Shown here: positions 1 to 38,658 of the stretch, piece by piece
How the letters are laid out: every line of letters starts with the position of its first letter
Numbering within the stretch: the stretch's first letter is position 1
DNA from: Acidaminococcus intestini DSM 21505
GTDB taxonomy: Bacteria > Bacillota > Negativicutes > Acidaminococcales > Acidaminococcaceae
NCBI RefSeq assembly: GCF_000425045.1
Contig: NZ_AULA01000028.1
Location: 1-38,658, forward strand
Reading direction: 5' to 3'
DNA: 38,658 nt
Translations under genes and position numbers: made by a program
The notes under the pieces: model-generated
Databases searched by the model: none
Told to the model about the DNA's origin: nothing
The model's input: the letters and a program-made list of their open reading frames with translations, nothing else

Positions 1-204
1 TATGACAACAGTATTATGGAGACCTTTTTTGGTCGGATGAAAAATGAAATGTATTACGGAAGCGAAAAAGAATACACCTCGTTCAAGGTATTTGCTAAAG
101 CAGTGAAAGAATACATTCATTATTTCAACAAGGAAAGGATTCAGAAAAAAACAAAATGGATGCCTCCCGAAATATATCGGGAAACATCCACTAATGCCAT
201 TTAA
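1..204 (+). CDS. IS3-family transposase OrfB, C-terminal fragment (partial at 5')
   Basis: The open frame enters from the window edge and stops at TAA 202-204. The residues YDNSIMETFFGRMKNE hold the last catalytic Glu of the DDE integrase core, in the context typical of IS150/IS3-group OrfB (DN-x3-E-x-FF). The rest is the basic C-terminal tail with the YIHYFNKERIQ segment, usual for this family. The fragment appears identical to the end of the copy at 38346-38658. The visible part cannot be a working transposase alone, but the gene may be intact outside the window. Confidence 0.85.
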   Translation, partial: YDNSIMETFFGRMKNEMYYGSEKEYTSFKVFAKAVKEYIHYFNKERIQKKTKWMPPEIYRETSTNAI

Positions 205-241
205 CTAATTTATATGCGTCCAGTTTTTGGGGTACACATCA
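1..241 (+). mobile_element. IS3-family insertion sequence, right end (truncated by window start)
   Basis: Only the 3' part of the element is visible: the end of the transposase gene, about 37 bp of non-coding DNA and the terminal repeat. The end is placed at 241 because this copy and the inverted copy on the right agree up to a terminal TGATGTGTACCCC (read inward from the tip) and diverge immediately beyond it. A tip starting with TG matches the IS3-family rule of TG...CA termini. The other end, and so any target duplication, lies outside the window. Confidence 0.85.
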
Positions 242-420
242 CCTCTCACGGTTCGCATTTTTGTCATTTTTATTTGGTGCACAAATCGCGCCAATTTGAT
301 GTAGTTTCGCACCGTCATACGTCTCGTTTTGGTGCCCATTAAGCGGGGATGGCTGCAGCGCAGCAGCTATGTTGTCACAATGCCGTTTTTGTCCATGGAT
401 GAGCAAATGCATAAAGAAAG

Positions 421-470
421 AGAGACTGTAAAAAAATTAAGAGGATTCATTTTTTCACAGTCTCTTTTTT
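421..470 (-). terminator. Hairpin terminator after the sigma-54 activator gene
   Basis: AGAGACTGT at 421 pairs with ACAGTCTCT ending at 465, and the stem continues through matching A and T runs. It lies 12 bp beyond the stop codon at 482. T-rich tracts flank both sides, so it could work in both directions. The 180 bp between it and the IS end (242-420) holds nothing I recognise. Confidence 0.6.
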
Positions 471-481
471 GCGTACCCGCA

Positions 482-2217
482 CTAGATTTTTTCCAGATCA
501 ATCTCATCCCGCTTGATATGGTACTGTAGGTTCTGCCGGCTCATGCCAAGTTCCCTGGCGGCGGCAGAAATATTGCCGCCCGTCCGTTTGAGGGCCTGCA
601 CAAGGGCGGCACGCTCCACATCGCGAAGGGTCTTGCGGCTCCGTCCCAGCTTTTTACCCATTCCTTGGGATAACGACTGCAGTGAGCTTACCGGTACTTC
701 CATATTCACAAAATGCTCGGGCAGGCATTCCACCGTAAGGGTCGCCCGTTTTTCCGGCAGCATGTTCATAGCATATTCGATGGCGTGCTGCAATTCCCGC
801 ACATTGCCTGGCCAATCGTAATGGGTAAAGATATCAAGGACGTGGGGATCGACAGTCTGGACATTCCGTTCCAGCTGCTTATTGTAGCGGGCAATGAAAC
901 TTTGGACCAAAAGAGGAATATCTTCTTTACGTTCCCGCAGGGGCGGGATGCGGATTCCAACAACACCTAAGCGGAAATACAGGTCCTGCCGCAGCTTATG
1001 GGCGGCAAGAGCTTCTTCAGGAGGGATATTGATGTTTGATAGGACGCGGACATCCACTTTCCGTTCCCGCGTGCTTCCTACGCGCCGCACCGTACCTTCC
1101 TGGAGGACGCGCAGCAGCTTGGGCTGAAGATTGATGTTCATAGAGTTGATTTCATCAAGGAGCAGGCTGCCGCCATTTGCCTGTTCAAAGAGTCCTGGAT
1201 GGGATTCGGCGCCTGTATAGGCACCCTTTTCTGTTCCAAAAAGCAGCCCTTCAAGAAGGTTTTCCGGGATGGCCGCACAGTTGATGGCAAGAAAGGGTCC
1301 CTGTGCCCGTCTGCTGGCGTTGTGGATACTCTGGGCAAAAAGTTCCTTGCCGGTTCCTGTTTCACCGTAGATCATGACAGATGAAGAGGACTTTGCTACC
1401 TGCTTGCAGCGGTCCACAAGAACGCGCATGGAATGGCTTGATGAAATGATATCTTCAAAATGGTATTTTGCATGGAGCACACTATCGTGACTTTTTTCCC
1501 CTTGATCTGGGCATCCTGGCGGAGTAGTTCATCCTGCAATTCAAGGATCTTGCGGTGCAGGGAATCAAGCTGACTGAAGTCTTCCATGACGCTGTACGCG
1601 CCTAGGACCTGGCTGTTTTTAAAGATGGGATAGTTATCCGATACGATATCAACTTCTTTCCCATTGAAGGTCTCGTATTGCTGGCGCTGGTTAAGGTAAG
1701 GTTTTTCCGCTTTAAGGACTTTGGGAAGCAGGAGCGGCATATCACTTTCACTCTTATAGACTTCATCCATACTCTTACCAACAACAGTTTCATTGAGCAG
1801 ACTATCCATGCGAACGGCAGCATCGTTCAAAAAGAGGATTTGTTCTTTTTCGTCGCATAAAATGACGGACTCGCTGATCCGGTTCAGGACGTTTTGAAAC
1901 ATCTCCCGGTACACGTCGCAGGCAGCATCCCGAAAGACGATGAGTTCCATGCCTTCCGGGATTCCCTGCACAAGCGGGCACTTGACGCGGCGCACCCATT
2001 TTTCAAAAGCAATATGAGCAATCTGTTTATCTTTCAAGGGAAGCAAAAGAGGCCGTGCATTATCGGGCACAGGCGTACCAACCCCTTCAGACATTGCTAA
2101 GAAAGATTTACCCACTTCATTGATGGCCGCAATGATTCCATTTTTCTGGACCAGCATGGCTCCCATGCCAAGGCCTGACAAAAAAGTCATGACTTCCTGC
2201 CACTTCATGTTCTTCAA
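482..2217 (-). pseudogene. Sigma-54-dependent transcriptional activator (PAS + AAA+ + Fis HTH), frameshifted
   Basis: Two adjacent frames together make one enhancer-binding protein of about 578 residues. The N-terminal part (2217 to about 1490) looks like a PAS-type sensor region (ICDEKEQILFLNDAAVRMDS). The C-terminal part has Walker A GETGTGKE, the sigma-54 contact loop GAYTGA (a GAFTGA variant), Walker B SLLLDE, the arginine-finger region and a C-terminal Fis-type helix-turn-helix (NISAAARELGMSRQNLQYHI). The frame breaks at about 1491-1500, where the coding strand reads GGGGAAAAAAG; one extra A would join the halves as ...KGKKSHDSVLHAKYHFEDI. The AAA+ half alone has a start-like ATG at 1480 but no convincing ribosome site. 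It is the last gene beside the glycyl-radical operon, whose promoter is of sigma-54 type, so it is the obvious activator. A sequencing error in the A-run, phase variation or ribosomal slippage are alternatives to true loss. Confidence 0.85.
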
Positions 2218-2271
2218 CCACCCTATCCTAAACTACATTTTCTCTCGCACCCATAATAGCCTATTTATTTT

Positions 2272-2300
2272 ATCATAGCCCAAATTTTTCCCTGCGTAAA
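2272..2300 (-). promoter_or_regulatory. Probable sigma-70-type promoter of the sigma-54 activator gene
   Basis: On the minus strand TTTACG (-35, complement of 2295-2300) and TATGAT (-10, complement of 2272-2277) are separated by exactly 17 bp. It lies 55 bp upstream of the ATG at 2217 and downstream of the operon terminator, so the activator seems to be transcribed separately from the operon. Confidence 0.45.
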
Positions 2301-2334
2301 GAATTTACTTAGGAATGAACGATTCGGGAAAACG

Positions 2335-2366
2335 CGAAAAGACCTGTCGAAGACAGGCCTTTTGCA
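2335..2366 (-). terminator. Rho-independent terminator of the glycyl-radical operon
   Basis: On the minus strand GGCCTGTC-TTCG-ACAGGTC forms a compact hairpin with a stable UUCG loop followed by TTTT. It starts 12 bp after the stop codon of the TIM-barrel gene and separates the operon from the activator gene. Confidence 0.8.
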
Positions 2367-2377
2367 AAAGAAATGAT

Positions 2378-3322
2378 TTATGCGTCGGAACCGATTTTCA
2401 GGACTTCGCGCATGAACTTGATGCTCTTTCTCATGCCTTCCAGTTCCTTTTGGCGTCCTTCTTCGAGGCTGTATCCGCTCAGCGGCAGCTCGATTTCAAG
2501 GTCAATGGTATCAAGTTCTTCCGGCGCTTCAGCGCGCAGGATCTTCATGATTTCCACAACATCGACGTCACCGTCGCCAATGGCACAGCCCAAGGAGTGG
2601 GTCCCGTCAGGATCAGCAAAGATTTTGTTGTCGCAGAAGTGGACGCAGTAGCAGTAAGGCGCCATTTTCTTTACGCATTCAGCAATGCCTTCGCCGAGGA
2701 TGAGAGAGTTGATCGTGTCGCAGCAGGCTCCGATCTGGGGATGGTTGAGTTTTTTCACCATCCAGACTACTTCATCAGCAAAGAGGTCACAGTGGTTTTC
2801 AATGGCAATCTTGAGACCATATTTTTCAATGGTAGGGATGTTCTTTTGGAACTCCATAACCACGCGGCTCATCTGTTCCATGGCTTCCGGTGACATGCAT
2901 GCATGTGTGAAAGGGCGGGAATGACGAATATCCGTGCTGTATTTGACGAGTTTGGCCCCCATAGCATGGGCAATTTCCAAGGATTCCTCAATGGTCGAAT
3001 TGACGCGGGGATCACTCGGAGCATCAAAGGAGATATTAAGTTCCAGGTCAAGGCCCCGTTTTTCTGCTTCCTTTTTCACCATTGCCAGGTGTTCCGGGCT
3101 CGTATCGTTGTCGAGGTCAACAAGGGTGATATGAAGCACTTCGATATGTTCCTTTTTGGCAAGGTCCATGAGGTCGATGAGGGAACCGGCCTTTTCAAAA
3201 GCATAGGTCTTGCCTTCGCTCTGGAAGCCCCAGCTTTCCCCGTAACCGCTCAGGTGAAGGGTATAACTGTGCATGCCGAGTTTGAACTTTCTGTTGCTGT
3301 TTTTTCCCGTAATCTTGTCCAT
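2378..3322 (-). CDS. Sugar-phosphate isomerase/epimerase-like TIM-barrel protein
   Basis: This 314-residue protein belongs to the xylose-isomerase-like TIM-barrel (AP-endonuclease-2) superfamily. These enzymes usually bind a divalent metal and interconvert small hydroxy-carbonyl compounds. Metal-ligand-like residues occur at expected places: the Glu of IAIENHCD, the Asp of GACCDTINS, the His of YCVHFCDNK and the Glu of DLEIELP. The start is ATG 3322, with AAAGGAG eight bases upstream; an in-frame TTG six bases earlier is less likely. It is the last gene of the operon, 24 bp after the AraC-type regulator. Its substrate cannot be read from sequence. Membership suggests it handles the glycyl radical enzyme's substrate or product. 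Confidence 0.75.
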   Translation of the reverse strand: MDKITGKNSNRKFKLGMHSYTLHLSGYGESWGFQSEGKTYAFEKAGSLIDLMDLAKKEHIEVLHITLVDLDNDTSPEHLAMVKKEAEKRGLDLELNISFDAPSDPRVNSTIEESLEIAHAMGAKLVKYSTDIRHSRPFTHACMSPEAMEQMSRVVMEFQKNIPTIEKYGLKIAIENHCDLFADEVVWMVKKLNHPQIGACCDTINSLILGEGIAECVKKMAPYCYCVHFCDNKIFADPDGTHSLGCAIGDGDVDVVEIMKILRAEAPEELDTIDLEIELPLSGYSLEEGRQKELEGMRKSIKFMREVLKIGSDA

Positions 3323-3346
3323 TTTCAATTCTCCTTTGTTGTTAGT

Positions 3347-4063
3347 TTATCCAACAGCGTCGATGCCGTTAGCTTCCCGGAAAAGTTTGGGCGTCATTCC
3401 CGTAATGCTGTGAAAAGCCCGGGTAAAGGTGGAATTGCTGCTGTAGCCGACCATGATGGCAATGTCCATCATGGAATAATGGGTCTTTAAGAGCAGTTCT
3501 TTCGCCCGCTCGATGCGGATACGCCGCAGGTAAAGACTGGGTGAGCAGCCCGTCTGCTGCTTAAACCAATCGTTGTAGTAAGTCACATTGTAATTTTCCA
3601 TTTCAGCCAGCTGGTTCACTGTAATGGGCAGGTCATAGTGTTCGCTCAGATAGCGGATACTTGGGGCTGCGCAGTTATTCATCAGTTTGCTGTAAAGGTA
3701 GCTATAAAGATAGGATACAGAATTGCTTTCTGGATTCTGCCGCAATTCGGCCTGGATGAGCTCCACGAGCTGGGCAATCTGCCCCACCATAGAAATGACG
3801 ATGGGGTAGGAAAGCATAATGCCTTCCTTTTCATCGACGATTTCCTTTGATAGATTGATGGCAAGGAGTTTTCCTCGATAGCTGCACTGATGATCCATCT
3901 TAGGCGGTACAAGGCACAATTCCTGGGGTGTGACAGTATAGTCCGAATTGCCAATGGATAATTCCATCGTTTCTCCCATAGGCACGAGGATTTGGGGATA
4001 TTCGTGATGATGGGCACCAAAACATTCCTGAAAGACCTCGATATCAAACTTTTGGCTTAACAT
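3347..4063 (-). CDS. AraC-family transcriptional regulator
   Basis: The protein has an N-terminal cupin-like sensing domain (HHHEYPQILVPMGE, then LCLVPPKMDHQC) and a C-terminal AraC/XylS DNA-binding domain of about 100 residues. The second helix-turn-helix is clear in MDIAIMVGYSSNSTFTRAFHSITGMTPKLFR. The start at 4063 is preferred because GAGG lies nine bases upstream; an ATG six bases earlier is too close to it. The gene sits inside the operon, between the BCCT carrier and the TIM barrel. That suggests a ligand-responsive local regulator acting with, or independently of, the sigma-54 control seen at the operon promoter. The ligand is unknown. Confidence 0.85.
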   Translation of the reverse strand: MLSQKFDIEVFQECFGAHHHEYPQILVPMGETMELSIGNSDYTVTPQELCLVPPKMDHQCSYRGKLLAINLSKEIVDEKEGIMLSYPIVISMVGQIAQLVELIQAELRQNPESNSVSYLYSYLYSKLMNNCAAPSIRYLSEHYDLPITVNQLAEMENYNVTYYNDWFKQQTGCSPSLYLRRIRIERAKELLLKTHYSMMDIAIMVGYSSNSTFTRAFHSITGMTPKLFREANGIDAVG

Positions 4064-4086
4064 ACTCATTCCCCTCTCTCAAAGAA

Positions 4087-5724
4087 TCAGTAATCCGCGT
4101 AAAGAAGGTTTTTGATGACAACGTCAAGGCCCTTGACCTTGGCCGAAATCCGGTCATCAGGGGCAGCCACTTCGTCTGTTTCGGGAGCCGCCTTAAGGCG
4201 ATGGCTCTTTGAAGCAAGAAGGGGGCTGCAGAGCTTCACATTCATCAAGAAGAGCCACAGCGTCGGCACGGTCATGATAAGACCGCCGATGTTAAGCAAT
4301 CCCTTGACAGCATTCATGCCGCCTGAGACGACAAGAAGATAGGCGACAGCGGAAATGGCCACACCGAGGATGATCTTGAGGGTCTTCGGCGGTTCAGCGT
4401 CAATTTCCTGACCGTGGACGCAGAGCGTTGCAAGCGCTGCCGTATTAGGGTCTGCCAACGTGATGAAGGACAGGCACACCGTAATGAGAAAGGCGAGCTG
4501 TACGAGCTTCCCCCGCGGCATGGTGCCAAGGACCTGATAGAGAGCAGTCTGCATGCCTTCTTTTTGAATCATGGCCCACACATCAAAGGTTCCACTCGTC
4601 TGGACGGAGATGGTCTGGCCAGCGAAGATGGCGATGAAAAGGCAGCAGAAAAGGGACGGAACAAGGATTTCCACAAGAAGAAATTCCCGCACGGTGTGCC
4701 CCTTCCCCATGCGGGCAAGGAACATGCCGATAACGGGTGCATAGATAAAGAAAGAATTCCAGAAGGTGATTGGCCATTCGTTCGCCCACTGATCCATCGG
4801 GGCCAGCGTATTGTTGTACGTGATTTTGTGCCAGAAGTTATCCATAATGTCGCCAATGGCTTCTGTACCGATTTTTCCAATGAAGATGGAATCTCCCGTT
4901 ACGACGACGTAGAGCATCAGACCAAAGAAGAAAAACATGCACGCCGTAGATACATAGGTAAGCCCCTTATTGATACCCGTCACGCAGGAAATGATGAAAA
5001 AGCCGGCCACAACAACGGTCAGGATGAAGTACATAAAGGGTCCCTGCGGGATGCCAAAGACGGCATTGATACCGCCGCTGATCTGCATAAGACCCGCTGC
5101 CATGGAGTTTGAGACGCCGCAGGCAACGGCATAGCCGCAGAACATGTGAAGCAGGCTCGTCAAGTGACGGTGCTTGCCACCTAGCGTGCGTTCCAGCATG
5201 GGCCCCATGGAAAGGGACTTTTGGTAGTTAAAGCAAAGGAGCGCAAAAGCGCAGGCCGGAATGGAATAAATGAAGTACTGGACAAAGGACCAATGAAACA
5301 TGGCCTGACTGACAGCAAAAATCGCCGCGTCCCTGCTTTCCGGCAGGGCGTGGATGGCAGCCGGCGGCTGCATGAAATGATAGAGCGGTTCGCCCATGGC
5401 CCAATAAAGCAGACCGCAGCCAATACCGCCGCAGATGGAAATGGAGTACCACTGCCAGGTCGTAAAGTCCGGTTTGGCATCAATTCCGCCAATCTTGACA
5501 TCACCCCATTTGAAGATGATGAGGACCATCCCCAAAATGACGGAAAAGACAGCAAGGAGGTTGATCCACCAGCCAAAGTAATCTCCTATGAGGTAGAGCA
5601 TCTTTGACATGACAAAGCCAAACTTTTCCGTAAAGAAAATACCTAAAATGATTTCTATCGTAAGAAGAAGCCCAATGACGATGAGGACTTCTTTATATAA
5701 TTTTCCTTTTAATTTTTCTTCCAT
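4087..5724 (-). CDS. BCCT-family secondary transporter with an altered substrate-binding box
   Basis: This 545-residue integral membrane protein belongs to the betaine/carnitine/choline transporter family, with about 12 hydrophobic segments. Family hallmarks are the MGEPLYHFMQPP segment and the segment before the conserved cytoplasmic loop, WNSFFIYAPVIGMFLARMG followed by KGHTVREF. In trimethylammonium carriers such as BetP and CaiT the latter reads W-A-W-W; here it is W-N-S-F. The TM4 motif W-G-x-H-A-W-A-x-Y is here W-S-F-V-Q-Y-F-I-Y. So two of the four aromatic box residues are changed to other aromatics and the central Trp of TM8 is Ser. The C-terminal tail is short. It lies between the activase gene and the AraC gene with gaps of 29 and 23 bp, so it probably imports the operon's substrate, which need not be a quaternary amine. 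Confidence 0.85.
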   Translation of the reverse strand: MEEKLKGKLYKEVLIVIGLLLTIEIILGIFFTEKFGFVMSKMLYLIGDYFGWWINLLAVFSVILGMVLIIFKWGDVKIGGIDAKPDFTTWQWYSISICGGIGCGLLYWAMGEPLYHFMQPPAAIHALPESRDAAIFAVSQAMFHWSFVQYFIYSIPACAFALLCFNYQKSLSMGPMLERTLGGKHRHLTSLLHMFCGYAVACGVSNSMAAGLMQISGGINAVFGIPQGPFMYFILTVVVAGFFIISCVTGINKGLTYVSTACMFFFFGLMLYVVVTGDSIFIGKIGTEAIGDIMDNFWHKITYNNTLAPMDQWANEWPITFWNSFFIYAPVIGMFLARMGKGHTVREFLLVEILVPSLFCCLFIAIFAGQTISVQTSGTFDVWAMIQKEGMQTALYQVLGTMPRGKLVQLAFLITVCLSFITLADPNTAALATLCVHGQEIDAEPPKTLKIILGVAISAVAYLLVVSGGMNAVKGLLNIGGLIMTVPTLWLFLMNVKLCSPLLASKSHRLKAAPETDEVAAPDDRISAKVKGLDVVIKNLLYADY

Positions 5725-5753
5725 CGATTCATGCCTCTCTTTTTAGGTTTCAA

Positions 5754-6530
5754 TCATTGTACGGTAATATTGTAGGTACGAAGAATCTTGCGGCAGCGAT
5801 CCATCATATCCAGCGTCGGGGTCTTGACGGATTTCATCATGTAGTCGCGGCCCAGTTTCTTATAGGTCACACTCCCCAGTGCGTGATACGGTAAAAGCTG
5901 CAGATAGACCAATCTGTCAAGATTTTGGCAGAATGTGCCAATCTTGTGGAGTTCTTCCTCCGAATCGTTGACTCCAGGAATGAGAGGGGTCCGGAGAATC
6001 ATCTGAAACCCTCCCTTCTGGCGGTCCAAAAACTTAATATTATGAAGAATGATGCGATTATCAACACCGCAGTACTTTTTGTGAAGGCTCGGCGTGACCG
6101 CTTTGAGATCAACGTAAAACGTATCAACATAAGGAACCATAGCGGCAATAGTTTCTTCTTTTCCAAAGAAACTTGTTTCGACGGCTGTAGAAATGCCTTC
6201 CATCGAGGCCGCCTTCAAAAGAGCAAGAGAGAAATCAGGCTGGGCCAGGAGTTCCCCTCCGGAAAGGGTCATGCCCCCTCCGGAGATGAAGTAGAACGCG
6301 GTATCCTTGCGGACTTCCTTCATGACGTCCGTGACAGTCATTTCCGTTCCATAGGATTTACTGCCGTCCACCGTCGTTTCAACTTGAAACGCCTGACTTT
6401 CCGGCGTGGAACACCACTGACAGCGAAGCGGGCATCCTTTTAGGAAGACGACTGTCCTCATGCCATCACCATCATGGATGGAAGATCGCTCGATGCGAAG
6501 CACCATTCCTTTTGTCTGTTCCAGCGTCAT
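5754..6530 (-). CDS. Glycyl radical enzyme activase (radical SAM)
   Basis: The 258-residue protein has the radical-SAM motif CxxxCxxC in LKGCPLRCQWCSTPES, preceded by the GDGMRTVVF segment typical of pyruvate-formate-lyase-activase relatives. The GGGMTLSGGE segment for S-adenosylmethionine is also present. It would cleave SAM with a [4Fe-4S] cluster and abstract hydrogen from Gly767 of the neighbouring lyase. Most activases of the dehydratase/lyase class carry an eight-Cys ferredoxin insert right after the SAM motif; this protein lacks it and resembles the compact PflA layout. It lies 40 bp after the lyase gene, with a ribosome site GAGGAG close to ATG 6530. Confidence 0.92.
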   Translation of the reverse strand: MTLEQTKGMVLRIERSSIHDGDGMRTVVFLKGCPLRCQWCSTPESQAFQVETTVDGSKSYGTEMTVTDVMKEVRKDTAFYFISGGGMTLSGGELLAQPDFSLALLKAASMEGISTAVETSFFGKEETIAAMVPYVDTFYVDLKAVTPSLHKKYCGVDNRIILHNIKFLDRQKGGFQMILRTPLIPGVNDSEEELHKIGTFCQNLDRLVYLQLLPYHALGSVTYKKLGRDYMMKSVKTPTLDMMDRCRKILRTYNITVQ

Positions 6531-6570
6531 TGCTCCTCATTCCTCTCTTGTCTTAGCCTATTGATTGTCC

Positions 6571-8964
6571 TTAACGGGCTGATTCGGTCCAGTGGTTGAT
6601 TTCCGTACGTCCAATGATTTCATCCTGCGTTTCCTTGCCGAGTTCGACAAAGAAAGCTGTGTAGCCAGCCACACGGATGAGCAGGTCGCGGTGATCGTTC
6701 GGGTGTTTCTGGGCATCGATCAAGGTTTCGCGATCGACGCAGTTGATCTGGGCATGGTAAACACCAAGTACGCTCATGGTCTTTACCATGTTCATAGCAT
6801 GAGTCATACCGTTTTCACCCTTGATGAGATCCGGTTCGAACTTCATATTGAGCTGCGTGCCCTGGGTAAAACGCGCATGCGGCAGGTGGCTGACTGATTT
6901 TAAAAGGGCCGTCGGGCCATTGACGTCCGTACCGCCCGTAGCACCGATGCCATCCGTGAGCGGTGTCGTTGCCTTGCGTCCGCTCGGCAGGGCCCCTACC
7001 CACTGGCCAATCGGCGTATTGCCTGATACAGGCAACATACCCAAGGTCATCTTGCCAAAAACCGTATCGTATTTTTCGAACTGGTCTGCCACATGGTTGA
7101 AAATTTCACCGACACAGAAGTCAGCCCGCGGATCATCATTGCCATATTTTGGGGCTTCAAGGCAAAGCTTCTGGATATCTTCATAACCTTCGAAGTTGGC
7201 ATCGAGGGCCTTGATGAGAGTATCCATGGAGATCTTCTTTTCATCGAAGACAAGGTACTTCACATCAGCGATGGAGTTGATGATATCAGCCTGACCAACT
7301 GTAATGACACCGCCGCCAGCATTGTATTGGGCACCGCCTGGCTGGCTGTAGTCCTTGCCGACTTCCATACAGTGCTCATAGCTAAGAGACAGGGTCGGAA
7401 CAGGGCGATAGTTCATGCTCAGGTAATCAAGGAGCTGGTTGCAGCTCACGATGACATCAACGGCATAGTCAATGTGCTTTTTCACGGCAGCAAAGAAATC
7501 GTCAAAGGTCTTGAAGTTTCTCGGATCCCCTGTGTGGATGGAGACCTGTTCGCCCGTAATGCGGCTTTTGCCGTCATTTAAAGCAAATTCAACCATGGCA
7601 CCCATATTGATATCGGCAATGTCCGTATATTGCTTCATCTTCCCAGACAGGTTCGTTTCTACGCAACCGCAGGGGTTCCAGTTCCAAGCTTCACGAAGAG
7701 GAATGCCCTTGTTCTGGAGCATCTGGATACCTACATCGTTGGAGTAGATGGCCGGCATCGTAAGGCCCATGCCGATGGATTCGATGGCTTTACGGAGCAG
7801 GGAATCAGGGTTCTTGGAAATGCTGTAGGTCATGGCCATGTTCGGTTCCTTGAAACGAACATCTTCCGTGGCCTGAATCATCATGTAACTCAATTCGTTG
7901 CTGGCGTCGTTGCCATACTGGTCAATACCGCCGCAGCTCGTCTGGACCGTAATGCAGTAGCCGGCGGCATACTGAGCTGTAACTTCATCCTGGAAAAGGG
8001 ACATTTCAGCCACTTTGATCCACAGGCAGTCAAGAAGTTCCTGAGCATCGTCATCCGTGAGGATTCCCGCTTCCTTGTCTTTCTTATAGTACGGATAAAG
8101 GTACTGATCGAGTCGGCCCAAGTTATAGCTCGAAGCATTCTGTTCCATGAAGCAGGCATATTCATAGGAAATGATGCTCTGGCAGGCTTCATAGAAGGTG
8201 CGGGCCGGATATTCCGGTACGTGACGGGTGACTTCAGCAATCTTTAAAAGTTCAGCCTTGCGAACGGGATCGTCGCATTCAGCGGCCATCTTTTCAGCAA
8301 GATCGGCATGACGGTGGGCCAGCAGGATGACAGCGTCAGCAGCTTTGATTTCTGCTTTATAGAAGAAGCTCTTTTCAAGGTCGCCCGGGTTGGCATCGTC
8401 CAGTTTAGCCAGGGCATCTTCTGCTTCCTTACGGATTGCAGCAAGACCCTTGGTGAGGATGCGCATCCAGCCCGGCGTGTTTTCGCCATAGCCGCGAACA
8501 GCTTTACGGTCGATGAAGATGGCGCCGTTGGCACGCAGCCGTTTGGCATCTTCTGGAAGCATGAGGTTCCAGCGGTCAAAGACGCATTTATTTTTCCAGT
8601 AATTCTGGACTTTTTCAGTGTAGACTTTCTTCCCTTCTTCACTCAGGTAGAAGGGGTCGAAAGGACGGGTGCTGATCGTGTCCAGTTCTTTTGCGATGAC
8701 GCCAGAAGCGCTGTCCGGGTTCAGGATGCCGCAGCGAGGTTTAAAGCCAACACCTCCGACCAGCAGTTCATGAGGCTGGATATAGATGTTTTTCTTGGCG
8801 CATACATTGTAGTAGCCGTTGGCGCGCTGGATGATCCAGGGCTGCCCTTCCATCTCCTTGAACCCCTCTGTAAAGAACGCTGCGTCGTAAACGTCCATGT
8901 CAACGCGGGTTTGGAGGTACTGCTGACGCAATGCCTCAATTCGTTTCATGTACTCTTTTGCCAT
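6571..8964 (-). CDS. Glycyl radical enzyme (lyase/dehydratase class), substrate unknown
   Basis: This 797-residue protein has both hallmarks of the PFL-like glycyl radical superfamily. The thiyl site is GCVET (C434, E436), with an unusual extra Cys two residues earlier in NPCGCVET. The C-terminal radical loop RVAGYTAFF places Gly767 31 residues from the end. The start ATG 8964 has GGGAGG upstream; a TTG 24 bases earlier runs through that ribosome site. Pyruvate formate-lyase is excluded because the Cys-Cys pair is missing. CutC and glycerol/propanediol dehydratases carry GCVEP rather than GCVET, and 4-hydroxyphenylacetate decarboxylase has GCLET and a small subunit that is absent here. The GCVETxxxGK pattern is nearest, from memory, to hydroxyproline-dehydratase-like enzymes, but no P5C reductase is nearby. 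It is the first gene of the operon and is often annotated as formate acetyltransferase, which would be misleading. Confidence 0.9.
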   Translation of the reverse strand: MAKEYMKRIEALRQQYLQTRVDMDVYDAAFFTEGFKEMEGQPWIIQRANGYYNVCAKKNIYIQPHELLVGGVGFKPRCGILNPDSASGVIAKELDTISTRPFDPFYLSEEGKKVYTEKVQNYWKNKCVFDRWNLMLPEDAKRLRANGAIFIDRKAVRGYGENTPGWMRILTKGLAAIRKEAEDALAKLDDANPGDLEKSFFYKAEIKAADAVILLAHRHADLAEKMAAECDDPVRKAELLKIAEVTRHVPEYPARTFYEACQSIISYEYACFMEQNASSYNLGRLDQYLYPYYKKDKEAGILTDDDAQELLDCLWIKVAEMSLFQDEVTAQYAAGYCITVQTSCGGIDQYGNDASNELSYMMIQATEDVRFKEPNMAMTYSISKNPDSLLRKAIESIGMGLTMPAIYSNDVGIQMLQNKGIPLREAWNWNPCGCVETNLSGKMKQYTDIADINMGAMVEFALNDGKSRITGEQVSIHTGDPRNFKTFDDFFAAVKKHIDYAVDVIVSCNQLLDYLSMNYRPVPTLSLSYEHCMEVGKDYSQPGGAQYNAGGGVITVGQADIINSIADVKYLVFDEKKISMDTLIKALDANFEGYEDIQKLCLEAPKYGNDDPRADFCVGEIFNHVADQFEKYDTVFGKMTLGMLPVSGNTPIGQWVGALPSGRKATTPLTDGIGATGGTDVNGPTALLKSVSHLPHARFTQGTQLNMKFEPDLIKGENGMTHAMNMVKTMSVLGVYHAQINCVDRETLIDAQKHPNDHRDLLIRVAGYTAFFVELGKETQDEIIGRTEINHWTESAR

Positions 8965-9044
8965 AATAATGCCTCCCTTTTCCTGCAATAACGTGATTTC
9001 CCAGGGAAATCTTTAAATGACTCCATTCATCTACCTTATTACGT

Positions 9045-9061
9045 AGCAAATCTTATGCCAA
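9045..9061 (-). promoter_or_regulatory. Sigma-54 (-24/-12) promoter of the glycyl-radical operon
   Basis: The minus strand reads TTGGCATAAGATTTGCT. The GG (-24) and GC (-12) dinucleotides are 12 bp apart, as the sigma-54 consensus TTGGCAC-N5-TTGC requires. Predicted transcription would begin near 9034, about 70 bp before ATG 8964. A sigma-54 gene and an activator gene occur in the same window. The match is by eye, without a matrix score. Confidence 0.75.
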
Positions 9062-9200
9062 TTCTCATATTTTTTATTCCGTTTCTAGGTGTAAGAGTCG
9101 GAATTATCAGTCTACTTGCGCCTTCTCGGTTTTTTATCTATATCATTTTGTGCAGTTTCTTTTCTTAAGGTTCTTTCTAAACAGCTCCCTATTATGCTAA

Positions 9201-9233
9201 TTTTGCACTTTTTGCATGCAAACTATTTTGCGC
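9201..9233. promoter_or_regulatory. Putative upstream activator sites (TTTGCA repeats with a perfect palindrome)
   Basis: TTTGCATGCAAA at 9211-9222 is a perfect 12-bp palindrome, flanked by further TTTTGC elements at 9201-9206 and 9226-9231. It lies about 155-165 bp upstream of the sigma-54 promoter, the usual distance for an enhancer-binding protein. The half-site TTTGCA recurs upstream of the opine dehydrogenase promoter. Confidence 0.45.
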
Positions 9234-9290
9234 TTCAGTTGGAGCAGCATATTCCCTGCCCATTTATTTGCACCCTTGGATTTATCAAGG

Positions 9291-9899
9291 CTAATGGGAG
9301 AGTTTTTCTTCAGCATCCCGCAGGGAATCATACCCATAAGCATGGACCGTTGCCCGCAGAATTTCTTCGTTCAGGTTGACGTCTTTTTCCAGGCAGCCCA
9401 TGAGATAGGCCTCATAAAGGGCCAAGGTCGCTTCTGAATAAGTCAGGAGCTCTCCTTTGAGATAAGTCTCAAAGGCTGTATCAGCACTCCCGTCCTGGGT
9501 AATGCGCCTGCCTTTTTGGGAAAGGGCCGGGTATTTTTTAGCGATTTCTTTCTGCCAGTCCATATGGATGGCAGCAATGCGCAGGACGCGTCCTTTCTTT
9601 TCATCTGTAACTTGAGGCAGCAGATCCCGCACTTCCTTAAATTCCTTAGGCGAGGTCCACATCATCATATACCCGTATTTTTCGGCAAGAAGGTTACGTC
9701 CTTCTGCCTGAGCTGCCCTTAAATCGTTTTCATAACTTTCCAGAAGGGGCACATTCCAGGAAAGGAACTGGCTGCCCCTCATGATGAAGAAGGTTTTCCG
9801 ATCATCCTGGCAGGACGCCCGTCCGCCGATATTACGGACCTTATCAAAAAGAGTCCATTCCCGCTCAATGAGGCGCTGAATGAGTTTCATTTTTTCCAT
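9291..9899 (-). CDS. DUF4125-family protein
   Basis: This 202-residue, soluble, mostly helical protein matches what I recall of the DUF4125 family, which has no established function. It begins MEKMKLIQRLIEREWTLFDK and contains RASCQDDRKTFFIMRGSQF, a conserved-looking block, and a C-terminal TYSEATLALYEAYL helix. There are no membrane segments or known catalytic motifs. GGAGG lies ten bases before ATG 9899. The gene overlaps the end of the DUF4037 gene by 13 bp, so translation is probably coupled. The pair and the TPR gene upstream seem to work as one unit. Confidence 0.7.
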   Translation of the reverse strand: MEKMKLIQRLIEREWTLFDKVRNIGGRASCQDDRKTFFIMRGSQFLSWNVPLLESYENDLRAAQAEGRNLLAEKYGYMMMWTSPKEFKEVRDLLPQVTDEKKGRVLRIAAIHMDWQKEIAKKYPALSQKGRRITQDGSADTAFETYLKGELLTYSEATLALYEAYLMGCLEKDVNLNEEILRATVHAYGYDSLRDAEEKLSH

Positions 9900-10831
9900 A
9901 GTCTTGGTTCCTCCATGATATTGCGGCGGCGCAGCTCGTCGTCGTTGATCTTTGCCTGTACGTAAAGTGCATGCTCTGTAAGAAAAGTCCCCACGCCTTC
10001 CGGAACAAGTCCTGCATCCATCAAGGCGCGGGAAAGTCTTCCTGAAATTGCTTCCATGAGGGCCATGGACCGTTCTGTGTCCTGCGTCATAAGAAGGTCT
10101 TCAAATAAAGGCAGCGTGCCATACGTTTCGGAAAGGGTACCTACGCTCCGATAAAGCCATTTATAAAAAGGCGCATAGGCGTGGTTCAAATGATGGATCA
10201 GCTGCATAGCAGAAAAGAGAAATCCACTCTTGGAAAAAGTCATGGCTCCTAGGTCTTTCCGGGCAGTGCAGCGAGGATAGTTATACTGCCCCGCTTGAGC
10301 CATATAAAATAGGTCATGGGCCATCTTTGTCAACCACACATCGCGGGGGCAGGCGGTTTTGAGCCGGTGCCTTGTTTCTGTCATCGCTCCCGGTGCGTCA
10401 TAAAACAGGGACCCGTTTACAGCCATGGAAAGACGCGCTTCATCGCAGTGCATCCAGTCCGCCAAGGTCTGGGGTCCTTTTTCAAATCCAGTTAAGCGCT
10501 GAAAAAAAACTTCTATAATAAGGACGCCAACTCTCTTAGGACCGTCCAATTCCCGCCGAGGCGGCATGCAAAGGAAGCTTTTGGGAAGGGATGCATAGAG
10601 CTGACGAAGCCGTTCTTCCCATTGGGGGGCGTCCTTTTTCTCAAGAAAGAGCATGACGCCGGGGCCCCAATCATGGTCCCGGGAAATGGCGTCATCAAAA
10701 GAAAAACATTCGGACCCTTCGCCGCAAAGGCCCGCCGCAAGGTGGGGCAGCACGTCAGGAAGATCCGTTTCGATTTTAGGACGAGCCACTTCTTCCCAAA
10801 AGCGGTGCGAAAGAGCAAGTCCCTGCATCAT
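9887..10831 (-). CDS. DUF4037-family, nucleotidyltransferase-like protein
   Basis: The 314-residue protein has the nucleotidyltransferase-superfamily pattern G-S-x11-D-x-D near its N-terminus: G39-S40 followed by D52-H-D54 in ISRDHDWGPGVMLF. That is the usual metal-binding signature of minimal and aminoglycoside-type nucleotidyltransferases. The second half is helical, with a conserved-looking segment LIHHLNHAYAPFYKWLYR. This matches DUF4037 as I know it. The transferred group and target are unknown. The start ATG 10831 overlaps the TPR stop codon (ATGA) and has GGGAGAG upstream. Translational coupling on both sides supports one TPR/DUF4037/DUF4125 complex or pathway. Confidence 0.72.
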   Translation of the reverse strand: MMQGLALSHRFWEEVARPKIETDLPDVLPHLAAGLCGEGSECFSFDDAISRDHDWGPGVMLFLEKKDAPQWEERLRQLYASLPKSFLCMPPRRELDGPKRVGVLIIEVFFQRLTGFEKGPQTLADWMHCDEARLSMAVNGSLFYDAPGAMTETRHRLKTACPRDVWLTKMAHDLFYMAQAGQYNYPRCTARKDLGAMTFSKSGFLFSAMQLIHHLNHAYAPFYKWLYRSVGTLSETYGTLPLFEDLLMTQDTERSMALMEAISGRLSRALMDAGLVPEGVGTFLTEHALYVQAKINDDELRRRNIMEEPRLWKK

Positions 10832-11757
10832 AGCATCTCTCCCGTAAGGCGTGACGCAAGGGTTTTCATTTTCTTCACCTTACGGTGATTTTTGCCCCAT
10901 AGAGCTTCGTAAATAGCGCCTGCCATAAGGCAGCAGGCGGCTGCCTTTTCGCGTTCCCCCATTTTTTCGTAAAGGGTGCCCCGATTTTGAAAGGTAATGC
11001 CATATTCCTCATTTTCTCCGAAAAAGCGTTTGACCCAATCTGCTGCTTCTTCAAAGTGACGAAGAGCAAGGTCATACTGCCCTTTTTTGGTATAAAGGCT
11101 GCCTAAACCGTTAAGGACCGCTCCATAATGGACGCGACCTTCTTCCGGACAGGCTTCATAGGAGGATTTAGCCATCTTGTAAGCTCGCAGTGCCTCGTCG
11201 TCCTGGTCCATACCTGCATAAAGAATGCCCAGGTTGCAGCACGTAATGGCCCGTTCTTCAAAGCGATCACTTACTTTCATGAGCCGTGCCAAGGCCTCTT
11301 CAAGAGCAGCCGCGGCTTCTTTAGGGCGTTCCATTTCCTGATAAAGAATGGAAAGGTTATTGAGACAGGATAAATAGGCATAGGATTCCTTCTCCCCCGC
11401 CTCAGTCAGGATCTCCATGGCCTCGTCATAAAGGCTTTTGGCACCGCTGTAATCTTTGGCCAGCCGTTTTGTGCCCGCAAGATTAATGAGAAGCGTTGCA
11501 TAAGGAACGCCCCTCGTCTCTCCCCGATCATCAAGGATTTCCTTTGCCTTCATAAAAGCGGCATAGGACGCTTCATAATAGCTGCGGCCGCGGTAAAAGG
11601 AGCCCAGTTCATTTAAGGCTGACAGCATAAGGTCAGATTCTCTCCCCTCTTCATAGGTGCTGTTTGCAATTCCCGTTAGATAGGCTTCCACACCTGCCGC
11701 GTCGCCCTTTTCGTAAAGAGCATCAAGGTGCTCATAGAATTCGTGGACCGTTGTCAT
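10828..11757 (-). CDS. Tetratricopeptide-repeat protein
   Basis: The 309-residue protein is built almost entirely of TPR helices. Typical repeats are visible as NLGILYAGMDQDDEALRAYK, LGSLYTKKGQYDLALRHFEE and NRGTLYEKMGEREKAAACCL, among about seven to eight. There is no signal peptide, membrane segment or DNA-binding domain, so it is probably a cytoplasmic scaffold. ATG 11757 is chosen with AAAGGA upstream; a GTG 42 bases earlier is possible. It is 83 bp downstream of the symporter stop with no clear terminator between them, and overlaps the DUF4037 start by 4 bp. Confidence 0.8.
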   Translation of the reverse strand: MTTVHEFYEHLDALYEKGDAAGVEAYLTGIANSTYEEGRESDLMLSALNELGSFYRGRSYYEASYAAFMKAKEILDDRGETRGVPYATLLINLAGTKRLAKDYSGAKSLYDEAMEILTEAGEKESYAYLSCLNNLSILYQEMERPKEAAAALEEALARLMKVSDRFEERAITCCNLGILYAGMDQDDEALRAYKMAKSSYEACPEEGRVHYGAVLNGLGSLYTKKGQYDLALRHFEEAADWVKRFFGENEEYGITFQNRGTLYEKMGEREKAAACCLMAGAIYEALWGKNHRKVKKMKTLASRLTGEML

Positions 11758-11840
11758 TTTAAGTTTTTCCTTTCTGATGAAAAGAAGGACTTCCTTCACG
11801 CCCGTCCGGCATCAAGAAAGCCCTCCAAATGGTCAGTGCC

Positions 11841-13370
11841 TTATGGCTGGTTGATCACACATTCTTTTTTTGTGTCCGCGTCAATACGATCTTTATTGAT
11901 ATCCATCCAAAGGTCACAGTTCTCAATCCCCAGTTTTTCCGGATTGAAATAAGGCATTTCCACACCGGCATTACGCTGCGCAATATAGTCATCATAGGTT
12001 TTCTTGACAACAGGCAGGAGTAGGAGCAAGGCGATGAGATTGAACCAGGCCATGAGGCCAAACATGACTTCACTGATGGCCCACGCCGTCGTCGCCGTTA
12101 CGTTAGCCCACACGAAGAAGAAAATCGGCATCAAGATACGAATGATCCAAATTCCTGTCTTACGCAGATGGGGATGAGTATCCTTCATCAAATAAGCAAG
12201 ACCCGATTCGCCTTCATAGTAGTAAGCAATACAAGTGGAATAAGCAAAACAGGTAAGGGCAATGGCAACAAGGGAACCGCCAGCACCAAAAGCGGTCTTG
12301 GCCGCCTCCTGGACCCAGACAACACCCGCCGTATTGGTTGCTGCCTGTTCGGCCATGGCAGAAGACCCGGACCCAACATACATATAAGCCTTTCCATCAG
12401 GTCCAAGGACGTTGAAGCAGTCCGTAACAAGGGCCATCATGCCGGAACAGAAGCAGACAAGGACGTCAACATAAACGGAAAACGAGTTGACAAGGCCCTG
12501 GGTGGCAGGATGCGGCGTTTCTGCCGTTGCACCAGAAGGCGGCGTTTCACCAAAGCCAGCGCCGGAAGAATTGACAGCACGTTTGACGCCGTAGGAAAAA
12601 GCAGTTCCCATCATGCCACCGAAGACAGCACCCGAATCAAAAGCACTGTCAAGGACCATCCGAATGGTCGGCATAAAGGCATCAGCCTTTGCAACCATGA
12701 CGTAGATGGCAAGGACCCAGTAACCAATGGTCATAAAGGGAACGATAATAGTCGAAATCTTGGCAATGCGGCGGATTCCGCCAGAAATAACAGCAAAAAG
12801 CAGGAGAGCAATGACGCCGCCTGTAACAGGCCGGGCAACGCCAAAGCTGTTTTCAAAAGCCATGGCAATATTGTTGGCGCTCGGTCCCGTTACAAGGATT
12901 GGTACGCCAATGCTGCAGAACAGGGCAAAAACAATGGCCATAAACTTACCCAAGGCCTTATGGCGGATGCCTCGCTCCATATAGAAATAGGGGCCGCCGC
13001 GGTACTGGCCATCCTGACGGATCTTGTAGATCTGACCTAAGCTGTTTTCCGTATAGGAGACAGCCGATGTAGCAAGGGCCGTTACGAGCATCCAGAAGAC
13101 TGCACCCGGTCCGCCATAGAGGATAGCTACCATGACACCGCCGATGTTGCCGACGGCAACACTGTAGGCAACAACGGAACAGAACGTTTCAAAAGGAGAC
13201 AGTCCTTCCATGGAACCTGAGCCCGAGCGGAGGAGCTTCCATTGAAGAGGGATCTTCGTAATATTGCCAAATTTCATGGCAAAGCAGAAAATCAAAGCCG
13301 AACCAAATGTCAAGATGATCAGAGGGGTGGACCAAATCAGGTTATCTAACCACATAATGAAATCAGACAT
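11841..13370 (-). CDS. Sodium:alanine symporter family (AGCS) amino-acid carrier
   Basis: The 509-residue protein has about ten to eleven transmembrane segments and AGCS-family signatures. Among them are GPGAVFWMLVTALATSAVSYTE near residue 95, YRGGPYFYMERGI and AFSYGVKRAVNSSGAGFGE. These carriers bring in alanine, glycine or related amino acids with Na+. The C-terminal tail after the last helix is hydrophilic. It is preceded by a leader of over 400 bp with several hairpins, and followed by the TPR/DUF4037/DUF4125 genes, probably on the same transcript. The opine-dehydrogenase-type gene just upstream makes an amino-acid or N-substituted amino-acid substrate plausible, but this is inference. 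Confidence 0.92.
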   Translation of the reverse strand: MSDFIMWLDNLIWSTPLIILTFGSALIFCFAMKFGNITKIPLQWKLLRSGSGSMEGLSPFETFCSVVAYSVAVGNIGGVMVAILYGGPGAVFWMLVTALATSAVSYTENSLGQIYKIRQDGQYRGGPYFYMERGIRHKALGKFMAIVFALFCSIGVPILVTGPSANNIAMAFENSFGVARPVTGGVIALLLFAVISGGIRRIAKISTIIVPFMTIGYWVLAIYVMVAKADAFMPTIRMVLDSAFDSGAVFGGMMGTAFSYGVKRAVNSSGAGFGETPPSGATAETPHPATQGLVNSFSVYVDVLVCFCSGMMALVTDCFNVLGPDGKAYMYVGSGSSAMAEQAATNTAGVVWVQEAAKTAFGAGGSLVAIALTCFAYSTCIAYYYEGESGLAYLMKDTHPHLRKTGIWIIRILMPIFFFVWANVTATTAWAISEVMFGLMAWFNLIALLLLLPVVKKTYDDYIAQRNAGVEMPYFNPEKLGIENCDLWMDINKDRIDADTKKECVINQP

Positions 13371-13804
13371 AAACTTTCCTCATTTCTTTGACAGATAGGA
13401 AAGCCACATCTGGCAGCAAGTGGAACCTCTCGGTCCCAGGAAAGGGCGTCCTCAAGAAATTCCGTCAGCGAGTCGCTTCTTTCCCTTGTTACCAGTTAGG
13501 GCTTCCTAGGAGAACCATATTCAGTTAGTCAGGGTCCCTGTTGCGTACGGGGTGCATCTTTTTCTTTATTAAGGTAAAGTGAAGAGGCAATAGAAGAGGC
13601 CGCCTTCTCTATTTCTATAGAATCGCGCTCAATGCAGCAGGCCTTCTGAGAAGATTATTTACGGGTCTAGTGAAGAATTTTTCAGGTTTCTATTTGTATA
13701 ATAATTGCTAATTTTCTGTATATTTTATAGTAAAAAGAAAGAGTGAAGGCTCCTTACGATGGAAGTCCCTTAGAATAATTGTGAAGGCAGGATTTTGGCT
13801 TCAT
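13371..13804 (-). other. Long structured leader/intergenic region before the symporter
   Basis: No gene is seen in these 434 bp. Read in the symporter's direction there are several hairpins: TGGGACC-GAGA-GGTTCCA (13421-13438, a 7-bp stem with a GNRA loop), GCCA-GATG-TGGC (13403-13414) and AAGGG paired with CCCTT enclosing an AAAGAA/TTTCTT stem (13441-13486). An octamer GAAGAGGC is repeated at about 13581 and 13593. I could not match it to the glycine, lysine, guanidine or T-box consensus. It may be an unassigned cis-regulatory RNA. Confidence 0.35.
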
Positions 13805-13849
13805 TAAAAAGTGGGGAGAGCCTTTCCGTTAACAGCCCTCCCCATTTTT
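13805..13849 (-). terminator. Rho-independent terminator of the opine-dehydrogenase gene
   Basis: On the minus strand AAAAATGGGGAGGG pairs with CTCTCCCCACTTTTT across a loop of about 16 bases, ending in a T5 run. It lies 44 bp after the stop codon at 13894 and separates this gene from the symporter leader. Confidence 0.8.
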
Positions 13850-13893
13850 GCAACGCGCTAGAGGCAGCCCAAAGGGTGCACTGCAGTCATGGA

Positions 13894-15162
13894 TTATGCT
13901 TTCGGCGTGAATTCACCTTCGCGCAGGTACTTCTGGAGCTGAGCATCCGTCATATGGCCAATGTCGAGGTAATCCAGCGTGTACTTGCTGCCGGCAGCCA
14001 GATCCCGTTTTAGCATGGTGCTTGCAAGAAGGATCATGGAGTCGATGATCGGGGTCGGTACATTGTATTTCTTGCCGAGCTGGCTCATGAGGTAGCAGCC
14101 AACTGGAACGTCTTCCGTGATGTACCGGTTTTCCAGGTCGAACGGACCATCGCCGAAGAAGTTTTCATATTTTTCTTCATACGGTACAGCGAAGTCAGGA
14201 CCCATGTATTCTTTCCCATACATGGTGGTACGGGAGAAGAAGTCTTCATAGTTTACGGTGCAAAGGTCGATGCTCATGGCCTTGGCAAGGGCTTTTTCTT
14301 CTTCCCAGAAAGCAGCCTGGACTTCAGCAATAGCCGGGCAAGCACCGAACCCATAGAGGGAGTAGTTCTTCTTTTCCTGCCCCAGGACGGTGTCGAAGTT
14401 CTGCATGGTGGAAACGGCCAGAACCGTGCCAGGAACGTGGATAACAGGGTTGACGTTGGACAAGTTGATATCCATGACGGTGTTGCCTGTTACAAATCCG
14501 TGGTGGAATTCCTCCCCCTTCTTGGAGATGGTGACTTCGCCTTCTGCGTCGATGATGGCACCAAAAGCAGGAATGTAGTAAGCAGAAGCCATGAAAGCTT
14601 CGTTATCTTTGGTCGGCAGGGCGCAGCCGCGGATCGTGGTGATGCGGTCTTCAACCTTGCATTCGTTGGTCGTAACGCCGCCGCGTTTCACAACACGGAT
14701 ACCGTAAGGAGCGGTGTACCAAGAACCAACGATGACTTTCTTAGTGCATTTCAGTTCGCGCATTAGTTTGCGGAATACGAGGGTACCGCAGTTATCCGGC
14801 AGGATGTGAATGACTTGCCCATCTTCGAGAAGAGGAATCAATTCACGGAAGATGCCTTCGTGAGCGATAGCAACAGTTGCCACGATGATGATGCCAGCAC
14901 CCTTGACAGCTTTTGCCATGTCATCGGTTGCAAGGGCAACTTTGGCCGTTCCTTTGCGAGTGTAACCAAAGAAGCTGAACTGGTTGCCCGAAAGGGTAAT
15001 GCCCGTCTTTTCAATGTTCAGGAAATTCGTTTTAGCGAATCTCGGCTGATCCCAGATGCGGACTTCCTTTCCTGCAAGGGCACAGTCAGCAGCCATCGTC
15101 TTGCCGACAGCACCGCCACCCAGTACAGCAATTGGCATGTCTTTCAAATAGCTCATATCCAT
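13894..15162 (-). CDS. NAD/NADP octopine/nopaline dehydrogenase family protein
   Basis: The 422-residue protein begins with a Rossmann dinucleotide-binding site (IAVLGGGAVGKTMAADCALAG). It has the two-domain length of opine dehydrogenases. The C-terminal domain includes VMDINLSNVNPVIHVPGTVL, with the conserved Asn and His region of the octopine-dehydrogenase fold. Family members join or split an amino acid and a 2-oxo acid through a secondary amine. No opine-metallophore synthase is nearby, so a catabolic or redox-balancing role is as likely as synthesis. The start ATG 15162 has AAAGGAGG nine bases upstream. It is monocistronic, driven by the sigma-54-type promoter at 15281-15297. Confidence 0.82.
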   Translation of the reverse strand: MDMSYLKDMPIAVLGGGAVGKTMAADCALAGKEVRIWDQPRFAKTNFLNIEKTGITLSGNQFSFFGYTRKGTAKVALATDDMAKAVKGAGIIIVATVAIAHEGIFRELIPLLEDGQVIHILPDNCGTLVFRKLMRELKCTKKVIVGSWYTAPYGIRVVKRGGVTTNECKVEDRITTIRGCALPTKDNEAFMASAYYIPAFGAIIDAEGEVTISKKGEEFHHGFVTGNTVMDINLSNVNPVIHVPGTVLAVSTMQNFDTVLGQEKKNYSLYGFGACPAIAEVQAAFWEEEKALAKAMSIDLCTVNYEDFFSRTTMYGKEYMGPDFAVPYEEKYENFFGDGPFDLENRYITEDVPVGCYLMSQLGKKYNVPTPIIDSMILLASTMLKRDLAAGSKYTLDYLDIGHMTDAQLQKYLREGEFTPKA

Positions 15163-15280
15163 TTGTTCGTTCCTCCTTTATTTGGTACCGGCTCTCCGGT
15201 CCATTGGCTTGGATTTGTCTTCCTTGCCTTTTGTTGCCTTAATTATAGTGAACTTCTCTTTTGCACTCTTTGCGGAAACA

Positions 15281-15297
15281 CGCAATTTATTTGCCAA
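15281..15297 (-). promoter_or_regulatory. Sigma-54 (-24/-12) promoter of the opine-dehydrogenase gene
   Basis: The minus strand reads TTGGCAAATAAATTGCG, with GG and GC 12 bp apart as in the sigma-54 consensus. Transcription would begin near 15270 and leave a 5' leader of about 108 bases. The layout matches the promoter found before the glycyl radical enzyme. Confidence 0.72.
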
Positions 15298-15375
15298 TTT
15301 TCAGGTATCGCAAAAATGGCCCTTCCCTTTTCAAAAAGCATCCAATATAAGACGGGGAAAGGATCTGTCAAATTT

Positions 15376-15438
15376 TTTGCATTTTCTTTCTTTGAAGAGA
15401 GGGTGAAAAAGTGCAAAAAATATGTGATGGGGTGCAAA
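15376..15438. promoter_or_regulatory. Putative enhancer half-sites TTTGCA / TGCAAA in the divergent region
   Basis: TTTGCA at 15376-15381 and TGCAAA at 15412-15417 and 15433-15438 lie about 95-155 bp upstream of the sigma-54 promoter at 15281-15297. The same hexamer forms the palindrome upstream of the glycyl-radical operon. They also lie between the promoter regions of the divergent opine-dehydrogenase and PFOR genes, so either could be affected. The region is AT-rich, so chance matches are possible. Confidence 0.35.
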
Positions 15439-15549
15439 GCATCAAAAGGACAAAACGGGTATAAATGAAGTAACAAGATACAAAGGTGGACTTTTCCGAA
15501 AGCGGCTTTCGCTTTCGCTATGAAATCCATTATTAAGGGAGGATGTATC

Positions 15550-18500
15550 ATGACCAAGAAAATCGAAATCATGGATGGGAACCAGGCTGCGGCCTACATT
15601 TCCTACGCCTTCACAGAAGTGGCTGGGATCTACCCCATCACCCCGTCATCCCCGATGGCGGAACATGTCGATGAATGGGCGGCCAACGGTAAAAAGAACC
15701 TCTTCGGTCAGCCTGTCCACGTTGTTGAAATGCAGTCCGAAGGCGGTGCTTCCGGTACTGTTCACGGTTCCCTGCAGTCCGGCGCCCTGACGACAACCTA
15801 CACGGCTTCCCAGGGGCTGCTCCTCATGATCCCGAACATGTATAAGATTGCCGGCGAAATGCTCCCTGGCGTCTTCCACGTATCGGCCCGTACCTTGAGT
15901 GCGCATGCTCTCTCCATCTTTGGAGACCACTCCGACGTCATGGCCGTACGCAATACGGGCTTTTCGATGCTGGCTTCAACGAGTCCGCAAGAAGTCATGG
16001 ACCTCGGTGCTGTAGCACATTTAGCAGCCATCCACTGCCGGATGCCTTTCCTGCACTTCTTCGATGGCTTCCGTACGAGTCACGAAATCCAAAAGATTGA
16101 CGCCCTCGATTACGAAGACCTGAGACCTTACGTTGATTACGATGCCATCAAGGCCTTTCGCAAAAACGCCCTCAATCCGGAACATCCAGCCACCCGCGGC
16201 TGCACCGTCAACCCGGATATCTTCTTCCAGTGCCGCGAAGCCTGCAATACGCGCTTTGCCGCCATTCCGGATGCTGTTGAGCACTACATGGATGTCATCA
16301 ACAAACTGACGGGACGTGATTACCGTATCTTTAATTACTATGGTGCTCCTGACGCGGAACGGGTCATTGTCATCATGGGTTCCGGTGCGGAAACGGCCAA
16401 GGAAACGGTTGATTTTCTCACGGCCAAAGGCGAAAAGGTCGGTCTCCTCGTTGTCCACCTCTATCGTCCCTTCGCAGCAGACCGCTTCCTTGCAGCCATG
16501 CCGAAAACGGTCAAGAAGATTGCTGTTTTGGACCGCACGAAAGAACCGGGCGCCATGGGCGAACCGCTCTACCAAGATGTCAGCAGCCTCTACAAGGCAA
16601 AAGGCGCCGATGTCACCATCGTCGGCGGCCGTTATGGTCTTTCTTCCAAAGACACGACGCCGGATCAGATGCTTGCCGTCTATAAGAATCTTGCCCTTGA
16701 CACACCAAAAAATGACTTCACCATTGGTATCGTCGATGATGTGACGAATACGAGCCTACCCAAGGCCGAGGCCATCCACACGGCACCGGAAGGTCAGATG
16801 AGCGCTGAATTCTGGGGCATGGGGTCTGACGGGACGGTCGGCGCCAATAAAAACTCCATCAAGATTATTGGCCACACGACGGACCTCTACTGCCAAGCCT
16901 ACTTCGTCTATGATTCCAAGAAATCGGGCGGTCTTACTCAGAGTCACCTGCGTTTTGGCAGGAACCCCATCCGCAGCCCGTACCTCATCCAGGCCGCAGA
17001 TTTTGTTGCCTGCCATACACCGAGCTACGTGACAAAATATGATATGGTGAAGAACCTCAAAGAAGGCGGCACATTCCTTCTTAACTGCGCCTGGAGCGAT
17101 GAAGACCTTGACCGGCACCTGCCTGCTTCCATGAAGCGCGCCCTTTATGCCAAAAAAGCCAAATTCTATACCATCAACGCAACGGCCATTGCTCGTTCCA
17201 TCGGCCTTGGCAACCGCACCAATACGATCCTTCAAGCTGCTTTCTTTAAGCTCCTTGGCATCATTCCTGTGGAAGAAGCCGTCAAGGCCATGAAGGAAGC
17301 CATCTATAAGACCTACTTTATCAAGAAGGGTCAGGCTGTTGTCGATAAGAACTATGCCTCCATCGATCACGGCATCAACGAGCTCCACAGCGTCACTATT
17401 CCCGAAAACTGGAAAGATGCTCAGGATGCTCCCAAGCAAGACAAAGCCCCAGCCTTTATCAAGGAAGTCGTCAACGTCATGAACCGTCAGGAAGGTGAAG
17501 TCCTCCCCGTTTCGACCATGACCAAGTACGGGCTCGAAGATGGGACCTGGCCTGCTGGCACGACGAAGTACGAAAAACGCGGAGCTGCCGTGGAAGTACC
17601 TGAATGGCAGACAGCAAACTGCATCCAGTGCAACCAGTGCGCCCTCGTCTGCCCGCACGCAGCCATTCGTCCGATCCTCGTTGATGCAAAGGAACTGGCC
17701 GCTGCTCCTGCCGGTTTTGCAACGAAGAAAGCCATCGGTCCAGCCCTTGCTGCCTACGAATATCGCATGCAGGTCTCTCCGCTTGACTGCACGGGCTGCG
17801 GGAGCTGCGTCAATGTCTGCCCAGCCAAGGAAAAAGCTCTCGTCATGAAGCCGCTTGAAACCCAGTTGCCTCAGGCTCCGCTGTGGGATTATGCCGTCGA
17901 TACCGTTTCCATCAAGAAAGATGCCGTCAGCGATAAATCCATCAAGGCTTCCCAATTTGCCAAACCTTATTTCGAATTCTCCGGGGCCTGCGCTGGCTGC
18001 GGCGAAACGCCGTACATCAAGCTTGTAACCCAGCTGTTTGGTGACCACATGTACATCACGAACGCTTCGGGCTGTTCTTCTGCTTACGGCGGCTCCACGC
18101 CTAGCTCCCCATACTGCACGGATAAGAGAGGATTTGGACCAAGCTGGGCCATGTCCCTTTTCGAAGACAACGCCGAATATGCTTATGGCTATCTCCTCGG
18201 CCAGGATTCCATCCGCAACGAACTGAAAGATGCCGTCAAGGCACTCCTTGATAAGGGTGTTGCCACAAAAGCCTGCGAAGCCTACCTTAAGGATGCGGAC
18301 AGCAAGGAACGGTCCCGCAAGGTCAGCGACGATCTTCTCGCTGCACTTGAAGGCGTCACCGAACCGGAAGCGGTCATGATCCGCGAAAACAAGGAATTTG
18401 TCGCTAAAAAGAGCGTCTGGGCCTTTGGCGGTGACGGCTGGGCCTACGATATCGGTTACGGCGGCTTGGACCACGTCCTTGCTTCCGGCAAAGACATCAA

Positions 18501-19056
18501 CATTCTTGTCCTTGATACGGAAGTCTACTCCAACACGGGCGGTCAGTCCTCCAAGGCAACCGGTGCCGGTGCGGTCGCTAAATTCTCTGCCGGTGGTAAA
18601 CCGACAGCGAAGAAGGACCTGGGCATGATGGCCATGAGCTATGGCTACGTTTATGTTGCCCAAGTGGCCATGGGCGCCGACCCGAACCAGACCCTCAAAG
18701 CCATCCGCGAAGCTGAAGCCTATAACGGTCCTTCCATCGTCATCTGCTACTGCCCTTGCATCGAGCATGGCATGAAGTGCGGCATGGGGCTCAGCCAAGC
18801 CGAAGAAAAGAAAGCCGTCGAAGCTGGTTACTGGCAGCTCTACCGCTACAATCCGGAAAAAGTCGGAACGGAAGAAAATGCCTTCACCCTCGATTCGAAA
18901 GCACCAAAAGGCGATTTCCGGGCCTTCCTCATGGGCCAGAACCGCTATGCTTCCCTAAAACTCGCCTTCCCGGATAAAGCAGAAGCCTTCTATGAAAAAG
19001 CTGAAGCTGATGCCAAGAAACGTCTTGCCCGCTACGAAATCCTTGCGGGCCGCTAA
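15550..19056 (+). CDS. nifJ: Pyruvate:ferredoxin (flavodoxin) oxidoreductase, single chain
   Basis: The 1168-residue protein oxidises pyruvate and CoA to acetyl-CoA and CO2 with reduction of ferredoxin. Domains follow the homodimeric PFOR order: an N-terminal domain with YPITPSSPMAEHVDEWA, the middle CoA/transketolase-C-like part, and a ferredoxin domain with CIQCNQCALVCP (C691-C701) and CTGCGSCVNVCP (C747-C757). The thiamine-diphosphate domain has the proximal-cluster motif ACAGCGE (C814, C817) and GDGWAYDIG near residue 962. ATG 15550 is preceded by AAGGGAGG at good spacing. An upstream in-frame ATG at 15520 would place that site inside the gene. It heads a plus-strand block with abfD and nfnAB. 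Confidence 0.96.
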   Translation: MTKKIEIMDGNQAAAYISYAFTEVAGIYPITPSSPMAEHVDEWAANGKKNLFGQPVHVVEMQSEGGASGTVHGSLQSGALTTTYTASQGLLLMIPNMYKIAGEMLPGVFHVSARTLSAHALSIFGDHSDVMAVRNTGFSMLASTSPQEVMDLGAVAHLAAIHCRMPFLHFFDGFRTSHEIQKIDALDYEDLRPYVDYDAIKAFRKNALNPEHPATRGCTVNPDIFFQCREACNTRFAAIPDAVEHYMDVINKLTGRDYRIFNYYGAPDAERVIVIMGSGAETAKETVDFLTAKGEKVGLLVVHLYRPFAADRFLAAMPKTVKKIAVLDRTKEPGAMGEPLYQDVSSLYKAKGADVTIVGGRYGLSSKDTTPDQMLAVYKNLALDTPKNDFTIGIVDDVTNTSLPKAEAIHTAPEGQMSAEFWGMGSDGTVGANKNSIKIIGHTTDLYCQAYFVYDSKKSGGLTQSHLRFGRNPIRSPYLIQAADFVACHTPSYVTKYDMVKNLKEGGTFLLNCAWSDEDLDRHLPASMKRALYAKKAKFYTINATAIARSIGLGNRTNTILQAAFFKLLGIIPVEEAVKAMKEAIYKTYFIKKGQAVVDKNYASIDHGINELHSVTIPENWKDAQDAPKQDKAPAFIKEVVNVMNRQEGEVLPVSTMTKYGLEDGTWPAGTTKYEKRGAAVEVPEWQTANCIQCNQCALVCPHAAIRPILVDAKELAAAPAGFATKKAIGPALAAYEYRMQVSPLDCTGCGSCVNVCPAKEKALVMKPLETQLPQAPLWDYAVDTVSIKKDAVSDKSIKASQFAKPYFEFSGACAGCGETPYIKLVTQLFGDHMYITNASGCSSAYGGSTPSSPYCTDKRGFGPSWAMSLFEDNAEYAYGYLLGQDSIRNELKDAVKALLDKGVATKACEAYLKDADSKERSRKVSDDLLAALEGVTEPEAVMIRENKEFVAKKSVWAFGGDGWAYDIGYGGLDHVLASGKDINILVLDTEVYSNTGGQSSKATGAGAVAKFSAGGKPTAKKDLGMMAMSYGYVYVAQVAMGADPNQTLKAIREAEAYNGPSIVICYCPCIEHGMKCGMGLSQAEEKKAVEAGYWQLYRYNPEKVGTEENAFTLDSKAPKGDFRAFLMGQNRYASLKLAFPDKAEAFYEKAEADAKKRLARYEILAGR

Positions 19057-19082
19057 CAAGCCGATTCCATAACTTTCTTATA

Positions 19083-19117
19083 GGCCTGCCACCTCCTTGG
19101 CGGCGGGCCCCCTTTTC
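19083..19117 (+). terminator. GC-rich hairpin with T-run between PFOR and abfD
   Basis: GGCCTGCC at 19083 pairs with GGCGGGCC at 19102 (one G-U pair) and is followed by CCCCTTTT. It could end part of the PFOR transcripts, or reduce read-through into abfD, whose ribosome site follows directly. Confidence 0.5.
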
Positions 19118-19137
19118 CTAAAGGAGGAAAACCCATC

Positions 19138-20622
19138 ATGACACTCATGACTGCCAGTGAATACATTGAAAGCCTACGCAAACTGAAGACTCGAGTCTAT
19201 ATGTTTGGGGAAAAAATCGACAACTGGGTCGACCATCCCATCATTCGTCCGTCCATCAACTGCGTTGCCATGACCTATGCCCTGGCCCAGGATCCAAAAT
19301 ATAAGGACCTCATGACAGCAACGAGCAACCTGACGGGCCACACCATCAACCGTTTCACCCATCTGCACCAGTCCCCGGAAGACCTCATCAAGAAAGTCAA
19401 GATGCAGCGACTTCTCGGTCAGAAAACAGCCAGCTGCTTCCAGCGCTGCGTCGGTATGGACTCCTTCAACGCCGTATACTCCACGACCTATGAAATCGAC
19501 GAAAAATATGGCACCCATTACCACGAAAACTTCAAGAAGTTCCTCATCTACGTCCAGGATAATGACCTGACCGTAGACGGCGCCATGACGGATCCTAAAG
19601 GGGACCGCTCCAAGGCGCCTCATGAACAAAAAGACCCGGACGTCTTCGTCCATGTCGTGGAACGCCGTCCTGACGGCATTGTCGTCTGCGGCGCCAAGGT
19701 TCACCAGACAGGTTCCATCAACTCCCATTGGCACATCTTCATGCCCACCATCTCCATGAAGGAAGCCGATAAGGATTGGGCCGTCAGCTTTGCCTGCCCG
19801 ACCGACGCCGAAGGCCTCTACATGGTCTATGGCCGTCAGTCCTGCGATACCCGCAAGATGGAAGACGGCGCCAACATCGATCTTGGAAACGCAAAATTTG
19901 GCGGTCAGGAAGCCCTGGTCGTCCTCGATCACGTCTTCATCCCTAATGACATGATCTTCCTCAATGGCGAAACAGAATTTGCCGGCATGATGGTTGAACG
20001 CTTTGCTGGCTACCACCGTCAGTCCTACGGTGGCTGCAAAGTCGGTGTCGGCGACGTCCTCATCGGTGCCGCTGCCCTTGCCGCTGAATATAACGGCGTT
20101 GAAAAGGCAAGCCATATCAAGGATAAACTCATTGAAATGACCCACCTCAACGAAACGCTCTTTAGCTGTGGTCTTGCCTGCTCCTGCGAAGGCTGCGCCA
20201 CGAAGGCCGGGAACTACCAGATTGACCTGCTGCTTGCCAACGTCTGCAAGCAGAACGTCACCCGTTTCCCCTATGAAATCGTCCGTCTTGCCGAAGATAT
20301 CGCCGGCGGTGTCATGGTCACCATGCCAAGCGAAAAGGACTTCAAGTCCGATATGGTTGTCGGCAAAAATGGGGAAACCATTGGAGAAATCTGCAAGAAG
20401 TTCTTTGTTGGCCGCGATGACATCCCAACGGAAAAACGGCAGCGCATCATGCGCTTCATCGAAAACATGTGTCTTGGCAGCGCCGCCGTAGGCTACCGCA
20501 CGGAATCTCTCCACGGTGCCGGCTCTCCGCAGGCCCAGCGCATCATGATTGCGCGCCAGGGAAACATCGCCCAGAAGAAGGAATTTGCTAAAATCATTGC
20601 GGGAATCGTCGATAAGGATTAA
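19138..20622 (+). CDS. abfD: 4-hydroxybutyryl-CoA dehydratase / vinylacetyl-CoA delta-isomerase
   Basis: The 494-residue protein is very close over its whole length to AbfD of Clostridium aminobutyricum as I recall it. The [4Fe-4S] ligands line up: C100 and C104 in ASCFQRC, H293 and C300 in YHRQSYGGC. The acyl-CoA-dehydrogenase-like FAD fold is also expected. It dehydrates 4-hydroxybutyryl-CoA to crotonyl-CoA by a ketyl-radical mechanism, feeding butyrate formation. The start MTLMTASEYIESLRK aligns with the known N-terminus and AAAGGAGG precedes it. The CoA-transferase and 4-hydroxybutyrate dehydrogenase that normally accompany it are not in the window. Confidence 0.96.
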   Translation: MTLMTASEYIESLRKLKTRVYMFGEKIDNWVDHPIIRPSINCVAMTYALAQDPKYKDLMTATSNLTGHTINRFTHLHQSPEDLIKKVKMQRLLGQKTASCFQRCVGMDSFNAVYSTTYEIDEKYGTHYHENFKKFLIYVQDNDLTVDGAMTDPKGDRSKAPHEQKDPDVFVHVVERRPDGIVVCGAKVHQTGSINSHWHIFMPTISMKEADKDWAVSFACPTDAEGLYMVYGRQSCDTRKMEDGANIDLGNAKFGGQEALVVLDHVFIPNDMIFLNGETEFAGMMVERFAGYHRQSYGGCKVGVGDVLIGAAALAAEYNGVEKASHIKDKLIEMTHLNETLFSCGLACSCEGCATKAGNYQIDLLLANVCKQNVTRFPYEIVRLAEDIAGGVMVTMPSEKDFKSDMVVGKNGETIGEICKKFFVGRDDIPTEKRQRIMRFIENMCLGSAAVGYRTESLHGAGSPQAQRIMIARQGNIAQKKEFAKIIAGIVDKD

Positions 20623-20690
20623 AATAGTAAAATAAGCGTCGTGATACGTTTTAAATCCATCTTTAAAGCGTGACATGATCCTGCGCAAAT

Positions 20691-20733
20691 AAGGCAGACC
20701 CGCGCCTACGCCTTTGTAGGTTGGGCCTGCCTT
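20691..20733 (+). other. Intercistronic hairpin between abfD and nfnA
   Basis: AAGGCAG and CCTAC pair with GTAGG and CTGCCTT, giving a long interrupted stem in the 147-bp gap. No T-run follows, so it looks more like an mRNA-processing or stabilising structure, or an attenuator, than a simple terminator. The nfnA ribosome site follows 26 bp later. Confidence 0.5.
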
Positions 20734-20769
20734 CCCGTTGCAGGCTGTACAGTCACAAAAGGAGAGATC

Positions 20770-21627
20770 ATGCCTAAGAAGTTTGAAATCATCCACAAAA
20801 GGGTGCTGAACCCTGAAATGAGCTCGATTTCGGTCTATGCTCCCTGGATTGCTGCCAAAGCAAAACCGGGCCAATTCATCATTCTCCGTTCGAACGAAGA
20901 AGCAGAACGGATTCCTCTCACCATTTCCAGCCATGACGACGGACTCATTACGGTCATCTTCCAAAAAGCCGGTGCTGGCACGATGGAACTGGATCTTTTG
21001 AATGAAGGCGACTGTCTGGCCGATATGGCAGGTCCCCTTGGCAAACCGACCCCTGTTGAGGGCTATGGCCGTGTTGCCGTGTTAGGCGGCGGTCTTGGCT
21101 GCGCCATTGCCCTGCCGGTTGCCCGCGGTCTTCATGAGGCTGGCAACCAAGTTGATCTCATTGCTGGATTCAGAAATGAAGAACGTGTCATTCTCCAAGA
21201 TGAAATGAAAGCAGCCTGTACCGATCTTCATACCTGTACCGATGATGGTTCCTTCGGCTACCATGGCTTTGTCACCAATAAGCTCGAAGAACTCATCAAA
21301 AGCGGCGTCAAGTTCAATCAGATCTTTGCCATTGGGCCCCTTCCCATGATGAAGTTTGCGACCCTCATGGCCAAGAAGTATGACATTCCCTGCATGATCA
21401 GCATGTGCCCCCTCATGATTGACGGAACGGGTATGTGCGGTTGCTGCCGCGTCACTGTTGGCGGTGAAACGAAGTTTGCCTGCGTCGATGGACCGGACTT
21501 TGACGGCTATCTGGTTGATTTTGATGAAGCCATCGAACGCAACCGCACCTACCAGGCCTTCGAAACGGAGCGTCGCGAGGAAGAAGCAGAACACATCTGC
21601 AATCTCACAGGGGAGGTCCGCAAATGA
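20770..21627 (+). CDS. nfnA: NADH-dependent reduced ferredoxin:NADP+ oxidoreductase, subunit A
   Basis: The 285-residue protein is ferredoxin-NADP-reductase-like: a FAD-binding barrel (IILRSNEEAERIPLTISS), then a nucleotide-binding domain with AVLGGGLGCAIALPVARGL, and a C-terminal [2Fe-2S] motif (GTGMCGCCRV ... FACVDGPDF). This matches NfnA, the NADH-side subunit of the bifurcating transhydrogenase, which couples NADH and reduced ferredoxin to reduction of two NADP+. The same fold occurs in SudB and HydG-like subunits, but the adjacent nfnB settles the call. The stop overlaps the nfnB start by 4 bp. AAAGGAGA lies just before ATG. Confidence 0.93.
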   Translation: MPKKFEIIHKRVLNPEMSSISVYAPWIAAKAKPGQFIILRSNEEAERIPLTISSHDDGLITVIFQKAGAGTMELDLLNEGDCLADMAGPLGKPTPVEGYGRVAVLGGGLGCAIALPVARGLHEAGNQVDLIAGFRNEERVILQDEMKAACTDLHTCTDDGSFGYHGFVTNKLEELIKSGVKFNQIFAIGPLPMMKFATLMAKKYDIPCMISMCPLMIDGTGMCGCCRVTVGGETKFACVDGPDFDGYLVDFDEAIERNRTYQAFETERREEEAEHICNLTGEVRK

Positions 21628-23015
21628 GTATCAACATGCAAGCTGAAAAGACGCCCATGCCGACCCAGGCACCGGACGTGAGAAACCATAATTTCAAGGA
21701 AGTAGCCCTGGGCTATACGGAAGAACAAGCCATCAACGAAGCAAAGCGCTGCCTGCAGTGCAAGAAGCCGTTGTGTGTCACGGGCTGTCCTGTCGGGATT
21801 CCTATCCCCCAGTTCATTGCCAAAGTCGCTGAAGGCGATTTCCGCGGTGCCTTTGACATCATCTCTTCGGCTAACGCCCTGCCCCGCATCTCGGGCCGCG
21901 TCTGCCCTCAGGAAACACAGTGCGAAGGCAAATGCGTCCGCGGCATCAAGAATGAACCGGTTGCCATCGGTCGCCTGGAACGTTTCGTTGCTGACTGGGC
22001 CGCTGAACATGCAGCCGATATCATCTGTGTGGATCCCCAAAATGGTCATAAAGCCGCGGTCATCGGCTCCGGCCCGGCGGGTCTTACCTGCGCCGGTGAA
22101 CTTGCCCGCAAAGGATTTGACGTAACTGTCTTTGAAGCGTTCCACGTAGCGGGCGGTGTATTGAGCTACGGCATTCCTGAATTCCGTCTGCCAAAATCCA
22201 TTGTGGCTTCCCAGGTTGAAAAACTGAAGGAACTGGGCGTCAAATTTGATACGGACATGGTCATCGGCAAAGTTCTCACCATTACGGAACTCATGAAGGA
22301 ACATGGCTATGAAGCTGTCTTCATTGCTTCCGGTGCCGGCCTGCCCCAGTTTATGCATATTCCCGGTGAAGGCCATGTGGGCGTCTATTCCGCCAACGAA
22401 TACCTCACCCGTATCAACCTCATGAAGGCCTATGATGAAAAGAGCAGCACACCGGTCTTAAAAAGTAAGTCCGCAGCGATTGTCGGCGGCGGCAACGTGG
22501 CTATGGACGCGGCTCGCTGCGCCAAACGTCTGGGGGCCGATGTCCACATCGTTTATCGCCGCGGTGAAGCTGAACTGCCAGCACGACTCGAAGAAATCCA
22601 TCACGCCAAGGAAGAAGGAATCCACTTCAACTTCCTTACAAGCCCAGTTGAAATCCGCGCCGATGAAAAAGGCCGCGTTTCTTCCCTTGTCTGCCAGAAG
22701 ATGGAACTGGGTGAACCGGATGCTTCGGGGCGCCGCCGTCCTGTACCCATCAAGGGCAGCGAATTTGAACTGCCGGTTGATATGGTCATCATGGCTATTG
22801 GGACGCGTCCCAACCCCATGAGCTATGACGATACACCGAATCTTGACCGCACGAAGAAAGGTACCGTTGCTGCAAGCGATGACACCTGTGCTACGTCTGT
22901 TCCCGGCGTTTACGCTGGCGGTGATGCCGCAACCGGCGCCGCTACAGTCATCCTTGCCATGGGTGCCGGAAAGAAAGCCGCAGCCGCCATGGCAGACTAC
23001 ATGCTAAAAAAATAA
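21624..23015 (+). CDS. nfnB: NADH-dependent reduced ferredoxin:NADP+ oxidoreductase, subunit B
   Basis: The 463-residue protein is related to the small subunit of glutamate synthase. Its N-terminal part has Cys clusters for two [4Fe-4S] centres (CLQCKKPLCVTGCPVGIPI and CPQETQCEGKCVRG). It is followed by a FAD site (IGSGPAGLTCAGELARKG) and an NADPH site (IVGGGNVAMDAARCAKRLG). It carries the bifurcating FAD in NfnB and, with NfnA, balances NADH, NADPH and ferredoxin. On its own it could be named a glutamate synthase beta chain; the partner subunit and no gltA nearby argue for Nfn. A terminator follows 22 bp after the stop. Confidence 0.94.
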   Translation: MSINMQAEKTPMPTQAPDVRNHNFKEVALGYTEEQAINEAKRCLQCKKPLCVTGCPVGIPIPQFIAKVAEGDFRGAFDIISSANALPRISGRVCPQETQCEGKCVRGIKNEPVAIGRLERFVADWAAEHAADIICVDPQNGHKAAVIGSGPAGLTCAGELARKGFDVTVFEAFHVAGGVLSYGIPEFRLPKSIVASQVEKLKELGVKFDTDMVIGKVLTITELMKEHGYEAVFIASGAGLPQFMHIPGEGHVGVYSANEYLTRINLMKAYDEKSSTPVLKSKSAAIVGGGNVAMDAARCAKRLGADVHIVYRRGEAELPARLEEIHHAKEEGIHFNFLTSPVEIRADEKGRVSSLVCQKMELGEPDASGRRRPVPIKGSEFELPVDMVIMAIGTRPNPMSYDDTPNLDRTKKGTVAASDDTCATSVPGVYAGGDAATGAATVILAMGAGKKAAAAMADYMLKK

Positions 23016-23036
23016 GCATCATCAACGCAACCGTTA

Positions 23037-23069
23037 ACAGCTGCAGATAGTACTCTGCAGCTGTTTTTC
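23037..23069 (+). terminator. Terminator of the PFOR/abfD/nfnAB block
   Basis: ACAGCTGCAGA pairs with TCTGCAGCTGT around a short loop and is followed by TTTTTCTTC on the plus strand. Confidence 0.88.
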
Positions 23070-23076
23070 TTCATTC

Positions 23077-23110
23077 AAAAAGGAGGCCCCCTCAGGGAGT
23101 CTCCTTTTTC
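23077..23110 (-). terminator. Terminator of the EIIC-like gene
   Basis: On the minus strand AAAAAGGAGACTCCC and GGGGGCCTCCTTTTT form a hairpin ending in a T5 run, 26 bp after the stop codon at 23136. It faces the nfnB terminator, so the two convergent units are separated. Confidence 0.8.
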
Positions 23111-23135
23111 CTTTATGGAAGGGAGCACCATAAGC

Positions 23136-24224
23136 TCAAAGTTTCATATCCCCGTTTTTGACCCAGCCCAGGCGGCAGCAGCCTTGATTGATGATGGGAG
23201 ATAGGATGGCTGGCAGGACAAAGGAAATAAAAAGAAGACCCAGCCAGTCAAAGGACGTAATCGCCGCTTTGGTCCCCGCTGCCATATCAGAGATCCATCC
23301 TGTAAATACACCAATCTGTCCTACAAGACCACAGGTCCCCATGCCAGAAGAAACGGCCGCTCCATCCATTCGCAGCTTAAAGACACAGGTTGCCAGCGGT
23401 CCCGTTATGGCAGAAGCAAAGATGGGCCCAATCCAGATGCGCGGGTTCCTAACGATGTTGGGCATCTGCAGCATGGATGTGCCAAGACCTTGAGACAGCA
23501 GGCCGCCCACTCCATTTTCCCGGTAGGACTGGACGGCAAAGCCAATCATCTGAGCCGAGCAGCCTGCTACAGCAGCGCCGCCGGCAAGACCGGTGAGGCC
23601 CAAGGCCGCACAGATGGCAGCCGATGAAATCGGAAGGGTAAGGGCAATGCCAACAAAAACGGAAACAAGGATGCCCATAAGAAAGGGCTGCAATTCCGTA
23701 GCCCACATGATGACAGTCCCTGTCTGCATCGCAAGTTTCCCTAAGGGCGGCGCACATAAAGCTGCGAGCGTGGCACCGACACCGATGGTCACAAGGGGCG
23801 TTACAAGGATATCGACTTTTGTTTCCCCAGCGGCCAGTTTCCCGATTTCACTTGTGGCTATGGCGACAAAAAGCACCGCCAAAGGCCCACCAGCGCCGCC
23901 CAGTGCATTGGTTGCAAACCCTACGGTGAGAAGCGAATAAAGGACCAAGGGCGGACAATGCAGCGCGCGGCCAATGGCAACTGCCATGGCAGGTCCGCTC
24001 ATGGCCATAGCAAGGCCGCCAACCGTATACTTGATGCCGCCTACGGTCGCAACGACAATCTTTAAGGCACGGATATCAAAAAGAAGGCCCATGGCATTGA
24101 TGATGGTCCCTATGAGCAAGGAACAAAAAAGACCTTGTGCCATGGCCCCCATGGCATCAATGAGATATCGTTTGGTTGAAATTTCTACGTCCTTCTTTTT
24201 TAAAAATGCCTGAATCGCTTCCAT
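23136..24224 (-). CDS. PTS EIIC-like (PF13303-type) multi-pass membrane protein
   Basis: The 362-residue protein has about nine or ten hydrophobic, glycine- and alanine-rich segments and starts MEAIQAFLKKKDVEIS, a common beginning in the PTS_EIIC_2 family. It has no EIIA or EIIB domain, and no PTS partner genes are near, so phosphotransfer cannot be assumed. It may be a plain permease or a regulator. GGAGG lies seven bases before ATG 24224; an upstream GTG/ATG frame extension lacks a ribosome site. It is a single-gene unit with a clear promoter, an operator-like palindrome and a terminator. Confidence 0.75.
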   Translation of the reverse strand: MEAIQAFLKKKDVEISTKRYLIDAMGAMAQGLFCSLLIGTIINAMGLLFDIRALKIVVATVGGIKYTVGGLAMAMSGPAMAVAIGRALHCPPLVLYSLLTVGFATNALGGAGGPLAVLFVAIATSEIGKLAAGETKVDILVTPLVTIGVGATLAALCAPPLGKLAMQTGTVIMWATELQPFLMGILVSVFVGIALTLPISSAAICAALGLTGLAGGAAVAGCSAQMIGFAVQSYRENGVGGLLSQGLGTSMLQMPNIVRNPRIWIGPIFASAITGPLATCVFKLRMDGAAVSSGMGTCGLVGQIGVFTGWISDMAAGTKAAITSFDWLGLLFISFVLPAILSPIINQGCCRLGWVKNGDMKL

Positions 24225-24261
24225 TTGTTTTCCTCCCTGATGCTCGTGCTCTCTTTCGCAT

Positions 24262-24273
24262 CTTGTATACAAG
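24262..24273. promoter_or_regulatory. GntR-type operator palindrome CTTGTATACAAG
   Basis: This perfect 12-bp palindrome lies 15 bp downstream of the -10 box of the EIIC-like gene, around the first transcribed bases. The TTGTATACAA core is common among GntR/FCD-family sites. A protein bound here would block transcription. No GntR gene is in the window. Confidence 0.5.
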
Positions 24274-24287
24274 ATATATCAAGAAAA

Positions 24288-24316
24288 AGGATACGCTCTG
24301 GAAAATATCCTGTCAA
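24288..24316 (-). promoter_or_regulatory. Sigma-70-type promoter of the EIIC-like gene
   Basis: The minus strand has TTGACA (-35, complement of 24311-24316), a 17-bp spacer and TATCCT (-10, complement of 24288-24293). The -35 box is a perfect consensus match. It is correctly placed 64 bp before ATG 24224. Confidence 0.65.
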
Positions 24317-24359
24317 CTTATATGACAAGACAATTATGATTTCAAAAAAAACACCCTTT

Positions 24360-24805
24360 TTATGCGTCCCCTACATCTTTTTTTCGCATAAAGAAAAAGA
24401 TGAGGCTTTCTTTGCCTGTCCCACAGTCCTTTTTACGCCGCAAAAGAACGAATTCTTCCCGCTGATAGACCCGGATGACTCCCATCTTTTTGCTAAAAGC
24501 TGCAACGGCGAGTGAACTCCCTTCATTTTTGACAGCGTCGATCAGTGCCTTTCCCCTACCTTTTTTCCGATATGCTAGCCCAACAAAAAGACCCTCAATA
24601 GAGCTTTTTATAAGATCAATGAAGCCAAGGATGATTCCTGCATCTTTAGCTGCAATCATATGCGCTTCAGGGAAAGGGCTCTTGACACAGGTCAAATTGT
24701 CCTCAAAATAGGGAGCATCGATGAAGGGATAGGTGTCAAGATTTCCCTCCAGCCAAAATCCAAGCACTGTATCAAGGCAGCGCTTTTCATGGTGCGCAGG
24801 TTCAT
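24360..24805 (-). pseudogene. GNAT-family acetyltransferase, frameshifted near its N-terminus
   Basis: The body matches small GNAT acetyltransferases: LGFWLEGNLDTYPFI...YFEDN at the start, and the acetyl-CoA loop GLAYRKKGRGKALIDAV. That frame has no good start, only a GTG at 24767 without a ribosome site. In another frame an ATG at 24805 follows a strong AAAGGAG and encodes MNLRTMKSAA. Restoring one base near 24782 would give ...KSAxLDTVLGFWLEGN, the normal family N-terminus. So the gene appears interrupted by a one-base deletion. Sequencing error is possible. Confidence 0.65.
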
Positions 24806-24952
24806 AACAGCTCCTTTCTCCAATCTTTCCTTTGGCTTAGATGAAAGCCCTCTTTCTGTCAAAGAGGGAACGAAAAGAAAACAAAAATGCAAATGTCCAC
24901 CCTCTCCCATGATATAATAAAAAGAAGAAAACCTATGAAAGGAGTCCTCGCC

Positions 24953-26293
24953 ATGCCTTTATCCATGACCCTTGAACCGGTCCAAAAACAGCAGCTCACG
25001 CAGCACCTCATCCAGCAGATGAACCTCCTCCAAATGACGAGCGAGGAACTGGATGCCTTTGTGGCAAGGGAAGTGGAGCAAAATCCCCTCCTTGACTTCC
25101 CTGAAGAGCGGGAAACATGGCGGGAAGAAGGACCGGAATGGCGCCGCATGCACCTAAGGGCGCGAGATCCCAGCGATGATCCCCCTTCAAGCCCTGTGGA
25201 AAATGCCCACGCCCTTGAAATGACCTTGGAAGCCTTTTTGGATGACCAGATTGGTTGCCTTTCCCTCTCGCCTCTTGAAGCACGTCTTGCCTATTTCATT
25301 GCTGGCACCTTGGATCCCAGCGGATATTGGAGGGAAGATCCTGTCGCTGTTGCAGAACGCTTTGACGCAACGGAAGAAGTGGTCCTTGCCGTCCTTCAAC
25401 AGGTGCAGCATCTCGAACCCTGCGGCGTTGCAGCCCGTTCCCTCAAAGAGTGTCTCCTCATGCAGCTTGCCCAGCAAAAAGGCGACACATCCCTTGCCCA
25501 AAAGATCATCGAAGAGGGGCTTGATGATCTTGCAAGGAATCGGATTCCCCAGCTTGCCTCCCGGTTTAACGTGACAAAAGAGGCAATTCTTGCGGCGCGG
25601 GACCTCATCCGCAGCCTGAATCCCAAGCCCGGCACCGCCTTTAGTGAAGCAGGCCCCGTGGAATTTCTCCACGAAGATGCCTTCGTCAAGACGACGGAAA
25701 AAGGGCTTAAAATCACCCTGTCAACATCCTATGGCAGGACGCTTGTCATCAACAAGGGATATCTGTCGATCTTAGACCACTCGGATCGGCCCAAAGTTAA
25801 GGAATACCTAAAAAAAGAGCTCAAAAGGGCCAAAGAGCTTCAAGCCCTCTTAAAAAGCCGCGAAGATACGCTCGCTGTTGTCCTCGATGCTCTTGCAACG
25901 CACCAGGAACGCTTTTTCCGCTATGGGCCGGGACATAAAGTGCCCTTAAAACTGGCGGATCTTGCGGATGATACGGGTTTTGCCATTTCCACAATCAGCC
26001 GCGCCCTCTCCCATAAGGTCATCGCCTGCCGTTGGGGCGCTTACCCAGCAGATGCCTTCCTTGTCGGGACGGCTGCCAAAGCCTCTGAGGAAAAAGGAAC
26101 GGAAACAACGGATGAAGCCTTGGAACTTGCCCTGCAATCCCTCATTGATGACGAAGATAAGCACCATCCCTTGAGCGACCAAACCCTTTGCGACAAGCTC
26201 AACGCAATGGGCATTCCCGTAGCCCGCCGGACGGTCAATAAATACCGTACCAAACTTGGTATTCCCGGCAAAAGCGCCCGCAAAGTCTGGTAA
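24953..26293 (+). CDS. rpoN: RNA polymerase sigma-54 factor
   Basis: The 446-residue protein has the three regions of sigma-54. The N-terminal part is a Gln/Leu-rich activator-interaction region (MTLEPVQKQQLTQHLIQQMN) leading to EVEQNPLLDF. The middle is the core-binding domain. The C-terminal part holds a helix-turn-helix and an RpoN box ARRTVNKYR near residue 424, close to the canonical ARRTVAKYR. ATG 24953 has AAAGGAG eight bases upstream; TATAAT at 24913-24918 is a likely -10 box. The gene is intact. It directs polymerase to GG/GC promoters like those at 9045-9061 and 15281-15297 and needs an AAA+ activator. Confidence 0.95.
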   Translation: MPLSMTLEPVQKQQLTQHLIQQMNLLQMTSEELDAFVAREVEQNPLLDFPEERETWREEGPEWRRMHLRARDPSDDPPSSPVENAHALEMTLEAFLDDQIGCLSLSPLEARLAYFIAGTLDPSGYWREDPVAVAERFDATEEVVLAVLQQVQHLEPCGVAARSLKECLLMQLAQQKGDTSLAQKIIEEGLDDLARNRIPQLASRFNVTKEAILAARDLIRSLNPKPGTAFSEAGPVEFLHEDAFVKTTEKGLKITLSTSYGRTLVINKGYLSILDHSDRPKVKEYLKKELKRAKELQALLKSREDTLAVVLDALATHQERFFRYGPGHKVPLKLADLADDTGFAISTISRALSHKVIACRWGAYPADAFLVGTAAKASEEKGTETTDEALELALQSLIDDEDKHHPLSDQTLCDKLNAMGIPVARRTVNKYRTKLGIPGKSARKVW

Positions 26294-26311
26294 AAAGGAA
26301 TCGAACCAAAG

Positions 26312-26356
26312 AAAATGGACCCATTGGCTGCAACCTGCGTAGGGTCCATTTTTTAC
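26312..26356 (+). terminator. Terminator of rpoN
   Basis: AAAATGGACCC pairs with GGGTCCATTTT around a loop of about 20 bases and ends in TTTTTT, 19 bp after the stop codon. Confidence 0.88.
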
Positions 26357-26455
26357 TGATGTGAAACCTCTTTTGAACAGACGGCTGAACACACTCTCAG
26401 CAAAGTAAAGGATATCCATTCTGTGAAAAAAAATGGCACAGGAAATCAAAAATGA

Positions 26456-26659
26456 GCCCCCCGCATCTCTTCCAAGGAATTGGTTGATTTTCTCTTTGAA
26501 CAGCCTTACTGCAAGATTCGCTTTTTGGTCAGCCGTAACATGGCAAAAGCGCGGACTGCTTCAAAATACTCGTGCCAACTTCACGAAAGAGGATTTTTAG
26601 ATGTTCCGAGTATTGGCTGTAAAAAAAGGTTATCAACCCACAATTGTGGGATATCCTGA
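26456..26659 (+). pseudogene. Remnant of a Fic-family protein C-terminus
   Basis: Downstream of a stop codon at 26453 an open stretch reads ISSKELVDFLFEQPYCKIRF and then a helix with ARTASKYSCQLHERGFLDV. This resembles the C-terminal winged-helix of Fic/DOC-type AMPylases (family pattern: SKELVELLF-QPY..., TASKYL..L...GFL). There is no start codon, ribosome site or catalytic HPFxxGNG motif, and the end degenerates (KKRLSTHNCG). I read it as a decayed leftover, alone in a 310-bp gap between two terminators. Confidence 0.5.
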
Positions 26660-26670
26660 CTCGATAATGT

Positions 26671-26724
26671 AAAAAAGACACGATGAAAAAATGATTGTTT
26701 TCATTCTTTCATCGTGCCTTTTTC
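26671..26724 (-). terminator. Terminator of the two-component operon
   Basis: On the minus strand AAAAAGGCACGATGAAA pairs with TTTCATCGTGTCTTTTTT (one mismatch) across an AT-rich loop, ending in a T6 run just after the sensor-kinase stop codon at 26734. Confidence 0.8.
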
Positions 26725-26733
26725 GACTTTTCC

Positions 26734-28197
26734 TTATTCTTTGGGATTATCTTCCTGGTACAGGGGCAAGGTCACGACAATCTTCGTGCCGAAATGTTCG
26801 CGGCTTGTGAGGGCGATCGTGCCATGATGCTGTTCAATGATATGCTTGACAATGGAAAGACCTAAGCCCGTACCGCCTATGCGCTTGCTGCGGCTTTCTT
26901 CAACGCGGTAGAAACGTTCAAAGACGCGGTCCTGTTTATCCTTGGGGATCCCGATGCCCGTATCTTCAACGGTAAAAAGAAGGTTCCTGCCGGTTTCTGC
27001 TTTTTCCATCGTTACGTAGACATGTCCACCAGGGCGATTGTACTTTACAGCATTATCGACAAGGTTCAGAACCACTTCGCGCAGCATATCGCTGTGCCCC
27101 ATGACCTTATCCTCCGTGAGTGCAAGATGGAGCTGGATTTTCTTATCCGCAATCACGGGTTCCATAAAGCCTGCGACACTTTCCGTAATGGATTTGAGGC
27201 TTACGGCTACGGCCAGGTCCTGTGTTTCCGGTCCTTCAATCTTTGTGAGGAAGAGGATGCTGTTGATGAGTTCCAAAAGGCGCTTGGATTCCTTCACGAT
27301 AAGGGCACCAAAACGCCTCACGTCTTCCTTTTTCCCCACCATACCTGCCGCCATCATTTCCGCAAACCCCTGGATGCTTGTAAGCGGCGTCTTCAGTTCA
27401 TGGGTGACGTTCGCTGTAAACTCGCGTCGCAGCTTTTCCTGCTCCCGACTGATCCGCTTGATGGTCTTTTTATCTTCTTCCAAGGTATAAATATATTCCT
27501 GGATGGTACGGCTTTGTTCCGTGATCTTATCGACAAGGGGACTCAGCTCGGGATACGTGGCTGGAAGTTTCGGAATGTCCACTTCCTTATCCGTTGTCAC
27601 AAGGGGTTTGGTCCCCATGACACGCATGTAATCGGCCGTCTCTGTAAGTGGCCGAAGAAGGCGCTTGGTCAGGTTCGTTGCAACGAAAAAGCAGCCGCTG
27701 CCTATGAGGACGAGAAAAATCAGGATATAGGGAATGAGACTGAAATAGGCCGCGTAAACCGTATCCTGACGAATGGCTACCCGCAGAACCGATCCGTCGG
27801 GCAGGCGCCGCGCCGCATAATACGTAATATGGTCCAAGGTAGCGGACTGACGCGTAGCAACGCCGTCTACTTCCTTAAGGGCTCGCACAACTTCCGGACG
27901 ATTGCCATGATTTTCCATTTGGGCAGCGCTGTAATCCGTTTCATAAAGAACGCGCCCATCGTGACCAATCCACGTAAAGCGAAGGCGATGATTGGAAGCC
28001 TCAGCAGTTTCCTCAATAAACTCAATGATATCATCCGTACGGGTTGCCTTAGCGGCAATAACCGTGACGGTGTCTTGAAGGACAGTCATGGTCTGCGCCC
28101 TAAGGGTTCGCCAAAAGCCAACAGTCAGGAAAAGGAGCGTCAATAGGGCTGCACCGATTCCAATGCCAATAAGACTCAAAAAGATTTTCTTTTTCAT
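26734..28197 (-). CDS. Membrane sensor histidine kinase (PhoR/WalK-like)
   Basis: The 487-residue protein has a transmembrane helix at about 7-29, an extracytoplasmic sensor of about 120 residues and a second helix near 150-172. A short HAMP-like linker (KRLLRPLTETADYMR) follows, then the kinase core. Catalytic boxes are complete: H266 in TANVTHELKTPLTSI, N-box DNAVKYN, G1 EDTGIGIP, F-box FERFYRVEESRS and G2 GGTGLGLSIV. It has no intracellular PAS domain, unlike many PhoR proteins. The start overlaps the response-regulator stop by 4 bp, so the pair is co-translated. The signal is unknown; no phosphate-transport genes are nearby. Confidence 0.93.
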   Translation of the reverse strand: MKKKIFLSLIGIGIGAALLTLLFLTVGFWRTLRAQTMTVLQDTVTVIAAKATRTDDIIEFIEETAEASNHRLRFTWIGHDGRVLYETDYSAAQMENHGNRPEVVRALKEVDGVATRQSATLDHITYYAARRLPDGSVLRVAIRQDTVYAAYFSLIPYILIFLVLIGSGCFFVATNLTKRLLRPLTETADYMRVMGTKPLVTTDKEVDIPKLPATYPELSPLVDKITEQSRTIQEYIYTLEEDKKTIKRISREQEKLRREFTANVTHELKTPLTSIQGFAEMMAAGMVGKKEDVRRFGALIVKESKRLLELINSILFLTKIEGPETQDLAVAVSLKSITESVAGFMEPVIADKKIQLHLALTEDKVMGHSDMLREVVLNLVDNAVKYNRPGGHVYVTMEKAETGRNLLFTVEDTGIGIPKDKQDRVFERFYRVEESRSKRIGGTGLGLSIVKHIIEQHHGTIALTSREHFGTKIVVTLPLYQEDNPKE

Positions 28198-28880
28198 GAT
28201 TCTGGCTCATCAAGCCGGTATCCCACGCCGCGGATTGTCTTGATAATCTGTCCTCCCTCACCGAGCTTCTGACGCAGGCTCTTGATATGCATGTCTATGG
28301 TACGGCTTTCACCGGCGTAGGTAAAGCCCCATACAGATTCCATGATCTGTTCCCGTTGGAGCACGATGCCCACGTTCATCATAAGATAGTGGAGCAGTTC
28401 AAATTCCTTGGCCGTCAGCATTACCTCTTCCCCATAAGCTGAGACGGCATGCTTTAGGGGGTCCAAGGTGACAGGCCCGCACACCAGCATCTCAGAAGGT
28501 TTCTCCACTCGGTGGGAACGGCGTAAAACGGCCCTGATCCTTGAAATCAATTCCAAGATGCCAAAAGGTTTGGTGACATAATCATCAGCCCCAATGGTGA
28601 GTCCTTTGACAACATCATATTCACTGGTTCGTGCCGTCAGCATGATGACCGGAAGGTCTGCCGTCCTCTCCTTATGCCGGATCTTTTTAAGGATTTCGAT
28701 TCCACTTTCGCCCGGCAGCATGATATCAAGCAACACCAAATCAGGGATCTTTTTTTCGAGGACTTTATAAAAAGATTCCCCGTCAGCAAATGTCTGTGTC
28801 TCAAACTGCTGGCTTTCCAGGGCATAGGCCACAAGTTCACGGATGTTCTCATCATCTTCCACACAGTAGATACAAGGCAT
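28194..28880 (-). CDS. OmpR/PhoB-family response regulator
   Basis: The 228-residue protein has a receiver domain with the acidic pair E8-D9-D10, phospho-acceptor D52 (LVLLDIMLPG), the conserved Thr (VIMLTA) and Lys (DYVTKPFG). It is followed by a winged-helix output domain ending ESRTIDMHIKSLRQKL...TIRGVGYRL. GGAGGGG lies seven bases before ATG 28880; an ATG one codon earlier is also possible. It is first in the operon and precedes its kinase. Direct and inverted repeats of TTGTGTA just upstream (28937-28979) look like its own binding site. Confidence 0.94.
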   Translation of the reverse strand: MPCIYCVEDDENIRELVAYALESQQFETQTFADGESFYKVLEKKIPDLVLLDIMLPGESGIEILKKIRHKERTADLPVIMLTARTSEYDVVKGLTIGADDYVTKPFGILELISRIRAVLRRSHRVEKPSEMLVCGPVTLDPLKHAVSAYGEEVMLTAKEFELLHYLMMNVGIVLQREQIMESVWGFTYAGESRTIDMHIKSLRQKLGEGGQIIKTIRGVGYRLDEPES

Positions 28881-28936
28881 CATCACCCCTCCTTTTTTCT
28901 TTATTATAATACGAAGTTGGAGTGACGTCCCCTTTT

Positions 28937-28979
28937 TTGTGTAAAAATTGTGTAAGAATAGAGTACAATTTTTACACAA
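28937..28979. promoter_or_regulatory. PhoB/OmpR-type repeat array upstream of the response-regulator gene
   Basis: TTGTGTAAAAATTGT (28937-28951) and ACAATTTTTACACAA (28965-28979) are perfect 15-bp inverted repeats with a 13-bp spacer. Within the left arm and spacer TTGTGTA recurs with an 11-bp period, the spacing OmpR-family dimers need. The TATAAT at 28903-28908 (minus strand) lies about 30 bp downstream, so binding would place the regulator near -35 and above. This suggests autoregulation. Confidence 0.55.
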
Positions 28980-28990
28980 GGCGAAAAAAT

Positions 28991-29033
28991 AAAAAGCTGC
29001 AGGAAAATGAAAATCCATTTTCTTGCAGCTTTT
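28991..29033 (-). terminator. Terminator of pta
   Basis: On the minus strand AAAAGCTGCAAGAAAATG pairs with CATTTTCCTGCAGCTTTT and ends in TTTTT, 19 bp after the pta stop codon. Confidence 0.85.
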
Positions 29034-29051
29034 GCAGCTTCTTAACCGGAA

Positions 29052-30065
29052 TTACTTCAGGCTGTCAGCAAGGATAGCATCGCTTGCGCAGACAGCAACA
29101 ACGTCAACGATATCGCTGACAGAGCAACCGCGGGACAGGTCGAGGATTGGTTTAGCCAGACCCTGAACCAGAGGCCCAAGGCAGGTAGCGCCGCTGAAGC
29201 GTTCAACCAACTTGTAGCCAATGTTAGCGGCAGCAAGGTTCGGGAAAATGAGGACGTTGGCATGGCCAGCTACGCTGGAACCAGGAGCTTTTCTTTCGCC
29301 AACTTCAGGAACAAGGGCAGCGTCAGCCTGGAGTTCACCGTCGAAAGCAAAGTCGACATTTCTTTGTTTCAGGATTTCAACAGCCTGCTGAACCTTATCA
29401 ACGGATTCACCAGTGCCGGATCCCTTCGTGGAATAGGTCAGGAGGGCAACGCGGACATCTTTGATACCCAGGGTATAACGGGCACGGATGGCGCAGCTCG
29501 TAGCAATATCAGCAAGCTGTTCAGCTGTCGGGTCAAGGATAACACCGCAGTCACCGAAGACCAGTTTACCGCCTTCACCAAGGTTGGTGTTGCTGAGGAC
29601 GATAAAGCCGGAGCAAACAGTCTTGTTGCCAGGACGGACACCGATAACCTGGAGACCTGCCTTGATAACATCAGCAGAAGTACGGGTAGAACCAGAAACG
29701 CACCCGTCAGCATCGCCCATGGCAACCAAGCCAGCCCCAAAGAAGGTCGTGTCCTTGGTCATGATTTCGCGGGCTTTATCAACGGTCATGCCCTTCTTTT
29801 CACGGCGTTTTGCAAAATAAGCGCACAGCTCATCCATGCGTTCATAGGTTGCAGGATTGATGATTTCAATGCCTTCAAAGGAGACACCCAGTCTCTTGGC
29901 ATCACGGTTCAGCTGTTCAGGATCCCCAACAAGGATGATCTTGGCAAATCCTTCACGAGCAACAATGGCAGCTGCTTTAAGGGCTCTGTCAGAGTTGTTT
30001 TCCGGAAGAACGATTCTCTTTTGAATCGGTTTGACGCGAGATTTCAGATGATCAATAAAAGGCAT
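29052..30065 (-). CDS. pta: Phosphate acetyltransferase
   Basis: The 337-residue protein is a complete short-form (class I) Pta, the usual length for the catalytic PTA_PTB domain without the N-terminal regulatory domains. Typical segments are RIVLPENNSDRALKAA near the start, DADGCVSGSTRTSADVIKAG, GFIVLSNTNLGEGGKLVFGD, LTYSTKGSG and FPNLAAANIGYKL. It converts acetyl-CoA from PFOR and phosphate to acetyl phosphate, which acetate kinase uses to make ATP; that kinase is not in the window. GGAG before ATG 30065 and a TGNTATAAT promoter support a single-gene unit. Confidence 0.95.
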   Translation of the reverse strand: MPFIDHLKSRVKPIQKRIVLPENNSDRALKAAAIVAREGFAKIILVGDPEQLNRDAKRLGVSFEGIEIINPATYERMDELCAYFAKRREKKGMTVDKAREIMTKDTTFFGAGLVAMGDADGCVSGSTRTSADVIKAGLQVIGVRPGNKTVCSGFIVLSNTNLGEGGKLVFGDCGVILDPTAEQLADIATSCAIRARYTLGIKDVRVALLTYSTKGSGTGESVDKVQQAVEILKQRNVDFAFDGELQADAALVPEVGERKAPGSSVAGHANVLIFPNLAAANIGYKLVERFSGATCLGPLVQGLAKPILDLSRGCSVSDIVDVVAVCASDAILADSLK

Positions 30066-30125
30066 TCCTAACCACTCCTATTTGTTTTTTGAATGAAGAG
30101 CTGGGCGCTCCACTTCTAATTTGAC

Positions 30126-30134
30126 ATTATATCA
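30126..30134 (-). promoter_or_regulatory. Extended -10 promoter of pta
   Basis: The minus strand reads TGATATAAT, a TGN-extended -10 box with a perfect TATAAT, about 60 bp before the pta start. No good -35 box is seen, which extended -10 promoters can tolerate. Confidence 0.5.
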
Positions 30135-30182
30135 CGTTTTGTAGATTTGTGCTTGTCCTTGGGACAATTTTTTCTTGAGGGC

Positions 30183-30707
30183 TCATAAAATTTTCACTTG
30201 TGAGCTCCGCATCGTCTCCAGAGCCGCCCCATGGGAATGAGGCGTAACCCCAGCGCAGCAGTGACTGTCGACAAGGACGGGCACTTCGGGCAGGGCCGCC
30301 TTGATGATCAGGGCATTGGAAACAACGCAGATATCCGTGCAAAGGCCCACAAGTTCGACGCTCTCGATGGTATCCCGCACTTTTTCAAGCTTTCCAGCAA
30401 GAGCAAGGGAGCCAAAAGCTTCCTTTTCCACTTTTTCCGCGCCAAGCCGTTCCGCCAGATTCTCCAGTTCCGGCACAAGGCGATGACCAGCCGTTCCTTT
30501 GATGCAATGCGGCACAGGAAGGATCCTGCCTTCCTGCGTTTTGAGGTAATCAGCCCCATGGGTATCGAGGGTGAAAATGACCGTTCCATCAAAATGGGCG
30601 GCTTTTTCTGCCACGCGGGGCACAATGGCCTGGGCTTCCTTGGTACCAAGACTTCCTGAAACAAAATCTTCCTGCATATCGACAACAATCAAGACCTTTT
30701 TCTTCAT
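30183..30707 (-). CDS. Isochorismatase-family cysteine hydrolase (nicotinamidase-like)
   Basis: The 174-residue protein has the catalytic triad pattern of the family: D10 in VVDMQEDF, a Lys in the HCIKGTAGH region or just after it, and nucleophile C127 in GLCTDICV. The PHCIKGTAGH segment and the Asp/His pattern near TLDTHG fit nicotinamidases, which release ammonia from nicotinamide for NAD recycling. Family members also act on other amides, so the substrate is probable rather than proven. GGAGGAG precedes ATG 30707, and TATAAT lies 28 bp further upstream (complement of 30735-30740). Confidence 0.8.
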   Translation of the reverse strand: MKKKVLIVVDMQEDFVSGSLGTKEAQAIVPRVAEKAAHFDGTVIFTLDTHGADYLKTQEGRILPVPHCIKGTAGHRLVPELENLAERLGAEKVEKEAFGSLALAGKLEKVRDTIESVELVGLCTDICVVSNALIIKAALPEVPVLVDSHCCAGVTPHSHGAALETMRSSQVKIL

Positions 30708-30792
30708 GACCCGTCTCCTCCATGCTTTTGCGCCATTATACCATGGGAACTACAGGTCCTTATGCTGTCTGTCTTGTCACTGTGACGTTTTA

Positions 30793-31944
30793 TTATCCTT
30801 TCTTTGGTTCTTCAAACGTCGCTGCCGCCTCCTTAAGGAATTTGCGAATCGTCAAATGCTGGGGACAGACATGCTCGCAGGCACCGCAGAGAATGCAGTC
30901 ACTGGCCTTTCCTGCATTTGCTGTCACAACATTTTCATAGTAAAAATTGGCATTATGATTGTTGAAGACACGCATGGAATTGAGAAGGGAAAAAATATCT
31001 GGAATAGGAATCTTCTTCGGGCAGTGATTTTCTTCGATGCAGTAGCGGCACGCCGTACAAGGGACAGCGTCAAGCTGGCTGAAGACTTCGACAACGCCGT
31101 CTAGGGTTCTTTTTTCTTTATCCGTAAGAGGTTTGAAATCCTTCATGAAAGACGTATTGTCCGCCACCTGGGAAAGCGTGCTCATGCCCGATAAAACCAT
31201 GAAAATTCCCTCATGACCTGCCACGAAACGAATGGCATAGCTTGCGTTTGACGCCTTGGGATAAGCGCCCTGCTGGAGGGTATCGAAAAGATGCTGCGCC
31301 TTTGGCGGCAGCTTTACAAGACTCCCGCCCTTAACGGGTTCCATGACAATCACGGGTTTATGAAAGCGGAGACATGTCTCATAAACCCGTCTTGCGTCAA
31401 CGGCAGTGCTTTCCATATCAATATAGTTCATCTGGATCTGGACAAATTCAACATCCGGGTGATCTCCCAAAATCCGTTCCAAGACCTCTGCCTTATCATG
31501 GAAAGAAAGGCCCACATGGCGGATCTTGCCTTCTTTTTTAAGGGCAAAGGCGGTCTCATAAGCATGGCAGCGCTGGAACTTATCATAGTTGCCAAGATTC
31601 TGGGCATGCATCAGGTAAAAGTCAAAATAACTGACGCCGCACCATTGAAGCTGTTTTTCAAAAAAAGGCCGGATATCTGATTCTTGATCAAAATAAGGGG
31701 CCGTGAGCTTATTGGCAAGAAGGTAGGCTTCCCGCGGGTAGCGGCTCGTCAAGGCCTCGCGGAGCGCTAGTTCCGATTCACCATTAAGATAAGGATGAGC
31801 CGTATCAAAGTAATTGAAGCCTTCCGACAGAAAAAGATCCACCATCTTTGAAAAAGCTGCAAGATCAACTTTCTCCCCAATCATGGGAAGACGCATGGCT
31901 CCAAAACCAAGTTTTTTCTTCACTTCTGGAAATCCCGTCTGCAT
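30793..31944 (-). CDS. Aldo/keto reductase with C-terminal 2x[4Fe-4S] ferredoxin domain
   Basis: The 383-residue protein has an AKR TIM barrel with LGFGAMRLPM, the catalytic-Asp segment FDTAHPYLNGESE, the Lys in LLANKL and YLMHAQN. It is followed by two cluster motifs, CTACRYCIEENHCP and CILCGACEHVCP. This architecture (COG1453 type) is common in anaerobes and probably couples carbonyl or alcohol chemistry to ferredoxin; no substrate has been settled. The start ATG 31944 is preferred over ATG 31950, which touches the AGAGGG ribosome site. It is 85 bp upstream of the nicotinamidase-like gene. Confidence 0.88.
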   Translation of the reverse strand: MQTGFPEVKKKLGFGAMRLPMIGEKVDLAAFSKMVDLFLSEGFNYFDTAHPYLNGESELALREALTSRYPREAYLLANKLTAPYFDQESDIRPFFEKQLQWCGVSYFDFYLMHAQNLGNYDKFQRCHAYETAFALKKEGKIRHVGLSFHDKAEVLERILGDHPDVEFVQIQMNYIDMESTAVDARRVYETCLRFHKPVIVMEPVKGGSLVKLPPKAQHLFDTLQQGAYPKASNASYAIRFVAGHEGIFMVLSGMSTLSQVADNTSFMKDFKPLTDKEKRTLDGVVEVFSQLDAVPCTACRYCIEENHCPKKIPIPDIFSLLNSMRVFNNHNANFYYENVVTANAGKASDCILCGACEHVCPQHLTIRKFLKEAAATFEEPKKG

Positions 31945-32062
31945 TGTCATCCCTCTCTTTCTAAAAGCACCGTTTTCATAAAATAATGCGTCCTCGTTCT
32001 TTCTCATTATTTTACAATGGAGAAAATAGAAAAGAAAGAATAAAAAACATCGAAGGAATGCG

Positions 32063-32106
32063 AAAAAGGGTCTCTTCCGAAAGGTACCCCTTAAGGAAAA
32101 GACCCC
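32063..32106 (-). terminator. Second terminator after the acetyltransferase gene
   Basis: On the minus strand GGGTCTTTTCC pairs with GGAAGAGACCC and is followed by TTTTT. It would stop any read-through from the cyuA unit before the aldo-keto reductase gene. Confidence 0.75.
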
Positions 32107-32169
32107 CATGCCCCGCCTTAGGCGGAATAAGGAACGATATAACACCACGAGGTCACCAAGGGTGAACCC

Positions 32170-32196
32170 AAAAGGCTTTATGTTCTTTCAGGCCTT
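32170..32196 (-). terminator. Short hairpin directly after the acetyltransferase stop
   Basis: On the minus strand AAGGC pairs with GCCTT, followed by TTTT, a few bases after the stop codon at 32201. The stem is short, so it is probably a partial terminator backed by the one at 32063-32106. Confidence 0.45.
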
Positions 32197-32200
32197 GATT

Positions 32201-32689
32201 CTAAACGGCAAAGGTGAGCCTCATCTGGTGCCACACGACATTTCCGTGTGTTGAGCCCGAAACCCCCTCATCGACAAAGCCAAAACGGGCATAGTAATGA
32301 ATCAAGCGTTTCTTACAGGTAAGGACAAGACCTTTGCGGCCTTCCTTACGGGCCTGTTCAATAAAAGCCATAAGGACCTTAGCAGCAAGACCCTGGCATT
32401 GATAATCTGGATCCGTATCAAGCCCAAAAATCATCTGCCAGGCCCCATTTTCATCATGCATACCTGCCTTTTCATACATTTCATCCGTAAGATTCCTTTC
32501 ATCCGTCACAAATCCATTGACAAACGAAACCAGACGTGTCCCGTCAAATAAGAGCAGAAAATGATTCGGGTAGACCGCAACCCGGTCCCTTACAGAAGCT
32601 TCCGTCGCCGCCTCCAGTTTGGGAAAACAGCGTGCTTCTAGGGCTGCAATGGCCGCAACATCTTCTTTTGTCGCCTTCTTCAGTTCCAT
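32201..32689 (-). CDS. GNAT-family N-acetyltransferase
   Basis: The 162-residue protein has the GNAT fold. An N-terminal KKATKEDVAAIAALEARCFP segment is followed by FGLDTDPDYQCQGLAAKVLMAFIEQA with the acetyl-CoA loop (Q-x-x-G-x-A), and HYYARFGFVDEG near the end. It resembles arylalkylamine/amino-acid N-acetyltransferase-like members. ATG 32689 has AAAGGA seven bases upstream. It follows cyuA by 23 bp, so it is likely co-transcribed. A role in acetylating cysteine or a related amine is possible but unproven. Confidence 0.8.
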   Translation of the reverse strand: MELKKATKEDVAAIAALEARCFPKLEAATEASVRDRVAVYPNHFLLLFDGTRLVSFVNGFVTDERNLTDEMYEKAGMHDENGAWQMIFGLDTDPDYQCQGLAAKVLMAFIEQARKEGRKGLVLTCKKRLIHYYARFGFVDEGVSGSTHGNVVWHQMRLTFAV

Positions 32690-32712
32690 ATCCAAGTCCT
32701 TTCTTACGGGCG

Positions 32713-33999
32713 TTAGGCCCGTCCTTCTTCTTGTTTCTTCTTCAATATATCGATGATGGTCTTTTCCGTCTCCACCATTCCAGGGGAAGCGATGAGGCCC
32801 ATATTGCGCAGGGTATCTTCTGCTGTTTTACCATTGATTCCATGGTTACTGAAGATATAGCGACCCCGCATGGCAAGTTCTGCCGATGTGAACGAAAGTT
32901 CTACTGCTGTAATGCCCTTCATGATACACCCTTGGTTGCCCCCATCGCAAATCATGCCGGTAATGGAACTTGCCATGTTGCTAATTGCTTTTTGGATTTC
33001 GTCATGGCCGCCGCCCATGAGATAGACAAGTCCGCAGGCCGCCCCCGTTCCCGCTGCAATGGCACAGCCGCAGAAGGCCGAGAGTTTCCCCGAATATTCC
33101 TTGATGTACATACAAACAAGATAACTAAGGCAAATCGAACGAAGAAGCGCCTCTTCCGTTAAATTCCACACTTGCTGATAGGCATATAGAGGCATAGTTG
33201 CCATGATTCCATGGGCCCCTGATCCAGTAATGCTCATAGCAGGAAGATTGAGTCCAATCACACGGGCTTCAATAGCTGCATTGCAAAACAAGTTGGCGGT
33301 TCGAATGGCATCCTCCGAAACTAGTTTATTATCATTCATGACTTTTAAAGTCCGTGCAAAAGTTGTCTGTTGATTCCGGAGAGCTTCCTCAGCCAAAGCC
33401 CGATTCATGATCACCGCCTCTTTCACAAAGGCGATTTCTTCATAGGGTACGGTCTTTATGTAGTCCAGTATGTCCTCTATGCTGCAGCGATGGATGAAGG
33501 GAATTTCATTTTCTTCTGCCTGAGCAAGATTATCCGCTGAATAAATGGTCTTTCCATCTTCTTTTATTTCTACCACATGAGTATGGGCATCGCGAATCAC
33601 GACTTCCGCCTCATGTTTTTTCCCCATGACTACTGCGCGAATCTCAATACGACTTGTAATGCGATCCATAATGACATCGATGATCCCATTTTTGACAAGC
33701 CCTTCAGCTTTCTTGACATCTTCTTCCGTTACACCGTCAAGACAGAGGAGTTCCTTTTGCGGATCTGCCGCAACCAAACCAAGGGCCGCGGCAAAATCGT
33801 TTCCTACATGGGTCGTATTAGGGATACCACAAGTAAAAGCATTCTTATATAGCCCGCTCGTCAGGTGAAGGACTACCCTTGTCACTTCTTCAGGCAGATG
33901 GTTCCGCGCCAACGCTACAGCAAAGGCAATTGCTGCCGGTTCAGTTACACCTAAAGCAGGTTTCATATCTTCTTTGATCAGTCTCGTCAATGCATGCAT
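32713..33999 (-). CDS. cyuA: L-cysteine desulfidase family protein (CyuA/UPF0597)
   Basis: The 428-residue protein matches the CyuA/YhaM (UPF0597) family of iron-sulfur, serine-dehydratase-like enzymes that split L-cysteine to pyruvate, ammonia and sulfide. Conserved features are PALGVTEPAAIAFA near the start, GNDFAAALG, TGSGAHGIMATMPLYA and the C-terminal Cys set (FCGCAIAAGTGAACG, then CDGGNQGCIMKG). ATG 33999 with AAAGGA upstream is preferred over an upstream start in the leader. A hairpin at 34055-34094 separates it from the glutaredoxin-like gene, and a TGG-TATTAT box in the gap may give it its own promoter. Context with a MalY-type lyase and RidA supports cysteine breakdown. Confidence 0.88.
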   Translation of the reverse strand: MHALTRLIKEDMKPALGVTEPAAIAFAVALARNHLPEEVTRVVLHLTSGLYKNAFTCGIPNTTHVGNDFAAALGLVAADPQKELLCLDGVTEEDVKKAEGLVKNGIIDVIMDRITSRIEIRAVVMGKKHEAEVVIRDAHTHVVEIKEDGKTIYSADNLAQAEENEIPFIHRCSIEDILDYIKTVPYEEIAFVKEAVIMNRALAEEALRNQQTTFARTLKVMNDNKLVSEDAIRTANLFCNAAIEARVIGLNLPAMSITGSGAHGIMATMPLYAYQQVWNLTEEALLRSICLSYLVCMYIKEYSGKLSAFCGCAIAAGTGAACGLVYLMGGGHDEIQKAISNMASSITGMICDGGNQGCIMKGITAVELSFTSAELAMRGRYIFSNHGINGKTAEDTLRNMGLIASPGMVETEKTIIDILKKKQEEGRA

Positions 34000-34054
34000 A
34001 AGGCTTCGATCCTTTCTGAAAGTACAGCCATGATAATACCACAAGGTCATCACA

Positions 34055-34094
34055 GAAGAAACCCGCAAAAGAGAAATCTCACACTTTTGCGGGT
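34055..34094 (-). terminator. Terminator or attenuator between the glutaredoxin-like gene and cyuA
   Basis: On the minus strand ACCCGCAAAAG pairs perfectly with CTTTTGCGGGT (11 bp) around a 12-base loop, then TTCTTCT. It follows the glutaredoxin-like stop codon by 10 bp, so cyuA is probably partly or wholly transcribed separately. Confidence 0.7.
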
Positions 34095-34104
34095 AGGGGG
34101 TAAA

Positions 34105-34356
34105 CTATTTGAGACAATCCTTGAGAGATAGGGTCTTGGTTCCATCCTCTAAAATCATGCAAGGAATGCCAAGACGCTGTGTTCCACAAATATCCTTATA
34201 AAGTGCATCTGTTTCACGAAGTGTCAAGTATTCCTTAAGTCCGGCATGACTTCCTAAAATGTCAACAAAATCAACTTCATACCCCTTTTCTGCAAGAACA
34301 TGAAGCGCATAGAGGGTATCAGGACACTGATGACTTCCAATGATTTTGATCTGCAT
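34105..34356 (-). CDS. Glutaredoxin-like protein (CPDT type)
   Basis: This 83-residue thioredoxin-fold protein has its redox site CPDT (C11) at the first helix, a cis-Pro-like GIPCMILEDG and a C-terminal helix. It resembles the glutaredoxin-related family COG4545. The second Cys of classical CPxC is replaced by Thr, as in monothiol glutaredoxins, though C in GIPC could take part. AAAGGAG precedes ATG 34356. It is 30 bp downstream of the carrier gene. In this setting a role in reducing imported cystine or mixed disulfides is plausible. Confidence 0.75.
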   Translation of the reverse strand: MQIKIIGSHQCPDTLYALHVLAEKGYEVDFVDILGSHAGLKEYLTLRETDALYKDICGTQRLGIPCMILEDGTKTLSLKDCLK

Positions 34357-34386
34357 AAAAACATCTCCTTTCAAGGCTCAGCTTAT

Positions 34387-35640
34387 CTATTCAGAACAGT
34401 TGCAGCTATGATCATGCTTTTTATCCATCCAATCTTTTCCTTCAACCATGCGGGTAATCATCATAGAAGCAACGGTATCACCACTGGCATTGAGGCAGGT
34501 TGCCATAGGATCAACGAGGTACCCAATCGTTGCAATGAGGGGAAAAGCTTCCTGAGGGAACCCGAACAGCGTTACAATAAGAAGTTCCCCAACAAGACCG
34601 CCGCCTGGTGCTCCTGATAGAACAAAGGCACTCAAAATGGAAACGATGATGGCTTTGATATAGACATCAACCCCAATAAAAGGAATGTTGAAGATACCAA
34701 AAAGGAAGGCAATCTTGACGATGGAGGAAAGAACCGAACCGTCCATGTGCATCGTTGCACCCATAGGCAGTACAATGCCGTAAATATCTTCTGGGACGCC
34801 GATTTCTTCACAGGCAATCATGCTTGTTGGAAGTGTTGCATTGGAACTTTGCGTACCAAAAGCCGTAATGGCAGGGTTCAATATATTGCTCCAAAATGCG
34901 CGGACACCTCGTTTGCCGCCCGCATAATAAGCATATCCACTGAAAAAGATGACAAAATAGAACACACACATGGGGTAGTAGATGAGCATCGTCCGCCCAT
35001 AATGACCAATAAGCTGGGGTCCATACTCTCCGACGAGATTGGCAAAGTAAGCGCCAAGACCAATTGGAGCAAGTTTCATGACCATATCAATGAGTGTCAT
35101 GATAACACAATTGATGTTAGCAATGACTTTTCCCAGAGGAGAATCTTGCCCGCCATTCATGGAAACCGCGACACCTGTGAAAATGGCGGCAATAATGCAG
35201 GGGAGCATATTGGAACGGCTGAAAATTTTTGGAAAATCATCGACAGTGAGTGTTTTGACAAGCATTTCTCCAGCGGAAATCGGTTTTGCAAGTTCAACAC
35301 CCTGCATGGAAACCTGAACTCCACTAGCTGGCGGGAAAATATTGACCACAATGAGAACAACAGCAGCTGCAAAAAGACCCGTTGTTACAAATGTGAGGAT
35401 AAGGCTGCCCAAGATTTTCCCTAATCGTTTGAGATTCAGCATACTGCCGACGGCATTGGCAATAGAGAAAAAGACCATAGGGGCTACGATTGTAAACATC
35501 AGGTTAATAAAGATATCCCCCAAAGGTTTAAGGACTGCGGCCTGTTTTCCCCAGATGACACCAATGAGAGCTCCGAGAAAAATTCCTCCTAAAAGAATCA
35601 GAGGAAAGCGATAGGACTTCCAAATCTCATTCTTGTTCAT
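34387..35640 (-). CDS. Dicarboxylate/amino acid:cation symporter (DAACS)
   Basis: The 417-residue protein has the DAACS/GltPh fold signatures: AFGTQSSNATLPTSM (the serine-rich HP1 tip), MGATMHMDGS (the NMDGT-like cation site in TM7) and LSGAPGGGLVGE (HP2). Substrates of the family include glutamate, aspartate, C4-dicarboxylates, serine/threonine and cystine. The gene lies between the C-S lyase and the glutaredoxin-like gene, which favours cystine or a related sulfur amino acid, an inference from context. The C-terminus ends DKKHDHSCNCSE, a His/Cys-rich tail unusual for this family. It is 117 bp after malY, with no terminator in the gap. Confidence 0.9.
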   Translation of the reverse strand: MNKNEIWKSYRFPLILLGGIFLGALIGVIWGKQAAVLKPLGDIFINLMFTIVAPMVFFSIANAVGSMLNLKRLGKILGSLILTFVTTGLFAAAVVLIVVNIFPPASGVQVSMQGVELAKPISAGEMLVKTLTVDDFPKIFSRSNMLPCIIAAIFTGVAVSMNGGQDSPLGKVIANINCVIMTLIDMVMKLAPIGLGAYFANLVGEYGPQLIGHYGRTMLIYYPMCVFYFVIFFSGYAYYAGGKRGVRAFWSNILNPAITAFGTQSSNATLPTSMIACEEIGVPEDIYGIVLPMGATMHMDGSVLSSIVKIAFLFGIFNIPFIGVDVYIKAIIVSILSAFVLSGAPGGGLVGELLIVTLFGFPQEAFPLIATIGYLVDPMATCLNASGDTVASMMITRMVEGKDWMDKKHDHSCNCSE

Positions 35641-35757
35641 TTTGTTCTCCCTTTCTCTTTCAGCGTTTCCGTCATCCTTCCCCTCGATTCAAAGACAACG
35701 AAAATAGGTCAGCATATAATTGGATTGAGTATATATAGATGAACAAATATTGGATAC

Positions 35758-36933
35758 TTATTTACGGATTTTTTCCACAGCTCTTTTCAGCTGCCCCAAC
35801 GCTTTTTCCAAGGTCTTCCGAGGACAAGCCACATTAAGACGCATATAACCACTTAAAGAGCGGCCAAAAGAATGACCAGGATTGAGTCCTAGTTTTGCCT
35901 GATGGATGAAGAAATCCACCAGTTCATCATTCGTCATATGAAGATCGCGGCAATCAAGCCACATAAGGTACGTTGCATCCGGAAGATTTGGTTTGATTTC
36001 AGGAATATATTCTTTACAATAAGAACGAACAAAATCAAAATTATCCGAAATGTAGGCAAGAAGCTGTTCCAACCACTCTTCCCCTTCACGATAAGCAGCT
36101 TCCATAGCCACAGAACTAAAAGCATTGTTACGGTGAATATCCATGCTGGACCAATAGGTGTCAAAGCGGGCTTTCATATCCTCATCAGGAAAAATTGTTG
36201 TTGACGCCTGAAGTCCTGCTAAATTGAAGGTTTTTGTCGCCGATACGCAGGTAATAATATGATCCTTATAAAAGGGAGCCGCAAGAACTGTCGGAGTATG
36301 TTTCTTACCATGGAAAATAAGGTCGGAATGAATTTCGTCAGAAACGACGAGAAGTCCGTATTTTTGGCAAATTTTCATCATCTTCTGGATGTCTTCCGCT
36401 GTCCAGACGATACCCAAAGGATTATGAGGATTGCAGAAAAGGAACACCTTAGCGTCTTTTGCCTTTTTTTCAAAATCCTCAAGATCAACGGTCCACCCTG
36501 TTTCAGTACGGGTCATCTGCGTTTCCGCTACAGTTCGTCCCGTATGTTCCGTAATATCATAGAACTCGGAATAAACAGGCGTCTGGAACAGAATACGGTC
36601 TCCTTTTTTTGTAAAAAGCTTGATCAGGGAAGCCATTGCGGGAACAACTCCGATGGCCCAACTCATAAGACGGGTATCAGGATTCCACTGATTGCGTTTT
36701 TCTTCCCATTCCCTAACAGCTTCAAAATAACTTGCGGGACGGGATGTATAGCCCCAAATTCCTTCTTCAGCCTTCTTTCTGCATGCGTCAATGATGGGCT
36801 GAGCCGTACGAAAATCCATATCCGCTACCCAAAGGGGGATTACATCCATAGTTCCAAAGACCTTTTCCCGCTCATCATACTTGGAAGAACGATTTTGACT
36901 CCGATCGATGACTTCATCAAAGTTGTATTTCAT
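35758..36933 (-). CDS. malY: PLP-dependent C-S lyase, MalY/PatB family
   Basis: The 391-residue fold-type-I aminotransferase-like protein has the MalY/PatB hallmarks. An N-terminal YNFDEVIDRSQNRSSKYD leads to IPLWVADMDFRTAQPII. CNPHNPLGIVW, VVSDEIHSDLIF and the PLP-lysine region SATKTFNLAGLQAS follow, with K in SATK. Family members beta-eliminate cystathionine, cysteine or S-conjugates to pyruvate, ammonia and a thiol. The product 2-aminoacrylate is the substrate of RidA, encoded 12 bp upstream, which strongly supports the assignment. GGAG precedes ATG 36933. Confidence 0.92.
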   Translation of the reverse strand: MKYNFDEVIDRSQNRSSKYDEREKVFGTMDVIPLWVADMDFRTAQPIIDACRKKAEEGIWGYTSRPASYFEAVREWEEKRNQWNPDTRLMSWAIGVVPAMASLIKLFTKKGDRILFQTPVYSEFYDITEHTGRTVAETQMTRTETGWTVDLEDFEKKAKDAKVFLFCNPHNPLGIVWTAEDIQKMMKICQKYGLLVVSDEIHSDLIFHGKKHTPTVLAAPFYKDHIITCVSATKTFNLAGLQASTTIFPDEDMKARFDTYWSSMDIHRNNAFSSVAMEAAYREGEEWLEQLLAYISDNFDFVRSYCKEYIPEIKPNLPDATYLMWLDCRDLHMTNDELVDFFIHQAKLGLNPGHSFGRSLSGYMRLNVACPRKTLEKALGQLKRAVEKIRK

Positions 36934-36945
36934 AAAAATGTCTCC

Positions 36946-37329
36946 TTATTCCTTTACTGCCACAACTTCAATCTCTACCCGCGCGCCTTTGGGAAGAGCT
37001 CCAACCTCAAACGCTGCCCGAGCAGGGAAAGGTTCCGCAAAATAAGTCCCATACACAGCGTTCATGGCACCAAAATCAGCTATATCCGCTAAGAGGACTG
37101 TTGTTTTCACAACATGTTCCATACCAAGATCGGCCCCTTGAAGAATTGCCTTGATGTTTTCAAGAGACTGACGGGTTTGTTGTTCTATGGATTCCGCGGG
37201 AAATTCTCCCGTTTGGGGATCAACGGGCAGTTGGCCCGAAACATAAAGAATGGATCCTTTTGAAAGGATTCCCTGACTGTAAGGCCCAATGGCTTTAGGT
37301 GCCTTTTCGGTTCTTATTTCTTGTTTCAT
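36946..37329 (-). CDS. ridA: RidA-family 2-iminobutanoate/2-iminopropanoate deaminase
   Basis: The 127-residue protein is a standard RidA (YjgF/YER057c/UK114) protein. It has APKAIGPYSQGI at the start, LYVSGQLPVDPQTGE, and the catalytic Arg in PARAAFEVGALPKGARVEIE. It hydrolyses reactive enamine/imine intermediates such as 2-aminoacrylate from PLP enzymes. AAGGAGG lies six bases before ATG 37329. It is the first gene of the minus-strand unit, divergent from the XRE regulator. A TATAAT box (complement of 37362-37367) is a likely -10. Confidence 0.95.
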   Translation of the reverse strand: MKQEIRTEKAPKAIGPYSQGILSKGSILYVSGQLPVDPQTGEFPAESIEQQTRQSLENIKAILQGADLGMEHVVKTTVLLADIADFGAMNAVYGTYFAEPFPARAAFEVGALPKGARVEIEVVAVKE

Positions 37330-37406
37330 GATAGCCTCCTTGGTCTTTCTTAGTTGGCCTCATTATAGCTATATTTGAATTATTTAGAAAATTTTATTTT
37401 TCTCAT

Positions 37407-37431
37407 AAAATGATAAATAATGAATCATTTT
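37407..37431. promoter_or_regulatory. Inverted repeat AAAATGAT-N9-ATCATTTT (putative regulator site 1)
   Basis: These are perfect 8-bp half-sites around a 9-bp spacer. The site lies 40 bp upstream of the -10 box of ridA. It shares the AAAATGA half-site with the second repeat in the same 203-bp divergent region, so one protein, probably the XRE regulator, could bind both. Confidence 0.5.
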
Positions 37432-37475
37432 ACTTCTTTACATGAGAAAAAGGGTTGTTTTTTCCTTTGTTTCCC

Positions 37476-37510
37476 TTTAAAATGAAAAAGTCGATTGATT
37501 TCATTTTAAA
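37476..37510. promoter_or_regulatory. Inverted repeat TTTAAAATGAAA-N11-TTTCATTTTAAA (putative regulator site 2)
   Basis: These are perfect 12-bp half-sites with an 11-bp spacer, ending 22 bp before the XRE gene start and so within its promoter or leader. The position suggests autorepression. Confidence 0.55.
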
Positions 37511-37532
37511 TTTGGATTTATAGGAGACAGCC

Positions 37533-38282
37533 ATGGAACCTCTTAAAGAAATTGGAAGCAAGATCAAATTCTACCGTATCCAAAAACATATGACCATCAA
37601 GGATTTGGCTGAATCCATCTGCAAAAGTCAAGCAACACTCTATAAGTACGAAAAAGGGCAAATTGCACTCGACCTATCCGTTCTCTATGACATAGCATCG
37701 GCTCTTTCTATACCCGTGACAGCACTTCTTTATGAACCACCCCTTCCCAAAAAAGAAATGGCGGCAAGTATTGTGCCTGCTTTTTTTTCTGGCCTCACAT
37801 CCTTTTATGCCTACACCTATGATGGACGACAGAAGAAAATTCGTGAAAGTCTTATTGAGTGCATTCAAAAGGCTGAAGAGACCGATTCTAGTAACGGTCT
37901 CATTCCTTCCCCTTTTTTAGGAGAAGGGAGCTATCTCGTTAAAATGTATATGAATCTTCTCCAAAACGATAATGAACATCTTTGTGAGGATTCTTACTTA
38001 GGCCATATGGTTCATTTTGGTGCCATCACAAACTTTATATTTCAAAATTGCAATGCCCGTCTGGATCAGTACATGATTTCTGTTCCCTCACCTTATATAG
38101 ATAGTGAAACAAAATGGGGTCTGGCATTTGGGATTTCCTCCCGTCCGCTCATGCCCACCGCTGGCAAGGTCCTGCTTTCTAAAGTAAGGATTCCCAAGAC
38201 CAAGGAATTTGCCAAATCGCTAATCCTCACCAAGGAAGATTATCGCCTTATGAAACTCTATAACTATATGGTTGTTGTATAA
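37533..38282 (+). CDS. XRE-family transcriptional regulator with a C-terminal domain of unknown type
   Basis: The 249-residue protein has an N-terminal lambda-repressor-like helix-turn-helix (IGSKIKFYRIQKHMTIKDLA...SQATLYKYEKGQIALDLSVL) over residues 7-65. It is followed by about 180 residues I do not recognise, probably a ligand-sensing or dimerisation domain. It is divergent from ridA-malY and flanks two inverted-repeat sites. TAGGAGA lies eight bases before ATG 37533. The coding DNA looks more AT-rich than the PFOR block, and the gene ends 26 bp before the IS element, so recent arrival is possible. Confidence 0.8.
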   Translation: MEPLKEIGSKIKFYRIQKHMTIKDLAESICKSQATLYKYEKGQIALDLSVLYDIASALSIPVTALLYEPPLPKKEMAASIVPAFFSGLTSFYAYTYDGRQKKIRESLIECIQKAEETDSSNGLIPSPFLGEGSYLVKMYMNLLQNDNEHLCEDSYLGHMVHFGAITNFIFQNCNARLDQYMISVPSPYIDSETKWGLAFGISSRPLMPTAGKVLLSKVRIPKTKEFAKSLILTKEDYRLMKLYNYMVVV

Positions 38283-38308
38283 TAAAACCCAAAAAGGGCC
38301 CTTCGAGA

Positions 38309-38658
38309 TGATGTGTACCCCAAAAACTGGACGCATATAAATTAGTTAAATGGCATTAGTGGATGTTTCCCGATATATTTCGGGAGGCATCCATTTTGTT
38401 TTTTTCTGAATCCTTTCCTTGTTGAAATAATGAATGTATTCTTTCACTGCTTTAGCAAATACCTTGAACGAGGTGTATTCTTTTTCGCTTCCGTAATACA
38501 TTTCATTTTTCATCCGACCAAAAAAGGTCTCCATAATACTGTTGTCATAGCAGTTGCCCTTACGCGACATTGACTGTATAATTCCATGCTTTTTCAATTC
38601 ACTTCTGTAATATTCATGCTGATACTGCCATCCCTGATCCGAGTGCATAATTAAACCC
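38309..38658 (-). mobile_element. IS3-family insertion sequence, right end (truncated by window end)
   Basis: This is the inverted copy of the element at 1-241, read from its tip TGATGTGTACCCC inward. The 241 bp present in both copies look identical. The rest of the element, including orfA and the left terminal repeat, is beyond the window. The tip is 26 bp after the XRE stop codon. Confidence 0.85.
38346..38658 (-). CDS. IS3-family transposase OrfB, C-terminal part (partial at 5')
   Basis: The frame enters from the window edge (GLIMHSDQGWQYQ) and stops at 38346. HSDQG holds the second catalytic Asp, and GNCYDNSIMETFFGRMK the catalytic Glu of the DDE integrase core. SRKGNCYDN is typical of the IS150 group. 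The last 67 residues equal the whole left fragment. OrfB is normally made by frameshift fusion with OrfA, which cannot be checked here. Confidence 0.88.
   Translation of the reverse strand, partial: GLIMHSDQGWQYQHEYYRSELKKHGIIQSMSRKGNCYDNSIMETFFGRMKNEMYYGSEKEYTSFKVFAKAVKEYIHYFNKERIQKKTKWMPPEIYRETSTNAI

Follow-up and report, generated by a model that had tools for sequence, protein, structure and literature searches.

A glycyl radical enzyme operon of Acidaminococcus intestini and its place in a candidate variant island for N-methyl-4-hydroxyproline catabolism

What does a glycyl radical enzyme (GRE) act on when its gene neighbours match no glycyl radical pathway known to the annotator? The first-pass annotation raised this question for a locus of Acidaminococcus intestini DSM 21505, within a 38,658-nt stretch of contig NZ_AULA01000028.1 that we analyzed as a whole (hereafter the window). 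The five-gene operon that it had described is confirmed in place and order, with strong Pfam matches for every gene and all five genes on the minus strand: the GRE (6571..8964; 797 aa from ATG; PF02901 (PFL-like) at 2.5e-187 and PF01228 (Gly_radical) at 8.9e-28), a compact radical-SAM GRE activase (5754..6530; 258 aa; PF04055 (Radical_SAM) at 4.6e-16; TIGR02494 at 257 bits, cut-off 174), a BCCT carrier, probably for a zwitterionic substrate (4087..5724; PF02028 at 1.8e-100), an AraC-type regulator (3347..4069; PF12833 (HTH_18) at 1.2e-22), and a xylose-isomerase-like TIM barrel of the AP_endonuc_2 type, presumed to be a metal-dependent isomerase or epimerase (2378..3322; 314 aa from ATG; PF01261 at 1.3e-18, 68 bits against a cut-off of 31.1). 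Read from the GRE to the TIM barrel, the intergenic gaps are 40, 29, 17 and 24 bp, so that the five genes are arranged as in one transcript. Four conserved neighbours outside 2378-9061 had been overlooked: genes for a regulator with PAS and sigma54-activator domains, an AGCS-type symporter, an opine-dehydrogenase-like protein and a pyruvate:ferredoxin oxidoreductase (PFOR)-type enzyme. No microcompartment or alcohol/aldehyde dehydrogenase genes were seen among the open reading frames, which were judged by eye. A profile search of the genome (2.28 Mb in 55 contigs) gives one PF02901 match. We propose, with a probability of roughly 60%, that the operon is part of a variant N-methyl-4-hydroxyproline catabolic island, so that a GRE operon labelled “unassigned” now has a concrete hypothesis open to assay.

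A phmmer search of the Protein Data Bank (PDB) with the window GRE returns 8iof at 1217 bits over 792 residues (65.1% identity) and 8id1 at 886 bits (49.9% identity), with CutC at 635 and HplG at 369 bits. The first two entries are titled “N-methyl-Cis-4-hydroxy-D-proline dehydratase in Clostridium sp. FS41” and “N-Methyl-cis-4-hydroxy-L-proline dehydratase in Intestinibacter bartlettii”; the dehydratase function of both is taken here from these titles alone, the molecule names of the deposits (benzylsuccinate synthase; formate C-acetyltransferase) being misleading. N-methyl-4-hydroxyproline dehydratases are reportedly the subject of a 2024 paper in ACS Catalysis. A maximum-likelihood tree of 33 rows, in which the tool flagged long outgroup branches, makes the window GRE and six relatives (L003 and L032-L036; 81-84% identical) the sister group of 8iof plus the GRE of locus L090, with 100/100 support. 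These nine rows join a 16-row group that includes 8id1, and the resulting 25-row clade stands apart from eight other GREs at 100/98; partial L092 and L037 were omitted from the tree and most of the distant GREs dropped, the eight being retained as outgroup. By sequence, the window GRE and its close relatives form a new sister group inside the known N-methyl-4-hydroxyproline dehydratase clade: the clade is settled, and the putative substrate is an N-methyl-4-hydroxyproline-type compound whose isomer and methylation state may differ from those of the 8iof substrate. The earlier description of the operon as matching no known glycyl radical pathway thus survives for its set of partners, which does differ, but not for the enzyme itself. 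The hint in the same annotation at zwitterions of the hydroxyproline-betaine type was right.

Profile scores against named families tell the same enzyme apart from its better-known relatives. The best NCBIfam model is that of CutC (TIGR04394), with 685.1 bits against a curated cut-off of 1050, and the HypD model (NF043068) reaches 557.5 bits against 1100. Both enzymes have the GRE eliminase fold and the GCVE core motif in common with the window GRE, and HypD has the whole GCVET. Identity with choline TMA-lyase (CutC) or trans-4-hydroxy-L-proline dehydratase (HypD) was considered. CutC was rejected by the score and the mapped residues, and HypD by the score and its other contact residues; we regard either identity as very improbable. 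The residues in question are H160, S334, D339 and F340 of HypD, named as important for hydroxyproline in PMC7077986, which map through L039, by alignment, to E161, A333, I338 and T339 of the window GRE.

The thiyl-site loop NPCGCVET occupies residues 430-437 of the window GRE, with C434 as the presumed thiyl cysteine and E436 present, and RVAGY, the glycyl-radical motif around G767, is preserved. The GCVET within this loop had been taken as a distinguishing mark, a claim that does not stand: all 26 GREs aligned from the clade have it (the Cys loop of 8id1 reads CGCVETNL), as does HypD, whose mutagenesis primers in PMC7077986 likewise show GCVET. Being common to the whole clade and HypD, the motif is no pointer to new chemistry. 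E161 is present in all 25 clade members that cover the position, and both E161 and T339 are common to the seven window-type GREs and 8iof; 8id1 has F339 where the window GRE has T. Other positions separate the window type from its sister group. Position 333 is A in the seven window-type GREs and S in 8iof, L090 and three 8id1-type rows, with A again in the other 14 rows; position 338 is fixed as I in the seven and is M in all 19 other clade members; and position 379 is fixed as T in the seven and is R in the same 19. Positions 333 and 338 are mapped through HypD by sequence, whereas 379 is a position that varies between subfamilies rather than a mapped substrate contact. Altogether, the seven window-type GREs and the pair 8iof and L090 are fixed for different residues at 110 positions. 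Set against the refuting condition named in the first-pass annotation, a lyase inside a characterized isofunctional cluster with matching substrate residues, the outcome is divided: the GRE is the sister group of 8iof, but residues 333, 338 and 379 have changed. These fixed differences, together with the different partner set, are what would speak for a substrate other than a hydroxyproline, cleaved at some C-N, C-S or C-O bond of a small zwitterion, as that annotation suggested. We consider such a substrate distinctly unlikely in view of the 100/100 sister relationship to 8iof, a TIM-barrel partner held in common with the 8iof-type operon, and the company kept by relatives of the opine-type dehydrogenase, which sit with MttB and in two of six loci with proline-racemase-family genes.

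Structure prediction added little to the placement of the GRE. A model built on a single sequence was of no use (mean pLDDT 33.9). A second, from 10 sequences (mean pLDDT 62.1, pTM 0.65), was poor in the barrel core and was used for fetching PDB titles, not for active-site geometry; Foldseek ranked 8iof first and 8id1 third for it, whereas VIA-align placed 8iof 14th (Z 31.5) and 8id1 24th (Z 28.1). With a mediocre model and discordant ranks, we rely on the sequence comparison. One of two scans of viral contigs gave seven distant matches, among them a partial GRE used in the alignment for the second model; the other scan gave no match. The Clostridia-type GREs (L032, L033, L034, L035 and L036) carry a short C-terminal tail rich in Cys and Gly (GCGC, for example), which is absent from the window GRE.

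The second aligned stretch of TIGR02494 on the activase starts only at residue 58 (profile position 98), a pattern that fits a compact activase from which the ferredoxin-type insert has been lost. In the nearest sister genome (G002; locus L040, 8783-9542) the activase is frame-broken.

The TIM barrel had been called an unusual partner, a view that proves too strong: the family recurs in the L090 operon, where a protein 64% identical to that of the window accompanies an MFS carrier, a GRE 91.8% identical to 8iof, an activase that is likewise compact and a P5C-reductase-like protein (PF14748, 8.2e-19). Across 391 genomes of the class of G063, itself the chosen centre of the set, the TIM barrel (E<=1e-40) occurs in three (G063, G586 and G850), all of them among the 10 that carry a clade GRE (E<=1e-200); the probability of this overlap by chance is 1.2e-5, rising to 4.7e-4 when the centre genome is excluded (two of two among nine). 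Within the order of the window's genome, a GRE of more than 80% identity is present in 2 of 63 genomes, and the TIM barrel in the same two. Three of the four loci with sufficient reach (window, L033 and L040) have the gene; in L034 it was not found in the 10 kb that follow the GRE. E175, D202, H228 and E276, an E-D-H-E set of the kind that we take to bind metal in xylose-isomerase-like TIM barrels, are invariant in six of six aligned sequences. The protein receives no NCBIfam name and no solved relative by phmmer; profile comparison gives weak matches only, among them a xylose-isomerase-domain protein (3tva) and D-tagatose 3-epimerase. In G850 the TIM gene lies amid MttB genes and a BCCT carrier gene, 24 kb from an 8id1-type GRE that has its own P5C-reductase-like neighbour, and G063 has a second TIM barrel (43%) whose neighbours are a BCCT carrier and a sigma54 regulator. 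We read the window protein as a putative isomerase or epimerase for compounds of the hydroxyproline-betaine type.

The redox partner of the GRE also differs from that of the L090 operon: an opine-type dehydrogenase and a PFOR stand where L090 has P5C reductase. The opine-dehydrogenase-like gene (13894..15162, minus strand; PF02317 at 8.4e-31, 107.5 bits against a cut-off of 30), presumably for an NAD(P)-linked step, is found near the GRE in all seven loci that reach it (window, L033, L034, L035, L036, L037 and L040); L032, on a short contig, was left out of counts for neighbours beyond its reach. The six related proteins are 88-90% identical to that of the window, and their genes lie 0.5-1.0 kb from the GRE; in the window the gene is upstream of the GRE, at a distance of 4.9 kb. 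The absence of P5C reductase from the operon, correctly noted in the first-pass annotation, extends to the window (best E 0.88 with the P5C-reductase protein of a related operon as query, nothing convincing) and to seven related island loci (none at E<=0.01). Conversely, the opine-type gene was not found in L090, L102 or L103, and the two genes are mutually exclusive in the DNA examined (window plus seven island loci versus L090, L102 and L103). With known opine dehydrogenases (CENDH 1bg6; octopine DH 3c7a) the window protein has in common the PF02317 domain and motifs of the NxNPxxH and RYxxEDxPxG types. It keeps NxNPxxH and RYITED, and the NxNPxxH-type motif, to which we ascribe a catalytic role, is present in 11 of 11 aligned sequences; overall similarity to 1bg6 is weak (86 bits). 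The window protein differs from these enzymes in being set in a GRE island, and its relatives at about 50% identity lie mostly in MttB clusters.

Those relatives are rare, present in 9 of 398 genomes at E<=1e-60 with the window's own included. GRE matches at E<=1e-175 occur in 10 of the 398, and only G000 and G154 have both, on different contigs in G154. The idea that the opine-type family as such is tied to GREs was rejected, as just two of the nine genomes with the dehydrogenase also have a GRE match. Among six loci examined for the relatives, MttB-family genes are present in five, and the remaining one has pterin-methyltransferase-like and RamA-like genes; BCCT, proline-racemase-family, ornithine-cyclodeaminase-family and PanB-type genes each occur in two of the six (four gene names in these loci were checked against Pfam, and ABC carriers there were seen by eye). 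Such settings link the dehydrogenase to N-methyl or quaternary amine catabolism independently of the GRE. MttB is not a fixed partner, however, since it is present in three of eight related genomes (G063, G067 and G068) and was not found in G000, G002, G064, G066 and G586. Neither MttB (PF06253) nor the proline racemase family (PF05544) gives a match in the window's genome, so demethylation of a betaine by MttB was rejected for this bacterium, which would either take the N-methyl compound up from outside or metabolize the betaine with its methyl groups in place.

The PFOR-type 2-oxo acid:ferredoxin oxidoreductase (15520..19056, plus strand) is an island paralogue; the genome has four full-length matches to TIGR02176, of which it is one. 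By comparison, G002, G063, G066 and G067 have two full-length PFORs each, G064 has one plus fragments, and G068 has a fragment only. It adjoins the opine-type gene in six of six loci (window, L034-L037 and L040). Island PFORs from seven genomes, 75-82% identical to that of the window, group at 100/100, the G063 copy being located at the end of a contig of its own and included by its place in the tree only. Nine further paralogues, two of them from G586, which has no island copy, fall apart from this group at 56-61% identity to the window protein. The grouping indicates that the PFOR descends with the island. The island PFOR of G002 (L040, 14210-17743) has one stop codon near its end; the GRE, opine-type dehydrogenase, TIM and BCCT stretches there have none, and the activase and PFOR breaks of this genome may reflect decay or assembly error. 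The general motifs of pyruvate enzymes are retained in the window's island PFOR, and its substrate may thus be pyruvate; a possible alternative role is the supply of electrons to the activase.

These motifs bear on the main alternative reading, in which the GRE is a C-N ring-opening lyase. It would take the C4 hydrogen and expel nitrogen from the ring, in the manner of HplG and CutC, yielding 2-(methylamino)-4-oxopentanoate, from which the opine-type dehydrogenase would give methylamine and 2,4-dioxopentanoate; the latter would be split to pyruvate and acetate, and the pyruvate passed to the island PFOR. This scheme would explain at once the opine-type enzyme, a PFOR with pyruvate-enzyme motifs and the missing P5C reductase, and CutC is the best NCBIfam model of the GRE, though below its cut-off. 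Against it, the nearest solved relatives are titled dehydratases, HplG is distant (369 bits compared with 1217 for 8iof), and no dioxopentanoate hydrolase was identified. We hold ring opening to be unlikely, and the GRE most likely dehydrates its substrate, as the titles of 8iof and 8id1 suggest.

The analysis supports the clade of the GRE, its conserved partners and the common descent of the island PFORs; later steps of the dehydration pathway rest on families and linkage, from which we infer the substrate, the direction of the dehydrogenase and the role of the TIM barrel. The BCCT carrier, and perhaps the AGCS symporter, would import N-methylated 4-hydroxyproline or its betaine, and the TIM barrel would most likely set the isomer that the GRE accepts. 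The activase would put the glycyl radical on G767; the C434 thiyl radical would then take a ring hydrogen, and loss of water would give an N-methyl-pyrroline carboxylate able to open to an amino-aldehyde. The next redox step would fall to the opine-type dehydrogenase, as a substitute for the P5C reductase found in the 8iof-type operon; by the chemistry of its family, the dehydrogenase might release methylamine and a 2-oxo acid, which the island PFOR would convert to acyl-CoA. Opine dehydrogenases reversibly convert N-alkyl amino acids to an amine plus a 2-oxo acid, and the carbon concerned often has the D configuration, a preference that would suit a GRE product of the D series. Counting against the dehydratase island are the A333/I338/T379 changes, the low VIA-align ranks, a TIM gene not found within 10 kb past the GRE in L034, a carrier without the Trp-rich stretch and the gene breaks. 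A bolder version, which we offer tentatively as possible but less than likely, is an undescribed oxidative route in which the dehydrogenase yields methylamine and a 2-oxo acid and the island ferredoxin oxidoreductase yields acyl-CoA and ATP, allowing growth on hydroxyproline-betaine-type compounds without MttB, with the GRE acting maybe on a different isomer or on the betaine itself. The open-access literature yielded no description of roles for opine-type dehydrogenases or TIM barrels in N-methyl-proline chemistry, nor of an opine-type dehydrogenase plus island PFOR in place of P5C reductase. If the proposed island holds, gut anaerobes would have two exits from one radical reaction, by P5C reductase or by a 2-oxo acid; there would be a bacterial source of methylamine that starts from neither choline nor carnitine; and N-methylated hydroxyprolines would perhaps be turned into fuel for an anaerobic bacterium.

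Carriers vary among the loci. The window and L040 have BCCT, L033 has AGCS together with a BCCT of 24% identity, and L090, unlike these, has an MFS carrier. The AGCS-type Na+/amino acid symporter of the window (11841..13370, minus strand), named by eye, is a possible second carrier, and a 69% identical copy lies within the GRE operon of L033. The best solved relative of the BCCT carrier is a trimethylamine transporter (183 bits), whose Trp-rich stretch WAWWIAW reads WNSFFIY in the window protein.

The AraC regulator is present in five of five loci with sufficient reach (window, L033, L034, L035 and L040), at 64-70% identity in all four related loci. The PAS-sigma54 regulator (482..2217, minus strand; PF00989 and PF00158) occurs in five of six (window, L034, L035, L037 and L040), the exception being L036. 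In the window its frame is broken near 1495-1501, the L034 protein aligning in two frames; L034 has one open reading frame and L040 two tandem single-frame copies, and the window break may be decay or assembly error. Genes for regulators with 61-63% identity to the sigma54 domain of the window protein adjoin MttB and BCCT genes in L105, L106 and L107 (G063, G068 and G067), as if one sigma54 regulator family served betaine-type regulons.

The named hosts of related loci are Agathobaculum and Butyricicoccus metagenome-assembled genomes and unclassified Clostridia or Eubacteriales; together with the occurrence in 2 of 63 genomes of the window's order, this spread suggests horizontal transfer. A gene for a LUD-domain protein, not found in the window, L032, L033, L036 or L040, separates those of the sigma54 regulator and the island PFOR in L034 (2597-3223, by Pfam), L035 (1515-2141) and L037 (2293-2919), the latter two copies being 80-81% identical to that of L034. 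Genes for DUF4125, DUF4037 and TPR proteins lie at 9291-11799, between the opine-type dehydrogenase and the GRE of the window, and the same trio is found 5 kb past the GRE operon in L034 (36-49% identity).
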